A stretch of DNA of 64,000 bases from Gynuella sp. (GTDB lineage Bacteria; Pseudomonadota; Gammaproteobacteria; Pseudomonadales; Natronospirillaceae), in NCBI GenBank assembly GCA_028282465.1, contig JANQHX010000013.1:27642-91641 (forward strand), read 5' to 3'. A program made the position numbers and the translations under genes. Numbering within the stretch: the stretch's first letter is position 1; every line of letters starts with the position of its first letter. Shown here piece by piece: positions 1-64,000 of the stretch. Under the pieces are notes generated by a model. That model was not told the origin of the DNA, ran no database searches, and saw nothing but the letters and a program-made list of their open reading frames with translations.

Positions 1-1518
1 ATCCATATCAGAGATATATTGTTTGATCCATTTGTTAAGCTCTAAGTCTATTTGAGCTCGACTTACCCAAGCGCCAATATTTTCTCTTTGAATCACTTTT
101 AAATAATGGGCAAAGCGGCAGGAAATGAGAATGAATGCAAGCTGCGAATCTAGCTGAGCTTGAATTTCAGTTAAGTCTTCTCCCGGCTTTCTTACACAAA
201 CAGCACTGTAAAAGCCCGCTTTCTCCATTCCTTTGCGTAGAGTGATAGGTATAAAGCCTTCTTTTACAAGATCGCCTTCTACCCTGTCTGATATCATTAC
301 TTCAGTGGGTATTTTCGCTCTTTGAGCACCTCGGCCTGTCTCCAGCCCTAAGGTTTCCAGTACGCCGTTTTCTTCACCCACTATATTTACGTACCAGCGA
401 TACTTTGAAAATGCTTGGGATATTTTAGCTCCTAAGGCCATTGCACCATTACCCCAAACACCTTTGTCTTCACCCTTTTTGAATTTTTCTTCAAAATCAA
501 AACCTAAATTAAGGTTGCCAACATAGGGCTGCCTTAAAACAAATCTGGGCAAACAAAGCGACACATACCTTGAATCAGGAGTGGATCGAAACGAAAGCCA
601 TTTATCAAATGTTGGCTGAGCAAAATGAGAAGTTAAGTCTCTTATGCGACTAAACTCTTCAAAACTCGATAAGCTAAACATTTTAGGTGCAGCAGCAGAT
701 ATAAACGGCGCATGAGAAATGGCGGCAACTTTAGATAAAGACGTAAGTAAGGCTATTTCAGGTACAGACGCATCAAAAGTGTAGTCACCTATGATCAAGC
801 TATAAGGCTCACCACCAAATTGACCAAACTCGTTGGAATAGACTAATTGATAAAGGGGTGATTGAAAGACTTCCGGGCTGTCTTCAAAACTGTCTTGAAG
901 ATCTTCTTTTGAAACAGGTAGTACATCCAGCTTACAATTTTCCCGGAACTCTATCTCTTTCACTAAATACTCTAAAGCTCGCCAGCTTTGCTCTAATTGA
1001 ACAAAAGTTTGATGATGTAATACCGCGTTGAGCTGAAGATTCAGTTTTTCATCAATTCTGGCAATGACTGGCCCCAACTTGTCTGTATCAGACAATGTTA
1101 AGTTTAACTTCGCCATCATCTGTTCAGCTGTTGCCTCATCTATTATTGAAGGCTTCTCAACCAGGCTACAGAGGGAGTCACGGAGGTTTACCAGTTCCCT
1201 AAATCCTGGAATACTTTGGCACAAAAGCTCAGGATGAAAGTCTTCCATCGCTCGAAAGCTTATATTCACATCCAAGTGGGCTATTTTGGAATTTAAAAAG
1301 TTTTCGACCCTAATTTTCAATTTAGGTGACACTGCCGAAAATACACCGCTCATGCTGTTTGAACGTATTTGAATAGGTTCAATATCTTCAAACAGATCAA
1401 CAGAGTTCATTGGATCTAAATCGGAAAGCACCAGAATCTTACAAGGCAATTCTCGTTCAGAACCATCGCGCTTGTCTGTGTAAACCAGACTAATTCTATC
1501 TTGGACAGCATCAACCAT
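1..1518 (-). CDS. TssB-TssC fusion sheath protein (partial, runs off left edge)
   Basis: The frame is open from the ATG at 1518 to base 1, giving 506 codons without a stop. Residues 1-118 or so resemble TssB of the same operon: LPCKILVLSDLD matches LPLKMLVLDDF, and the segment around MEDFHPELL matches MKDFEPEQI. From about residue 135 the protein resembles TssC throughout: LEQSWRALEYLV versus LESTWRGLKFLV, NEFGQFGGEPYS versus AEYGQFGGKPYG, and near the edge RFAHYLKVIQRENIG versus RLAHYIKVLQREHIG. About 60-70 TssC residues should lie beyond the edge. A GAGG ribosome site precedes the ATG, and the tssM stop is 13 bases upstream, so it belongs to the tss operon. Separate tssB and tssC also exist, so this is an additional fused sheath subunit. 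Its role is unknown; a specialised end ring or alternative sheath is inference. Confidence 0.9.
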   Translation of the reverse strand, partial: MVDAVQDRISLVYTDKRDGSERELPCKILVLSDLDPMNSVDLFEDIEPIQIRSNSMSGVFSAVSPKLKIRVENFLNSKIAHLDVNISFRAMEDFHPELLCQSIPGFRELVNLRDSLCSLVEKPSIIDEATAEQMMAKLNLTLSDTDKLGPVIARIDEKLNLQLNAVLHHQTFVQLEQSWRALEYLVKEIEFRENCKLDVLPVSKEDLQDSFEDSPEVFQSPLYQLVYSNEFGQFGGEPYSLIIGDYTFDASVPEIALLTSLSKVAAISHAPFISAAAPKMFSLSSFEEFSRIRDLTSHFAQPTFDKWLSFRSTPDSRYVSLCLPRFVLRQPYVGNLNLGFDFEEKFKKGEDKGVWGNGAMALGAKISQAFSKYRWYVNIVGEENGVLETLGLETGRGAQRAKIPTEVMISDRVEGDLVKEGFIPITLRKGMEKAGFYSAVCVRKPGEDLTEIQAQLDSQLAFILISCRFAHYLKVIQRENIGAWVSRAQIDLELNKWIKQYISDMD

Positions 1519-1531
1519 ACTTTTGGCTACC

Positions 1532-4500
1532 TCAAGGTTTAACCATGAAGAGTTCAACTTTTAAATCTTCGGGCGCATTCGGCCAATAAAGTGCTGCATG
1601 CTCTTTAGACTCCACAGTAGCCCATGCGTCTTGCTTATTATTCAGCTTCACATAGTTGGCATATGCTGTTCCAGGAAAGTTCATTGGCGCATTAACCAGA
1701 GGCGTCATTTCCACACCTGGTAGAGAACGTTGTGCCAGCAAATAGACAGAATCTAATGAAGACAATCTTGCATCATTAACAAATGAATCTTGCCAAACAG
1801 ATGCGGGTTCACTGGTGTTTAAAACCAAATAGTATGCGGTATCTTCACCTACAAAATCTTTGTTGAGATTAGTGAAGAAAACTTCTTCATTTCGCTCCAT
1901 CTCTGCAATTAACTGCCTTTCAGCAGATTGATTACTCCAACAAGATGCAACTCGAGTTGGAAGTGTCAAAGGTACTGTATCAAGAGTTTTGATAACTGGC
2001 TCTTGTCCGAAAATACGATAATTTACGTCTATGTAACGAACGTTATTTTGCAGTAACTGAGCTTCTTGGTTAGGAAAATCTGAGGATTGAAAAATATGCC
2101 TTCCATCCTGAAAATCCTTCAAGAACTTGGCAAAGCCTTTTACTCCGTGATACTCCTTCACCAGCTTTGTTTGCCCAATTTCTACAGTCAAAATGGTATC
2201 CCCACACCGTTCCAGCGACCAATTGAAGTCATGTTGAGTAGGATAGTTATAGTTCTCTAAAACCTGAACGCTATCACTACAATGGAGTTCCAGAAATGTC
2301 GCGTAGGGTGATACTGAAGCACCAGGGTTAGCGCCCGACGGTAGAGTCATCATGGTTACGTTAAATTCATTACCGACAATAAATGCACCTTCTTCAGCTT
2401 GGTTAACTAGATTTAAAAACTCTTCTCTAATTCCAACGGTGCGACCTTTCTCCATCGCGCGCACATAACCACGCTTAAATTGACGATCTATGAAAGGTTG
2501 GGCTTCCTGCTGTAAGTAATTCCACAATACCCCTTGCTCACCTACAATTAAGTTGCCCATTCTATTTGGATCAACACCTTCCAAGGATGCCAGAACATTG
2601 TTCTCCCACAACTCTTGCAACTCACATGCACTTTCTTGAGCCATGAAATCGTAAGCTAGATTAATTGGGCCAAGATAGAGCTTCCAGAACAGTCTGGATT
2701 GTGAATTAGGACGGCCTAACACCTGTTGCAATTGAATCACTGAATTCCAAGCAGAGGCCATTGGGCCATCACCTGATTCAGGAGCATCAGGCGTGGTGAA
2801 AAGCGTCTTCATAGTACTAAGAGACTGTGATCTCAAAGTTGAATTAAATGCCACCAATGACAATGCTTCTTTATATGCATCTACTGCATCTACTGCTTGA
2901 TCTAAACCTGTATCCAATGGGTTCTTCTTATTGCCCTTGGTTGCTTTAGCATGAGCTTTCATGCCTTTCTTGGCCAATTTGCCAACCTTACCTAGTTTAC
3001 CTAAGGCTTTTTTCGTGGCCTTTTTAAGAGCCTTATTGTTACTTTTAGCATCAGGGGAGGTGTAGTTTTGAATCTCCATAAAGTAAGCAAAGCTATCTGA
3101 AGAATTAAATTCCAGACCTGGAAAAACACCCAACTGTTCATGCATCATTGCAATGAAATTAAAGTAAGGGTTATCAGCAGTGGCCATTCGCTCCATAGCC
3201 AGTGTCCATTCTTTTTGGTCACGGAAACGGGTAGCACCGTCAGAGAAACGCTCTGCAAACTCTTCCCAAGATCTTAAATATTCACGCTGATAAAAATCTA
3301 AAAACTCTTCTTGAACTTCTACTAACTCTGGCTCATCTTCATCAACAAGACTAAATTCTTCCATAAAGGCGGCAACAAAATCATAACCGTCAATGGTAAA
3401 TGCAGATGGAACTAATGGTGGATTAGCTAACTTTCTACTACCACCCCAGAAATCATCCAGACTGACGTTCGCAAAGCCTTGTGCATTGGTCCATTCGATT
3501 ATCCAGTTGTAGTCACCATGGTTTCGTTTTACCAAATGAATTAAAGCGGTTTGTAATGATTGTTTTTCCTCAGCCAATAAAATTTCGCTGTCAGACCAAT
3601 CCAGATAGGAGAGATATAACTCATGAAACAGAGTTGAACTGTCATTGCCAACGGAGCTGTTTAACGTTCGAAGAAAATCATCACCAATTTCGTAGACCTC
3701 AATGTCCTTGTCAGTGTTTAACCTTGCTTGGAGGGCATTAATTCTTCTGATTAAACCACCAGCTACAACACTGTTACCATTACTATCAAGATCATCTATC
3801 GTCTGAATAAGTGGCGAGTCGACAGGGTTCAAAATATTTTCTTTAAAGAAGCTGACGTAGGTTTGTTTAAGTTCATCTACATGTCCGCCTTCGCCAAATG
3901 GCAGCCACCAAGGCACCATTTCTTCTGATTTATAGCTGTCTAAGGCAGTCACTAACTCGAGTAATTGGCTGGCAGCATTAAGGCGAGCATCAAAAGTATT
4001 CAAGTCACTTAGCTCAACTTGCTGATACTCTTCATTTAAGGCTTGTAAGGTGCTGAAGTTTTCTTCATACATTACAAATAGAGCTGTCGCCGCAATGAAG
4101 GTAACAGCACCAGCGACACCAAATACGTACTTACGTGTTGCGTTTTTAATCCTTTCAATACTTGGCAGACTTTCGTATAAGCCTCGATCTCTTGGCAAGA
4201 CTCTGGTGAAGAACTCATGCAAGAAAGCACCTCGACCTTTTTCTACTCCAGCTTCTTGCTTAACACTAGAGCTAAAATACAGCCCTCTAAATTTAGGAGC
4301 CTCTTGGTAGGCATTTCCTTTCAATGCAGTTGCAATGAAAGTGTGTAAACCATTTCGAATACTTTCTAGATTTCCAGGCAAGGTTAATAAACTATTGTCC
4401 GGAGCATCCGTTCGCTCCATGATCATTAGCCTTAACTCTTTAATACGGTCTAACACCGTATCCAAGCCCTTGTCGATAATGATGTTAATATCACCAGACT

Positions 4501-5368
4501 CGGACTCGTTAAGATATCCCATGGGCTGCATTAAACTTTCGTTCGGTAGGTAACTACTCCACTCAGAAAAACCTTCTACCAAATCGCATTTTGTAACCAT
4601 TAGATAAACTGGAACTTTAATTTCCAGCTTTTCCATTAAACTATTGATCGTCATCCGAACTTGGCGACCTTCTTCAAGCAGCTCTTCTTCCGTACAATTA
4701 ATTAACCTGTCCGCCGCAACGGCAAGTACTAAACCGTTTAGCGGTTCTTTCTGTTTGTGCCGAGACAACATTGAAAGCAATGTATCCCATTCCTTTCTGT
4801 CCCGCTCAACCATGTCGGGAACCGCATATCTACCCGCGGTATCAATCAAAATACCCTCTTCGTAAAGCCACCATTCTAAATTTAACGTAGAACCGTCTTC
4901 GTGAGTTGATAGATCGATGCCTGGGGACAGTAATTTAGAATTTCTTAACGAAGTACTCTTACCTGATGTTGGCCGGCCAATAATCATATACCAAGGCAAC
5001 ACATACAGTGGGTCACCTTTATGCTTTAATTGAGACTTCTTAAGAGCTCGAATAGTTTTTCGCCATCTACTTTTTAGTGAGTGCATCAACTCAGCTGATG
5101 ACATACCTAGATCTTTAGGATAGTTCTCTTCATATTCAGCCTTAGTCAAAGACTCTTTGATTTGAGCTTTTGCCTTCATTCGAACGTATAAACGATAAAT
5201 TGCTCGAATAAGAATAAATAGTAAAAAACCGCCAACAAGAGTCACCAGCCCCACGGCTAAAGCGAGCATTAATTCCATATCAAAAATCAATAACGCCACG
5301 CTGGCGACCACACCAATTATCAGTAAGGATAAAAATAACCAGCCTAAAAACTTAAAGAATCCTTTCAT
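1532..5368 (-). CDS. tssM: T6SS inner-membrane complex protein TssM (IcmF) with TssK-like C-terminus
   Basis: At 1278 residues this is a full-length TssM. It has two membrane segments at about residues 5-60, a cytoplasmic GTPase-like domain with Walker A motif GRPTSGKST near residue 131, a third membrane segment near 412-432, and a long periplasmic part. TssM forms the trans-envelope channel with TssL and TssJ. Two things are odd. Residues about 774-813 form a strongly basic Lys/Ala/Gly insert. The last 100 residues (nt 1535-1834) align without gaps to the last 100 of TssK, sharing YYL-LNT, RSLPGV, YANY and AP-DL. The gene starts 2 bases after the tssL stop. Confidence 0.97.
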   Translation of the reverse strand: MKGFFKFLGWLFLSLLIIGVVASVALLIFDMELMLALAVGLVTLVGGFLLFILIRAIYRLYVRMKAKAQIKESLTKAEYEENYPKDLGMSSAELMHSLKSRWRKTIRALKKSQLKHKGDPLYVLPWYMIIGRPTSGKSTSLRNSKLLSPGIDLSTHEDGSTLNLEWWLYEEGILIDTAGRYAVPDMVERDRKEWDTLLSMLSRHKQKEPLNGLVLAVAADRLINCTEEELLEEGRQVRMTINSLMEKLEIKVPVYLMVTKCDLVEGFSEWSSYLPNESLMQPMGYLNESESGDINIIIDKGLDTVLDRIKELRLMIMERTDAPDNSLLTLPGNLESIRNGLHTFIATALKGNAYQEAPKFRGLYFSSSVKQEAGVEKGRGAFLHEFFTRVLPRDRGLYESLPSIERIKNATRKYVFGVAGAVTFIAATALFVMYEENFSTLQALNEEYQQVELSDLNTFDARLNAASQLLELVTALDSYKSEEMVPWWLPFGEGGHVDELKQTYVSFFKENILNPVDSPLIQTIDDLDSNGNSVVAGGLIRRINALQARLNTDKDIEVYEIGDDFLRTLNSSVGNDSSTLFHELYLSYLDWSDSEILLAEEKQSLQTALIHLVKRNHGDYNWIIEWTNAQGFANVSLDDFWGGSRKLANPPLVPSAFTIDGYDFVAAFMEEFSLVDEDEPELVEVQEEFLDFYQREYLRSWEEFAERFSDGATRFRDQKEWTLAMERMATADNPYFNFIAMMHEQLGVFPGLEFNSSDSFAYFMEIQNYTSPDAKSNNKALKKATKKALGKLGKVGKLAKKGMKAHAKATKGNKKNPLDTGLDQAVDAVDAYKEALSLVAFNSTLRSQSLSTMKTLFTTPDAPESGDGPMASAWNSVIQLQQVLGRPNSQSRLFWKLYLGPINLAYDFMAQESACELQELWENNVLASLEGVDPNRMGNLIVGEQGVLWNYLQQEAQPFIDRQFKRGYVRAMEKGRTVGIREEFLNLVNQAEEGAFIVGNEFNVTMMTLPSGANPGASVSPYATFLELHCSDSVQVLENYNYPTQHDFNWSLERCGDTILTVEIGQTKLVKEYHGVKGFAKFLKDFQDGRHIFQSSDFPNQEAQLLQNNVRYIDVNYRIFGQEPVIKTLDTVPLTLPTRVASCWSNQSAERQLIAEMERNEEVFFTNLNKDFVGEDTAYYLVLNTSEPASVWQDSFVNDARLSSLDSVYLLAQRSLPGVEMTPLVNAPMNFPGTAYANYVKLNNKQDAWATVESKEHAALYWPNAPEDLKVELFMVKP

Positions 5369-5370
5369 GG

Positions 5371-6042
5371 TCAGTTCACCAAATTAACTAAACTATTTAA
5401 TGCATCTCTGATTTGAAACGCGTAATACATGAAGCTACCACCAAGTATTGCCATAGGAAGAAACAGCAACATAGGAATTAGATTCATTCGTTTTTTAGAT
5501 TCACGGCCTTCAAGCTGCTCCTTGCTGAAGGCTGAACGAAATAGCACCGTATTTTCAAGGTTAGTTTGCGCTTCATCTGGTAATAACAAACCCATATTAA
5601 ACTCTCTCACTGATTCGAGCTTTGGTCTGTCACTAGGTGGAAAATATTTGCCTTTAAAACCTAGACCTAAACACAATAAGAATACTTCCCTTACGGATTT
5701 ATCATCACCATGTCTATTAAGGCTGTTTAACCTATCGTAAAACTCTGCGCCAGCCTGCGTGGTCTGAAAATACTTCCTTTGAAGAGAATGCTTAAACCAA
5801 GCTCGCCTTTCACTCCATTTTGAAGTCAGAAGCTTTTCATCAACATATGCAGCCACCGCATACCATGCTTGATCGAAAATCTCGGACTCAAACCCCAGGT
5901 CTTCAGCATCCATCTTACCTTTCTGATAAAACTGGTCATACTTTAACGCCAGATTCTCAACATCCATCTGAGATTCTGTAATAGTTTCGACAGTATCTCG
6001 AGTAAACAGGATGGCAGGAATAAATAAATCAACCAGTCTCAT
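5371..6042 (-). CDS. tssL: T6SS membrane complex protein TssL (DotU family)
   Basis: This 223-residue protein has a cytoplasmic DotU-type helical domain (DQAWYAVAAYVDEKLL, then a segment with LCLGLGFKGKY) and one C-terminal membrane segment at about residues 192-212. It ends shortly after that segment, so it lacks the peptidoglycan-binding extension found in longer TssL proteins. TssL binds TssM in the inner membrane and contacts the baseplate through TssK. It lies between tssK and tssM with gaps of 2 bases on both sides, so translational coupling is likely. Confidence 0.95.
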   Translation of the reverse strand: MRLVDLFIPAILFTRDTVETITESQMDVENLALKYDQFYQKGKMDAEDLGFESEIFDQAWYAVAAYVDEKLLTSKWSERRAWFKHSLQRKYFQTTQAGAEFYDRLNSLNRHGDDKSVREVFLLCLGLGFKGKYFPPSDRPKLESVREFNMGLLLPDEAQTNLENTVLFRSAFSKEQLEGRESKKRMNLIPMLLFLPMAILGGSFMYYAFQIRDALNSLVNLVN

Positions 6043-6044
6043 AT

Positions 6045-7430
6045 CTATTTCCTCAATATTACAAGCTCTATCTGCAAGTCTTTAGGAGCTTCTTGCCAAT
6101 ATACAGCCACATTGCGTTGCCTACGTATTTTGCTCCATTGTTCATCGGAGGAATTAATTCGGAAATAATTAGCGTAGGTTTTCTTTGGTAATCCAATAGG
6201 CGGGTTATTAATTGTTCTTAAACTCACACCAGGTAGTGACCTATCTGCTAGGTCTATTACAGTGTCTGCTGATGCCATTTTTGCAGAGGTTTGAAATGAT
6301 TCAGTCCACTGAGACATCGGTGTCTCTGTATTTAAAATAAGATAGTAGTCAACCTGTTGTGTAAAGAAGTTATCTGGTATGTCTGCACTGAATATTTCGT
6401 CTTCAAAGCGCATTTCTACCATATACTGCGGCCCTATCGTGATTTCATTCATCAAGGTTGTAAGTAATGAACGAATCCCATAAAAGCACTTACCTAAATT
6501 GACATGGTCGTACGGCGCAACAAGCTTTTCACCGTCCGATCTCTCCCCCAACATATTAACCATGCTAGAAAAATTACTGACTGTACCTAGTAATTCTCGT
6601 AATACACAGTAAACATCCCAAGGGTGAACGCTTTGTGTTTCACAATAATGATATAGTTTTGGGATGTATTGGCTTAACGATTGGAGCGCAAATCTGTATC
6701 TCAGAATATTAGGATCAAATTCAGAAGCACCGTTTTCACTGGAACCAGAATAATCTAATTGCAGCGCCCTACCGGTGACCTCGTCGCGAATTTCCTTGAT
6801 TAAAGAAAACAAGCCTGAGTTACCATCAATGGAAATCATGGGGGGAATGAAAGCAGTATTGAACTCGAATTTATCACCTACCCGTTGAACCTGTGCCACA
6901 GGAATAACATGATATTCATTTAACAAGTCGCTTTCAGTATCAAACAATATGTCCAGCTTGTATTCTAGCTCTTGAATTTGAGCATCCGGGCCGGATTGGT
7001 ATAGGTCAGAAACAGGTTTTGGATCTGCTTCTGTATAAAATCTGGTATTAACGTCGCGAATTTTGCTGGAATCTTGAATTACTGTCGTATTTTCTTTTCC
7101 AACACGAAGTTTTCTAAGACCAATAAAAACTGTCAGTGGTTTATCTGGATCAACTTGTTCCTCAGCAAAAGAACGATCAGCAATTTGAGCATTTGAAGGA
7201 ACAGACACATGAGTTCCATCAGGAAATACTAGTTCCCCAGCTTGAACTTCACAGCTTCTGTTTGTAAGTGCAGATTGACTCAGTTCTAAACTTATCACCC
7301 CCCAAAAATATGGGTGAATGTACTGCCTTAAAGGCTCCAGTAATGACTTCTGGTATGCTTCGTTATATTGGAAATGTTGTGGTTGAATAAACATTCCCTG
7401 ATGCCAGAATACTGGTTTGAACTTACTCAC
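6045..7430 (-). CDS. tssK: T6SS baseplate protein TssK
   Basis: The 461-residue TssK family protein opens with the typical VFWHQGMFIQPQHFQ motif. TssK trimers connect the baseplate wedges to the TssJLM membrane complex through their C-terminal head domain. The start is a GTG with a strong AAGGAG site 7 bases upstream (5' end at 7430). The final 100 residues (nt 6048-6347) are closely matched by the C-terminus of TssM in the same operon. It lies between tssJ and tssL. Confidence 0.97.
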   Translation of the reverse strand: MSKFKPVFWHQGMFIQPQHFQYNEAYQKSLLEPLRQYIHPYFWGVISLELSQSALTNRSCEVQAGELVFPDGTHVSVPSNAQIADRSFAEEQVDPDKPLTVFIGLRKLRVGKENTTVIQDSSKIRDVNTRFYTEADPKPVSDLYQSGPDAQIQELEYKLDILFDTESDLLNEYHVIPVAQVQRVGDKFEFNTAFIPPMISIDGNSGLFSLIKEIRDEVTGRALQLDYSGSSENGASEFDPNILRYRFALQSLSQYIPKLYHYCETQSVHPWDVYCVLRELLGTVSNFSSMVNMLGERSDGEKLVAPYDHVNLGKCFYGIRSLLTTLMNEITIGPQYMVEMRFEDEIFSADIPDNFFTQQVDYYLILNTETPMSQWTESFQTSAKMASADTVIDLADRSLPGVSLRTINNPPIGLPKKTYANYFRINSSDEQWSKIRRQRNVAVYWQEAPKDLQIELVILRK

Positions 7431-7453
7431 TTTTGCACTCCTTCGCGGGTGTG

Positions 7454-8053
7454 TTAAATTATGCGAACTGAAACAGGGTCAACGGTTTCTATTTTTTTTG
7501 TTTCATCTCTACCGAGTGAAACTCTTACATAAAGCTTATCTGGAACGGCTTTCGCTTCATTAGCAACTAAACCTAAGTTAGCTAGGACTAAATCAACTGC
7601 TCCGCGTTTAGCTGCTTTTTCAGGAATTTCGATTACTCTCACATCAAGTTCTGGGTTAAGGCCAAAATAACCAACGATGAGGCCCACAAATTTAGCCCCT
7701 TGAGAACGAGAATAAACCGCTGTTTTCGATTCACCAGGCTGTACAATTACCCGAGTGAAGTTACTAACAGTGTCATCAATTTTACCTTTATTTAATAATT
7801 CTATTGCGCCTTGCTGAGTCGCAGTCAAGCCGTCGAAGGTGTTTGGATCTGATAATTGAAAGAGTCCAATCACTAAAGAATGGGGTCTGCCACTAATGGC
7901 ATTTAAATCTGCAGGGCTATCCACTTGAATCGTTATTGCACGGTCTTCATAAACCCAATCTTCCGCGGCAACTTCTAATACTGGTTTACCTGCGCATCCA
8001 GATAGAAGAGTACCAATCACAATCCATTGCAATATGTTTCTAAGTTTAATCAT
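7454..8053 (-). CDS. tssJ: T6SS outer-membrane lipoprotein TssJ
   Basis: This 199-residue protein has a lipoprotein signal peptide ending in the lipobox LLSGC (Cys at residue 20). The mature domain is of TssJ/SciN type, with VDSPADLNAISGRPHSLVIGLFQL-like beta strands and a segment rich in pairs typical of the family. TssJ anchors the TssM periplasmic part to the outer membrane. It sits between hcp and tssK in the core operon. Confidence 0.92.
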   Translation of the reverse strand: MIKLRNILQWIVIGTLLSGCAGKPVLEVAAEDWVYEDRAITIQVDSPADLNAISGRPHSLVIGLFQLSDPNTFDGLTATQQGAIELLNKGKIDDTVSNFTRVIVQPGESKTAVYSRSQGAKFVGLIVGYFGLNPELDVRVIEIPEKAAKRGAVDLVLANLGLVANEAKAVPDKLYVRVSLGRDETKKIETVDPVSVRII

Positions 8054-8117
8054 ATTTACTGCCGATCAATAAGAAGACAGAGACGATTGCCTCTGCCTTA
8101 TTTTGAGAAATAACCTC

Positions 8118-8633
8118 TTAAGCTGACATACCGTCAGAGAAAGAGTACTGACCTTCTGTACCACCAGGCTCATGTGACCAGGTTACTGCGTTCGCACGCA
8201 GGCACAAAGTCTCTGTAGGTGCAGCACTTTCACCAGGGGCAGTCGAAGTTGTGCTCATGTTAGTTTTAATTGAAGTTAACACTGCATTTTCTAGCTCTTC
8301 GGTGTAGAACAATTCTTCTTCACCACTGGCTGAAATCCAATAGTACTCAATAGTTACAGTTAATTGCTCGCCTGTTGCTAAAGCATTTTTTAACAGCGGA
8401 GTTGCCTTATCAATTTGCTTGGTCAATTCGAATTTTTTGATTTTTGGCAAGCTATTAATCTGACCACTAACGGCATCTGTATCACGACCAATTTCAGAAT
8501 CAATATTAAAAACTGCACAGTAGTCTTCCATACCAGACTGGTATGCAGTGCCTACACTGTCTTCACTCAGGGCGCCTGAAGAAATCTCACCTTGAGAAAC
8601 GCCTTCGAATGTGGCGAACGCATGAATAGCCAT
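8118..8633 (-). CDS. hcp: Hcp (TssD) inner-tube protein
   Basis: Hcp of 171 residues, beginning MAIHAFATFEGVSQGEI. The ATG at 8633 is preferred over the adjacent upstream GTG because AAGGAG sits 6 bases before it. Hcp hexamers stack to form the tube propelled by the sheath. The C-terminal part carries a Thr/Ser/Ala-rich loop (around residues 125-145) and ends WSHEPGGTEGQYSFSDGMSA. It lies 19 bases downstream of tssC. Confidence 0.93.
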   Translation of the reverse strand: MAIHAFATFEGVSQGEISSGALSEDSVGTAYQSGMEDYCAVFNIDSEIGRDTDAVSGQINSLPKIKKFELTKQIDKATPLLKNALATGEQLTVTIEYYWISASGEEELFYTEELENAVLTSIKTNMSTTSTAPGESAAPTETLCLRANAVTWSHEPGGTEGQYSFSDGMSA

Positions 8634-8652
8634 CACTAGCTCCTTATTTTAA

Positions 8653-10128
8653 TTACTCTTTGTCAAGTTTACCGGCCAAGGACAGGGTAAAACTAGAACC
8701 CATGTACTTGAAGTGAGGACGAACGTTAATTTCTACCCGATAAAAGCCCGGATTTCCTTCGTCATCTGTTACCACTATGCTGGCCTCGCGCAAAGGCTTG
8801 CGACTTCTTACTTCAGCAGGTGGATTATCCTGATCAGCCACGTACTGACGTACCCAGCTGTTCAGTTCTCTGTCGAGATCGTTTTTAGTTTTCCAGCTAC
8901 CTATATGTTCTCGCTGCAAAACTTTTATGTAATGTGCCAAACGGTCAACCATAAACAAATAAGGTAGTTCAGTACCCAGTTTGAAATTTGTTTCGGCTTG
9001 TTTACCCTCTGGTGTGTTGCCAAAAAACTTCGGCTTCTGACAAGAATTCGCTGAGAAAAAGGTCGCGTTGTCTGTACCCTTGCGCGCAATCAGAGACATA
9101 AAGCCCTGCTCTGCAAGCTCGAATTCATGTCTGTCAGACAACATTACTTCGGTAGGGGTATAAGCTTTGATACTGCCGTTTTCTTCGTACTTATAAACTG
9201 GCAAATCTAAAACTTCACCGCCGCTTTGCGGCCCAATGATATTCGGACACCAGCGGTACTTAGCAAAACTCCGAGTCATATTTGTTGCGAACGCATATGA
9301 AGCGCTACCCCAACAAAGCTTCTCGAATTGCTTACCTATTTGCTCTTCATAATTAAACGCTTTAACTTGGTTGTCATCACCGTACGGGTTTCTGAGCATA
9401 AATCTAGGAACCGTCAGGCCGATATTTCTGGCGTCATCTGACTCGCGAAAGCCCTGCCATTTTGCGTACTGAGGGCCTTCAAAAATTGCTTCTAAGTCTT
9501 TTAGGTTTGGTAAACCCTCAAAGCTATCTACACCAAAAAACTCTGGTCCAGCAGTTCCGATGACAGGCGCATGAGACATAGCACCAATCGCGGCCAAGTT
9601 TTGCATTAACGCTAGGTCTTGTGCGGAAGGATTGAACTCAAAACCGGTGACCATAGCACCGTAAGGCTTGCCACCAAACTGACCATACTCAGCAGAATAA
9701 ACATGTTTGTATAAGCCTGAGCGAGTTGGATCTGGGGCGTCTTCAAAATCTTCTAACAACTCATCTTTGGTGAGACTGAGCATTTCGATTTTGATGTTTT
9801 CACGAAAATCTGTGCGATCCACGAGGAATTTAAGTCCTCTCCAAGTAGATTCTAGTGTTTTGAATTCATCTGAATGAAGGACTTCATCCAACTGTGAACC
9901 AATCTTCGCATCAATTTCATTGATCATTTTGTCTACAAGATTTTGATCAATTTTTTCATCGGCTCGGTTCGGTGCTAACAAATCAGAAATAAAGGCTTCT
10001 ACACCTTTTCGCGCGGTATCAAATCCTTCATCACCGGGCTTTAATCGAGTTTCTTCCATTACTTTATCAAGTAAGCTGCCTTCTGAAAGCTCCGGCTTTG
10101 ATCCTTCTGTTTCCGTCATATTGCTCAT
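8653..10128 (-). CDS. tssC: T6SS sheath large subunit TssC
   Basis: A 491-residue TssC of normal length with family motifs: LESTWRGLKFLVDRTDFREN, YGQFGGKPYGAMVTGFEF, MSHAPVIGTAGPEFFG, RWCPNIIGPQSGG and a C-terminal beta domain (INVRPHFKYMGSSFTLSL). TssB and TssC together build the contractile sheath. The ATG at 10128 has a GGAG site. It starts 5 bases after the tssB stop. It is one of two TssC-type genes in the operon; the other is fused to a TssB domain at the left edge. Confidence 0.97.
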   Translation of the reverse strand: MSNMTETEGSKPELSEGSLLDKVMEETRLKPGDEGFDTARKGVEAFISDLLAPNRADEKIDQNLVDKMINEIDAKIGSQLDEVLHSDEFKTLESTWRGLKFLVDRTDFRENIKIEMLSLTKDELLEDFEDAPDPTRSGLYKHVYSAEYGQFGGKPYGAMVTGFEFNPSAQDLALMQNLAAIGAMSHAPVIGTAGPEFFGVDSFEGLPNLKDLEAIFEGPQYAKWQGFRESDDARNIGLTVPRFMLRNPYGDDNQVKAFNYEEQIGKQFEKLCWGSASYAFATNMTRSFAKYRWCPNIIGPQSGGEVLDLPVYKYEENGSIKAYTPTEVMLSDRHEFELAEQGFMSLIARKGTDNATFFSANSCQKPKFFGNTPEGKQAETNFKLGTELPYLFMVDRLAHYIKVLQREHIGSWKTKNDLDRELNSWVRQYVADQDNPPAEVRSRKPLREASIVVTDDEGNPGFYRVEINVRPHFKYMGSSFTLSLAGKLDKE

Positions 10129-10133
10129 TACGC

Positions 10134-10619
10134 TTACTCCTTATCCAAGCCCAACTCAGACATTATCTGATTTCTTGTTTCATCACTTTCTAAGATATTC
10201 TGTATCACTTTACGGAAAGCTGGTGTATTGCCCAGTGGGCCTTTAAGTGCTAGCAAAGCTCTGCGAAGCTCTAAAAGGCTATTCAATTCTGGAACCTGTT
10301 TTACTATTTGCTCGGGCTCGAAGTCTTTCATTGAATTAATTTTCAGATCGACATTGATATTGTCTTCGCTTTCTTCTTCTAGCTTATTAGGAACTGAAAA
10401 CTGTAAACCTAAATTGTGGGTTTTAATTACTTCATTAAAGTTGTCTTTATTGATGTCCACTGGTTCGCGATCTTCAATAACCTCATCATTCTCGCGCCCA
10501 GTAAAATCATCTAACACCAACATTTTTAAAGGCAGCTCAACATCCTCTGAAACACCACCAGTGTTTGATTTATAAGCTATGTTAATCCGCTCTTTAGGAG
10601 CTACACTTCCATCCGACAT
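10134..10619 (-). CDS. tssB: T6SS sheath small subunit TssB
   Basis: A TssB of 161 residues with the family core LPLKMLVLDDFTGR and ELNSLLELRRALLALKGPLG. The ATG at 10619 is chosen over the TTG one codon upstream; GAGGG lies about 7 bases before it. It partners with TssC in the contractile sheath. It lies between tssA and tssC. Confidence 0.96.
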   Translation of the reverse strand: MSDGSVAPKERINIAYKSNTGGVSEDVELPLKMLVLDDFTGRENDEVIEDREPVDINKDNFNEVIKTHNLGLQFSVPNKLEEESEDNINVDLKINSMKDFEPEQIVKQVPELNSLLELRRALLALKGPLGNTPAFRKVIQNILESDETRNQIMSELGLDKE

Positions 10620-10646
10620 CAAATAACCCTCAATAATTTATTATAT

Positions 10647-12335
10647 TTACGCCAATGCTGATCCAGGATCGTGCCAGCACAACGCATCATAAGCAGACTG
10701 CATTTGTCTCTGGTTTTCCTCTGACAAGCCATCATTTTGCTCTAGTTTTTTAAATGCTTGATACAACAGTCCATATGATCTTTTTGCAAAGTCTGGTTCC
10801 CAGTCAGCAATCCCTGACTCAGAAACAAAATTAGAAACCCGTTTCAAAATAGGAATCGCCGCTAAATAATTACCACTACTTAAGAGCATATCTCCCATCA
10901 TCAATCTTACTCGGTATTCATTCCGGCGAGACTGGCTTTTAAACAAATGTTGCTGCAACACAACAACAGCCTCATCAATCTTTCCTTTAGAAGCAAGCTC
11001 AGTCGCTTCCGCTTGGACATTTTGTAATTCGTCACCATCTTCAACTGATTCAGCACTTCCGCTATGACCCGATGACATAATAGTACTGTTTATCCAAAGC
11101 CGTGTAGTGTCGTCAACGAATGGAGTACCATCGGCATACTGTAGATCTAATATGCCAGGAACACGTTCTAAAAACGAACGCAACATGATTTTCAGCTCTT
11201 CATTTTTGCGAGAGTACTCGGCACCCAGCTGATCATAACTGGCTGAGATCAATCGCTGACCCTCAAACCAATAAGGGAGCTTGGCTGCTAGCTTGTCAGC
11301 GTTGTTTACTACTGAGGTAAAATCGCCTTCCTCAAAACTTGTTTTAATTTTATTAACAACATTAGCCGCAGGTGGAGGCAACATGGTTTTACCTTCTTTC
11401 ACTGGCGGTAAACCGTCAATTGCCATCCACAGTGCGAATCTTGAATATCTCACAGACTTTGGATCAGCAGGGTTTTTTTCTGTATAAAAATTAGCTAACT
11501 TAGTAAACGCGGCCTGCATTTGCCTAACCAATTTCTTTGCATCACCTTCAGAGCCTAGGTCATTATTTAATGAAGAATTACTTATGTCTAATGAAGCAGA
11601 TGTAGCTTTAGGCTGAGGACTCGATGAGGTTTTAGGTGGAGTCTGAACAGGTATTGGATCTGGCTGGCTTTGAGCTGGGGCAACAGTTTGTGATTGAACT
11701 GGTTCAGGTTGACTGGGAGCAACTGCTTGCTGTGGTTTTACCTGTGCCGCGGTAGCTTGCGCAGCCTTGGCTTCAGCTTCCGCCGATTTTTTCATATTCC
11801 TAAGTGGCCGAATCAGGTCGGTCATAACAGGCGCTTTATCTGCCATTTGTTCACTTAGAAAACCATCCAGGTCACTAACCGTTCCGTAAAGATCCATGAT
11901 CGACTGAGAAGAGGGTGTTGGTGCATTGTCACCCGATATTAAAACCACGGTTCTTTCCACTACCCAATTAACAGCAGCCTGACGACCTCTCAAACGTTTC
12001 ACAGGTGGAAACATATCATCCCAGAAAGCCACACTTAGTTTATGCACTAAGGCCAGTCCGGCATTCAATCCATCAAGCCCTTTGGTTTCTAATAAAGCCC
12101 CTGCCAAATAACAGGCAACCAACAAATCTTTTGACTTGGTTTCTAGAATTTGAATTGACAGCCGTTCAACTTCATCCCAGTCAACCTTCTCGCCCGCAAT
12201 TGATTCCAGCTTACCAATTTCAGCCTCAAGGGCCTGAAACTCGGGCTCATATTTAACATTTATTCCAGTAGCGGAATCACCTTCAACAGGATTTACAAGA
12301 TGATCTAATTGAGAAATAAGAGGCTGATCAGCCAT
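10647..12335 (-). CDS. tssA: T6SS cap/assembly protein TssA
   Basis: This 562-residue protein has an N-terminal ImpA_N-type domain (SVAFWDDMFPPVKRLRGRQAA), a Gln/Pro/Ala-rich linker at about residues 190-245, and a long helical C-terminal half. TssA coordinates baseplate recruitment and tube/sheath growth. It is the first gene of the leftward core operon, with an AAGGAAAG ribosome site before the ATG. The promoter must lie in the gap 12336-12969. Which TssA subclass it belongs to I cannot fix without alignment. Confidence 0.93.
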   Translation of the reverse strand: MADQPLISQLDHLVNPVEGDSATGINVKYEPEFQALEAEIGKLESIAGEKVDWDEVERLSIQILETKSKDLLVACYLAGALLETKGLDGLNAGLALVHKLSVAFWDDMFPPVKRLRGRQAAVNWVVERTVVLISGDNAPTPSSQSIMDLYGTVSDLDGFLSEQMADKAPVMTDLIRPLRNMKKSAEAEAKAAQATAAQVKPQQAVAPSQPEPVQSQTVAPAQSQPDPIPVQTPPKTSSSPQPKATSASLDISNSSLNNDLGSEGDAKKLVRQMQAAFTKLANFYTEKNPADPKSVRYSRFALWMAIDGLPPVKEGKTMLPPPAANVVNKIKTSFEEGDFTSVVNNADKLAAKLPYWFEGQRLISASYDQLGAEYSRKNEELKIMLRSFLERVPGILDLQYADGTPFVDDTTRLWINSTIMSSGHSGSAESVEDGDELQNVQAEATELASKGKIDEAVVVLQQHLFKSQSRRNEYRVRLMMGDMLLSSGNYLAAIPILKRVSNFVSESGIADWEPDFAKRSYGLLYQAFKKLEQNDGLSEENQRQMQSAYDALCWHDPGSALA

Positions 12336-12969
12336 AAACTTTCCTTGTAGTATTTTTCACGACTTGAAACCAATCAATTATTTTTGTCTCGTGAATTTAA
12401 GAATAGCCTTAACCATCTTAGATCATGGTTAATATTTAGCTATCTATCGTCACAAACTTGCTTAGCAGTATCAAGTAACCATGAATAATGTAAAACCAAA
12501 GCGAAAAATACAACGGTTTATTTTGAGTTTCACACTCGACTTTTCACAGAACAACGAAACCCTGATACTGTCAACAACCCACTTCACACTTTTAATAATT
12601 ATTTTGTGTGTACGCCCACAAAGTAGAGCCTGCAATAATTATTTATCTCCTAAATTTAATTAAACCGCTTGAGAATAATTTAATAATTAAAAATTGATTA
12701 TCATTTTCGAAATTAACTACACCGACTCCAGTTTCAGAAACTTACGCGATAAACGTGACACATCCCAAGAACATTAACATGGCGACAGTTTCATTAAATT
12801 AATTCAGGAATTATCATTGGCTGTTTAAACATAATCCACTGTTGCCTTGCAGGCATGGATTACTAAAAATAACGGAATTCGTCTTTAAGAGCTTACACCC
12901 TAGTAAGCCACTATTGTTCAATAGGGATTTTTGGCCACTCAATTATTAAAATGGCGACAGGGAATACTA
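12336..12969. other. AT-rich divergent intergenic region between tssA and the giant lipoprotein gene
   Basis: No gene is supported in these 634 bases. The region must hold the leftward T6SS promoter and the rightward promoter of the giant gene. A short motif ATTAA(A/C)ATGGCGACAG occurs near 12774 and again near 12947. The 13-base stretch at 12696-12708 matches half of a Fur-box consensus at 11 positions, but the other half is poor. No convincing sigma-54 site was found. Confidence 0.5.
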
Positions 12970-15900
12970 ATGAAACTGTTTAATAGAAATTGCTACACGA
13001 TTTTACTTTCTAGCCTATTAAGTTTGGCGTTAATCGCCTGTTCTGGCTCAGAGAGTGGCGGTGGCAACACAAACACTGCGCCATCTGCAGATACCCTTAC
13101 CTTGGAATCTAAGAGTTTTTTCGAAAGCCATAGTGGTTCACAAGCTATTAACTTTAAAATTAGCAGCACCATAGATCAGCAAATTACTTATTCAACTCAA
13201 GACATTAGCGCAGCGGCAGGCAGCGATTATGTTGCTGTGATCGAACAAACAGTAAGTTTGACAGCAGGTCAAGAAACAGACCTCTCTGTAATTATTAATG
13301 GCGATACAAATGTTGAGGGCACCGAAGCCTTCTACCTTGAAGTAACAGCAGAGAATGGCGGCAAACTCAGTTCTGTACAAACCATTGTTAATGATGATTT
13401 CCCTAGCTTATCAGTGAGCTCCGCTAGCATTGAAGAGGGAGCAAGTAACGAGAGATTCCTAAACTTCACCTTAACTTTAGACGAACCTACTGTAGATGAA
13501 TTTAGTGTTTTGGTGAGTACTGAAGACGTACTTGCTGCAACAACGGAAATTGCTGAGCCGGGTGTTGATTTCGAACCAATAGACAATCAAACATTTATTT
13601 TCGAGCCAAACTCGGACAGTTTAGTCATTGAAGTAACTATTTACAGCGATCAAGAAACAGAACCCAATGAAACACTCACCCTACTTGTCACGCCCCTAGG
13701 TCAAGACGAAAATGGCTATGTCCAGACGGTCCAAACAGCAAACGGTACTATCAATAATGATGATGGGCCCGGCCTAAACCTACCAGAAATTGGCAGCTTT
13801 ACCGTCATAGCTGTGAATGAACTTGGTGAAGAAGTAGCCCTTGAAAACATCAAGGAAGGCGAAGTTGAAGAACTGATCTACACCCTGAATCTCACGGATT
13901 CAAACAATCTCCAAGAAGCGTTTTCAATGCTATACGAAGTAAAACGCAATCCAAATGATGAAAGCACAAATACCCTTTATGCTTTGGTGTCTGACTTAGC
14001 AGAGGAATCCGATGTCAGCTTGGCCACCCCAACAGAGAACAGTGCGATTGGCGTTCTTTCGATACCCGTAGGTGAATCCAGTAGCAGCTTTACAATAAAC
14101 CTAACAGACAATGATATTTTAGAAGATACTGAAACGCTTTACGTTGAACTTAACAATGTGGCTGGTTATGTCTTTGAAGATTATGAGCTGGTCATTCAAG
14201 ACAACGACTCTGCTAAAGCCGTTATTAACGAAATTATCTACGATAGATGTGTGGATGCGGACAATATACTGCAAAATGAAAACGCTCTACTGAGTGATTC
14301 AGACGCGGATTCCTACCATCATGCGCAAGCCTATGAGGGTACAACTGATGATTTCATTGTCGCATCAGATGAATCAGCCTGCAGTTCAGAGCAAGCCAGC
14401 ACCCTAACATACAGTGTGTCTTTGACTCATCAACCACCCTTTACAATCACGGCTAAAGCAACCACCGAAGAGCTAGAAGACAAAACCGTATTTAACGAAG
14501 CCACTCAAACTGACAATCTCATTTACAAAAAAGCCAGAAGAAACATTGACTATAACAATATCTCTAAACAACTAGAGTTTACGCCCGACAATTGGCAGCA
14601 CCTAACGTTTAAAGTTGAGCTTGCAGGCGACACCGAATACGAAACTACTGAAGCATTCGCGATTCATCTTGAGAATGCCGACGGTTCCAGCATGCTTCAG
14701 GGCCAAGAAAAATATGCAGAAACCAATGACCGACTTATTACCTACATATTGAATGATGACATTCCTCTCAGCCTAGATATGGGTAATAACGGTGTGATAG
14801 ACGAAGGCGGAACCGGGAACGGATCCAGCGCTGTCATTACTGGCCAGTTAGTAAGAGCTTCTCTGGGTAGAACCCAATTTATTTATCGAACCATGCCCTA
14901 CACAGGTACTGACGATGAAGCGGCGATTATTGAATACGACAGCACCCAAAGTGAAAACGCTGACTTAATCTGCCAGCAAGGTTCAATCAGCTTCTCTGAT
15001 GGCCAAATTACGCCAGATCAGGATATCTCGATTAAAGTGACGGGTGATGGACTGATCGAAGGTGCTAATAAGTTTGTCGTCATGATTTTTGATGCTAATG
15101 AAACCTCAGCCACAGATTGTTCGGCTGAAGTTCAAGGTCTTGCCGATAGGGCACTCACCCAAATAGAAGTCACAATTGCCAACGACGACAAGCTCACGGT
15201 TCAATTCAGTGAGGCTGAATTTGATGTAGATGAACTCACAGGATCTACTGTCAGCCACGTCAATCTACCCACTCTTAAAATTGACGGCGCCTTAATCAGT
15301 GAAGAAGTCACCGTCAGCGTAGACATGACTTTAACGTCGGCAGAATCCAACGACTTTACGCTGACAAGTAGTAATAGTTTTGATGCAGGCACTGCAAGAT
15401 TGACCGTATCAGTACCCGCCGGTGACTACACCCTTCCAGACGGCAGCGAAGCAGGCCAAATCGAAAAAGACATCACCATTAATGGCTACAGCATTGTCGC
15501 TGATAATACCCTTGAATTTACGGAGTCTGCGTCATTTAGCATACCCACCAGCGACACCGTTAACCCTGATATTGAACTGGCAGAAGAGGGTCATCATTCG
15601 GCATTGCTCAATATCAGAAATGACGATTTGCTGACTGTGTACCTCAAAGACGGGAATGTAGATACTTCAGAAGCGAGTGCAACCAGCAATAACTCAATCG
15701 TGTTGACTGGCGTCACGTTCGATCAAGCTCCAGGAGAAACCCCTCCGATGCAAATCAACATACAAAGCCTGACGCCTACTGATCCAGACACAAAGATAGC
15801 GACACCTGATATTGATTATGTCCCTTATACTCAAACAGTTTCTGTGAACCCAGCAAATTTCAGCGAAACGGAAGTGATCAGCCATGAAGTTGATATTGAG

Positions 15901-18900
15901 ATAGCTATTGTTACCGCTGAGAACTTGATTGAGCATGATGAAGTGTTTGAACTAGAGGTTTCGGAAGGGATCGGCTCTGAAGAATATTTAAATTTATTGG
16001 TAGATAGCGACACTCAGCCAACAGTTGCCACTCATACAATCATTGATGATGACCTACTCACCGCAAGCTTAATCACCACCTCAGACATTACTAATGTCAG
16101 TGAGGCAAACGGAGAAATTGAGGTACGCATTCAACTCTCTGGTGCAACCATTGACGACAGCTCACCGGACCTAACACTCAATCTCGCGACAACTGATGGC
16201 AGTGCGATTTCACCCAAGGATTTCACAGCCATTGCAGCAACGCTTGATTTAAATGATCTAACCACTATTAACTCCCAGTCACTTCAAGACGACCTACAGC
16301 TTGACGATCAAGCAGTCATTGCCCAAAGCATTACCGTGGTCAATGACGACTACATTGAAGACAATGAAAGCTTAGTGGCCAGCATTACCCTACCTGAGGG
16401 TGAGGCAAGATTAATACTACCCGACTCAGCATCTAGCGAAGTGTCGACCCAAACCTATTGGATTGACAATGATGACAAGTTCACCGCAAGCTATCTAAGT
16501 ATTCCCACGTCCATTAAAGAACCTGAAGAACGACTCATTCCAGACGGAGAGCCAAGCGCTGGCGATATTGCAACCGCTGAAGCCTCATTTACTCTGTCCA
16601 TTCATAACAATGGTAAATCTTTTGACCCAGATGGAACTCTTGAGTTAACCCTTCAGCCAACTGCGAGTGGTACTGACTGTGTTTACAACAGCGCCGATGA
16701 CTTACCAACAGAAGATGGTACGTGCAGCATAAGTAGTGATTTCGAATTTACTAGCCAACCGATCACCATAGACCAAACAACTTCATTCAGTGATTTAGAT
16801 GGGACTTCCACAACCCAACTACCTATCAAAGTATTTGGGGATGATCTGGTTGAAATCTCTGAATCCATTCAGATCGATCTTGATGATGACTCAGAAACCA
16901 ATAGCACATTTTTTATAGCGAACACTTCAAGCACTGAACAGTCAATCGTTATCGAAGATACTGAAGGTGTAAGCATTTCGGTGATTGAAATTACTAACAC
17001 TGATTCGGATTATCAGACCGAATCAGACTCTACTAGAAACTTCATGGCAGTATTTAGCGGCTCAAGTTTTCCAGATAATATTGAAGCAACCGTGACTGTC
17101 AGAACACTCACATCAGACGAACAAGCCAGTCGAAACCCTGCTGAAGCCAATGCTGATTTTCAGGAATTTGGTAGCATAGAGTTAGAGCTTTCAGGTGAAG
17201 ACACCTACAAAACCGCCAACTTCAATTTAGATCTGGCAGCCTATTCGTCTGATAGAGTCGTTGAATACGACGAATGGTTTGCAATAGACATATCCATTAA
17301 CACCGATCTCGGTGATGTTGATGAGGAAGCGAATACCAGTACCACTCCTTTATTGGTGCCTATTTATAATGATGACCAAATAAGTATTTCGGTATTAGAT
17401 TCAACCATCACTGAACCTGATGCATCAGAAACTCAAACATTTAATCTATCGGTAACAGGCGCAACCTTCGATACTGACAGTCCTGATGCCACCATCATCT
17501 TAAATACAGTAGATGGTAGCGCAGTCGCAGGTAATGACTATGGTGGCCTCATCAACCAAACCATTATTATTGGCAATAGTAATGTTAATCTGAGTGATGC
17601 TAGTAGTTCGCAAAACTTACCGGTCAATCTAACCGTGCTGGGTGAGTACTTAATTGAAACTAACGAACAGCTGAGTGTTACGATCAGTGATGCAAATGAA
17701 TACGCGACTATCGACCAGAGTACTGGAAATATCACCATCAATAATGATGACAGAATTAATGTCGCGGTAATGGATGCATCCATTACCGAAACAAACATTA
17801 CCGAAACTGAAAGTTTCCAATTGGAGCTGACAGGTGCAGTTTTTGACAGCAGCAGTCCAAATGCCACAATTACCATCAACACAGGCAATGTTGAAGCCAT
17901 AGCGGGTTCAGATTACACCGCGATATCCAATCAAGAGATTATCCTGAACAGCGCTAATGTTACCCTGGCAGATGAATCATCAACTCAGCGGATATCAGTT
18001 GATCTGACGGTGCTGGGTGACCAACTGGTGGAAATCAATGAAACATTGACAGCATCCATCACAGAATCGAACAGCTATGTCCAAGTAAGCGACCCAACAG
18101 GCACCATCACCTTAACTAATGATGACCAAATCAGCGTCTCTGTGCTCGGTACTTCAATAACTGAAACCGACGCCACAGCTAACGAGAGCTTCAACTTGCA
18201 AGTGACCGGTGCAATATTTGATGGTGAAAGCCCTGATGCAACTGTCACATTAAATACGGCAAACGGTTCAGCAACCGCGGATAATGACTTCACCGCTATT
18301 GCTAACCAAACAATCATTTTGAATAGCGGCAATGTTTTCCTGGCAAGCGCAACGGGCACCCAAAACATTGCCATCAACTTGAGTGTGTTGGGTGAGCAAC
18401 TGATCGAGGTTGACGAGACTTTCGATGCAACCATTAGTAACCCTAATGACTATGCAACCATCTTGGAAGCAACAGGCACCATTACTTTAACTAATGACGA
18501 CCAAATCAGCGTCTCCGTGCTCGATGCTTCAATAGATGAAACCGACGCCACAGCTACCGAAACATTCAACCTGCAAGTGACCGGTGCGATATTTGATGGT
18601 GACAGCCCTGATGCTACCGTTACACTAAATACCGCTAACGGTGACGCAACTGCCGGCAATGACTTTACCGCTATTGCCAACCAAACGATCACTTTGAATA
18701 GCAGCAATGTTTCTCTGACAAGCGCAACAGGCACCCAAAACATATCCGTCAGCTTGACTGTGCTGGGTGAGCAACTGATCGAGGTTGACGAGACTTTCGA
18801 TGCAACCATTAGTAACCCTAATGACTATGCAACCATCTTGGAAGCAACGGGCACCATCACTTTAAATAACGACGACCGAATCAGCATCTCTGTGCTCGAT

Positions 18901-21900
18901 GCTTCAATAACTGAAACCGACGCCACAGCTAACGAGAGCTTCAACCTTCAAGTGACCGGTGCAATATTTGATGGTGAAAGCCCTGATGCAACTGTCACAT
19001 TAAATACCGCTAACGGTGACGCAACTTCAGGCAATGACTTTACCGCTATTGCCAACCAAACAATCACTTTGAATAGCAGCAATGTTTCCCTGGCAAGTGC
19101 AACGGATACCCAAAACATTGCCATCAACTTGACCGTGTTGGGTGAGCAACTGATCGAGGTAGATGAAACCCTCAGTGCAACCATCAGCAGCCCGAACGAT
19201 TACTCGAGTGTCGATAATGCTACTGGCACCATCACTCTAAATAATGATGACCGAATCAGTATCTCTGTGCTCGATGCTTCAATAGATGAAACCGACGCCA
19301 CAGCTACCGAAACATTCAACCTTCAAGTGACCGGTGCAATATTTGATGGTGACAGCCCTAGTGCCACCGTCACATTAAATACCGCTAACGGTGATGCAAC
19401 TGCAGGCAATGACTTTACCGCGATTACTGACCAAACGATCACTTTAAATAGCGGCAATGTTTCCTTAGCAAGCGCAACGGGCACCCAAAACATATCCGTT
19501 AGCTTGACTGTGCTGGGTGAGCAACTGATCGAGGTTGATGAGACTTTCGATGCAACCATTAGTAACCCTAATGACTATGCAACCATCTTGGAAGCAACAG
19601 GCACCATCACTTTAAATAATGATGATCAAATTAGAGTGTCAGTATTAGACTCGACCATCACTGAAACAGATGGTGAGGCAACCGGAACATTCGACCTCGA
19701 GGTAACTGGTGCAATATTTAATGATGACAGCCCCGATGCCACCGTCACATTAAATACAGTAAACGGGGAAGCAACTGCAGGCAATGACTTCTCGGCCATT
19801 ACTGATGAAGCGATTACCTTGAATAGCAGCAATGTTTCCCTGGAAAGCGCAACGGATACCCAAAATATATCCATCAACCTTACAGTACTAGGTGAAAATC
19901 TAACTGAAAATGATGAGACATTAACTGCCACCATTTCCGAGCCTAACAGCTATGCATCAATTACAGATGCATCAGGAACCATCACGATTGATAATGATGA
20001 CGTGTTTACTCTCGCTTTTACGGGATCAGAGTTTTCTCAGCAAGAGCCCGCTGAGAATACAGATACAGACACTGTTTTGACTGTCACGGCAACCGTGTCG
20101 AATAATGGAAACACACTCGCCACAGGTCTTGAGCCTAGCTTCAGTATTGAATTGGCCGATGATTCAGCCACCCTAAATGTGGATTATGAAAATACAGACC
20201 TAGGAACTACTTTTAACATCTCTGACTTAGTTTTTACTGCAGGTACAGCAACAGTAACTCATGATATTGCCATTAATGGCGACAACCTGGCGGAATCGGA
20301 TGAACTGATCAATGTATCTTTTAATCGCTCCGATGAAAATTTACTAATGCTAGCAGTGAGCAATAGTACTACTGTTGCTAGAATCAGAGATAACGATGGT
20401 GTTGCCATTACCTTTGATACAAATGCGTTAACCTGTTTAGAAACTGATTCAGATACAACCTGTACTCTACCCATAAACCTAACGGGCTCCGAAGTAACAG
20501 GAGAAACGATTTCTGCAGATGTAACTGTTACTTTGGATACAGTCGAGAATGCAGATTTTTCGATCACCTGGCCGGGTACAGAAGATGAAATTAGTTTTAC
20601 TGGACTAGGTACTGCAAACCTAACTTTCACGATTACAGGGGACGATTTCGTTGAAGTAAATGAGCAACTTTCTTTAAGTTTAAGCTCACCTAAAGTGACA
20701 CCTGCCAACATGTTAAAAACAACTGACATACAGTTGGGAAGTGATGCAACCGTAACTATTACTAACGATGATTTCGCTCAGTTAAGCTTGGGAGCAACAA
20801 CAGCATATCCTGAATCAGCTAATCAAAATCTGGAGCTAATTGTTAGTGGAGCCATTTTAAACAGTGACAGCCCGACGATTTCAGTAGATGTAAATACTTT
20901 TGTAACTGACGGAATGCCAGACATTCTTACCGCGGAAGACGCAGACCTGACCGAAATCGATCAAACTATTAATCTCTACGAAGAGTTTGGTGGGACAAGC
21001 ACTGTAGCCTCTGGAACGACAATTAATATTGATTTAGATTTTAATGAAGACAATCTTGTTGAAGACTCGGAATCATTTAGGGTTCAATACTCAACCACCT
21101 CAGACTACGTGACATCCGGTACTCGCACCGGAACTCGAAATCACAGTATTGCCAACAACGACTTCCTCAATTTATCACTAGTGACCGAAAACTTCACAGA
21201 AGCAGCTGGGCAAGATTTCGTGCTACAAATAAGTGGTGCTTCTCTTGACACTGACTCTCCAGATATTGGTGTTACATTCTCAACCTCAACCAGTGGTTAC
21301 ACGTCCGAAAGTGAAGACATTACTGACGCCATAACCGTTTCTGAAGTTCCGATTTCAGCCATAGGTGATCTAACGACCAACATTGATATAGTTGATGATA
21401 CTGCACTCGAAGACACGGAAACCTTCCAAATCAGTTTCAACGTAGCTAATGGCGCTGATTACACATCAAGCGACGCAGGAAACGCCGATTATTCAATTAT
21501 TGATAATGACACCTTAATCATTAGCTTTGCCGATGACCTGTTAATCAGTCAGGAAGATGACGGAACAGGTAACAATAAAACCTACAATTTATCGGTTCAA
21601 TTAAGCAGTGCAACTGGCACCACAAGTATTGAGGACGCTCAGTCCTTCAGCATTACAAAATCAACCACTGGTAATTATATGGCGACAGAAGATCTGGACG
21701 GCACTCAGGAAAGTGGAGAAGATTTTTCTATTGGAGATACATCAACCATTCCTTTACCAGCATCAAACAATCTGGAAAGCATCAACATCCCCATTACTTT
21801 CTACGGCGATAGCACATTCGAATTTAATGAAGCCATTGATTTTAGTTTAAATGCTACTGGTAATTTAGGTGTTGGAACAGTTGCTGCGGCTCGCCTTCTA

Positions 21901-23394
21901 ATACAAAACGATGATATTGACTTCTCTATGGTTGATGGTACTAACGTGGGTGTTTGTCTTGATGATACTGGTCTGGATGCTGATCGTTGTAGCGATGCGG
22001 ATGGTTCACTAGATGCCAGCAGCACGCACCCGAATCAGGACGGGATGTTGGGGCAGCTTCCAAGCACTTACACTTCAACAGTTGACGAGTCGACGGTTAG
22101 ATTTGGTGTTTATGATGAAAATAAAACTTGGGGAGAAATTAAGGATGTCATACATTTAGATACAGCATCAAATTGGAACAACGCGTTCGTCTTAATTGAT
22201 TTAGGAGATAACGAACACCTTTTCTATTTATCAAGTGACAGCGGTTTACCAACACTTAGCAACATCTCAAACTTAACAACATATCAATTGAACTTATCAA
22301 CTGATAATGAATATAACTATGTCCACTCTAATTTAATAAACGATGGTAACGCTTATACTTACTATTTTAATTATTCAGTAATTATAGATGGGTCAGAGAT
22401 TTGGCAATCAAGCAATATCATTGGAGGTACCAATGTTAGTTATTCTACAGATAGTGTGATTGATGACTTAGCAACTGCAACCGTTGGTTCTGGCTGGAAC
22501 TGCGTAACCGACCAAACCACTGGCCTAACCTGGGCTTATGATTCTTCTGATACAAGTGGCGTTTCGCATGCTGACATAACCAGCACAGATCCAACAATTA
22601 ATCCAGCCAGCATTGCCAACACCAACAATATTTGTGGCAGCAGCAACTGGCGCGTACCTACCCTAACTGAGCTAACCAAGTTAACTCAGTTTGGTACAGC
22701 CAATGAATTTATTAATACCTCAGTATTTAGTGGTCTAAATTTGAGCATTGGATTAAGCAACACTGAATTGTTCTACTGGTCGAGCAACACGGGTATAAAC
22801 TTTAATAGAATCATATCTTTCTATAGCGCAACCATTTCCGAGGCAACAGGCACTAGTGACGGTAGCACTTCTCATTTAGTATTGCTCGTCAGTAGTAATA
22901 CAAATCAAAATCAGCCAACCTTGGTAAGCGGCTCTACTGAAGATGACGTTTGTGATCTCAACCCAATCGAAACCAATCATAGATACACCATTGAAGGTGA
23001 CCATGTGACCGACAACTGGGCGAACTTAACTTGGTACAACACAGCACAATCACCAGCGGTTTATAACACTTCAGATGCCTGGAAAGATGTTTTAGATACG
23101 GTGTATGGTTTTGGGCTCCCCGATGGGGCTGATGACGATAGTTATGGTGAAGCGACAGGCTTGTATCGTTTACCCACCATTAAAGAATTACATACTCTGT
23201 TTGACTATCAATGCGGTGATTTATTAAACAGCTACTTTACCTTTGTAGATAGTTCTTATACTGCAGCGTCTAGCACACCAACACTCACTGGAGATGGAAT
23301 ATGGGGAGTCGACCCAACAACAGGAAACTTCACTCAGTTACCGACGACGAATTTAGTCAGTAGTAGCGTTCAGTTGTTTTTAATAAGACAGTAG
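12970..23394 (+). CDS. Giant Calx-beta repeat surface lipoprotein with C-terminal Lcl/DUF1566-like domains
   Basis: The frame extends upstream to 12931, but the ATG at 12970 follows an AGGGA site and starts a clean lipoprotein signal (lipobox LIAC, then SGSE), giving 3474 residues. The mature protein is a chain of roughly 100-130-residue beta-sandwich repeats, each ending in a (N)DD-type calcium motif preceded by a DxxxE-DE pattern, typical of Calx-beta domains. Seven consecutive units are exactly 125 residues each. The last 450 or so residues carry two Lcl/DUF1566-like domains, with TGLTWAYDSS, NWRVPTLTEL, YWSSN, and later YRLPTIKELHTLFDY. Ser after the lipid Cys suggests outer-membrane sorting. 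The likely role is an extracellular calcium-stabilised adhesin; this is inference. It lies divergently to the T6SS operon. Confidence 0.88.
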   Translation: MKLFNRNCYTILLSSLLSLALIACSGSESGGGNTNTAPSADTLTLESKSFFESHSGSQAINFKISSTIDQQITYSTQDISAAAGSDYVAVIEQTVSLTAGQETDLSVIINGDTNVEGTEAFYLEVTAENGGKLSSVQTIVNDDFPSLSVSSASIEEGASNERFLNFTLTLDEPTVDEFSVLVSTEDVLAATTEIAEPGVDFEPIDNQTFIFEPNSDSLVIEVTIYSDQETEPNETLTLLVTPLGQDENGYVQTVQTANGTINNDDGPGLNLPEIGSFTVIAVNELGEEVALENIKEGEVEELIYTLNLTDSNNLQEAFSMLYEVKRNPNDESTNTLYALVSDLAEESDVSLATPTENSAIGVLSIPVGESSSSFTINLTDNDILEDTETLYVELNNVAGYVFEDYELVIQDNDSAKAVINEIIYDRCVDADNILQNENALLSDSDADSYHHAQAYEGTTDDFIVASDESACSSEQASTLTYSVSLTHQPPFTITAKATTEELEDKTVFNEATQTDNLIYKKARRNIDYNNISKQLEFTPDNWQHLTFKVELAGDTEYETTEAFAIHLENADGSSMLQGQEKYAETNDRLITYILNDDIPLSLDMGNNGVIDEGGTGNGSSAVITGQLVRASLGRTQFIYRTMPYTGTDDEAAIIEYDSTQSENADLICQQGSISFSDGQITPDQDISIKVTGDGLIEGANKFVVMIFDANETSATDCSAEVQGLADRALTQIEVTIANDDKLTVQFSEAEFDVDELTGSTVSHVNLPTLKIDGALISEEVTVSVDMTLTSAESNDFTLTSSNSFDAGTARLTVSVPAGDYTLPDGSEAGQIEKDITINGYSIVADNTLEFTESASFSIPTSDTVNPDIELAEEGHHSALLNIRNDDLLTVYLKDGNVDTSEASATSNNSIVLTGVTFDQAPGETPPMQINIQSLTPTDPDTKIATPDIDYVPYTQTVSVNPANFSETEVISHEVDIEIAIVTAENLIEHDEVFELEVSEGIGSEEYLNLLVDSDTQPTVATHTIIDDDLLTASLITTSDITNVSEANGEIEVRIQLSGATIDDSSPDLTLNLATTDGSAISPKDFTAIAATLDLNDLTTINSQSLQDDLQLDDQAVIAQSITVVNDDYIEDNESLVASITLPEGEARLILPDSASSEVSTQTYWIDNDDKFTASYLSIPTSIKEPEERLIPDGEPSAGDIATAEASFTLSIHNNGKSFDPDGTLELTLQPTASGTDCVYNSADDLPTEDGTCSISSDFEFTSQPITIDQTTSFSDLDGTSTTQLPIKVFGDDLVEISESIQIDLDDDSETNSTFFIANTSSTEQSIVIEDTEGVSISVIEITNTDSDYQTESDSTRNFMAVFSGSSFPDNIEATVTVRTLTSDEQASRNPAEANADFQEFGSIELELSGEDTYKTANFNLDLAAYSSDRVVEYDEWFAIDISINTDLGDVDEEANTSTTPLLVPIYNDDQISISVLDSTITEPDASETQTFNLSVTGATFDTDSPDATIILNTVDGSAVAGNDYGGLINQTIIIGNSNVNLSDASSSQNLPVNLTVLGEYLIETNEQLSVTISDANEYATIDQSTGNITINNDDRINVAVMDASITETNITETESFQLELTGAVFDSSSPNATITINTGNVEAIAGSDYTAISNQEIILNSANVTLADESSTQRISVDLTVLGDQLVEINETLTASITESNSYVQVSDPTGTITLTNDDQISVSVLGTSITETDATANESFNLQVTGAIFDGESPDATVTLNTANGSATADNDFTAIANQTIILNSGNVFLASATGTQNIAINLSVLGEQLIEVDETFDATISNPNDYATILEATGTITLTNDDQISVSVLDASIDETDATATETFNLQVTGAIFDGDSPDATVTLNTANGDATAGNDFTAIANQTITLNSSNVSLTSATGTQNISVSLTVLGEQLIEVDETFDATISNPNDYATILEATGTITLNNDDRISISVLDASITETDATANESFNLQVTGAIFDGESPDATVTLNTANGDATSGNDFTAIANQTITLNSSNVSLASATDTQNIAINLTVLGEQLIEVDETLSATISSPNDYSSVDNATGTITLNNDDRISISVLDASIDETDATATETFNLQVTGAIFDGDSPSATVTLNTANGDATAGNDFTAITDQTITLNSGNVSLASATGTQNISVSLTVLGEQLIEVDETFDATISNPNDYATILEATGTITLNNDDQIRVSVLDSTITETDGEATGTFDLEVTGAIFNDDSPDATVTLNTVNGEATAGNDFSAITDEAITLNSSNVSLESATDTQNISINLTVLGENLTENDETLTATISEPNSYASITDASGTITIDNDDVFTLAFTGSEFSQQEPAENTDTDTVLTVTATVSNNGNTLATGLEPSFSIELADDSATLNVDYENTDLGTTFNISDLVFTAGTATVTHDIAINGDNLAESDELINVSFNRSDENLLMLAVSNSTTVARIRDNDGVAITFDTNALTCLETDSDTTCTLPINLTGSEVTGETISADVTVTLDTVENADFSITWPGTEDEISFTGLGTANLTFTITGDDFVEVNEQLSLSLSSPKVTPANMLKTTDIQLGSDATVTITNDDFAQLSLGATTAYPESANQNLELIVSGAILNSDSPTISVDVNTFVTDGMPDILTAEDADLTEIDQTINLYEEFGGTSTVASGTTINIDLDFNEDNLVEDSESFRVQYSTTSDYVTSGTRTGTRNHSIANNDFLNLSLVTENFTEAAGQDFVLQISGASLDTDSPDIGVTFSTSTSGYTSESEDITDAITVSEVPISAIGDLTTNIDIVDDTALEDTETFQISFNVANGADYTSSDAGNADYSIIDNDTLIISFADDLLISQEDDGTGNNKTYNLSVQLSSATGTTSIEDAQSFSITKSTTGNYMATEDLDGTQESGEDFSIGDTSTIPLPASNNLESINIPITFYGDSTFEFNEAIDFSLNATGNLGVGTVAAARLLIQNDDIDFSMVDGTNVGVCLDDTGLDADRCSDADGSLDASSTHPNQDGMLGQLPSTYTSTVDESTVRFGVYDENKTWGEIKDVIHLDTASNWNNAFVLIDLGDNEHLFYLSSDSGLPTLSNISNLTTYQLNLSTDNEYNYVHSNLINDGNAYTYYFNYSVIIDGSEIWQSSNIIGGTNVSYSTDSVIDDLATATVGSGWNCVTDQTTGLTWAYDSSDTSGVSHADITSTDPTINPASIANTNNICGSSNWRVPTLTELTKLTQFGTANEFINTSVFSGLNLSIGLSNTELFYWSSNTGINFNRIISFYSATISEATGTSDGSTSHLVLLVSSNTNQNQPTLVSGSTEDDVCDLNPIETNHRYTIEGDHVTDNWANLTWYNTAQSPAVYNTSDAWKDVLDTVYGFGLPDGADDDSYGEATGLYRLPTIKELHTLFDYQCGDLLNSYFTFVDSSYTAASSTPTLTGDGIWGVDPTTGNFTQLPTTNLVSSSVQLFLIRQ
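17371..19995 (+). repeat. Seven in-frame 375-bp tandem repeats (Calx-beta units)
   Basis: Units begin at 17371, 17746, 18121, 18496, 18871, 19246 and 19621, each at the codons for DDQI or DDRI, with an exact 375-base period. Units 3-6 (18121-19620) are nearly identical at the DNA level, including long shared tracts coding AIFDGDSPDATVTLNTANG and DETFDATISNPNDYATI. Units 1, 2 and 7 have diverged. This pattern fits recent unit expansion by recombination within a surface protein gene, and copy number may vary between strains. Confidence 0.95.
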
Positions 23395-23400
23395 TTTGAC

Positions 23401-23437
23401 CAAGGTTAGTTCTAATGTTTGTGGCTAACCTTGTTTT
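23401..23437 (+). terminator. Probable rho-independent terminator after the giant gene
   Basis: A 9-bp perfect stem (CAAGGTTAG at 23401-23409 with CTAACCTTG at 23425-23433) with a 15-base loop is followed by TTTT. It begins 6 bases after the giant gene stop. Because it covers the farthest upstream possible start of the next gene (23415), it supports the internal start at 23478. Confidence 0.75.
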
Positions 23438-23477
23438 AATAACCACGAAAATTTTCACATGTTCAGGGACTTCAAAC

Positions 23478-25715
23478 ATGCCGTTACAGTTAAAGTTTTA
23501 TTTACTGTTACTCTTCTCTTTTATCAGTTTTTTTTCCAGCGCTAGAGATACTCCCGCCGATGCTAATAACAACGGCCTAATCGAAATCTACACCCTCGAA
23601 GAGCTCAATATGATGCGCTTCAATATGGCGGGCACATCATTAAAAACTTCAGAAACCAGTGATGAAAATACCGCTGGCTGTGCCGACTCTCCTACTGGTG
23701 CTTGCCATGGTTACGAGCTAATGAACGATCTGGACTTTGATACTAACGGTGATGGTCTTTTTGATGAAAATGACAGTTTTTGGAACGACGGTGCAGGCTG
23801 GGATCCCATCGGTGAACAAGGCGACCATTTCACTGCTAACCTGGAAGGTAACCAATTCACCATAAGAAATCTATATATAAAGAAACTGGACTTTTATCTT
23901 GGAGGTTTAATTAGTATCGCAGAAAACAATTGGATACAAAATCTACATTTTGAAAATACACAATTAACCAGTTGGGGGGTTCATGGTGCAGTAGCAGGTG
24001 AGTACATTTTATCTAATGATTCGTCAATTGAACTTTCAAACTTTACAATTGAAGTTCAGCATGAAGACACACTACCGGGAGACTCTGATTGGCTCGGAAG
24101 CGTTATTGGGTGGATTCGAATTACCAATGGTGGTGAACTCACGATTTCAGATGTGATTGCCGAGACAACCATAATTAATAGCACTAAAAGTATGGATGAC
24201 ATAGGAGGCATCGTTGGAAGAAGTGAGATCAATGGTACCCTAAACATTCAAAATGTCAGCAGCAAATATAATAACCAATTTCTGAGTAACCGAAATATTG
24301 GCGGCATCATAGGTAATGTGATTTTCGTTGAAAACAATTCGGCCTTTACTTTAAGTAATTGCTTTGCTCAATCAGATTTTGAAGCCGAAACAGCTGGTGG
24401 GCTGGTCGGCACAATTTTTTCTGGAAACAGTTTGGAAAACTTTAACATTAGCATAAAAAACTGCGAAGCCATTTCAAACATTGTAAATACCGGTAGTGCT
24501 GTGTCAGGAGGGGTCGGCTCAATTTTTTTTGGAGGAGGGACTTCAACTGTCGAGCTTGAGAATATATCCACCTTTGGTAGCGTAAATTTCGATGCTTCAT
24601 TAGCCGGCCAGGGCTCTTCAACTGCAGGCCTGATCTCATTGATCGGTGGTATATCTGGTGCAGTAAACGTAACCATAAACAACAGTTTTTATGCCGGTAC
24701 CCAAACCGTTTCTCAGGTTCCCCCCTTAAATACAGGAGGGTTAATTGCTGGCACTGTTAATAACGCCGAAACAACGATCACAATCAATAACAGTTACTGG
24801 GATGCAGAAATACTCACCGAGGATTCTGATTTAGATAATGAAACCTACGGCAGAACCACAGAACAACTTCAATGTGCAGTCATTGATTACACAGATTTCA
24901 GTGTCGATACTTCCGAATGTAGTGACGGCTTCTTTGCTGATTACTCCAATTGGGATTTGGAAAACATTTGGGATCTGTCTACTGCCACAGGCTACCCCAC
25001 CCAAGACCCTGATAGCGACGGCAAAGTAAATGCATGGGATGAAGACGATGACGGTGATGGTGTAAATGATGATGTCGATGCCTTTCCCCGTGATCCAACT
25101 GAAACAGCTGACACTGACGGCGATGGTACCGGCGACAATGCCGACCTAGACGCCGACAACGATTCTTTTAATGACGATATCGACGCCTTCCCTCTAGACA
25201 ACACCGAATGGCTAGACACAGACGGCGATAACATTGGTAACAACGCGGACACTGACGACGACGGTGACGGCGAACCCGATACCACAGACCCACTGCCTCT
25301 CATTCCATTAAATACCGACGGTGCTGATCATGATGGTGATGGTTTAGCGGACACGGCTGACGCCTTCCCATTAGATGCCACAGAAACCACCGACACCGAT
25401 AACGACGGTATTGGTGACAACTCAGACGCCGACATCGACGGCGACAATGTCGCCAACAATTTGGATGCGTTTCCACTTGACCCAACAGAGTCTCTAGACA
25501 CAGACAATGACAACATTGGTAACAACGCCGACACCGACGATGATGGTGACGGAGTGAACGACGAAGACGACTTCGCCCCCCTAGACCCCACCGTACAAAC
25601 CGATCCCGATAGCGGTAGCTCAGGTGGTGGCAGCGGCGGCGGTTCTTTGCCTCAAATCCTACTCTGGCTGTTATTTGCCATCGCCTTCGGGTTTAGAAAC
25701 AAGTCACAAAAGTAA
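23478..25715 (+). CDS. Secreted thrombospondin type 3 repeat protein with GlyGly-CTERM-like tail
   Basis: The ATG at 23478 starts MPLQLKFYLLLLFSFISFF, a clear signal peptide, giving 745 residues. A region of GLUG/Ala-Gly-rich beta repeats follows (IYTLEELNMMRFNMAG, GGIVGRS, GGIIGNV, GGLVGT), common in surface proteins. About residues 530-710 are thrombospondin type 3-like Asp-rich calcium repeats (DDDGDGVNDDVDAFP-type). The end is a Gly/Ser linker, a hydrophobic helix and a short basic tail (RNKSQK). That layout fits a GlyGly-CTERM/rhombosortase sorting signal. The role is probably a surface or released adhesin. A perfect terminator follows. Confidence 0.85.
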   Translation: MPLQLKFYLLLLFSFISFFSSARDTPADANNNGLIEIYTLEELNMMRFNMAGTSLKTSETSDENTAGCADSPTGACHGYELMNDLDFDTNGDGLFDENDSFWNDGAGWDPIGEQGDHFTANLEGNQFTIRNLYIKKLDFYLGGLISIAENNWIQNLHFENTQLTSWGVHGAVAGEYILSNDSSIELSNFTIEVQHEDTLPGDSDWLGSVIGWIRITNGGELTISDVIAETTIINSTKSMDDIGGIVGRSEINGTLNIQNVSSKYNNQFLSNRNIGGIIGNVIFVENNSAFTLSNCFAQSDFEAETAGGLVGTIFSGNSLENFNISIKNCEAISNIVNTGSAVSGGVGSIFFGGGTSTVELENISTFGSVNFDASLAGQGSSTAGLISLIGGISGAVNVTINNSFYAGTQTVSQVPPLNTGGLIAGTVNNAETTITINNSYWDAEILTEDSDLDNETYGRTTEQLQCAVIDYTDFSVDTSECSDGFFADYSNWDLENIWDLSTATGYPTQDPDSDGKVNAWDEDDDGDGVNDDVDAFPRDPTETADTDGDGTGDNADLDADNDSFNDDIDAFPLDNTEWLDTDGDNIGNNADTDDDGDGEPDTTDPLPLIPLNTDGADHDGDGLADTADAFPLDATETTDTDNDGIGDNSDADIDGDNVANNLDAFPLDPTESLDTDNDNIGNNADTDDDGDGVNDEDDFAPLDPTVQTDPDSGSSGGGSGGGSLPQILLWLLFAIAFGFRNKSQK

Positions 25716-25723
25716 AATACCAG

Positions 25724-25745
25724 CAGGGCCAAGCGCCCTGTTTTT
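25724..25745 (+). terminator. Rho-independent terminator
   Basis: A perfect 6-bp stem CAGGGC/GCCCTG (25724-25729 and 25735-25740) with a 5-base loop is followed directly by TTTTT. It ends the thrombospondin-repeat gene and isolates the effector module downstream. Confidence 0.9.
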
Positions 25746-25762
25746 CGTCGTGGGGTGTCTAG

Positions 25763-25806
25763 AATACAATCAAGGCCTGATAGCATAAGTGGCTCACCGA
25801 AAAGGA
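25763..25806 (+). promoter_or_regulatory. Leader/promoter element shared with 33252-33288
   Basis: The order AATACAAT, CCTGATAG, ATAAGTG, then AAAAGGA ribosome site occurs here and again upstream of the 33295 gene, with only small spacing differences. TACAAT could be a -10 box. No clear -35 was seen. Confidence 0.45.
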
Positions 25807-25813
25807 GTTTCCA

Positions 25814-27007
25814 GTGAGATTAGTTGAACTCAACCAAATCAGTTACGGCGATCTCAAAAACCTCACCCTCCCCTCTTTCGCCGTCTCGGAAATCAGACAC
25901 GAAGGTATTCGAGAATTTGGTGGTGGTATCTGGAATATGCAACCGTATGTTTCAGAATTCAGAGACACACTGTTTGACCCACTAGGGCCTCTTATAGACA
26001 GAATTCTTCAAGGTGAACTGTGGCTGGTACAAGACGGCCCCTTCTTCCCTGCTATTTTAGAAATCAACACCAAAGACGACGAAGGTAGGCCCATCGGTGG
26101 CGGACACATACAAGCCACCCTGAATCCACAACTCAATCTGTTGCAAAGCAGCCACCTGGAACAAGTGGTTAGGAACATGCTCCAACCCTTTGGGGTCAGT
26201 AACGACATCACACCACCTGAAACCACTGCCGCGCCAAAGCCAAAAACAGAACCCAAATTCGAATTAGTCAAAGCCCGATGGGATAAAAAATCTTTTAACA
26301 CCGAAGCGGATATCATCTCCGGCTGGATACAAGTGCGAAACCAAAAAGGAGGCGAGACCGTCACTATAGAAATATTTGGCAGCGAAGCTCCCAACCAAAT
26401 ACTTAACACCCAAGACATCACCCTAAATCAAACCAACAAACGCTACGACTTCCAATGGACAGACATGGAAGACAGCATTGAAATCGAAGAACAGAATATG
26501 GGTGACTTGCAGTTTAAAGCGGTGAGCTCTTCTGGTGAGGAGTGGAGTGATGTGGCAGATGTGTATCAGCCGGTGATGGTTGAAACGCCTTATCACCCAA
26601 AATTATTACCGACTTTAACCCAGCCTGGACTTGCCGAAGTACTCTATCCCATCAAATACCAGGATGATGCTTGGGTTTATAACTGCCGGTCTAGCCAATC
26701 CTATAAAGTAGAAGATCTTTCTGTAACCTATGCTAGTAAGCAAGGGCTACATATTCTAAAACTCAACACATCGAAAAAAGGCTTTAACGTTCACTTAAAA
26801 GGCCCATGGCAGGAACCCGTTACTTGGCTTTTAATTCAGATGCTCAACGGAGAAAAGAGCACTCTTCAACAAGGTGAAACGAAAGTTAAAGAAGGGCAAC
26901 ATGCGATTCCAGTAAATATGGAGTCCGAAGAAGGTTCTGTTTTACAACTCAAACTTAATCACCCGGATGGACAGGAAGTCATCAGCACTTCCTTTGAAAT
27001 GGAATAG
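25814..27007 (+). CDS. Unknown protein with Ig-like domain, first gene of effector module
   Basis: GTG start with a strong AAGGAG site; 397 residues and no signal peptide. The N-terminal part (residues 1-135) has no motif I recognise. A Pro/Lys/Thr linker (about 135-148) leads to an Ig-like domain starting FELVKARWDKKSF. This resembles the 'ARW' beta-sandwich modules seen in proteins next to VgrG and T6SS effectors. The C-terminal part is beta-rich. It ends 11 bases before the lipase gene, so co-expression is likely. A role as effector adaptor or co-cargo is inference only. Confidence 0.75.
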   Translation: MRLVELNQISYGDLKNLTLPSFAVSEIRHEGIREFGGGIWNMQPYVSEFRDTLFDPLGPLIDRILQGELWLVQDGPFFPAILEINTKDDEGRPIGGGHIQATLNPQLNLLQSSHLEQVVRNMLQPFGVSNDITPPETTAAPKPKTEPKFELVKARWDKKSFNTEADIISGWIQVRNQKGGETVTIEIFGSEAPNQILNTQDITLNQTNKRYDFQWTDMEDSIEIEEQNMGDLQFKAVSSSGEEWSDVADVYQPVMVETPYHPKLLPTLTQPGLAEVLYPIKYQDDAWVYNCRSSQSYKVEDLSVTYASKQGLHILKLNTSKKGFNVHLKGPWQEPVTWLLIQMLNGEKSTLQQGETKVKEGQHAIPVNMESEEGSVLQLKLNHPDGQEVISTSFEME

Positions 27008-27018
27008 GGAAGTTAGTA

Positions 27019-29358
27019 ATGTCTTCTAAACCAATAACTGGTTACGTTAACCCTAACAGTAAGAAAACCATCGTTAAATTCCCTATCGAACCGCCAATTC
27101 ATGTGGTAGTTCTAGTTCCTGGTACAACTGATCCTGTTAACACTCATAATGCATGGGAAAACTATAAAGACAGCCTTACCTATGCAGATGAGCTGGAATA
27201 CATTGATATTCATGACCCTTCAGTTAGCGATGCCAAAAAAACCCAATGGAATGAAATCAACACTTTCGCCAATGAAACCTATTGGGCAAGCTATCCTAAC
27301 TTTCTACCCAGTGTTGATGACTTTGTAGAAGAACTGCACCAACTCTCCTACTGTCCAGTCCACTTAATTAAAAAGGTTCGGTGGTCGGGAGATAACAATG
27401 ATGATGAGCGGAAAAAAGCTGGAAAAATCGTAGCCGACCTCTTGCTTGAAGGCGGGCCTAAAAACGAGTGGATTTCCGATGCAGATAAAGAAGAACTAAA
27501 AAAGAAAAAGGTTTGGATTCATTTAATTGGTCATTCACACGGCGGCAATGTCATGAATGAGTTCACTCAAGCCTTTTCACAACACTCAGAGCGTCCTAAA
27601 AACTGGCAGGTAAAAACCCTTGTGTACTTAAGCACTCCGTTTTTTAACGATATGCATCACGTGAACGGACAAGCCCTGCATCCGGATTGTAAAATCATTA
27701 ATGTCTACAATGAATTCGACCTCACTCAACGTACGATTGCTGATTACACAGTTAAATCAATGGATCACCTTGAGCTAGTTCTAAATGAATTCAAAGACTT
27801 AAGTAACACCTTTTCTAAAATAGACATTGAAAGAATAAAACCTGACTCATTCCCATTTAACTCCGATTACGATGATGGGGATTGGGATGAGGACAGTCAG
27901 TCTTGGGAAGAGGCATACTGGGTAACCGATAAGGATAGTAAAAACGGCAAATGGGATGGGCCTAGTGGGCCTGGAGTTTGGCGGTATTTGTTGTCGTTTT
28001 TTGAAAAAAAAGGTTTGATTGACAAAGCAATTAGGAATTTTATTAAAAGCATAGATACGTGGAATAAGGACCCTTTAATTCCACTTTTTAATGAATCAAC
28101 CACAGAGCCTCTTTCTAATCTCACAGCTTTTTTAGAAAAGTGGAGAGAATCTTGTCAAGCTAGCTTATTTGGCAGGTTAAAATCGAAACCAGACGTTAAC
28201 TTTTGGGATAACACTAAGTTGGCTCTTGGTGCTTATTTTGGAAAAAATGACCTAGGTGACTATGCCGATTATTTTCATCGGTTGAACCATTTCTCAGTGT
28301 TATGGCTAATTGTTGATCTAAACATTCATGATTTAATTTATGGAATGGCTGAAGCAATGGGATTTGAAGAAGGAGGATTCTTTAAATCCCATGCTTATGA
28401 TTTTATTGACCAGCTTCTTTTAAACATACTAAAAGAATTTGATGATACCATGCCAAAACCTACAACTATGGACGGCAGGTCGGTATTGCCCAAAGCGTTC
28501 CAAGAAAAGGTAAACTCCTTTAGTGTTAAACGCCATGACTTATATAAATCTTATACAGGCTCACAGTACCAACAATTTATCGATAGTATTGAAGATATTC
28601 AAACACAATACGCGCTTGAGTCTGATAGCCATTCAAATAAGGCAAAATCACTTCGAAAAGAATACTTACTGAAACTAGCAGCTAATGCACTTCCCTACCA
28701 ACTTCTAGATTTAGGATTCGGCTTCGAAGTACTTATCGAGCTTGCCATCGAGTTTCTAGGAAAATTTGAATTACCCTCAGAACGTGAAAAATTTGATGAC
28801 AGAGCAGAATACCTGGATGAACTAAAGGATAAGCTTGCCGATCTGCACGAAGATAATTGCCTGAAGCTGATTTACCCTCCCGATTGGCTTTATCAACAGG
28901 CTTTAATGTTGATTAATGAGGATAAAAACGCTAACGCCCATCAGCTTGAAGAGCTTATAGACACCCTTATTGATGACAGAGAGTTCACTAGGTTCTATTC
29001 GGTTTGGCGCAATAGCTCACGTAAAAGTCTTTACCAAAAACCCAACCAGAGTCATATTGACTCTTTAGGGTCACCCTATGAAGTCCAAAGGTATCTTATT
29101 GAGCATCAAGATAAACAGAATGCAAGGGCCAACTTGTTAACCAATATGTTAAAGCATTGGCCCGAGGATTGGGGTTTTCCCATAGAAACCAAGATACCTG
29201 ATGAAACCGGTGCATTAGTTGGAACCATAGAAGGTCATAATATTCGCGGCTCAATTAATTACCTAGCGATTCGTTCACACAGTGTCAGTCGGGAAAAGAT
29301 CTACTACAACCCAGAAATAAGGCTGAACATTATTAACAGTTGTTTAGCTATTGGTTAA
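27019..29358 (+). CDS. Putative T6SS lipase/phospholipase effector (alpha/beta hydrolase)
   Basis: 779 residues and no signal peptide. Near the N-terminus VVVLVPGTTDP is a typical start of an alpha/beta-hydrolase core. The nucleophile motif GHSHG (GxSxG) is at residues 171-175, in the context WIHLIGHSHGGNVMNEF. A later NVYNEFDLTQ may carry the acid residue. The C-terminal 300 residues are helical, and a diverged copy of them is present in the rearranged ORF at 30517-32061. The next gene, overlapping by 1 base, encodes an exported LRR protein. This fits a T6SS effector acting on membrane lipids in the target periplasm, with a periplasmic immunity protein. It belongs near the Tle families, but I cannot assign a class. 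Confidence 0.75.
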   Translation: MSSKPITGYVNPNSKKTIVKFPIEPPIHVVVLVPGTTDPVNTHNAWENYKDSLTYADELEYIDIHDPSVSDAKKTQWNEINTFANETYWASYPNFLPSVDDFVEELHQLSYCPVHLIKKVRWSGDNNDDERKKAGKIVADLLLEGGPKNEWISDADKEELKKKKVWIHLIGHSHGGNVMNEFTQAFSQHSERPKNWQVKTLVYLSTPFFNDMHHVNGQALHPDCKIINVYNEFDLTQRTIADYTVKSMDHLELVLNEFKDLSNTFSKIDIERIKPDSFPFNSDYDDGDWDEDSQSWEEAYWVTDKDSKNGKWDGPSGPGVWRYLLSFFEKKGLIDKAIRNFIKSIDTWNKDPLIPLFNESTTEPLSNLTAFLEKWRESCQASLFGRLKSKPDVNFWDNTKLALGAYFGKNDLGDYADYFHRLNHFSVLWLIVDLNIHDLIYGMAEAMGFEEGGFFKSHAYDFIDQLLLNILKEFDDTMPKPTTMDGRSVLPKAFQEKVNSFSVKRHDLYKSYTGSQYQQFIDSIEDIQTQYALESDSHSNKAKSLRKEYLLKLAANALPYQLLDLGFGFEVLIELAIEFLGKFELPSEREKFDDRAEYLDELKDKLADLHEDNCLKLIYPPDWLYQQALMLINEDKNANAHQLEELIDTLIDDREFTRFYSVWRNSSRKSLYQKPNQSHIDSLGSPYEVQRYLIEHQDKQNARANLLTNMLKHWPEDWGFPIETKIPDETGALVGTIEGHNIRGSINYLAIRSHSVSREKIYYNPEIRLNIINSCLAIG

Positions 29359-30533
29359 TGATGATGAAAATTTTTTTTCTGATACTCGGATTATTTATTT
29401 CTGAAGCATCTTTCTCCAGCGGGCCAACGAGAGAGCTGACGCCAGAGCAGGTTGGCTACTGTAATTCCGCTGATCCGGAAATAGCCAACACATCAGAATT
29501 ACTTCCTGACTTAGTATGCAACCCGAAGATACTCTCTTTAGAAGACAATTTAGATTTAGACTTAGAACCCGGAAAGTCTTATGAACTTGAGCTAATTTGC
29601 AGTTTTTACCCGCATTTAAGATCCTTGTACTTTAGCAACCTTGAACAAGAATTACCTCAGTGCATCTATTCGTTAGAAAACCTATTTAGCCTTAATTTTT
29701 TTATTGTTAAACAAGTGGACTTATCTGGATTAAACAACATATCTGAGCTCAAAGTACTGGGAATTTCTAACGCTAATATTGTCAAAGGAGTTCTATCACA
29801 TCCTAATCTTGAAACTTTCAGGCTTAATAGTGTAAAAAACCATGACTCTTTAACCATAGGCAAGTTAGCTTCCATAAGCGAAGTTACTATTTCAGGCTTA
29901 CCTAAACTGGAAAATATAGACAGATTTTATAATCTAAAAGATACAAAATGGTTAGATATTTCTGATCTAAGTGACCTAAAAGACCTTTCTGCATTAAAGC
30001 ACTTCACTAATCTAGAGCACCTGACAATCGGTAATATTTACCATGAGGTAAAGTTTCCTAAATTAGACAACCACCCTCACTTAGAAGATCTTCGCTTCCT
30101 CTTTTCGTATTTTAACTATCTGGAACAAATCAGCGAACTGCCAAACGTTAAAAACCTTAATATCAATAGTAAGTACCACACACTTACAGACATCAGCCCA
30201 TTATCAAACCTTACCAGTTTAGAAAAAATCAATGTAAATTGGCATAACATTATAGATTTCGCGCCTTTGGCCAATAACCCGAATCTTAAATATGTTGGTC
30301 ACGCCTGGGGAAATAATCAATTCTCGGATTTAACTCAGTTTTACGCTCAATCAAAGAGCAACGCTAAATTTTCAGATATTAAGCATCAGAGAATGCTCTA
30401 CTGTTCTCCAAGAAGTCGTGAAGACTATGACAATGGCAAGCGCTGCAACGAACAACAGAACAAGCATTGCAGTTTAATGAGCCCAGGACTTCTCCGTCAT
30501 CTCTGTACATTTTGGCATGATGATTGGTTTTAA
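29358..30533 (+). CDS. Exported leucine-rich-repeat protein, probable immunity protein
   Basis: The ATG at 29358 overlaps the effector stop by one base, giving 391 residues; a TTG at 29340 is less likely. The signal peptide is MMMKIFFLILGLFISEASFS. The mature protein is an irregular LRR solenoid (NLEHLTIGNI, LTSLEKINVN, APLANNPNLKYVG) with cysteines near both ends. It closes with a Cys-rich tail ending FWHDDWF. It is a paralogue of the 32058-33239 product. Export and tight coupling to the lipase gene suggest it blocks the effector in the periplasm. This is inference. Confidence 0.8.
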   Translation: MMMKIFFLILGLFISEASFSSGPTRELTPEQVGYCNSADPEIANTSELLPDLVCNPKILSLEDNLDLDLEPGKSYELELICSFYPHLRSLYFSNLEQELPQCIYSLENLFSLNFFIVKQVDLSGLNNISELKVLGISNANIVKGVLSHPNLETFRLNSVKNHDSLTIGKLASISEVTISGLPKLENIDRFYNLKDTKWLDISDLSDLKDLSALKHFTNLEHLTIGNIYHEVKFPKLDNHPHLEDLRFLFSYFNYLEQISELPNVKNLNINSKYHTLTDISPLSNLTSLEKINVNWHNIIDFAPLANNPNLKYVGHAWGNNQFSDLTQFYAQSKSNAKFSDIKHQRMLYCSPRSREDYDNGKRCNEQQNKHCSLMSPGLLRHLCTFWHDDWF

Positions 30534-32061
30534 CACTGTGATTGCCCATTCCATCAGTCTCAGAACTGCATCTACAGTTGCGGTAGACATCGACTACATA
30601 GAATTTCACCCAGCACCAGATGCAGAAATTTTGATAATCAACGATGACCTAACCCAATTCGTAGACGGAACAGACATGCATGGTTATCCGGATGAGCTAG
30701 ACAGCACATGTCTAAACATCACGACTTCGACAGACATCGACTATGCCATTGTGGCTTGCGACACAAATAATACCCCCAATAATCAAGACGGCAACTTAGA
30801 ACAACTGGATGACACTCAGGAAAGTGGAGAAGATTTTCACATTGGAGATACTTCCTCCATTTCAATAACTGTATCGCCAGTCCTGGCAGACGTAATTGTT
30901 CCAATTACTTTCTATGGCGATGGTGCTTTCGAGTTTAATGAAGCCATTGACCTAACAATCAATGTTGCAGACAACCTCGCAGAGGGTGATTTTCCTTCGA
31001 CTAGATTATTAATTGAAAACGATGATTTAGATTTACCGATGGTTGATGGAACTAATGTTGGAGTATGCCTTGATAACACAGAACAACAATTTAGCGACTC
31101 CCCTATTCTGGAGACTCTAGATAACATACTGCTCACGATTTTAAAAACCTTTGACGATACCAGCCCCAATCCAATGGGCTCAGCCTTTCCTCCAGGGCCA
31201 TACAGCACTACCGTGACCCAGTGTGATGTAACTCAAAAAGACCCTTACTATTTCGTTAGAAAGCCAGAAGCTGAAGACTTGTTAGAAGCGATAGAAGATG
31301 TTCAAAAAAAATACGATAACGCCAGTATTAAGAGCGCAAGCAACCAAGAATCGAAAGAATTTAGACAGCAATTGCTTTACATATTGGGGCTAAACGCTTT
31401 TGATTTAAGAAAACTCCATAGTTTTGGCGCCTGGGCCATGCTGACACATCTGGATTCAGTTATTGATTGGCTAGAAGAAGATGAAGGAGACGACGAAATA
31501 ATTTATCGCTCATTTAAATATATCAAGTCCGTCAGATCTTTATTGCTTAAATTAGAAGAGGAGTATCAATTTGATATCCAATGCACTGAGGATTGGTTAT
31601 ATCAGAACATCATATCACTTCTGAATGAGAGCCCCAGTGATATAAAAGCCAGCCTTTTATCACATATAAAAAATTCTAAATTCCGATCAGTCTATACTAG
31701 AAAGCTTAAAGAATGGCAAAAATATGTTACTAAGAAACCTAAGTACAGACGGTTTAAAGATGAAAACCAAAGGCTTATTCCACTTAAAGCATTTGTAGAG
31801 AACTGGCCAACATCCAAATGGGGAAATCCTCCAAAAACACTCCCGGCAATGGATTCCGAGTTCAATATCATTAAGCACGAAGAACATGGACACGAGCTGG
31901 TTTCAGTCGACCCTACAACAGTGAAAGGCAGCATCGGTTACTTTGCTGTTGCCTCACATAGTATTAGTCGAACTCGGGTTTATGGTATTAATCCGGATAT
32001 ATTTCGACATATCATAGACAGCACGCTAGAAAACGAAACCAAGATTTCGATAACAAAATGA
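30517..32061 (+). CDS. Chimeric ORF: Calx-beta fragment joined to an effector C-terminal remnant (probable decayed gene)
   Basis: 514 residues, starting inside the end of the LRR gene and with no signal peptide. Residues about 90-187 match the last Calx-beta unit of the giant lipoprotein (PITFYGD-FEFNEAIDL, MVDGTNVGVCLD). A 25-base identical DNA tract is shared at 21702-21726 and 30813-30837. From about residue 195 it matches the lipase C-terminus: DNILLTILKTFDDTSPNP versus DQLLLNILKEFDDTMPKP, and SIGYFAVASHSISRTRVY versus SINYLAIRSHSVSREKIY. The hydrolase core with GxSxG is absent. It is best read as a recombined remnant of a second effector gene. Whether it is expressed is unknown. Confidence 0.75.
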   Translation: MMIGFNTVIAHSISLRTASTVAVDIDYIEFHPAPDAEILIINDDLTQFVDGTDMHGYPDELDSTCLNITTSTDIDYAIVACDTNNTPNNQDGNLEQLDDTQESGEDFHIGDTSSISITVSPVLADVIVPITFYGDGAFEFNEAIDLTINVADNLAEGDFPSTRLLIENDDLDLPMVDGTNVGVCLDNTEQQFSDSPILETLDNILLTILKTFDDTSPNPMGSAFPPGPYSTTVTQCDVTQKDPYYFVRKPEAEDLLEAIEDVQKKYDNASIKSASNQESKEFRQQLLYILGLNAFDLRKLHSFGAWAMLTHLDSVIDWLEEDEGDDEIIYRSFKYIKSVRSLLLKLEEEYQFDIQCTEDWLYQNIISLLNESPSDIKASLLSHIKNSKFRSVYTRKLKEWQKYVTKKPKYRRFKDENQRLIPLKAFVENWPTSKWGNPPKTLPAMDSEFNIIKHEEHGHELVSVDPTTVKGSIGYFAVASHSISRTRVYGINPDIFRHIIDSTLENETKISITK

Positions 32062-33239
32062 AAGTACTAAAACCAACATTACTAGCCATCTTATTGATAG
32101 GATTAACCCTTAATACTCTGGCTACAGAAAGCTCAGCCGATAAGGCGTACGACTCAACCTGTGAATACTGGACTGAAGCAGAAGCCAACCTTCTGTTGCT
32201 ATTTGGTGACACCTGCCACGAAGGCATTACTTACATTGTGGAAAAGCGTCACTTCCTTTCAGATATAGAGTTTGATAAAAATAAAGAGTATGAAATCAAA
32301 AATCTTTGCTTACTGCACGGTTCCATTACTGGTTTAAACTTAGTGAACTATAGAGGCAATTATCCTACGTGCTTGGATCACATTAGATCAATTAGCCTTA
32401 CGGATTCTGGAAAAGTCAGTGTTAAAGTCTTTGAAACTTTACCAAACCTGATGCAAATATCTATAACTAATAGCGAATTAACAGGTACCTTTGACTTAGA
32501 AAATATTAAGCAACTATTTTTGACCAAGGTTGATTTGTCCCATGAATTTTCAATAAGTGAGAACGTCAAATTAGACATACTGAGCCTACGCAGTGTTTCT
32601 GGCACTAGTGATCTGACTATATTTAAAGATCAAACTAAGATTAAGAAGTTCAAGCTTTCTTGTTCCGATACTGGAACAATTTCTGATCTATCAGCGTTAG
32701 GCGAATTTCATAAATTAGAGAATCTTTCAATTAGCTGCTATGAACATCTCTTAAATTTCCCCGAGCTAAACAATCACCCAAACCTCTCGAAAGTAGCTAT
32801 GTCTGGGCAATTTGACTATTTCAATCAATTAAAAAATCTTACCGGTTTAAAAGAGTTAAAACTTTCTACCGCTAAGCTCATCACCGATCTCACCCCTCTA
32901 AAAAACGCTAATCTCCATTCAATCGAATACATGGATTTATCTGGCCAGGATATCGCCGATGTTACTCCACTTTCAGGACTGAAAACTTTAAATCGAGTTG
33001 AAATTGGCTATAAAATCCCGAGGCTAAATGACCTTACCAATTATTACTCTCAGGAGAATAGCAACGCAGATTTCGACCTATTTAGAAGGGACTTACTTTC
33101 TTGTTCACCAGAAACTAAAGAAGAGTATTTAGCAGGGCGACGATGTTCAGAAGTGCAGCAAAAGCATTGTGGTAAATACACAAATAGTGATCGTTGGCGA
33201 CGAAACTTTTGTGTCTGGTGGTATTCAGATTGGTTTTAA
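32058..33239 (+). CDS. Second exported LRR protein, probable orphan immunity protein
   Basis: 393 residues with a signal peptide (MKVLKPTLLAILLIGLTLNT). It has LRR-like repeats and a C-terminal Cys-rich tail ending WWYSDWF. It is clearly paralogous to the 29358-30533 product, with the same length, the same end motif, and SCSPETKEEYLAGRRC versus YCSPRSREDYDNGKRC. It overlaps the chimeric ORF by 4 bases (ATGA). The matching effector upstream has lost its catalytic part, so this looks like a retained orphan immunity gene. Confidence 0.8.
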   Translation: MKVLKPTLLAILLIGLTLNTLATESSADKAYDSTCEYWTEAEANLLLLFGDTCHEGITYIVEKRHFLSDIEFDKNKEYEIKNLCLLHGSITGLNLVNYRGNYPTCLDHIRSISLTDSGKVSVKVFETLPNLMQISITNSELTGTFDLENIKQLFLTKVDLSHEFSISENVKLDILSLRSVSGTSDLTIFKDQTKIKKFKLSCSDTGTISDLSALGEFHKLENLSISCYEHLLNFPELNNHPNLSKVAMSGQFDYFNQLKNLTGLKELKLSTAKLITDLTPLKNANLHSIEYMDLSGQDIADVTPLSGLKTLNRVEIGYKIPRLNDLTNYYSQENSNADFDLFRRDLLSCSPETKEEYLAGRRCSEVQQKHCGKYTNSDRWRRNFCVWWYSDWF

Positions 33240-33251
33240 ACCCTCATTACA

Positions 33252-33288
33252 AATACAATTGCCCTGATAGATAAGTGACAGAAAAGGA
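33252..33288 (+). promoter_or_regulatory. Leader/promoter element shared with 25763-25806
   Basis: This is the second copy of the ordered blocks AATACAAT, CCTGATAG, ATAAGTG and AAAAGGA, lying just upstream of the 33295 start codon. It suggests a duplicated promoter/leader at both ends of the effector module. Confidence 0.45.
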
Positions 33289-33294
33289 AAAACC

Positions 33295-33585
33295 ATGCAG
33301 AAATTAGTCAAAGGGAAGCGCTACAACTCAACACTAGCCAAGGAAAGTGTTGAAATAAATACCGATCATTTCTCAACTACCATCCAAGAAGAGTCTATGG
33401 AAGTAGAGATTCAACCATACCCAATTACAGGCTTGGTTTTACATGTTACTAAAAAAGGTAATTTCTTTGCTGTTACAAAAATTGCTGGAGAAGAGAAGGA
33501 TTTAATACCGCTATCACCAGAAGTGGTGAAGCAAGTGCTTGAAGCCGATGGTATTGAGGAGTGGTTAAATAACTATTTTCCATGA
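33295..33585 (+). CDS. Small hypothetical protein
   Basis: 96 residues after an AAAAGGA ribosome site; no signal peptide, membrane segment or recognised domain. The composition is acidic/mixed with a beta-rich middle (ITGLVLHVTKKGNFFAVTKI). It carries the same upstream element as the 25814 gene. It is the last rightward gene before the convergent DUF4150 operon. The function is unknown. Confidence 0.7.
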   Translation: MQKLVKGKRYNSTLAKESVEINTDHFSTTIQEESMEVEIQPYPITGLVLHVTKKGNFFAVTKIAGEEKDLIPLSPEVVKQVLEADGIEEWLNNYFP

Positions 33586-33765
33586 AATGGAAGCGTATTG
33601 CTCTTCATTCCTGTTCAGATTTTAAAGCCTTGGCTATTTTCATTCCCCTGAAGACATGTAATGAATATTTGCTTCATAAGTTCCCTCCTTAGAGGGAATA
33701 ACCATTCAATTCGCCTATTCTTACTTAAGTGATTGAAAAAAATGATGCCAATGGTGTTTTTTAGT

Positions 33766-34170
33766 TTACCCTAACACCAGCACTTTAGCTTGAGAGGGTA
33801 CTGACTGTATTCCTGCTGGATGGTTAGCGTTACTGCCATTATGGCCAAACATACAGGTCATAAAAATTGCGGGCTGTCCTTGTATTTTAACTTTAGAACT
33901 ACCTTTCTTTGGCTTGCACTCGCCTTTGTTCTTACTGGACATCACGCCTTTCATCGTGCCTGGTTCATCACCTGAAGACATAGTGATCTTCGACTTCATG
34001 GTAAAGGCAGCCGCGCCAGCAATTTTAACCTTGGTGGATACCCCACTACTTTGGGAAAGGCTACCCATGTTCGGGTAAGGTATTGGCACTACGGCATTAC
34101 CTACAGGCGTTTTACATACGTCTGGCATGGCCATTGTCATACCACCTGCTTTCGTTGAAACTGGAAACAT
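33766..34170 (-). CDS. DUF4150 PAAR-like spike-tip protein
   Basis: 134 residues in the DUF4150/PAAR-like family. It begins MFPVSTKAGGMTMAMPDVCK, with KTPVGNAVVPIPYPNM and the C-terminal MTCMFGHNGSNANHPAG. PAAR-like proteins cap the VgrG trimer and can carry cargo. This one has no extension, so it is a bare tip. It is the last gene of the leftward vgrG cargo operon, 17 bases after the DUF3540 gene. Confidence 0.88.
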   Translation of the reverse strand: MFPVSTKAGGMTMAMPDVCKTPVGNAVVPIPYPNMGSLSQSSGVSTKVKIAGAAAFTMKSKITMSSGDEPGTMKGVMSSKNKGECKPKKGSSKVKIQGQPAIFMTCMFGHNGSNANHPAGIQSVPSQAKVLVLG

Positions 34171-34187
34171 AAAGCTACTCCGTATCC

Positions 34188-35069
34188 TTAACCTAAATGA
34201 ATGCCTTTGCCGTCAATTCTTACGTTTTCTTTTGCTTGTAGATTGACTGAACCTGCCTGAACTAAATTATCTTTTTCAACAATGGTTCTAGAACGTTTGG
34301 TTTTCAGCTGACTTAATTGCTCAGCTTTACGATATACATTGATTGCAGACTCAACAATGCGTTTGGCTACCGTTTCAAGCTTACCGACCACGAGTTTGCT
34401 ACGCTCAATTGTGCCGTTAAAGGTTTCTCCAAACAGTTGAGTATTTTTAAGTTTCAACTGTGCCCTTTCGCTTTCAATTGAAATCTTTTCAGACTTTGTG
34501 ATAACGCCTTTTTTACCGGCAATGACCTGACTGGCTCCAGCATTCATACTTATATAATTGCTAGATTCCAGCTCAATAGCCTCCAAACTGGCGCATTTAA
34601 TTTTTTTACCGGAGACAAATTTGATTTCCCCTTCCGGGGCCATAAATGATAGGTCACCAGACGGAGTATAAATACGACTTTGGCCAGTAGAGGAGTCATG
34701 ATCAAATAACAAATGGCCGCTTTTGTCTTTGACCATTAACAACTCAGAAACCTTCCCATCTGATTTAGCAACTTTATTAATTCCCGCAATCGCACCACTT
34801 TGAGAGACAACAGACTGCAGCTTGCTTCTTGATTCTCCTAATAAGCCGATGATGAAGCACTGACCAATACCTGTGCCACTGATTAAAACTGTATCACCTT
34901 GCTGTAACTGAATATGAGCTGGAATAGCGAGTTGAGCGGATACATTTATGCTCGCTCCGTTGTGCTCCAATCTGACATAAATAGTTGAACCATCTACCTG
35001 TGTTACCTCAGCAGACTTGGTATAACTCTCCTGACTCCAGTCAGTATTAGGATGTAATGTATGTAGCAT
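34188..35069 (-). CDS. DUF3540-family T6SS-associated protein
   Basis: The start is placed at the ATG at 35069 because GGAG lies 6 bases before it; a weaker ATG exists at 35081. About 293 residues. An N-terminal small beta-barrel-like part (VSAQLAIPAHIQLQQGDTVL) precedes a C-terminal repetitive beta region ending in ENVRIDGKGIHLG. This resembles the gp5/VgrG-like beta-helix repeats. DUF3540 genes are regularly found between pentapeptide, DUF2169 and DUF4150 genes in T6SS loci. It may join the spike complex; this is inference. Confidence 0.8.
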   Translation of the reverse strand: MLHTLHPNTDWSQESYTKSAEVTQVDGSTIYVRLEHNGASINVSAQLAIPAHIQLQQGDTVLISGTGIGQCFIIGLLGESRSKLQSVVSQSGAIAGINKVAKSDGKVSELLMVKDKSGHLLFDHDSSTGQSRIYTPSGDLSFMAPEGEIKFVSGKKIKCASLEAIELESSNYISMNAGASQVIAGKKGVITKSEKISIESERAQLKLKNTQLFGETFNGTIERSKLVVGKLETVAKRIVESAINVYRKAEQLSQLKTKRSRTIVEKDNLVQAGSVNLQAKENVRIDGKGIHLG

Positions 35070-35083
35070 AATTTTCTCCATCT

Positions 35084-37279
35084 TTATTTACCAAAGCCTT
35101 CAGCTTTCAGTAATTCCTTATCAGTCTTTTGAACTTGATTAAGGTTTGCTCCTGTCCAATGAGCTTTACCCCCCTGAAGATTGTGTAATATTCCAAACTC
35201 CAGATTGGCATCCACAAAATAAGTATCTTTAACGTTAGCATGAGAGAAGTCAGAATAATTTAAAAGCGACTCCACAAATACGGTACTCTCGCAATTGGCT
35301 TCCACAAAACGGCATTCCGTTAAGTTGCTACGCCTTAGATTTGACCTATTGCAATTAGCTTGAAAAAAGGAAGCTTTATTAAAGTCCGTGTACTCCGCGG
35401 TGACTTGACTAAAGTTAGCACCTTCAAACTCCGCTAGCGCAAAGCCTGCTTCATTGGCTTTGCAGTGACTCAGATTAGCATTGGTAAAAGTTACCTGAAC
35501 GAAACTACTTTTATCTAGAGTAGAGCCGCTCAAGTTAGCATCAGTGAAATCTGAACCGGTGAAATCGCATTCTGATAGATCCAGCCCATTAAGATCGCAC
35601 CCAATAAAAGTGCATTCTCTGGCGATCACATGTTCAAAGGTTATCCTTTGGAAAGATATTGCTGAGAAATCTGAATTGACAATCTCAGCTTTTGAAAGGC
35701 TGATCGCGTTCAAGCTAGCACCAGATAATTCAACATGATCAATTTTGGTTTCGTCAAACTTCACATCTGAGATTTCAGATTCATCAAACTGAACATGAAC
35801 AAATTCAGAGCCGGTGAAATCACACCAGGCAATTTTTGCTTCTGAAAATACGGCGCCATTGATGTTGCTGCGAATAAAAGGATTATTTTGACAGCTCGAC
35901 TGGCTGAAATCAGTCTCAATACATTCTGCTTGAGTGAAATCTGATGCTTTAATAGTCGAGTTCTGAAATGATGTGTTACTCAGATTTGCTTCGATAAATG
36001 AACAACCTTCTATTTCAGTCTCAGCCAGGAACGCATTACCTAAATTAGCCTTATCAAAATTACAGTTGGTAAATGTTGAACCTTCAAACTGACAATCTGT
36101 TAAATCCATTTCCGTGAATTTGCAGTTGTCGAAAATAGCCCCTTCAAAAACTGCCTCGGCCAATGTCGTGCTGGTGAAATCCATATTCTCAAAACGAATA
36201 TGGCTAAGGTCGGCTTCGGTGAAGTCTGCGTTACTTAAGCGAGTCCCTTCAAAGGAGCTTTTTGCCAATCGAGCATCTTTAAACGAAGAGCCAGATAAAT
36301 CAGCACCATTCAGATTGCAGCTATAAAAATCGGCTTGGTCGTAGTTACTATTGGATAGGTTTTGCTGCTCTAGACTGCATTCAGAGAAATCAGCGTCCAC
36401 ATAATCGCCAAGGAACAGATCCCTACCCTGTACATTCATTCCTGAAACCCTTAACCCTGAAACACTTGCAGCGGTTAGGTTCAAATTGCGAGGTGACACA
36501 TGCTCAAACACGCACTGATCAATAGCTGTGGATTTAAGAGAGTATTCTGTAAACAACCCATCAATGAAGCTCACATCAGTCAACTTTGCTTCATCCAGAT
36601 TAATCCCACTAATCTGACAGTCCTGATGTTGAACATTTTTCCAGATACATTGCCCAGCCAATAAACCAACAATATCAGTCTGGACGATTTTTAAATCCTG
36701 TAGTCGACTGCGTTTTATACTGTTATTCAACAAAACTACATCTTTGAAAAGACTGTTTTCAATAGTCGCTTCAACGATCTCACAATTGGCGAAGTTAGTT
36801 CGATCAAATTCACAGCCTTTGATAGAAATCTCGGATAGATTCGCTTCTATAAATTCAGCGGTCTCTATCTTGCTGGTTTCAAACAAGCTTCCTTCGAAGT
36901 TAGCACCTGCGAACTTGGTTTTACCTGATTTAAACCCTGTAAATCCCTGAGACATTAATTCATCTTTAATATCGGCGGGTAAATCAGAATCCGCCAACGA
37001 AATATCTGGCTGCTCTTTCGTCGGCTCTGATTGAACACCATCAGTTAGATAACAGTTAATAAAACGACAATTCCGAAAGTTAGCAGAAGAAAAATCGGTG
37101 TTCGAAATTATGCAGTCTCTAAAAGTACTGTATTCGAAGTTAGCCTCTTTAAGCAGGTTATTTTGGAACAACACTGTATCAAAGGTTCGATTACTGAGAT
37201 CCTCACCAGATAAATCCAAATTGGCTATTAGGGGTAGCTCTTGACCTTCCCTTAAGGCTTTTACTGTAAGCTGATTCAT
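35084..37279 (-). CDS. Large pentapeptide-repeat protein
   Basis: 731 residues, almost wholly A(D/N)LXX/F-type pentapeptide repeats (ADLSHIRFENMDF, ANLSGSTLDKSSFVQV), predicting a long right-handed beta-helix. There is no signal peptide. The start codon overlaps the upstream pentapeptide gene stop (ATGA). In this T6SS cassette type, pentapeptide proteins occur next to DUF2169 and DUF4150. Their exact role is not settled; chaperone, cargo or structural partner are possible. Confidence 0.88.
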   Translation of the reverse strand: MNQLTVKALREGQELPLIANLDLSGEDLSNRTFDTVLFQNNLLKEANFEYSTFRDCIISNTDFSSANFRNCRFINCYLTDGVQSEPTKEQPDISLADSDLPADIKDELMSQGFTGFKSGKTKFAGANFEGSLFETSKIETAEFIEANLSEISIKGCEFDRTNFANCEIVEATIENSLFKDVVLLNNSIKRSRLQDLKIVQTDIVGLLAGQCIWKNVQHQDCQISGINLDEAKLTDVSFIDGLFTEYSLKSTAIDQCVFEHVSPRNLNLTAASVSGLRVSGMNVQGRDLFLGDYVDADFSECSLEQQNLSNSNYDQADFYSCNLNGADLSGSSFKDARLAKSSFEGTRLSNADFTEADLSHIRFENMDFTSTTLAEAVFEGAIFDNCKFTEMDLTDCQFEGSTFTNCNFDKANLGNAFLAETEIEGCSFIEANLSNTSFQNSTIKASDFTQAECIETDFSQSSCQNNPFIRSNINGAVFSEAKIAWCDFTGSEFVHVQFDESEISDVKFDETKIDHVELSGASLNAISLSKAEIVNSDFSAISFQRITFEHVIARECTFIGCDLNGLDLSECDFTGSDFTDANLSGSTLDKSSFVQVTFTNANLSHCKANEAGFALAEFEGANFSQVTAEYTDFNKASFFQANCNRSNLRRSNLTECRFVEANCESTVFVESLLNYSDFSHANVKDTYFVDANLEFGILHNLQGGKAHWTGANLNQVQKTDKELLKAEGFGK

Positions 37280-38226
37280 TTAAGCCTCTTATCCAGTTTG
37301 GTCATGGTGACATCTGCGCCTTGAAAATTAGTGTCTAATATTTTTGCCAAATAGAACTCTGCCTCATAGCAGTTTGCACGCAGAAAGCTTGTCTCCCATA
37401 AATTGGCCTCTTCAAAACTCGCTTTGAAGCAATTTGATTCTACTAATGTTGCACTAGATAGATCTGCTTCTGTGAATCTCGCTTCTGTGAAGTTAGAAGC
37501 ATTCAAATCTGACGCATTAAAATTGGTATTCGAAAAACTAGTATTAGCCATTTCGACAAAAGAAATATTACATTGGCTTAGATTCGCAAAGTCCCAACAT
37601 GATTCATTTGCTTTTATATAAGAAAGATTTGAAGCCACTAGGCTACAGCCATCACCAGCATTAGCTCTGGCAAGATTGCTGTTTTGGAAATTCACTTGCT
37701 GGCCATAGGCCGTACCTAATTGAATATCTTCAAAGCTACCATGACTGAAATCAGCAGCGTTTAAGATACTGGCATCAAGATTCAATGCCGTAATATTGCA
37801 GCCTTGAAATTTACTATTGCTAAGAGCAGACGCTGACAAATCAATCATTTCGCCTTCGGACGTTGAAAAGTCACAAAATTCCAAGTCAGATTCTGAGAAG
37901 TTAGCACCAGACAACTTACAACCTACAAATACGGCGTGTTTCGCTCTTATTTCATTGCAGTCGGATTGAACAAAAATGGCGTTGCTGCAATCTGAATTTT
38001 CTAGAATCGCTTGGTATAGATTGGCGCCTGTAAAATCAGAACCTTTCAAACTTGAACCAGTAAAATCTACTGATTCTAAAATTGCACCACTGAAATCCAT
38101 GAACTCCAGTTCAAGCTCTGACAGATCTAACCCGGTTAAATCTTCATCTTCGAAAGAATCACCTTGTGAAGCTTTTTTAAGTACAGACTCTCGAGTTAGC
38201 TCAATGAATTCATCATCAATTGCCAT
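37276..38226 (-). CDS. Pentapeptide-repeat protein
   Basis: 316 residues. A short N-terminal helix leads into pentapeptide repeats over nearly the whole length (LDLSELELEFMDFSGA, ANLYQAILENSDCSNA). It starts next to the DUF2169 stop and overlaps the following larger pentapeptide gene by 4 bases. The tight coupling suggests the two work as a pair with DUF2169. Confidence 0.88.
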   Translation of the reverse strand: MAIDDEFIELTRESVLKKASQGDSFEDEDLTGLDLSELELEFMDFSGAILESVDFTGSSLKGSDFTGANLYQAILENSDCSNAIFVQSDCNEIRAKHAVFVGCKLSGANFSESDLEFCDFSTSEGEMIDLSASALSNSKFQGCNITALNLDASILNAADFSHGSFEDIQLGTAYGQQVNFQNSNLARANAGDGCSLVASNLSYIKANESCWDFANLSQCNISFVEMANTSFSNTNFNASDLNASNFTEARFTEADLSSATLVESNCFKASFEEANLWETSFLRANCYEAEFYLAKILDTNFQGADVTMTKLDKRLK

Positions 38227-38227
38227 G

Positions 38228-39577
38228 TTATGAACCCATTAAAAATTTAACATCATCTGGAGACAAACCACCATCAAGTAATGCCTGGGCAGCCTTTTCT
38301 TTGTTAGCGTCCATAATGGCATTAGCTTGAGATTCTGGCATTAACTCTCCGCCAGACATTTGTTGAAATGTCGCTGCAGGATCATCTGAGTTGAGAATTT
38401 GGTCAATAGACTGGTCATCCATACCCATATTCTTCATCTCGGTACGACACTGTTCCATAGCTTGATCTAATGTATCCTGAACCGGGTCTGCTCCAGCCTC
38501 TACTGCTGTTGCCACCTGCTCCTCGACTACCTCTTCCTCTTCTTCTGGCTCTTCTTCAATAGATGCATCAACCTCAACTGGAAACGCTAGCTCAATAAAC
38601 TTTTCAGTATGGTCTTCGGTGCTAAGAGGTGCATCTAACTGGTCTATAGCGGTGTAAACGTGCTTAAGCTCGATATACTTTTGAGACTGAACCGGTGTAA
38701 CTCCACGCCAGACTAAAATCAGAGTTTCTGAATCCATATCTAACCAAAAAGTATCCAGATTAAGCTCCACCTCTTTTAGATTAGCGTCATCAGCCATTTC
38801 TGTTTCAGCTTCATTTACAAAGCAGCGAGCAACTACGCCAGGAAGTTCACAGCTGTATTGACTAAATTCCGGATGCATATTTACTGCGGTGAAGGTTTCA
38901 TCACCTTTCAGATAATCTGTCTGCAAATCTTCTGGCGCAGCATTAAAGTATTGATAGTCAAAATCATCTGGAAACCAAGGCCAGCGTTCCTGTTTCCATT
39001 TGTCATCATAAGTACCTAAGAAACCAGTACGAGATGAATGAGTTTTATGTATCGGCCCAAAGCCATCTTCAACATTCTCTATAGGAGCAATTATTTTCTG
39101 CTGACCAGCAGTGGCTGGTGTTTCAAATTCAGGAAGGTAATTCGGTTCAGCTGGAGGTGTGGTGATTTTGGTGCTGGTGAATTCCAATGGAGATGAAGTG
39201 GTAGTTCCGGCGACCAAGCCGGCAACTTCTGTTCTCGGCCCATTTACCAGAGCTGATTTAGAAACAGAGCCAACAGAAAATTCAACCGCGCACGTGGTGC
39301 GCGGCTTACCGTCTGGGGTATGACATGTCCCCATCACAAATACATCAGCATTTGGTTTAAAGATCGCCAAATCTGATTCGTAAGACTGCATTTTACGACG
39401 ATCATTATCTAAATACTGATCACCCATGACTTGAGAAATCTCAGGGATCAGCTCAGCCTTGCTATTAGGCGATACCTTAAACGCAGCTTTAACCACTATA
39501 GTGAGACTGTCTTGCGGGTACTCGTGCTTCCCTGCTATCCATGCTACGGATGTTGGTTGTTCTGAGATTTGTTTCAT
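38228..39577 (-). CDS. DUF2169-family T6SS adaptor-like protein
   Basis: 449 residues. The N-terminus SVAWIAGKHEYPQDSLTIVV is the DUF2169 signature, followed by a beta-rich domain. The C-terminal third has an acidic Glu/Val stretch (around residues 335-355) and a helical tail (MDDQSIDQILNSDDPAATF). DUF2169 proteins are linked to PAAR/DUF4150 cargo loading in T6SS. A broken copy of its first 37 codons is found at 40454-40756. Confidence 0.87.
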   Translation of the reverse strand: MKQISEQPTSVAWIAGKHEYPQDSLTIVVKAAFKVSPNSKAELIPEISQVMGDQYLDNDRRKMQSYESDLAIFKPNADVFVMGTCHTPDGKPRTTCAVEFSVGSVSKSALVNGPRTEVAGLVAGTTTSSPLEFTSTKITTPPAEPNYLPEFETPATAGQQKIIAPIENVEDGFGPIHKTHSSRTGFLGTYDDKWKQERWPWFPDDFDYQYFNAAPEDLQTDYLKGDETFTAVNMHPEFSQYSCELPGVVARCFVNEAETEMADDANLKEVELNLDTFWLDMDSETLILVWRGVTPVQSQKYIELKHVYTAIDQLDAPLSTEDHTEKFIELAFPVEVDASIEEEPEEEEEVVEEQVATAVEAGADPVQDTLDQAMEQCRTEMKNMGMDDQSIDQILNSDDPAATFQQMSGGELMPESQANAIMDANKEKAAQALLDGGLSPDDVKFLMGS

Positions 39578-39609
39578 TTAAGTTCCTTTCCAATTACCAT
39601 TACAACAAC

Positions 39610-40464
39610 CTAAGCTTTGCCCAAATGACTTATCCACAAACGACTTGAATTGTTTTTCAAAACAAACCGTCCTAGCTCAGTTGTAATAGCCTTGTTGCTT
39701 TCAACTTTTATGAAACCAATTTTCCTTAACTTCGATATTGTGCGCTCGATATTATTGTCATAATCATTTCTTAGCTTTAACGGATTTGATATATCAACAC
39801 CAGATAAAGCATTCCTCAGGAAATCCGAATGATAGCGCGATAAATATGGATTTTTATAACTAAAGAAAGTTCCCGAAAAGAAGCCGATCTGATGTAGAAG
39901 TATCTCAGATTTAGAAATTGGATAATATAATCTACCAACCCATGCAAGATATAGAATTAAAGTGGCTACTACAATAGGTACCAAAAAAATAAAGGAGTAC
40001 CAACTCGTCAAAATCTCTTTGAAAAATAAAAACACAGTAAAGAATCCAATGATACAAATAATGACACCTATAACAAATATCATAAAAAGAAGCTTATAAT
40101 TCAATTTAAGGCTCGGTATTGCTTTAAATTCGTATTCCTCAACAAGATTTTTTTCAATGAAAAAGTATCTTATATTTGAAAACAATAACAATGGTAGGAT
40201 ATATACAATTATTGGTAAAAAGAATTGAGCGACCGTAGGGATTATGACTCCACCTGATTTGAATTGAATGGCAGTTGAAACAGTACCAGGCCGGTATTGG
40301 TAGGATTGAGCGTAAATGGTTATATCATCATAAACTAGGCCAAAAGCTGGAACTAGTATTGGAGGTAGTATCACTCCCATTAACCCTAGAAAGAATGCCC
40401 CAAAGCCTAACTGAGGAATAACTCTGGATAAAAAAAATTGTTTTAAGCTGTCCTTAAAAATCAT
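39610..40464 (-). CDS. Membrane protein with C-terminal winged-helix-like domain (copy 2)
   Basis: 284 residues with about four membrane segments, an extracytoplasmic loop after the first (YAQSYQYRPGTVSTAIQFKSG), and a soluble C-terminal domain ending TELGRFVLKNNSSRLWISHL. It is a diverged paralogue of the 40763-41578 product (SLGKFLVKNNSNRTL). The function is unknown. Its place between vgrG and DUF2169 suggests an immunity or effector-related membrane protein; this is inference. Its ATG overlaps the end of the DUF2169 fragment by 11 bases. Confidence 0.75.
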   Translation of the reverse strand: MIFKDSLKQFFLSRVIPQLGFGAFFLGLMGVILPPILVPAFGLVYDDITIYAQSYQYRPGTVSTAIQFKSGGVIIPTVAQFFLPIIVYILPLLLFSNIRYFFIEKNLVEEYEFKAIPSLKLNYKLLFMIFVIGVIICIIGFFTVFLFFKEILTSWYSFIFLVPIVVATLILYLAWVGRLYYPISKSEILLHQIGFFSGTFFSYKNPYLSRYHSDFLRNALSGVDISNPLKLRNDYDNNIERTISKLRKIGFIKVESNKAITTELGRFVLKNNSSRLWISHLGKA

Positions 40465-40756
40465 CTTTATATTCGCCTGCTGACTTCCAAGCCTTTAGCT
40501 TTCTCGATTCGATTTTTTCATATACTTTATCAGTCTTTTGTTCAGCCCCATAGTTAGTTTTACTCATAGACCTTGCGCAAGCAACTGCTTCTAAGATATT
40601 GGACGATCTAGCATTGCCAGACTTATGCATTTTTTGATTAGGCGCCAAGTTAAAAGCAGCTTTAACCACTATAGTGAGGCTATGAGTTAGATATTCATGC
40701 TTTCCAGCAATCCAGGCTATTGATGTAGTTTGTTCTGAGACTTGTTTCATATTCAT
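40454..40756 (-). pseudogene. Truncated DUF2169 copy
   Basis: The 100-residue ORF starts like DUF2169 (TSIAWIAGKHEYLTHSLTIV). After about 37 residues it turns into unrelated sequence and stops. It shares a 23-base identical tract with the intact gene (39483-39505 and 40656-40678). It appears to be a remnant left when a membrane-gene plus DUF2169-start unit was duplicated. Confidence 0.8.
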
Positions 40757-40762
40757 CTTTTA

Positions 40763-41578
40763 CTAAATATAATAAAACATTAACGTTCTATTACTGTTGT
40801 TCTTGACTAAGAACTTGCCAAGTGAAGTTGCTCGCATTGTCCCACCATCTATTTCGATGATTTCACGCTCTTCAAGTCCCTGAGCAATTTTTTTCCAATC
40901 AGATCCAATCTGCTTTTTCAAAAATCCATGATTTTCTTCGGTAACACCTTTTAAAGATTGGATAACCAATTCTCTTTCTTCGAAACTTAAATATGGCTTT
41001 GGTTTACTGCCACCTTCAATATCAAAAAACCCAAGATCAAACAGCGCCTTTTCTGAAGATGTTAGAGGACGAAATATTCTGTAAATAGAATTTAAAAATG
41101 GTAGGAACATCAAAAACATTAAAGAACTTACAACACTAGATACTGTTAAATCATTTAAATAAATAATTTCAAAATACATTAACAGTGCTATAACTGAAAA
41201 AGAAACTGAAGAAGACAATATGGCCAGAATGACATATCTTAAATTAATTGCCGACGTCGAATAAAAGCTTATAAATCTTGATCCCTTCCTAACCCTATAA
41301 GATAAAGCCCCTATCCCAAGCAATGGAATCCCATATACAAGAAATGGAAGTAAAAACACCAGGAAGGCAGGGATAGTATTACCCTGATTATAGAACGCGA
41401 TACTATAGCCACCCTGACCAGGTTTAAATGAATATCTAACTTGTTGATATTCAATTCCACCATGATAAAAAAGCTCAAGAACCCAAGCGATAGGCTGAGG
41501 AATTAATACGCCAATCAATATGATTAACATTAACAGAACAAACGCCTGAAATAATAGCCTCTGCTTAACATAGTCCAT
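40763..41578 (-). CDS. Membrane protein with C-terminal winged-helix-like domain (copy 1)
   Basis: The frame extends to 41701 inside vgrG, but the ATG at 41578 with AAGGAT 8 bases upstream is preferred. This gives 271 residues starting MDYVKQRLLFQAF. It has about four membrane segments, a loop with YQQVRYSFKPGQGG (compare AQSYQYRPGT in copy 2), and a soluble C-terminal domain ending SLGKFLVKNNSNRTL. It lies 22 bases after vgrG. The function is unknown. Confidence 0.75.
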   Translation of the reverse strand: MDYVKQRLLFQAFVLLMLIILIGVLIPQPIAWVLELFYHGGIEYQQVRYSFKPGQGGYSIAFYNQGNTIPAFLVFLLPFLVYGIPLLGIGALSYRVRKGSRFISFYSTSAINLRYVILAILSSSVSFSVIALLMYFEIIYLNDLTVSSVVSSLMFLMFLPFLNSIYRIFRPLTSSEKALFDLGFFDIEGGSKPKPYLSFEERELVIQSLKGVTEENHGFLKKQIGSDWKKIAQGLEEREIIEIDGGTMRATSLGKFLVKNNSNRTLMFYYI

Positions 41579-41600
41579 TAGACAATCCTTATGATTCTGC

Positions 41601-44549
41601 TTATTTTTTCTTTTTCTTTTTATTGTTCTCTTCTGGCGCCTCTTCTGATAAATCTTCGACGCTTTGACTATTGCCTTTTGACTTGGCTGTAACCGCTTCA
41701 ATAGTCATCTTATCAAAAACATCGCCAGTACCTTGTTTATTCTTATGGCTTGCCTTTGAAACTGATTTGGCAGATGCCCCCGCCTCAACAATATTAGCCG
41801 ATTTAACTTTTCCCTTAGCTACTATATTTTTTGATACGTTAATGCCTCCCTTAATATCAAGATCACCTGTAATGTGAATACCTTTATTGCTCACTTGCAG
41901 GAGGTTAGAACCAAACTTAATTGATACACAATCTTTTTGAACATTTACTCTTGCCTTTTTGCCAATAGCAATTGTTGCCTGATCCTTACTGACGATTATT
42001 TCGTTATCCTTCGTGCTTTGGATCACAACCCCCTCTATTTTTGAGAATTTCCCAACAGTTATGGCGTTTTCCATAGAAGCCAAAGTAGCATATTTTTTAC
42101 TGCCGGATGTAAGGTGTAACCAGCTCGCGTCTTCAACTTTATGTCCGGTATAAGCCGAATAAGACCCATCGACTAAACCAAAGTAAGAGGTAGATTTGTT
42201 CACACTTTCTTCACGGAAAGCATTCAATTCTTTCATACCATTAGCTAATAAAGCTAATGAACCAATCATAGTTTCAGATTGTCCCACAAAACCAAAACCT
42301 GTTGATAAAGATGAAATATGATCCGCAGTCAATGTGGCAACCCCTTCAAATGCTGCAAGGGCAGCCGCATTGGCTAAGTTTCCTCTTTCGGTAATCTTCT
42401 CAAGTTTATCTTTCCGATTTTTACTTTCAGGGGTTACATACCATTCATGAGACTCGATTGCTGTAGATTCGTTAGATCCCGCAACCGATATGCTGTTTGT
42501 AGCACCGACGCTTAGCTGATTTCCGAAAGTGACTGAGAAATCGAAGGCTCTCTTTAAACTAATGCTACCACCATAGTTTATTGAATTTTCTAGCCCTAAC
42601 GTAGCACCTAAAGTGTAACCAGCCCAATAACTCTCTGTATACCCGGCTTTCATAGAAACAGAGTTTTCACCTCCAAATTCAATCTTCTTCCAACCATCAT
42701 TTGGATCAGAGTTATAGTGAACATGTTTAATGATATTCCGGGTACCATCTTCATTTTCTGCACCATCAGTCAGAAGAAAATCGTAATTTCCCCCATCAAC
42801 CATATCCATTCGTTTCCCCTTGGTGTAAGAAACGTGATCACCATCGGTGTAGTCGTACCAGCCTGCATTTACAAAATAGTATGGCGCTTGGTCATCTCTA
42901 ACAGGTGCTTCAGGATCAGTTAATTCTTCTGTTCCGCCCAGGCGCAAACCTGTTTTCTGCCCCCATTGATCAGGCACATGAATACTCATTGCAGTACCTT
43001 GATCGCCAGTATAGGTAGGAACTTTTTGAGCAGTTCCTTGCAATGGATCATCGGCTAACTCATCAATACCCGCTGGCTTACCCACAATCCCATCATTAAA
43101 CGTCATCGAGATACCACTTGTAGTCCTCAAAACATTATTCTGGTGATTCTCTTCTTTTACTGTTGAAGGTGCATTGGGATTAGGAACTATGCCGTTGATG
43201 ACAGGCCTATCCAAATCACCATCAATGCAAGACCATATTACTTCGGTACCAGGAAGTAATGGAAAGTGCATTCCTACTTCCAAATTACTTTCTGTACTTT
43301 GAGGTCCACCATAGGCTTGAGCCATACGAATATAACAAGATGCATCTGCATCATCAGAACCACTGATATCGAAAGGTAAGCGGATTTTATAACGACCTTG
43401 ATCGTCAATTTCTGCACGACCATGCATTTGAGAACCAACAACAGTGCCCGTCATTACGCCATATAGTTTTGGCTTAGGTGTTACTTTACCTGGACGGAAG
43501 GTGATAGCTGATGGTATAGCAGTGAACTCGTTTTTGTAGGTCGCTCCGCCAGCAGCCATATCTCTCTGTTCACCTCGGTGACGCACTGAGGTTACAAGAT
43601 ATTCAGCGTTATAGGCATCGCGGTAGTGACCGGACATAGTAATCAATGACCCAGCACGAACACTTGAACTATTACTATTCCCTTTGTAATGATGTTTGGA
43701 AGCTTCAATGCTGGCTGCTCTTGCCGCAGCTAAATGATTCCCGACGCCTGTGTCTAAATAGTTTGGACTAAACTCATGGAATTCACCCTTACCTATGTTT
43801 AGCGTTGCCGCTTCCGATGCTAAATTGGTTGTTGGTTGACTGTAGTTATAGTCGAGCATGTGAGCGCTAGCTTGCGCTTCTTTTCTGGCACCGGTGAAAT
43901 TAAAAATAAGATGGGTGTCATTTTTAACCGGACCAGCGTCTCTTGTGTAGGCGTAAGTTTGAACACCCGTCGGAACAAAATACTGATTGTCATCACCAAA
44001 TACAATTTGAGATCCATCATTCGAGTGTTTAAAAAAATAAAACACACCTTCATGCTCGGCGAGCCTAGAAATAAATGAAAAATCACTTTCTTTGTATTGA
44101 ATTACAAACTCTTTTGTCTCTGTTCCAGTTTGGTTTTCAAAAGAGAAGTTAACAGCACGCCCAATCGGATCAAAAGTAGTAAAAACTTCAGACCCAATAT
44201 CTGCAAGCGCTAGATTTTGGTAAACTTTGTTTTGAACATTGAGTGTCCAATACCAGACATCAGGCACAACGGTAATTCTATAAACATAGTATTCTTGGGC
44301 ATCTTTCAATATTTCATTGGTTAGTTCTATTTCGGAAATAACACCCTTAACTAGGTTATCCAAGTTTTGAGTTTTCATGTTCAGTGTTACTTCAACGCCG
44401 AAAGCCGACTCAAATTCGATGTTTGGATCAATATCTGCAACGAGAATAGAGTAGTTAAAAAGCTGAGAAATGTACTCTTGACCCGTGAATTCGAGAACCA
44501 AGCTAGACTCACTGAAAACTGAACTCTCTAAACTGAAAACCGGGTTCAT
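41601..44549 (-). CDS. vgrG: VgrG (TssI) spike protein with long C-terminal extension
   Basis: 982 residues. The N-terminal gp27/gp44-like part has SDFSFISRLAEHEGVFYFF. The gp5 OB-fold has VVGSQMHGRAEIDDQGRYKI and GMHFPLLPGTEVIWSCIDGD. The beta-helix follows. The usual VgrG is about 650-750 residues; here an extra region of more than 200 residues with a helical stretch (around residues 710-780) is followed by a second beta-repeat part (GDLDIKGGINV) and a Lys-rich end (NNKKKKKK). The extension has no enzyme motif I recognise. It lies 43 bases downstream of tpsA. Confidence 0.95.
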   Translation of the reverse strand: MNPVFSLESSVFSESSLVLEFTGQEYISQLFNYSILVADIDPNIEFESAFGVEVTLNMKTQNLDNLVKGVISEIELTNEILKDAQEYYVYRITVVPDVWYWTLNVQNKVYQNLALADIGSEVFTTFDPIGRAVNFSFENQTGTETKEFVIQYKESDFSFISRLAEHEGVFYFFKHSNDGSQIVFGDDNQYFVPTGVQTYAYTRDAGPVKNDTHLIFNFTGARKEAQASAHMLDYNYSQPTTNLASEAATLNIGKGEFHEFSPNYLDTGVGNHLAAARAASIEASKHHYKGNSNSSSVRAGSLITMSGHYRDAYNAEYLVTSVRHRGEQRDMAAGGATYKNEFTAIPSAITFRPGKVTPKPKLYGVMTGTVVGSQMHGRAEIDDQGRYKIRLPFDISGSDDADASCYIRMAQAYGGPQSTESNLEVGMHFPLLPGTEVIWSCIDGDLDRPVINGIVPNPNAPSTVKEENHQNNVLRTTSGISMTFNDGIVGKPAGIDELADDPLQGTAQKVPTYTGDQGTAMSIHVPDQWGQKTGLRLGGTEELTDPEAPVRDDQAPYYFVNAGWYDYTDGDHVSYTKGKRMDMVDGGNYDFLLTDGAENEDGTRNIIKHVHYNSDPNDGWKKIEFGGENSVSMKAGYTESYWAGYTLGATLGLENSINYGGSISLKRAFDFSVTFGNQLSVGATNSISVAGSNESTAIESHEWYVTPESKNRKDKLEKITERGNLANAAALAAFEGVATLTADHISSLSTGFGFVGQSETMIGSLALLANGMKELNAFREESVNKSTSYFGLVDGSYSAYTGHKVEDASWLHLTSGSKKYATLASMENAITVGKFSKIEGVVIQSTKDNEIIVSKDQATIAIGKKARVNVQKDCVSIKFGSNLLQVSNKGIHITGDLDIKGGINVSKNIVAKGKVKSANIVEAGASAKSVSKASHKNKQGTGDVFDKMTIEAVTAKSKGNSQSVEDLSEEAPEENNKKKKKK

Positions 44550-44592
44550 TTTATTTCCTTATACAAGTTGCTAGAACAATCTTAAGTTAAGT

Positions 44593-47500
44593 TTAATTAT
44601 CATCTGTATTGGCTATTGAATGCCGTAGTTTCCAACCATTTTTATCCCTATACAATCCGGGTACATCAGGTGTTAGGGAGCTGATTACGCCACCTTCAAT
44701 TTCGACATTCACTGGAATAATATGCCCAGCTTGAGAAATCGCATAGAGAGGCCCAGCAAGCTCCATTTCTGAAATTAATTGAACCGTTGAGTTAATACTA
44801 TTAGGGCTTAGTTCTGATAGTGCTATTGACTGCTCAGTTTCAACTCTACCCTCAGTGAGAGCATCCAATACAACGCCCGAACTTTGATTAACTACCAACG
44901 CGTCATTCAGATTTACTATATAAGCTTCATTAGCACCAAATGTAAAACTCGCGACACCATCTGAGGGTACTAAAAGTACGACGGGGTTATCAAAGTTCTG
45001 ACCAATATTAGAACCTGCGGTTAACGACACACTCTCGGCGGTAAGATTAATTGAGGTATTATCAAAAGACGTAAAGTCTCCAATGCCATTGTAAATACTT
45101 CCCCCGGCATTAACTGCGATATCACCGCCATTTGAAACTAAATTAGAAATAACAATATCGCCTGCTTCAGCCGCTAAATTAACATTATTGAAGCCTTCAA
45201 CAGAAGAAGTAGAACCAAGATCAATCCCATTAGCTGTATTAATCAAAACTTCACCACCTGTGGTTTGTAAATTTGACACCAAACTAAATGTGTCGGTAGT
45301 GATATTTACATCTCCCACTGTTGTTACATTTTCATCAATAGACAGAGCACTGTCAGTAATAATGGTGAAATCTTGCAGCGCAATATCCTGACCAACTTCT
45401 CCGAATGTGATTAATCCGTTTGCAGAAATTAAGGTTAAATCAAAGGTTCCATCAATCGACGCGTTACCAAAATCAATATTACCCTCACCCTCAGAAGCCG
45501 ATGTGTCTATCAAAACATCACCTACTAATTCGATGGCCTGAGCAAACGAAAAGTCAAAGTTCTCATTACTAGTGTTAATACTTCCAACCAGCTTAATTAC
45601 AGAAGCATTTTGAATATCTAAACCAGCCAGTGGTACCGACTGACCTATATTTCCTAATGCAACGGAACCATTGCCAGCATTAAGAACCAGTGTCCCACTG
45701 CCATTTATCGCAAGCTCAGATAGGTCAATATCTGAATTCCCTTGAGATGTGTCAAACACTAGCACAGCCTCTTCCTGGAGGAATAAACTATTGGCGTCGA
45801 CATTGATTCCCTCATTGCCAGTCACATTGATCACACCGTTGAAACTGACATCATCAGCATCAACTATGGTAAAGCCAACCAGGCCGCCCGCTGTACCAGA
45901 TCCCAAACCAGCTAAATGAAGGTCACTGCCGACGGCATTAAACGTTATTGTGTTGCTTCCCGAAAATGCTACCGAAGTAGGGTTTTCTGGGTCGAGAGAA
46001 GCGTCATAAACAAGTAGACTAGGTGAATAAATCGCTGAGTTACCATTCAAGGTAATTTCAGTTGCGGATAAAAGATCAACGGTTTCTGCATACAAGTCAC
46101 CGTCCATTGTTGTATTTGTACTTGTTTCTACATTCAGCCTGCCACTGTCAAGATCCGACAAGTTAGGGTTAACAGGATCAACATCCGTTAGATTAACGTT
46201 ACCAAGTTCCACTACTCCGCCGCCTGCATTTAATGTTAGCGTTAATCCTGCAGAATTAAAGTCTGAACCAGATAAGTCTATTTGGTTTGCCGAACTAGAC
46301 GTAAGAGTTAAATCTAAATCGGTTAATCCATTTGTTGTAATAGTCCCAACATCACTGAAATCAATCGTCTCGTTAACGGATATATCCTGAGTCAAAATAA
46401 TTGATCCAGTGTTGCTATTAAGATCAGTAACACTAATGGAATCGATACCATTCATTGATCCCAGAGTTAAATCGCCTTCATCTATTTGAAGCAACAAATT
46501 ACCACTGGCATTACCATTGAATTGAGAGATTGTGGAAATATCTAACTGACCATTATTTGTTGCAGATAAATGTGGCTGATTACTATCTGCAAAATTCAAG
46601 TTTGTTACACCAGATAGGTCAATACCTGCATCTCCTGAGGTTTGAATCTGACCATCAAGGTTGAGCGTAGTTGCATTAACCTCAAGGCCCTGAAGGCTCA
46701 CTTCAGCAAGATCTGCCACTGCTGCGTTTATAACCAAATTACCCGACCCTGTTAATTCTGTATTGCTGGAATTAGCAATCAAGTCAATTGAATCAAGAGA
46801 AAATATAGCATCGTTATCAATTTCTATTTCGCTGACATTCTCTGTCTGAATACTTGTTGCCGTGACGTCTCCGGTCAAGGTGAATATTGCTAAATCGTTT
46901 GCGTCCGTACCCGCGAGGGTGATTTGACCTATTGCATTTGAATTATTTCCAATGTCGGAAAGCGTGAAACTTTGACCCGCATTAATAGTTAAGTCACTAC
47001 CATTTGCCGATGTTAAATCCCCAATAAACTGGCCAATATTGCCAACACTGATTTCAATATTATTGAGTAGTTCGATCGAGTCTGCTTCTACTAAAAAATC
47101 TTCACTAACCGTGATTTGGTCACCCAGTGTTAAAGTACCAGTTAATACATCTAAGAATCTTGGCCCACTCATTCCGTCTGGAGTTGAACCTTCTATCACT
47201 GAACCGAGGTACACCGAACCATTACCCATATCATCTGAAGTTGTGTCTATATTCATGCCCCAATTAGCATCGGTAGTCGTTAGAGCATCAATTTCAACGG
47301 CACCACCCTGGGTAGTTAATGCCACAGGTCTTGCTAGGGTTAGGGTTGATCCTTGAGACATTAAAAAATCGCCTCCAAAGGTGAACACATCGCCTTTCAA
47401 TTCTAGGCTATCGATATCAGTTAGGCCTAGAGATAACCCAGCTGGATCCTGAGAGTTTGAATTACCAAATCCAATTGTACCCAGAGATATATCTAAACCA

Positions 47501-48474
47501 GCCGTACCGCTTTCGATAAAGCTCAATGAGTTACTATTCTCTAAACTTGCACCCACAATATCTGTATTCGCACTTAGATATAAAACATCACCTGAGTCTT
47601 GCCATTGGGTCGCACCGTTTATTCGAATGGCTCCCACTTCTAATTCGTTATCTGTGGAATTGAAATTACCATCGGTCTCAATTGTCTCAACCGTTGTGGT
47701 TAGATTAGCGACACCCTCTAGCCTGCCAACACCACCGCCAAAGTTCAGAGTTAAGCTTTCACTGGCAACAACTACGTCTTGAATATTCAGTGTGCCTGAA
47801 TTTTCTACCGAGCTACCAGCGGAATAAGCAGTGTTTGAAGATAGTTGACTAGATATTAAATCAATATTCGTATTAGCAGCAGCGTCATTGCTCAAATCCA
47901 GTGTCGTGTCCAAATTCCCTATTGTATTTACCGAAGAATAGAAGAAGGCATCTGCAGCAGCCAACTGACCTGAGTTATTAATATCACTACCGATCATAGC
48001 GATAAACCCATCAACACTTGAAACTGAGCCGCCTGCATTTTCTAAACTACCGACACCTGCGTTGCCCAGAGACAAAACACCACTGTTTGACAGTGAAGCG
48101 TTACCAGTGGTTGCAATAAATGAAGCGGAGTTTAAGGAAGAGTTGGGGCCAAAATAGACTCCGTTTGCATTTTGCAGAACTAAAATACCATTTGAGCTGA
48201 CTGACCCAAGAATTTGAGATTGGGTTAAACCGCCAATTTGATTTAACGTTATGGAATTAGAATTCGGAACTGAGAACTCCACCGCTTCATTTAGCCCTAC
48301 ATCAAAAGAGTCCCATGTTATGGTCGCCGAAGTTGTGCTTTGACTCACCTCCACTGTTTGACCGTTGACATCAATCTGGGCCGTACCTTGAGTAACATTT
48401 CCATTGACCGGCGCAGCACTAATGAAAGGGCTCAATAAAAATGAACAACAGGCATAAATTGATAACCTATTCAT
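44593..48474 (-). CDS. TpsA two-partner secretion exoprotein (hemagglutinin-like)
   Basis: 1293 residues with a signal peptide (ending ISAAPVNG). A filamentous-hemagglutinin secretion domain follows (GQTVEVSQSTTSATITWDSF, VPNSNSITLNQIGG, VLQNANGVYFGP). The rest is repetitive beta-helix-like sequence rich in Asn/Asp/Ser. No toxin C-terminus or immunity gene is seen, so it is probably an adhesin rather than a CDI toxin. It starts one base after the tpsB stop, so the two are one unit. Confidence 0.9.
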   Translation of the reverse strand: MNRLSIYACCSFLLSPFISAAPVNGNVTQGTAQIDVNGQTVEVSQSTTSATITWDSFDVGLNEAVEFSVPNSNSITLNQIGGLTQSQILGSVSSNGILVLQNANGVYFGPNSSLNSASFIATTGNASLSNSGVLSLGNAGVGSLENAGGSVSSVDGFIAMIGSDINNSGQLAAADAFFYSSVNTIGNLDTTLDLSNDAAANTNIDLISSQLSSNTAYSAGSSVENSGTLNIQDVVVASESLTLNFGGGVGRLEGVANLTTTVETIETDGNFNSTDNELEVGAIRINGATQWQDSGDVLYLSANTDIVGASLENSNSLSFIESGTAGLDISLGTIGFGNSNSQDPAGLSLGLTDIDSLELKGDVFTFGGDFLMSQGSTLTLARPVALTTQGGAVEIDALTTTDANWGMNIDTTSDDMGNGSVYLGSVIEGSTPDGMSGPRFLDVLTGTLTLGDQITVSEDFLVEADSIELLNNIEISVGNIGQFIGDLTSANGSDLTINAGQSFTLSDIGNNSNAIGQITLAGTDANDLAIFTLTGDVTATSIQTENVSEIEIDNDAIFSLDSIDLIANSSNTELTGSGNLVINAAVADLAEVSLQGLEVNATTLNLDGQIQTSGDAGIDLSGVTNLNFADSNQPHLSATNNGQLDISTISQFNGNASGNLLLQIDEGDLTLGSMNGIDSISVTDLNSNTGSIILTQDISVNETIDFSDVGTITTNGLTDLDLTLTSSSANQIDLSGSDFNSAGLTLTLNAGGGVVELGNVNLTDVDPVNPNLSDLDSGRLNVETSTNTTMDGDLYAETVDLLSATEITLNGNSAIYSPSLLVYDASLDPENPTSVAFSGSNTITFNAVGSDLHLAGLGSGTAGGLVGFTIVDADDVSFNGVINVTGNEGINVDANSLFLQEEAVLVFDTSQGNSDIDLSELAINGSGTLVLNAGNGSVALGNIGQSVPLAGLDIQNASVIKLVGSINTSNENFDFSFAQAIELVGDVLIDTSASEGEGNIDFGNASIDGTFDLTLISANGLITFGEVGQDIALQDFTIITDSALSIDENVTTVGDVNITTDTFSLVSNLQTTGGEVLINTANGIDLGSTSSVEGFNNVNLAAEAGDIVISNLVSNGGDIAVNAGGSIYNGIGDFTSFDNTSINLTAESVSLTAGSNIGQNFDNPVVLLVPSDGVASFTFGANEAYIVNLNDALVVNQSSGVVLDALTEGRVETEQSIALSELSPNSINSTVQLISEMELAGPLYAISQAGHIIPVNVEIEGGVISSLTPDVPGLYRDKNGWKLRHSIANTDDN

Positions 48475-48475
48475 T

Positions 48476-50197
48476 TTAAAACCCTCTACTTAAATTAAAT
48501 AAAATACTAAAGTTTGTGTCATCGCTGGGTTCTTTGCCAATTGGCACTCCAAGGTCAACTCTCATCTGATATTGTTCAGCAAACTTAAAACTTCCATAGG
48601 TTCCAACAGACATTGCGCTCAAGTTTTCCGTATCATTTTTGTTTGCACCGTTTAACCGACCGTCGGCTACATCAAAAAATGCCGCCAATTTCAGATCAGT
48701 GATCGGTAGAGACAGCTTGCTCGCGTATGAATAACCAATATATTCGAGTCCAAAATAAATTCCGCTATCGCCTACCTGATCTCCCACTGGGTAACCACGA
48801 ACGCTTTGCTGGCCGCCGATGGAGTATTGTTCCAACGAAACCAACATATCCTGAGTAAACTGACCATTCAGTCTTATTGATAAAAATTGGTCATTAAAAC
48901 TTTGTAACCTCTGAGCTTGAAATGAAAGCTTTGTGAAGTCACCCCCGGCATATTCGTCATCAGCAATATTTCTACGACCCGAGTTTTCATACTCATCGTC
49001 CATTGAGCCCATAAAACCTGGAATTCCAAAATGAAGGCTTGTGGAAAAAACATTACGACCGCCATCTAAAAATCTATCTGCACTAGAATAATCAACACCA
49101 AATTCCAAAACTGTTAAATTGGCATCAGATTGATTAGTTCCATTTGTTGTGGTTTCTGATTCCTTAAAAGCAAGAGACGCTTTTCCAGTTAACCGGTTTT
49201 GGTTCTCTCTCTTAATATCTTTCAATATTTCAGACTGAAAAGTACTCGAGCTTCCTTCAAATCCCAGTGCCTTAAGATCATCGTCCTCAGTTACTTTGAA
49301 CGAACTGGATTTATATAAAAAATGGAAGTCTGTGTCATAAAGCCAATTTTGATTAAATAGACTTCGATACACATCGAGTGGAACCTGATAATGAACCTCG
49401 CCATTCACCGCACTGGTAGGAAAATATGACGCACTGAAATGCCCCCAAAGTCGATCTGCTTGCCTTAACGGGTTATTAATTGAACCACCAGCGAATACTC
49501 GATTCTGGCCAGTGGATTCTTTGCCATAATTGTCGATCCCGGCATAAAGATCTAAAGGGTCCTCATCTCTAACATCGAGAATTAATTTTGTGCTACCAAA
49601 TTCATTACCAGGAGCGAGCGAGTTAGCTACAGATACACCTGGGATATCGGAAAACCTCATAATGGCGGTTTGTAAGCGAAAACTATTAATCGGCTCACCA
49701 ACTAGGTCATTAAAGGGAGTTTTAAGGGTATCTTCAGAATAGAAGTCATTGTTTTTAATCTCTACTTCTGACAACACGCCAGAAATAAAGTGAATAGCTA
49801 CCGAGCCACTGATTATTCTTTGTTCTGGAATATAGGCTTTCGCTAAAACCCATCCATTATTTCGGTAGTAGTTGGTAATATCCTGTGTCAAATCTTGGAA
49901 GTCTGAGACCCGATATAAGCCACGGCGATCATCAATGTCTTTCTTTATTAGACTCTTAATATCACTCAGTTCAATTCCAAACTCTGGGTCTTCAATGAAA
50001 TTGACCAGTTCGAAAGCATTTACTTTAACCCTAGGAGCACCTTGATTATCAACCTTGCTCGCACCATCAATAAACTGACCATTGTTGTCATAGGTAGTAG
50101 AGGAGTCATCGGAAAAAAAGCGATTATTGTCTTGAGCTAATACGCCAAAAGAAATACTCAGTATCAATACTGCGTGAATATTTCGAAGAAACTGCAT
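48476..50197 (-). CDS. TpsB outer-membrane transporter (FhaC/ShlB type)
   Basis: The ATG at 50197 gives 573 residues with a signal peptide (ILSISFGVLAQD). POTRA-like domains follow (YYRNNGWVLAKAYIPEQRI, VAIHFISGVLSEVEI), then a 16-strand-type barrel with the conserved loop motif SIGGQQSVRGYPVG. It ends in an aromatic residue (LFNLSRGF), as outer-membrane barrels do. It exports the adjacent TpsA. It is divergent from clpV across a 245-base gap. Confidence 0.92.
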   Translation of the reverse strand: MQFLRNIHAVLILSISFGVLAQDNNRFFSDDSSTTYDNNGQFIDGASKVDNQGAPRVKVNAFELVNFIEDPEFGIELSDIKSLIKKDIDDRRGLYRVSDFQDLTQDITNYYRNNGWVLAKAYIPEQRIISGSVAIHFISGVLSEVEIKNNDFYSEDTLKTPFNDLVGEPINSFRLQTAIMRFSDIPGVSVANSLAPGNEFGSTKLILDVRDEDPLDLYAGIDNYGKESTGQNRVFAGGSINNPLRQADRLWGHFSASYFPTSAVNGEVHYQVPLDVYRSLFNQNWLYDTDFHFLYKSSSFKVTEDDDLKALGFEGSSSTFQSEILKDIKRENQNRLTGKASLAFKESETTTNGTNQSDANLTVLEFGVDYSSADRFLDGGRNVFSTSLHFGIPGFMGSMDDEYENSGRRNIADDEYAGGDFTKLSFQAQRLQSFNDQFLSIRLNGQFTQDMLVSLEQYSIGGQQSVRGYPVGDQVGDSGIYFGLEYIGYSYASKLSLPITDLKLAAFFDVADGRLNGANKNDTENLSAMSVGTYGSFKFAEQYQMRVDLGVPIGKEPSDDTNFSILFNLSRGF

Positions 50198-50442
50198 CAA
50201 ATGTCTTCCTTTCCTAACTGAGAAAAATCCCTATTTACAACCAAATTCTGTTTTTTTTGTGACACCTTTCAACAAAGCACCTTTATCTTTATTTTAGTAG
50301 CATTGTTTACACAAAAACGATCGAAGAGTATAAAACGGCTGGGTTAAATGCAAAAGTAAAACAGTTAGAGAGAGTTGTAACAACTGGTTTGCAATAGATG
50401 TCACCACTCTAATTCTTCAGAGCAGCTATTTTTAGGCAAGTT

Positions 50443-53046
50443 ATGATTGAAATTGATATTAAAGGATTAATTGAAAAACTTAATCCTATTACTAAAGCAT
50501 CACTGGAAGGTGCTGCAGCACTCGCAATGAGCAATGGTCAGTACAATATTGAGGTGGAACACTGGCTGTTGAAAATCATTGAGCACCCTCATACCGATTT
50601 GTTATCAATTTTAGAAAAGTATGAAATACAAAAAGAAGCTTTTATAAAGCAATTGCAGTATTCCACCTCGGAATTTAAAACTGGAAATACTCGACCACCG
50701 GCATTCTCAGAGACGATTCAAAAATTATTGACTCAAAGCTGGCTGCTAAGCTCATCTGAGTTTGAACACAACTCAATCAGTTCAGGTCACCTGATAACTG
50801 CCCTTGTTTTAGACTCAACCCTCTCTGCCCAAGTTAGGTATACCGTACCTGAGCTTCAAAAGATTAAACCTGAATCTATTAAAACAGAAGCTGCCGCTAT
50901 AATAGGCAACACCACGGAGTCTGCCTTAGCTGGGCGTAAACCCAGCCAGACAGCAAACTTACAAACTGCCGTGGGTTCTGCTCTTGAAAAGTTCACAACA
51001 GATCTAACCGCAAAAGCTCGTGACGGCGGAATTGATGATGTCATCGGTCGTGACCAAGAAATTCATCAATTGATGGACATTCTTCTCAGAAGGCGCCAAA
51101 ACAACCCAATCCTGACAGGCGAAGCCGGTGTTGGGAAAACCGCAGTGGTAGAGGGCTTTGCCAAAAAGGTCACAGATGGTCAGGTACCGGATTCACTCAA
51201 AAACATTCGTTTACTCTCGCTTGATTTAGGGCTTTTAGAAGCAGGGGCCAGCGTTAAGGGCGAATTTGAAAACCGCCTTAAGAACGTTATCAAAGAGATC
51301 AAAGAATCGCCTGATTCCATCGTCCTGTTTATAGATGAAGCCCATAGTTTGGTGGGTGCTGGCGGACGAGAAGGTCAAGGTGATGCTGCTAACCTCATGA
51401 AGCCAGCACTAGCAAGAGGCGAACTGCGCACTATTGCTGCAACCACCTGGGCTGAATACAAGAAGTACTTTGAAAAGGATCCAGCACTAACTCGCCGGTT
51501 TCAGGTAGTTAAAGTTGAGGAGCCCTCTATTGATACAGCCATAGATATGATGAGAGCCATCGCAGAGCCTTTATCAACTCATCATAAGGTTCGTGTCATG
51601 GATGAAGCGATTGAAGCCGCAGTTAAATTATCCAGTAGATACATACCTGCCCGGCAACTGCCCGACAAGGCAGTCAGCTTGTTAGATACGGCCTGTGCGA
51701 AGGTCTCTCTTAGCCAGAGTTCGGTACCGGGTTCCATTGATGTTCTTCGCAATAGAATCGCTGTTTTGGAACGAAACCAGGTACTACTCGAAGATGAGGA
51801 TCGTGCTATTGGTGGTGTTAAGGAAAGAATCTCCGAAATTAGCGCGTCAATAGAAAAGCAACAAAACGAATTAGAGGTTCAAGAAAAACAATGGGAAGGG
51901 GAAAAAGATCTTTGTGAACAACTAAAAGTGCTCGCAGACAAATTCAGCGATAACCCCGAGGATCAGCAATTATTTGATCAAATGACCGGCATACGTGAGG
52001 AACTTGCAAAAGTTCAGGGAAGCAACCCACTGATTTACCCCGAGGTCACCTACAACACCGTAGCTGATGTTGTGTCCAGCTGGACAGGCATTCCTGTCGG
52101 TAAAATGGTCAGCAATGAAATTAACAACGTACTGGGCTTATCAGAACTTCTCCAGGAACGAGTGAAAGGTCAGAACCACTCTCTTAATGCGATAGCCGAG
52201 TCAATTAATATAGCTCGTGCTGGCCTTACAGATCCAAGAAAGCCACTGGGTGTCTTTTTACTAATAGGGCCATCAGGCACAGGTAAAACTGAAACAGCGC
52301 TTTCCCTCGCCGAAGCCATGTATGGTGGCGAACAAAACTTAATCACAATCAATATGAGCGAGTTTAAAGAAGAGCATAAAGTTTCAATGCTTCTTGGTGC
52401 ACCTGCTGGTTACGTTGGTTATGGTGAAGGTGGTGTTTTAACTGAAGCAGTTAGAAGAAAGCCATATTCCGTTGTGTTATTGGATGAAATGGAAAAAGCG
52501 CATTCTGGCATTCAAGATATTTTTTATAACCTTTTTGACAAAGGTACGATTAAAGACGGTGAAGGCAGAGACATTGACTTCAAAAACACCATCATCATCA
52601 TGACATCTAATGCCTGTTCAGGCGCAATAGCAAAAATCTGCGAAAGCAATTCTAATGTGTTGCCTGAAGAAATTACTGAGCAGGTTCGTCCGGAATTATT
52701 AGAGCATTTCCGCCCAGCATTTCTTGGGCGCACAAAAGTTATTCCTTATTACTCTTTAGATAAAGATGTATTAAACAAAATTGTTGATATCAACATTAAC
52801 AGAATAAGACAAAGAGTTGCTAATCAATACAAAGCAAATCTCGCGTGTACCGATGGCCTTCGTGACCATATTGTTAGCTGTTGCAATGACCCCGACACCG
52901 GCGCCAGAAATGTTGAAAATATTGTCGAGCGTTCTATCTTACCCGTGCTGGCAAAACAGTGCTTGAATTGCTTAGCGGATGAAAAAGAAATTAATCAAAT
53001 ATCACTTGGCCTAGAGTCTGGCAAAATAAATATCGAGATTGATTAA
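50443..53046 (+). CDS. clpV: T6SS sheath-recycling ATPase ClpV (TssH)
   Basis: 867 residues of ClpB/ClpV type. It has an N-domain (TKASLEGAAALAMSNGQYNI), an AAA1 with Walker A GEAGVGKT (near residue 227) and Walker B VLFIDEAH, a middle coiled-coil, and an AAA2 with Walker A GPSGTGKT (near residue 609) and Walker B VVLLDEMEKAH. It disassembles contracted TssB/TssC sheath. Since this locus has both separate and fused TssB, which N-terminal TssC helix it recognises is worth asking. Confidence 0.96.
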   Translation: MIEIDIKGLIEKLNPITKASLEGAAALAMSNGQYNIEVEHWLLKIIEHPHTDLLSILEKYEIQKEAFIKQLQYSTSEFKTGNTRPPAFSETIQKLLTQSWLLSSSEFEHNSISSGHLITALVLDSTLSAQVRYTVPELQKIKPESIKTEAAAIIGNTTESALAGRKPSQTANLQTAVGSALEKFTTDLTAKARDGGIDDVIGRDQEIHQLMDILLRRRQNNPILTGEAGVGKTAVVEGFAKKVTDGQVPDSLKNIRLLSLDLGLLEAGASVKGEFENRLKNVIKEIKESPDSIVLFIDEAHSLVGAGGREGQGDAANLMKPALARGELRTIAATTWAEYKKYFEKDPALTRRFQVVKVEEPSIDTAIDMMRAIAEPLSTHHKVRVMDEAIEAAVKLSSRYIPARQLPDKAVSLLDTACAKVSLSQSSVPGSIDVLRNRIAVLERNQVLLEDEDRAIGGVKERISEISASIEKQQNELEVQEKQWEGEKDLCEQLKVLADKFSDNPEDQQLFDQMTGIREELAKVQGSNPLIYPEVTYNTVADVVSSWTGIPVGKMVSNEINNVLGLSELLQERVKGQNHSLNAIAESINIARAGLTDPRKPLGVFLLIGPSGTGKTETALSLAEAMYGGEQNLITINMSEFKEEHKVSMLLGAPAGYVGYGEGGVLTEAVRRKPYSVVLLDEMEKAHSGIQDIFYNLFDKGTIKDGEGRDIDFKNTIIIMTSNACSGAIAKICESNSNVLPEEITEQVRPELLEHFRPAFLGRTKVIPYYSLDKDVLNKIVDININRIRQRVANQYKANLACTDGLRDHIVSCCNDPDTGARNVENIVERSILPVLAKQCLNCLADEKEINQISLGLESGKINIEID

Positions 53047-53051
53047 TAATT

Positions 53052-53088
53052 CTAGCCTCGCTTAAGAGCAATAAAAAAGCGGGGCTAG
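53052..53088. terminator. Stem-loop between convergent clpV and Nmad3-like gene
   Basis: A 12-bp stem with one G-T wobble (53052-53063 with 53077-53088) has a T/A-rich loop. It lies just after the clpV stop and overlaps the stop of the convergent gene. No good T-run follows on either side, so it may be a weak or processing-type terminator. Confidence 0.5.
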
Positions 53089-53921
53089 TCAAATAACCAA
53101 TCCACTACTTCTTTCCCTTTTGAGTTTTGTAAAACGAATTCCTGACCTCTAGCCACGGCATTTAAAAAACAATGGCTTGAAGATTTAGACCATCGTTCCA
53201 AATTTGAATGATAAGTAAGTGGCTCAGTACTATTTGAAGGATGAAACCACAGAGGCAATTGCCAATCACAAAGTTTACCGCCGTCTGGTCTTGTTAAAAC
53301 TAGCTTGTCTTTGACATGGTTAAACACACCTGCGCCCGATACCAAGCCATTTAAACCGGGAAGTTGTAACCTTTCTTTGGCAATATATAAAGTGTTTAAT
53401 CTATCTTCTTGCAACCCAACATGAGGATGATAACTAAGCCAGCTCAAGTCATGTTGGGTTAGATCGTCAACTTTTAAAATTCGATCGATCTGCAACCATC
53501 CCCAGATAATATGTTGAGGTTTGGCATTTTTACGAAAGAGCCAAATACCATCGACATTAACCACCTCTTTGAATAGTCCAAAAAATACAAACAAATCACC
53601 CTCCGTCACCTGCTGTTTTGCTAGATGGCCTTGAGCCGCCCCGCTTTGACCCAGACAAGGGATCCACGATGCCTTCCGCGACAAATTTGATACACATAGA
53701 TCTGGGTCCAAATGTGCACCCTGACCAGGTGTAATCTTGCCTTTGGTAAGATCATTGACTAGCTGACCAAAGTTAGTCCCTCTGTGATCAATATCCTCAT
53801 ATCTAATTCCAGACCTTTCATCTGGAATAGGCATGGCAATCATGGATTTGTCAGGGAAAACAGGGCTCGGACAGCCTCCGGATGAACTATCAAATCCTTT
53901 TCTACTTAGAATTAATTTCAT
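53085..53921 (-). CDS. Nmad3-like putative nucleotide-modification protein
   Basis: 278 residues. The N-terminus MKLILSRKGFDSSSGG-PSP and PIPDERSGIRYEDI match my memory of the Nmad3 family (putative nucleotide modification associated domain 3), predicted to act in nucleic-acid modification. There are no signal peptide or membrane segments. The gene stands alone, convergent to clpV and divergent from the ptx operon. No methyltransferase or base-modification partner is nearby, so its role here is unclear. Confidence 0.72.
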   Translation of the reverse strand: MKLILSRKGFDSSSGGCPSPVFPDKSMIAMPIPDERSGIRYEDIDHRGTNFGQLVNDLTKGKITPGQGAHLDPDLCVSNLSRKASWIPCLGQSGAAQGHLAKQQVTEGDLFVFFGLFKEVVNVDGIWLFRKNAKPQHIIWGWLQIDRILKVDDLTQHDLSWLSYHPHVGLQEDRLNTLYIAKERLQLPGLNGLVSGAGVFNHVKDKLVLTRPDGGKLCDWQLPLWFHPSNSTEPLTYHSNLERWSKSSSHCFLNAVARGQEFVLQNSKGKEVVDWLFD

Positions 53922-54126
53922 TCAATATAACTGCTTAATCAGATATTTATGGGTGTCTATTGGGTTTCGATTTCAAAAAATAATTTTGCAATAAAACTAC
54001 CACCGATTCTCAATACTCTATTCATACTTACTCAATCTAAAAATCAAAAAAATTTCATAGAGTGTTTAACAAATGGAAGCATACAGCCATTAACGTCTAT
54101 TGGATAAACTAATTTACTAAAGCACC

Positions 54127-54927
54127 ATGATTTCGCTAACCGACTACTCTATCCAATATGATAATGGCTTCACTGCTATTCACCCTCTTTCTATCGAATT
54201 CAATTCTGGAGAATTTACAGTCCTACTGGGGGCCTCAGGAGCAGGTAAATCGAGTTTACTGAGAAGTATTAATTGCTTGGTAAAGGCTTCTTCGGGATGT
54301 GTAAGTATACGCGGGCTCGGCAACCCTTTCCTGTCTTCAAAAAACATGCGACGCCATCGAAGAAACACCGCCATGGTTTTTCAACAGCACCAGTTATTTG
54401 GCCGATTAACAGTACTGCAAAATGTTTTGATTGGTCGAATTGGCTACTACTCATCATTTGCTAGCTTATTTCCGTTTTCAAAAAACGATAAATTTTATGC
54501 GTTGGAGTGCTTAGAAAGAGTTGGTATTTATGACAAGGCTCTAGAAAGAGCAGACAACCTAAGTGGTGGACAACAGCAACGTGTAGGAATTGCACGAGCA
54601 TTAATGCAAAAACCCAATATCATGCTTGCTGACGAACCTGTAGCTAGCCTTGATCCGGAAACCTCCAGAAAAGTGTTATCGCTAATTCACAAGATTTGCA
54701 AAGAAGATGGCATTACAGCTCTTGTGAGTCTTCATCAAGTTGAATTCGCGCAAGCGTTTGCCGATCGAATTGTCGCACTGTCCAGTGGCAGAATTATCTT
54801 TGATGGCCAAAGCCAAGAACTCTCTAGCAACATAACGGAAGAGATTTATAAGAAAAATGAATCGCCTTTCGAAAACCCCGATTTCAAGTTAGAACAATCA
54901 GAAAAGCCGGACACAATAACTAACTAA
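54127..54927 (+). CDS. ptxA: Phosphite/phosphonate ABC transporter ATPase
   Basis: 266 residues of PhnC/PtxA type. Walker A is GASGAGKSS, the signature LSGGQQQRVGIARAL, and Walker B IMLADEPVASLDP. It is the first gene of a four-gene rightward operon ending in a phosphite dehydrogenase, which argues for phosphite as the main substrate. The ribosome site before the ATG at 54127 is weak. No clear Pho box was found upstream. Confidence 0.9.
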   Translation: MISLTDYSIQYDNGFTAIHPLSIEFNSGEFTVLLGASGAGKSSLLRSINCLVKASSGCVSIRGLGNPFLSSKNMRRHRRNTAMVFQQHQLFGRLTVLQNVLIGRIGYYSSFASLFPFSKNDKFYALECLERVGIYDKALERADNLSGGQQQRVGIARALMQKPNIMLADEPVASLDPETSRKVLSLIHKICKEDGITALVSLHQVEFAQAFADRIVALSSGRIIFDGQSQELSSNITEEIYKKNESPFENPDFKLEQSEKPDTITN

Positions 54928-54953
54928 AAATATCTAATCAGGAGATCAATAAT

Positions 54954-55802
54954 ATGAAAGATTTATTCGTTAAATCCATAGTCACTTTTCTCAGCATGCT
55001 GTGCTTAAATGCAGCATTTGCAGGGTCAGATACAAACCCAGACACACTTAAAGTGGCGCTACTTCCAGACGAAGACGCCTCCACAGTGATTGAAAATAAC
55101 AGAGAATTTAAAGCTTATCTTGAAAAAACTCTTGGCAAAAAGATAAAGCTGATCGTAACTACTGACTATTCGTCTATGATCGAAGCCATGCGCAACAAAC
55201 GAATTGACTTAGCCTACTTCGGCCCGCTGTCCTATGTACTTGCCAAATCTAAAAGTGATATTGAAGCGTTTGCAGCAAAAACTAAAAATAATAGCGCAAC
55301 CTATAAGTCTGTAGTTATAGGTAACGTAGACGCTGGCATCAGATCTTTGTCGGATATTCAGGGTAAAGATATGGCTTATGGAGACCAAGCCTCCACATCT
55401 TCGCATTTGATTCCAAAGTCAATTTTAGTCAATAAAGGGTTGGTTGCAGGTGATAATTACAATGAACACTTTTTAGGTGCACATGATGCAGTCGCCGTGG
55501 CTGTTCAGAATGGTAAAGCAGTGGCTGGCGGTTTGTCTAAACCGATCTTTGAATCACTGGTTGAGCGCGGCATTATTGATCCCGCTAAAGTACGAGTATT
55601 AGTCGAGTCACAACCGTTCCCACAATACCCTTGGGCAATGCGCTCTGATCTAGACAGCGCCTTGAAATCAGATATCAAAGAAGCTTTCTACGCCCTGGAT
55701 GACAAAGAAATTCTTAAGTATTTCAAAGCTGACGGCTTAGCCCCGATTTCAGATGAAAACTATAACGTTGTTCGTGATCTTAAAGCGTCTCTTAACATCT
55801 AA
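54954..55802 (+). CDS. ptxB: Phosphite/phosphonate periplasmic binding protein
   Basis: 282 residues with a signal peptide (ending NAAFAGSDT). PhnD/PtxB-family motifs are present: RIDLAYFGPLSYVLA and YGDQASTSSHLIP. It binds the P oxyanion in the periplasm and feeds the PtxA/PtxC transporter. An AGGAG site lies upstream. The gap from ptxA is 26 bases. Confidence 0.92.
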   Translation: MKDLFVKSIVTFLSMLCLNAAFAGSDTNPDTLKVALLPDEDASTVIENNREFKAYLEKTLGKKIKLIVTTDYSSMIEAMRNKRIDLAYFGPLSYVLAKSKSDIEAFAAKTKNNSATYKSVVIGNVDAGIRSLSDIQGKDMAYGDQASTSSHLIPKSILVNKGLVAGDNYNEHFLGAHDAVAVAVQNGKAVAGGLSKPIFESLVERGIIDPAKVRVLVESQPFPQYPWAMRSDLDSALKSDIKEAFYALDDKEILKYFKADGLAPISDENYNVVRDLKASLNI

Positions 55803-55805
55803 GTT

Positions 55806-56612
55806 ATGTCTATGAACGATAGATCTTATGAATCCACCCTGGCGCTTTATCAAAAGCGCCTATGGTGGTTAATTGGCCAATCCGCTGTCGTCTTCATAAT
55901 TATTGCTGTTTGCGGTTTTTATACCGGTCTTTTTGATACTGAAAGGCTGTTTGAAGGCATACCGAGTATTTTGCAAATTTTAGGTGAAGGTATTCCTCCA
56001 AATTTTTCCGACTTAAAAGACTGGTTTAAACCATTAATTGATACCCTTGCCATGAGTATCGCCGGTACGGCGTTAGCGGTATTTTTTTCAATTCCACTGG
56101 GTATTCTGGGTGCAAGAAATAGCTCGCCCAACCTTTTGGTTTATCAAATTGCTCGCTTGATTCTCAATACGTTACGAGCCATTCCTGAATTAATTATGGG
56201 TATTCTTTTTGTTGCTGCTGTTGGATTTGGTGCACTCCCTGGTGTGTTGGCACTTGGTCTTCACTCTATTGGGATGGTTGGTAAATTTATTTCTGAATCG
56301 ATAGAGCATGTCGACAATGGGCCAATTGAAGCAGTGGAAGCCGCTGGTGCCACCAAGTTTCAGATAATAACCCACGGAATATTGCCGCAAGTACTACCTC
56401 AAATTGCAGACGTCACCATTTACCGGTGGGAATTCAATTTCAGAGCGTCAACAGTAATGGGCATGGTGGGTGCTGGCGGTATCGGGCTAGAACTCATGAG
56501 TGCTTTAAGACTCATGCGATATGACGAAGTTACAGCTATTTTACTGGTCATTCTTGTAATGGTTACCTTGGTAGATGGCATTGGTATTTTATTGAGAAAA
56601 CGATTTAAGTAG
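55806..56612 (+). CDS. ptxC: Phosphite/phosphonate ABC permease
   Basis: 268 residues of PhnE/PtxC type with about six membrane segments. The EAA-like cytoplasmic loop is present (GPIEAVEAAGATKFQIITHGILPQ), as is LRAIPELIMGILFVAAVGFG. It starts 3 bases after ptxB and touches the following dehydrogenase gene. Confidence 0.92.
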   Translation: MSMNDRSYESTLALYQKRLWWLIGQSAVVFIIIAVCGFYTGLFDTERLFEGIPSILQILGEGIPPNFSDLKDWFKPLIDTLAMSIAGTALAVFFSIPLGILGARNSSPNLLVYQIARLILNTLRAIPELIMGILFVAAVGFGALPGVLALGLHSIGMVGKFISESIEHVDNGPIEAVEAAGATKFQIITHGILPQVLPQIADVTIYRWEFNFRASTVMGMVGAGGIGLELMSALRLMRYDEVTAILLVILVMVTLVDGIGILLRKRFK

Positions 56613-56623
56613 TGAATCTTATT

Positions 56624-57613
56624 ATGAAAAAAGTCGTAGTAACCCACTGGGTTCACAACGAAATAATTGACTATCTAAACACCTTCTGTGAGCCCATTTT
56701 AAATCAGACTAAAAACACACTTACCAATACTGAAATACAAAACCGCTGCCGAAACGCTAATGCCATGATGGCATTTATGCCAGACTGTGTTGATGCTAAT
56801 TTTCTAGATTCATGCCCCAACCTTGAAATCATTGCTGGCGCACTGAAAGGCTTTGATAATTTTGATGTTGAGGCCTGTACTGAGCGAGGGATCTGGTTTA
56901 CTAAAGTGCCAGACCTTTTGACTGATCCCACCGCTGAACTGACAATTGGCTTGATGATTGATTTAGCCAGGCACACTCGACAGGCTGACGCCTATGTGCG
57001 CGACCAAAAGTTTAGCGGCTGGAAACCTGTGTTTTATGGAAAAAGCTTAAATAATGCAAGCGTTGGAATCATTGGCTTTGGTGCAGTCGGTCAGTCTATT
57101 GCAAAGAAACTTAAGGGGTTCAATTGCAACGTTAATTATTTCGATAAATTACGGCCCCCTATTGCTGAAACAGCTACAGGAGTTTCTTATCAGGAATTGG
57201 ATCAACTCCTCAAAGTCAATGACTTTATCGTGAGCGTATTACCACTCAATTCAGACACACACCACTTATTAAATTTTGAAAAACTTAACCTTTGCAAACC
57301 AGGTGCACTGTTGATTAATACCGGTAGAGGTTCAGTTGTTGACGAAGAAGCGGTACTAAATCTATTAAACAATAAGAAACTAGGTGGTTACGCTGCAGAT
57401 GTATTTGAATTTGAAGATTGGGCACTGACAGAACGCCCAAAAAAAATTAATAGTGATCTCCTTAACCCAGAATTGAACACAGTTTATACACCCCATTTGG
57501 GTTCCGCAGTGGATACAACCCGATTAAATATTGCAATGGCGGCTGCGAAAAATATTGAGCAAGTCTTCAAAGGCGGTACCCCCGAAGACTCAGTTAATTC
57601 TGTGGCAAGTTAG
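56624..57613 (+). CDS. ptxD: NAD-dependent phosphite dehydrogenase PtxD
   Basis: Start ATG at 56624 (329 residues); a GTG at 56612 overlapping the ptxC stop is possible. Compared from memory with Pseudomonas stutzeri PtxD, the match is close throughout: NAMMAFMPD, ALKGFDNFDVEACT, GW-P-FYG, RGSVVDE, GGYAADVFE-EDWA, TPH-GSA. The equivalents of Met53, Lys76, Trp134, Tyr139, Arg237, Glu266, His292 and Ser295 are visible. The nucleotide-binding motif is GFGAVG. The acidic residue after beta-2 (NYFDKL) favours NAD, but Lys follows it. PtxD oxidises phosphite to phosphate, allowing it as sole P source. Confidence 0.93.
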   Translation: MKKVVVTHWVHNEIIDYLNTFCEPILNQTKNTLTNTEIQNRCRNANAMMAFMPDCVDANFLDSCPNLEIIAGALKGFDNFDVEACTERGIWFTKVPDLLTDPTAELTIGLMIDLARHTRQADAYVRDQKFSGWKPVFYGKSLNNASVGIIGFGAVGQSIAKKLKGFNCNVNYFDKLRPPIAETATGVSYQELDQLLKVNDFIVSVLPLNSDTHHLLNFEKLNLCKPGALLINTGRGSVVDEEAVLNLLNNKKLGGYAADVFEFEDWALTERPKKINSDLLNPELNTVYTPHLGSAVDTTRLNIAMAAAKNIEQVFKGGTPEDSVNSVAS

Positions 57614-57636
57614 ACCTCTTGTGACGCCTAACTTAC

Positions 57637-57682
57637 CTAGGGCCTGTTAACTTTTTATTCGCTTAGTGTTAACAGGCCCTAG
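57637..57682. terminator. Perfect 15-bp inverted repeat between ptxD and the Cys-rich small ORF
   Basis: Arms at 57637-57651 and 57668-57682 are perfectly complementary (CTAGGGCCTGTTAAC type) around a 16-base loop. It can end both the rightward ptx operon and the leftward photolyase transcript, and it overlaps the stop of the 49-residue ORF. There is no T-run after either arm, so a repeat element is also possible. Confidence 0.55.
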
Positions 57683-57828
57683 CCGAGCACTTTCATTCTC
57701 CAAGGTCTTCCATTGCAAATTTTTCTATTTTTGCAATCTGGCATACAGCCCCGACATGGCATTGGCTCTGGCTTTTCTTTCGTCATTAAAGTGACGAGGT
57801 TTGACTTGTCTAACTTGGGTTCTTTCAT
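57679..57828 (-). CDS. Small Cys-rich protein downstream of Cry-DASH
   Basis: A 49-residue ORF, translated by hand from ATG 57828 to TAG 57679. Its core PMPCRGCMPDCKNRKIC has C-X2-C-X3-C-X5-C spacing, followed by NGRPWRM, suggesting metal or Fe-S binding. AAGGAAG lies about 12 bases before the ATG. It starts 31 bases after the Cry-DASH stop on the same strand, so it is probably co-transcribed. I recall no family name with certainty. Confidence 0.65.
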   Translation of the reverse strand: MKEPKLDKSNLVTLMTKEKPEPMPCRGCMPDCKNRKICNGRPWRMKVLG

Positions 57829-57859
57829 ACTTTTTCTTACTTCCTTCTAAAATCGGTTG

Positions 57860-59200
57860 CTACTTAGCAATAGGCCAATCTGCGGCATCAACTGCATCTA
57901 AAGTTGGTTCATGTTGTTCTGCCTTCCACTTTTTAATAAAGATTCGTTCCGGATCATAAATCTCAGTTTGCTTGTCTAAATCAAAATGCCGCTTACCTCT
58001 TGGGTCTGAACCAACGCCAGCCAAGTATTGCCAATTACCCCAATTAACGGCCACATCATAGTCGATCAACTGCTGCTCAAAATATGCAGCGCCGTAGCGC
58101 CAGTCCACGCTCAACTCATTAACCAAGCAACTCGCAACAATTTGTCTCCCTCGGTTCGACATATATCCCGTTTGATTAAGTTGTTTCATACAAGCATTGA
58201 CTAGGGGATATGGCGTATTACCTTCGCACCAGCGTTTAAACCGTTCTGGGTAGTAGCTTGTTAAAATGTTGGTGTCTCTAATTCCATTTCGGTGAAAAAA
58301 TTTGCTTGTGTGGACCTTTGATAACCAATGAAAATATTCTCGCCACAACAGCTCGAAACTGATCCAGTATGTTGATTCATTTTCCGTAACTTCTCGTTCG
58401 AACTGCTTTAACAATCGAACAATTTGCCAAACGGATATAGAACCATTGGCTAACCAAGGAGAGAACTTGGTGGAGTTATTCCATCCATCTAACTCATTTC
58501 TAACCTGCTTATACTCAGTTGGGTTTTGCGAACTAAAATATTTCAATAGTTGACGCTTTCCAGAATCCGCGCCACCAACAAAAGCCGTTTCAGTGGCTAC
58601 ATTTTTTAGTTCTGGTAGTTTTGGCAGCGACCACTTGCTGTTTCCCGGCACTGGAGGTAACACTAATGGAGTTTTAAAGCTCGAAACACTTTCAAGGGGC
58701 TCGACTTTTCTTCTAAAATAACTAAAACTTTTAATCTCTCGGAAAGCATCGAGGCTAATGGGTAAGGTTGATTTAGAAAAAAGCGTAAGGGCCGGGTATT
58801 GATACAAGGACAGCTTAGGAAATTTTTGTTTTACATGATTCAGTTGAAGGTTTTCATAAACACCCGGCAACTCAGACTTAAATAATGCTGACACACCATA
58901 TTCTTTGATCAGTTTTGATACGGCTACCACTGGGTCGTCAAAAACAATTAAAAGTGACTGATTTAATCTTTCCAGTGAAACATTTAAATCAATTAATGAC
59001 TCATACAAAAATTGCCAACGTTTTTCGCTGATCGACTTTAGACCATACCTGTTAGATTTAAACCATGTTTGTTCAACCACATACACACAAATGAGTTTGT
59101 GACAAGACTCAGCCGCACTGACTAGTGTTTGGTTGTCTTCAATCCTTAAATCGTTGGTAAACCAGAGTAACCCCACATCATGTTTGTTTGTATCCGTCAT
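57860..59200 (-). CDS. Cryptochrome DASH / photolyase-family protein
   Basis: 446 residues. The N-terminal antenna/Rossmann domain starts VGLLWFTNDLRIEDNQTL. The FAD domain has TKFSPWLANGSISVWQI, WREYFHWLSKVH and GNWQYLAGVGSDPRGKRHF. The motif set and length fit Cry-DASH, which repairs cyclobutane dimers in single-stranded or looped DNA and may sense blue light. It is not membrane-bound. The class call rests on motif memory. Confidence 0.88.
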   Translation of the reverse strand: MTDTNKHDVGLLWFTNDLRIEDNQTLVSAAESCHKLICVYVVEQTWFKSNRYGLKSISEKRWQFLYESLIDLNVSLERLNQSLLIVFDDPVVAVSKLIKEYGVSALFKSELPGVYENLQLNHVKQKFPKLSLYQYPALTLFSKSTLPISLDAFREIKSFSYFRRKVEPLESVSSFKTPLVLPPVPGNSKWSLPKLPELKNVATETAFVGGADSGKRQLLKYFSSQNPTEYKQVRNELDGWNNSTKFSPWLANGSISVWQIVRLLKQFEREVTENESTYWISFELLWREYFHWLSKVHTSKFFHRNGIRDTNILTSYYPERFKRWCEGNTPYPLVNACMKQLNQTGYMSNRGRQIVASCLVNELSVDWRYGAAYFEQQLIDYDVAVNWGNWQYLAGVGSDPRGKRHFDLDKQTEIYDPERIFIKKWKAEQHEPTLDAVDAADWPIAK

Positions 59201-59287
59201 CCAAAGACATCCGTATAAATGCTCTACAGTATCTTTACGTAAAACAACTTATTTGGATCAAATATTTTCATTGCTAGGAATCGTCGC

Positions 59288-59881
59288 ATGAAGTTAATCA
59301 AGGGTTTCATATGGATTTTTGTATGTGCATCGTTTTCAACGGTGTCATTGTCAAGTCAAGCCACTAACCAAACTGCACAGCAGCTGGTAGAAGGTTTGGA
59401 CTCAAACCGATACATAGTACTGATGCGCCACGCGTTAGCACCAGGAACCGGAGACCCTACTAATTTTGATTTGAAGGACTGCTCAACTCAAAGGAATCTA
59501 TCTGATGGGGGTCGGGAACAAGCGATCAGAATAGGCGAGCGTCTCAGATCTAGCGGTATAGATAATGCTAAGGTATTTACCAGTCAGTGGTGTCGCTGCC
59601 GGGAGACGGCTAAGTTGCTTGGTTTTGATGAGTATACTGACTTGCCAATTATCAATTCATTTTTTAGAAATTTTGAACGGGAACAAGAGCAGACTGACGA
59701 TTTGCTAACTTGGTTAAAAAAAGAAAGCAGAAAAATAAGTCAACCCATAATCTTAGTTACCCATCAAGTTAACATCACAGCATTGACTGATGTTTTTCCG
59801 AAATCAGGAGAAATGATTTTTATTGAATTACAAAACTCAGAAACCGTAAACGTTGTAGGTAGGTTGATGACAGATTATTAA
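59288..59881 (+). CDS. Secreted histidine phosphatase family protein
   Basis: 197 residues with a signal peptide (ending near SLSSQATNQ). The catalytic motif is VLMRHALAPGTGD (RHA). The second Arg and His sites are TSQWCRCRETA and VTHQVNITAL. The family includes periplasmic phosphomonoesterases. It lies divergent from Cry-DASH and convergent with the Fe-S cryptochrome gene. The substrate is unknown. Confidence 0.85.
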   Translation: MKLIKGFIWIFVCASFSTVSLSSQATNQTAQQLVEGLDSNRYIVLMRHALAPGTGDPTNFDLKDCSTQRNLSDGGREQAIRIGERLRSSGIDNAKVFTSQWCRCRETAKLLGFDEYTDLPIINSFFRNFEREQEQTDDLLTWLKKESRKISQPIILVTHQVNITALTDVFPKSGEMIFIELQNSETVNVVGRLMTDY

Positions 59882-59932
59882 AAGTGTCACCATAATATTT
59901 ACTGGCCTTTGGGTATTGAGCAGACGTCACCA

Positions 59933-61504
59933 TTATAGTTTTTCTATGTTATCGATACACCATTCAGCTCGATTCAATGTAGCCTCTTGAGTTTGGTTAT
60001 CTTGTTTATCCCAACTGCGATACACCATTCCTATTCTTGGATTCTTCTCAAGCCTATCTCTATGTTTCACCATAAAACGCCAATACAAACTGTTCAGCGG
60101 ACAGGCGTTTTCAGTCACTTTTTCCTTTACGCTATAGACGCAAGTTTTGCAATAATCGCTCATTTTATTCACATAGTTACCGCCCGCTGAATAGGGTTTA
60201 GTCGCCACCCAGCCTCCGTCAGCAAATTGACTCATGCCCCGAGTGTTAGGCATCTCGACCCATTCAATAGCATCAATATAAATACCCAAATACCATTGAT
60301 CGACTTGATTAGGGTCTATTCCGGTCAGCAAACAAAAATTTCCGGTAATCATCAGTCTTTGAATATGATGGGCGTAGGCATAGTCTAATGATTGTTGAAT
60401 CGCCTGTTTCATGCATTCCATTTTAGTGTTTCCGTTCCAAAAATAGTCAGGTAATTCTCCGGTGGCGTTTAACGTATTCTGCTCTGTGTAATTCGGCATA
60501 TTGACCCAGTACACACTGCGAACATATTCGCGCCACCCCAATATTTGGCGCACAAAACCTTCTATTTGAGCCAAGGAAATAACACCTTTAGAATTTTCGA
60601 ACGCGTTGACCGCAGCCTCAATTACTTCAGCAGGATTGAGTATTTTAGTATTTAGCGAAAATGATAAACGAGAGTGAAATAGGCTCCACTGGTGCGAGTG
60701 CTGATTGGTCATGGCATCCTGAAATCGACCAAAATTAGGCAGACAGACGTCGCAAAAATAACTAAGTAGCTGTAATGACTGTTCGCGATTCACAGGCCAT
60801 AGAATGTCATTATCACAGTGACCAAAATATTTAACATTGTGTCGGTCAATTCTGTTTTTGATGTCTTTTACCGGGTTTGAAAACAGGAGTGGTTGAGGAA
60901 TATGATTTAAGTCTTTCGGTTTTAACTTTTCACGGTTTTGTTCATCATAGTTCCACTTCCCGCCGATGGGCTTTCCATCCTCCATTAATATATTAAATCT
61001 TTGTCTTAGCTTTCGATAAAATGTCTCCAGGCGATTATGTTGTGCTGGCTTAATAAAGTCCGGCAGTTCATCAAACTCTAACAAAAAGTGTTCGCTATCA
61101 AATTCAATGATTAACTCGTCTGAAATAAGTAACGACCTTAGTTGTTTCAATAACCGATATTCATCTGGCCTTTGATATTGGAATTGCTGTATCGAATATT
61201 GATTCATTAATGTGGAAATTAGCTCGCCTAAATTTTGGTGGCTTTTAGTGTCATCTAAAGTTAAATGTAAAACATGATAGCCAGCTGCTTTCAATTCATC
61301 AGAGAACTGTTCCATCGCAGAGAAGAATGCGCACATTTTCTGGATATGATGTTTCACATAGACCGTTTCTTGGTGTAATTCAGCAATCAAGTACAGGACA
61401 GAATCGTCAACCTGTTCAAACCACGAGTGTTCGGAATTCAGTTGATCACCAAGAATGAGCCTCAGCGTTTTGTATTGCTTATTTAGTTTCAAGGAATCTA
61501 CCAC
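59933..61504 (-). CDS. Iron-sulfur bacterial cryptochrome/(6-4) photolyase
   Basis: 523 residues. The opening LRLILGDQLNSEHSWFEQVD is typical of the FeS-BCP/PhrB family. The Fe-S cysteines are visible as CKTC followed 13 residues later by a third Cys (ENACPLN), with the fourth in MECMKQAIQ. This matches the C-x2-C-x12-C layout of Agrobacterium PhrB. It likely repairs (6-4) photoproducts. The start is a GTG at 61504 with a poor ribosome site, so the true start is uncertain. It lies 20 bases after the flavoprotein gene and is likely co-transcribed. Confidence 0.9.
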   Translation of the reverse strand: MVDSLKLNKQYKTLRLILGDQLNSEHSWFEQVDDSVLYLIAELHQETVYVKHHIQKMCAFFSAMEQFSDELKAAGYHVLHLTLDDTKSHQNLGELISTLMNQYSIQQFQYQRPDEYRLLKQLRSLLISDELIIEFDSEHFLLEFDELPDFIKPAQHNRLETFYRKLRQRFNILMEDGKPIGGKWNYDEQNREKLKPKDLNHIPQPLLFSNPVKDIKNRIDRHNVKYFGHCDNDILWPVNREQSLQLLSYFCDVCLPNFGRFQDAMTNQHSHQWSLFHSRLSFSLNTKILNPAEVIEAAVNAFENSKGVISLAQIEGFVRQILGWREYVRSVYWVNMPNYTEQNTLNATGELPDYFWNGNTKMECMKQAIQQSLDYAYAHHIQRLMITGNFCLLTGIDPNQVDQWYLGIYIDAIEWVEMPNTRGMSQFADGGWVATKPYSAGGNYVNKMSDYCKTCVYSVKEKVTENACPLNSLYWRFMVKHRDRLEKNPRIGMVYRSWDKQDNQTQEATLNRAEWCIDNIEKL

Positions 61505-61524
61505 TTAACCAGATATCACGCTTT

Positions 61525-62517
61525 TCAATGACCAATAAGATGTTCAGACAGTTCAAGACCAGAAAGATAGGCACCTTCAACCCGTCCACCATTGAGCCAA
61601 TCGCCTATCACCGCAATTTGGTTTTCCTCATTTATGATGTAGGACTGGCTGACTCTTGTATCAATAACTTTCGCATATCGCCAATAATGAGTGTAACTGT
61701 GCAACAGTGATAAAGGCTCTATTGCGTAGTTATCTAATGATTCGATGAGCCAATTAAACCCAAGCCTTTCAATGTCAACCAAAGTATCTCTACCATTGTT
61801 GTTTGACCATTCGCTCGAAAAATGCAGCATCCAGCAATCATCAAATTCGTTACTAATGATTTGATTTGGGCGAGACGAAAGCCTTGATACCCAAGAAACA
61901 ATATCATCCCCAAAAAAACCTTGAATCTGATTATCCACATCGCCCCTTGTAGCTAAAGCCAAGGCCCAACAAGGTTGGTGCACAGTTTGATGGATAGGAA
62001 TATCTAGAGGAGAGTTTTTGATCAACAGGGGTACCTGTTCAGCAGGCGCACTCACCACAACCCAATCGAAGTGATTTTTTATTTCAGAGCCATTAGCACA
62101 AACTAATTTCCAACCCTCTACTGAAGAATAAACATGGTCGATTCGAGTGCTCAATTGAATATCAAGATCTTTAGCGAGAGACTCTCCTATGCAACTCATG
62201 CCGGGAGTGCCGACATATCTAGGTGTGGCGTCTGGGCTGGCCACTAACGTCGAGTTGGTTTTACGATAGGGAGTAAACTCCCACTGTGAGACCACACCTT
62301 CGTCTAACCAAAGCTTTACTTGAGATTGAAACCTTTGATCTCGCGCCGTGAAATACTGAGCACCGATGTCAACCTGACCCCAGTCCAGATGTTTGGTAGT
62401 TATTCGCCCCCCTAGCGCCCTCGCCTTTTCGAAGACTCTAACATCAACACCCGAACGGCTAAGTTGTTTGGCCAAAGTAAGCCCGGCTACACCCGCGCCG
62501 ATAATGGCAACGTTCAT
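61525..62517 (-). CDS. FAD-dependent oxidoreductase (renalase/amine-oxidase-like)
   Basis: 330 residues. The N-terminal dinucleotide motif is VAIIGAGVAGLTLAKQL, and the flavin motif ALGGRITTK leads on to DIGAQYFTARD. The C-terminus returns to the FAD site (AVIGDWLNGGRVEGAYLSG). Such proteins are often next to photolyase genes. It is first in a leftward pair with the Fe-S cryptochrome. The substrate is unknown. Confidence 0.88.
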   Translation of the reverse strand: MNVAIIGAGVAGLTLAKQLSRSGVDVRVFEKARALGGRITTKHLDWGQVDIGAQYFTARDQRFQSQVKLWLDEGVVSQWEFTPYRKTNSTLVASPDATPRYVGTPGMSCIGESLAKDLDIQLSTRIDHVYSSVEGWKLVCANGSEIKNHFDWVVVSAPAEQVPLLIKNSPLDIPIHQTVHQPCWALALATRGDVDNQIQGFFGDDIVSWVSRLSSRPNQIISNEFDDCWMLHFSSEWSNNNGRDTLVDIERLGFNWLIESLDNYAIEPLSLLHSYTHYWRYAKVIDTRVSQSYIINEENQIAVIGDWLNGGRVEGAYLSGLELSEHLIGH

Positions 62518-62683
62518 TGCGAAATACTCTAGGTAAACATGGTTCTACGGGACATCAACCGATTAGGTTCAGATTCAGGAGAATTTACTATTTAAACAAT
62601 CATGCCATGGGGGCTTTTGTGATTTCACCCGCAGTTATGCCATCCAATTGAGATTAGGATTTTGATACCAAGGAAAAGGTTTT

Positions 62684-64000
62684 AATGCGTTGTATGAATA
62701 AAGGATTCAGAGCAATATGCGTTTTAGCACTACTAGTCACGTCGACCTTTGCGCTAGCGGCTGTGAATGGCCAAATTCCTCAAGCATACAGGGACGCAAT
62801 TGAGATACAGAATCTACGCGATCCTACACCTGCTCAGCTAAATCAATCCGAAAGGCTCTTACTCTCCATAGGCATTAACAACCCTAAAGACAAGTATTTT
62901 TTAATTGGAATGGCCAACCTAGCCATCACAAAAATAAGGACTCACTTTGATAACGAGCCAAGTAAATGGTTTCAGGAAGGGTTAAAAACCTTAAACAAAG
63001 CGAATACTGTTTTCCCTGAAGATTACGAGATACTCACCACCTACTCAAAGTTATATCTGTCTGTAAAAAAAGAAGACGAAGCCATTGAATTTGCAACTCG
63101 CGCAAAATCAATTGACAGCAAAAGGCCCGAAGCCCATCTACTCATTCAAAAGATAGAAAACATTAGAACTTATAACGCGGCGCTCAACTTATTTGAGAGC
63201 TATAGAGGAAAGACAAGCGACCTGAACCGAGCAGAACGACTGCTCTATTCAATCGGTGACGTCTACCCTGATAGTCCATATTTTTTAATTGGAATGGGCA
63301 TTCTGGCTTATTACAGAGGTTACTTAGGTAGAGACGATTACACACCAGAGGCCTTGAATGAATCATTTAGAAAATTGTCGAGAGCTTCCAGTCAGCATCC
63401 TAATTTCTATGACGGTTATTTATATTTAGGTTATGTTCAAAATCATAAAAAGCTCCTGAACCAAGCAATGACAAGTGCTAATCGAGCAATAGACATTGAT
63501 GCCCAAGACCCCAGAGCATATCTATTGAAAGCCACTATTCTCTATCATCAAGACGAAATAGATGACTCTATTAAAGTACTCGATCAGCTACAGAGTCGAA
63601 AAGACCTTTCTATAGAACAAAAATCTACTCTTTATTACTGGCTTGCAAGCAATCACAGATATGCCAAGCGAATTGGAGAAGCTGAAATGTATTACCAAAT
63701 GGCAGTAGATAATCAGCCAAGGGATAAGTGGGCTTTGCAGAACTACGCCCTGTTTTGCATATATGAAACTGGGGAATACGAGCAAGCTATTAGCCTAATT
63801 AACCAATCGTTATTGTATGACAAAACCAACAGCAACTACCAAATACTAGCCATGGCCTATGATCAAAAAGCAACTCATATATTCGTTGAAACCAAAGATG
63901 CTAGAAAAGCTATTCCGTTTTTTATTAAGTCAATAAAAGCGAATCCAGAATACGCAAAAGCCTACTATGGATTGGGAGTCGCTTACTCTAACTTAGGCCT
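62684..64000 (+). CDS. Exported tetratricopeptide-repeat protein (partial, runs off right edge)
   Basis: ATG at 62684 with an AAGGAAAAGG site; open for 439 codons to the edge. The signal peptide is in the first 25-30 residues (ICVLALLVTSTFALAA). TPR-like helical pairs follow, with an internal duplication: LLLSIG-YFLIGMANLA near residue 65 and LLYSIG-YFLIGMGILA near residue 187. It is probably a periplasmic scaffold. The partner is unknown. Confidence 0.8.

Follow-up and report, generated by a model that had tools for sequence, protein, structure and literature searches.

The type VI secretion system (T6SS) locus analysed here raises the question of why a TssM protein carries a copy of the TssK head domain at its C-terminus. 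The window, i.e. the whole 64,000-nucleotide stretch of Gynuella sp. DNA, opens with this locus on the minus strand (tssA, tssB, tssC, hcp, tssJ, tssK, tssL, tssM and a tssB-tssC fusion), and Pfam matches showed that the locus continues beyond the window with a second hcp together with tssE, tssF and tssG. A genome search detected one TssK and one TssM. The features relevant to the question are:

1-1557, minus strand: TssB-TssC fusion identified by profile matches, truncated by the window edge (full gene 576 aa)
1532-5368, minus strand: TssM, 1278 aa
1535-1915, minus strand: TssK-head-like domain, TssM residues 1152-1278 (BLASTP, PF05936, TIGR03353, AlphaFold)
1916-1936, minus strand: short linker that joins the Cys-Trp end to the head homology, TssM residues 1145-1151 (alignment with 15 relatives)
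1937-5368, minus strand: body of an ordinary TssM, residues 1-1144, with PF14331, three hydrophobic segments and a TssM-type C-terminal domain
5371-6042, minus strand: TssL, short form of 223 aa (DotU, PF09850, E=1e-31), with no further domain
6045-7430, minus strand: complete TssK, 461 aa, head at residues 335-461 (nt 6048-6428)
7454-8053, minus strand: TssJ lipoprotein (PF12790, E=7e-13)
43566-44477, minus strand: VgrG-type match, on the same contig as the T6SS locus
50479-53007, plus strand: ClpV, on the same contig as the T6SS locus

The sequence-only reading had counted 41 identities between the final 100 residues of TssM and those of TssK in an ungapped comparison, and we reproduced this count exactly. 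Shuffling the comparison 10,000 times gave a mean of 6.1 and a maximum of 17 identities, and the best alternative ungapped placement along TssM gave 14. The homology proposed for nt 1532-1834 was confirmed but proved to be longer (nt 1535-1915, TssM residues 1152-1277): BLASTP aligned TssM 1152-1277 to TssK 335-460 without gaps at 47/126 identical residues (110 bits, E=1e-29). PF05936 (TssK) matched TssM 1153-1276 at profile positions 305-429 of 429 (E=4.5e-19; 69 bits against a cut-off of 23.4, and 72.7 bits in the genome search), and TIGR03353 (TssK) matched residues 1158-1275 (E=2.4e-17). No match to the TssK shoulder and neck (PF05936 positions 1-304) was found in TssM; since only positions 305-429 match, the protein is a carrier of a TssK head and not a TssK. 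The family motifs RSLPGV and AP-x-DL are retained. A PDB sequence search with the tail, run to E=10, returned TssK alone, in four distinct sequences of which 5m2y 'TssK C' was the best (E=7.2e-4), and the AlphaFold model of the tail (pLDDT 90) matched TssK in the PDB, adopting the fold of the solved heads. The assignment of the segment as a TssK head is thus borne out by the sequence profiles, the PDB sequence matches and the structural match of the model, and the profile, BLASTP, structure and shuffle results together exclude chance similarity.

The body in front of the head is that of a TssM. PF14331 scored 178.3 bits (cut-off 25), and a model of residues 850-1278 was confident over much of the TssM C-terminal domain; all seven of its matches with E<=0.001 were chains of the TssM C-terminal domain or of the membrane core complex (6ixh, 4y7l, 4y7o, 4y7m). 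The TIGR03348 equivalog score remained below its cut-off (260.5 against 388.15 bits, matched only to profile position 535 of 1168), and the protein is therefore filed as a divergent-subtype TssM by Pfam, structure and operon rather than as a TIGR03348 equivalog. In an alignment with 15 of 63 relatives, the body was colinear to the end with these proteins, which stop at or near a Cys-Trp pair corresponding to window residues 1143-1144. This pair lies within the last 60 residues in 61 of the 63 relatives; it is terminal in 44 and followed by 1 to 25 residues in 17, and the two outside the pattern are a truncated protein (P0061) and one ending in Cys without Trp (P0064). The window TssM has 1278 residues, compared to a median of 1140 in the relatives. 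The TssK head is appended in frame behind a complete TssM C-terminus and does not replace it. Saccharospirillum-type TssMs (L018 8679-12185, P0002, P0011 and P0012) extend beyond Cys-Trp by ~24-25 residues in which Pro, Val and Gln are frequent, and longer C-terminal extensions could have started from such a stretch.

We then asked how rare the fusion is. In a collection of 5.8 billion sequences clustered at 90%, 64 proteins shared the TssM C-terminal region and PF05936 was present in one, the window protein. The head is absent from all 62 relatives whose end is intact (P0061, the 63rd, is cut short), and no other head-profile match was found among the relatives below E=1; this excludes the explanation, named beforehand, that the segment is common to canonical TssMs. 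A search with the tail alone retrieved only the window protein among 87 candidates, its reach being 0.55 to 1.75 times the length and shared short exact words. Genome surveys of overlapping samples yielded no second head-only match in a TssM-length frame at the level of the family (22 genomes, 12 with a match), the order (194 and 39, with the tail as query), the class (369 and 71) or the phylum (398 and 88); the last two could miss a weak candidate because scoring was limited to four candidates in each genome. In G418, a frame of 1019 aa that contains a full TssK looked on reading like a high-G+C open frame without a second gene, and an 847-aa frame with a full TssK appeared in G708 in the phylum survey. 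Scanning genome contigs with the tail as query confirmed nothing, and a viral scan found no match. The contig scan with the TssM alignment gave 80 loci. Among loci L018-L143, which include repeats such as L018 and L065, 111 frames matched TssM, 115 matched the head and three matched both, all three being the window's own gene retrieved thrice. L018, from the same family, has an identical gene order, a TssM without the head and a TssL also of 223 aa, and the sister TssKs P0065 and P0066 (77% and 67% identical) lie on short contigs with their TssM outside view. The suggestion that such a fusion had not been described agrees with our literature search, which found no TssM-TssK head fusion in the portions of the publications accessible to it.

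Directly behind tssM lies the whole tssB-tssC (VipA-VipB) fusion gene (L033 9469-11199), and separate tssB and tssC genes are also present. Its probable start ATG (1518-1516) follows the tssM stop, and a GAGGT before it overlaps that stop (both by eye). Similar fusions are found behind tssM in five other distinct loci of the same T6SS type (L018/L065, L066, L067, L068 and L070), and the TssB part of the fusion is far less conserved than its TssC part. The locus also has two different Hcp-type genes, one beside tssC (window 8118-8636, minus strand) and one beside the fusion (L033 8974-9453, minus strand), which, taken with the fusion, may point to an alternative tube and sheath set besides the first. 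Near the T6SS, a 3487-aa open frame (12931-23394, plus strand) with many near-identical ~110-residue repeats and a lipoprotein-like start (by eye) looks like a large repetitive surface protein.

To place the origin of the head copy, we compared it to other TssK heads. The tail shares 42-47% identity with the P0067-P0069 heads and 37% with its own TssK, whose head is itself 55-59% identical to those of P0067-P0069. In a tree of 113 distinct heads from 122 rows (short and identical rows dropped; 127 columns; output carrying a warning on long rows), the tail fell into a clade with its own TssK and P0065-P0069 with support of 100/100, the tree leaving the branching order inside the clade unsettled. 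The tail branch measured 2.13, compared to 0.09-0.39 for the other six tips. Within the limits of 127 columns and this long branch, a duplication of tssK in this lineage followed by fast change would fit these data best. A second T6SS of the genome as donor is excluded by the single TssK and single TssM that the genome search detected.

In a drift simulation, a real TssK-head gene piece (L018) was randomly mutated to the tail's 47% identity in sets of 400 copies and scored with a profile of 121 heads that left the tail out. Only 6 of 400 unconstrained copies were stop-free (mean score 54, maximum 84), and a second set of 400 in which stops were forbidden reached a mean of 57 and a maximum of 87. 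The tail scored 125.7 bits and the starting head 181.1, and none of the 800 simulated copies reached the tail score. The tail also keeps 22 of 31 family-conserved columns compared to 16 of 42 other columns (p=0.009). A family signal so far above drift indicates that the fold of the fused head is maintained. Conserved polar positions were kept less often (8/19) than apolar ones (22/30; p=0.04) at the 70% threshold but without significance at 80% or 90% (p=0.17 and 0.38), which weakly supports an altered surface around a preserved core; the long branch would also fit weak constraint. The lack of cysteine in the tail provides no evidence, because the sister TssK heads have none or one. A head that merely folds harmlessly, without a function of its own and under selection only against misfolding, would agree with its occurrence in a single genome, with the long branch and with the changes at the most conserved head columns, of which the tail keeps 23 of 33 (10 changed) and its own TssK 30 (3 changed). 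We nevertheless regard this as unlikely, given an open frame and a signal that drift at equal divergence failed to produce.

Hydrophobicity identified segments in TssM at residues 11-29, 36-54 and 415-433 and none later, so the unusual topology that the sequence-only reading had allowed for is not supported. By the known TssM arrangement, everything after residue 433 is predicted to be periplasmic. Outside the window's own gene, loci L018-L143 (repeats included) hold 108 TssM frames, 76 of which reach the end of the TssM profile, and the four longest ends were inspected. L122 (7060-10983) has a C-terminal LysM behind Cys-Trp (E=3.3e-13). L117 (2259-6662) has a SPOR match that was above cut-off when the end was scanned alone (6.9e-5) and below it in the whole protein (0.0018), and L125 (6989-11242) has a weaker SPOR match behind Cys-Trp, just under cut-off (6.6e-4) and absent in the whole protein. 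In the delta-proteobacterial TssM of L111 (7134-10946) there is only an insertion, charged and helix-like, immediately ahead of the final Cys-Trp. Both domain families, LysM and SPOR, bind peptidoglycan, and their presence here suggests that the C-terminal end of TssM faces the periplasm. We infer that the head of the window TssM is likewise located in the periplasm. The LysM and SPOR-like domains also suggest that in some lineages TssM itself may be anchored to the cell wall; our literature search found no work joining TssM with LysM, SPOR or peptidoglycan binding in type VI secretion.

The same domains at the same C-terminal place raise the idea that the head now grips peptidoglycan or another part of the envelope. 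Studied systems mostly anchor via TssL, according to the available part of PMC7614798, and the TssL of the window is short and has no further domain. We consider this account distinctly improbable, however: TssK heads bind protein in the studied systems, no LysM or SPOR match up to E=1 was found in the window TssM, and L018 also has a 223-aa TssL but no tail. The sequence-only reading had further proposed that the tail mimics, competes with or replaces TssK contacts, which would place it in the cytoplasm or have it made separately from an internal start. The fold and both motifs are retained and there is an in-frame ATG at residue 1156, but the predicted topology and the domains of periplasmic type that other TssMs carry at this end make this very unlikely, and the only candidate ribosome site, AAAGG, lies 15 nt upstream (by eye), too far for a good one. 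A consensus error erasing a stop after Cys-Trp, or a chimeric assembly, is highly implausible even on one contig of a 110-contig draft genome with no second copy in the protein collection, as the tail fits its surroundings in base composition (its GC3 is 0.34, that of the TssM body 0.37 and that of tssK 0.34), tssM is followed directly by the next gene of the operon, and at only 37% identity to its own TssK the tail is not a misplaced copy.

We therefore return to a TssK head that would lie in the periplasm and make contacts among TssM copies or with TssJ, a reading to which we assign a probability of about one half. The window's own complete TssK would still perform normal docking, and a periplasmic head would have the usual TssK docking contacts out of its reach. 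As far as the accessible parts of the sources describe, the C-terminal domain of TssM contacts TssJ, and so the outer membrane, in studied systems (PMC10564176; PMC7614798), and a head ~7 residues behind this domain would thus sit near TssJ, one per TssM. In Acinetobacter, according to the available portion of PMC10564176, the self-association of TssM is controlled by a change in its C-terminal region that is specific to the lineage. Most economically, the fused head would add a contact between TssM copies or to TssJ, and it would likely serve the channel as an additional point of contact and not as the docking part that it usually is. Evolution shaped the TssK head to hold the membrane complex from its inner side. 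It is possible, and we propose it only tentatively, that copies of this baseplate connector head, one on every TssM, make up a ring below the outer membrane, and that this ring holds TssJ or adjacent TssMs and controls channel opening. If true, a phage-derived baseplate domain can enter the bacterial membrane complex, two parts that are usually given separate origins, and the TssM C-terminus would be a site to which different lineages add domains of different kinds, here a TssK head and elsewhere LysM or SPOR-like domains. The fused head would also be a natural experiment on TssK head binding outside the cytoplasm.

Compared to the heads of known TssKs (PDB 5m2y, 5m30, 5y0e, 6giy; C-terminal part of PF05936), the window domain belongs to the same sequence family, has the same modelled fold and spans the whole head (305-429), but it lacks shoulder and neck, is joined to TssM and is predicted to be periplasmic, and its evolution has been faster than that of the TssKs in the same clade. 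With canonical TssMs (IcmF, ImpL, VasK; PDB 4y7l, 4y7o, 4y7m, 6ixh) the window TssM shares PF14331, the three hydrophobic segments, the C-terminal domain and the place in the operon; these relatives end at or near Cys-Trp, whereas the window TssM is 134 residues longer. The Acinetobacter TssM with its GS-linker likewise has a lineage-specific C-terminal change, which the accessible text of PMC10564176 ties to self-association and outer-membrane anchoring. That change consists of a short glycine-serine stretch within the C-terminal domain, in a system without TssJ, whereas here a whole domain is appended and TssJ is present. The TssMs of L122, L117 and L125 carry their extra domain at the same end as the window TssM, but theirs is from a peptidoglycan-binding family, whereas that of the window is from the machine's own baseplate.
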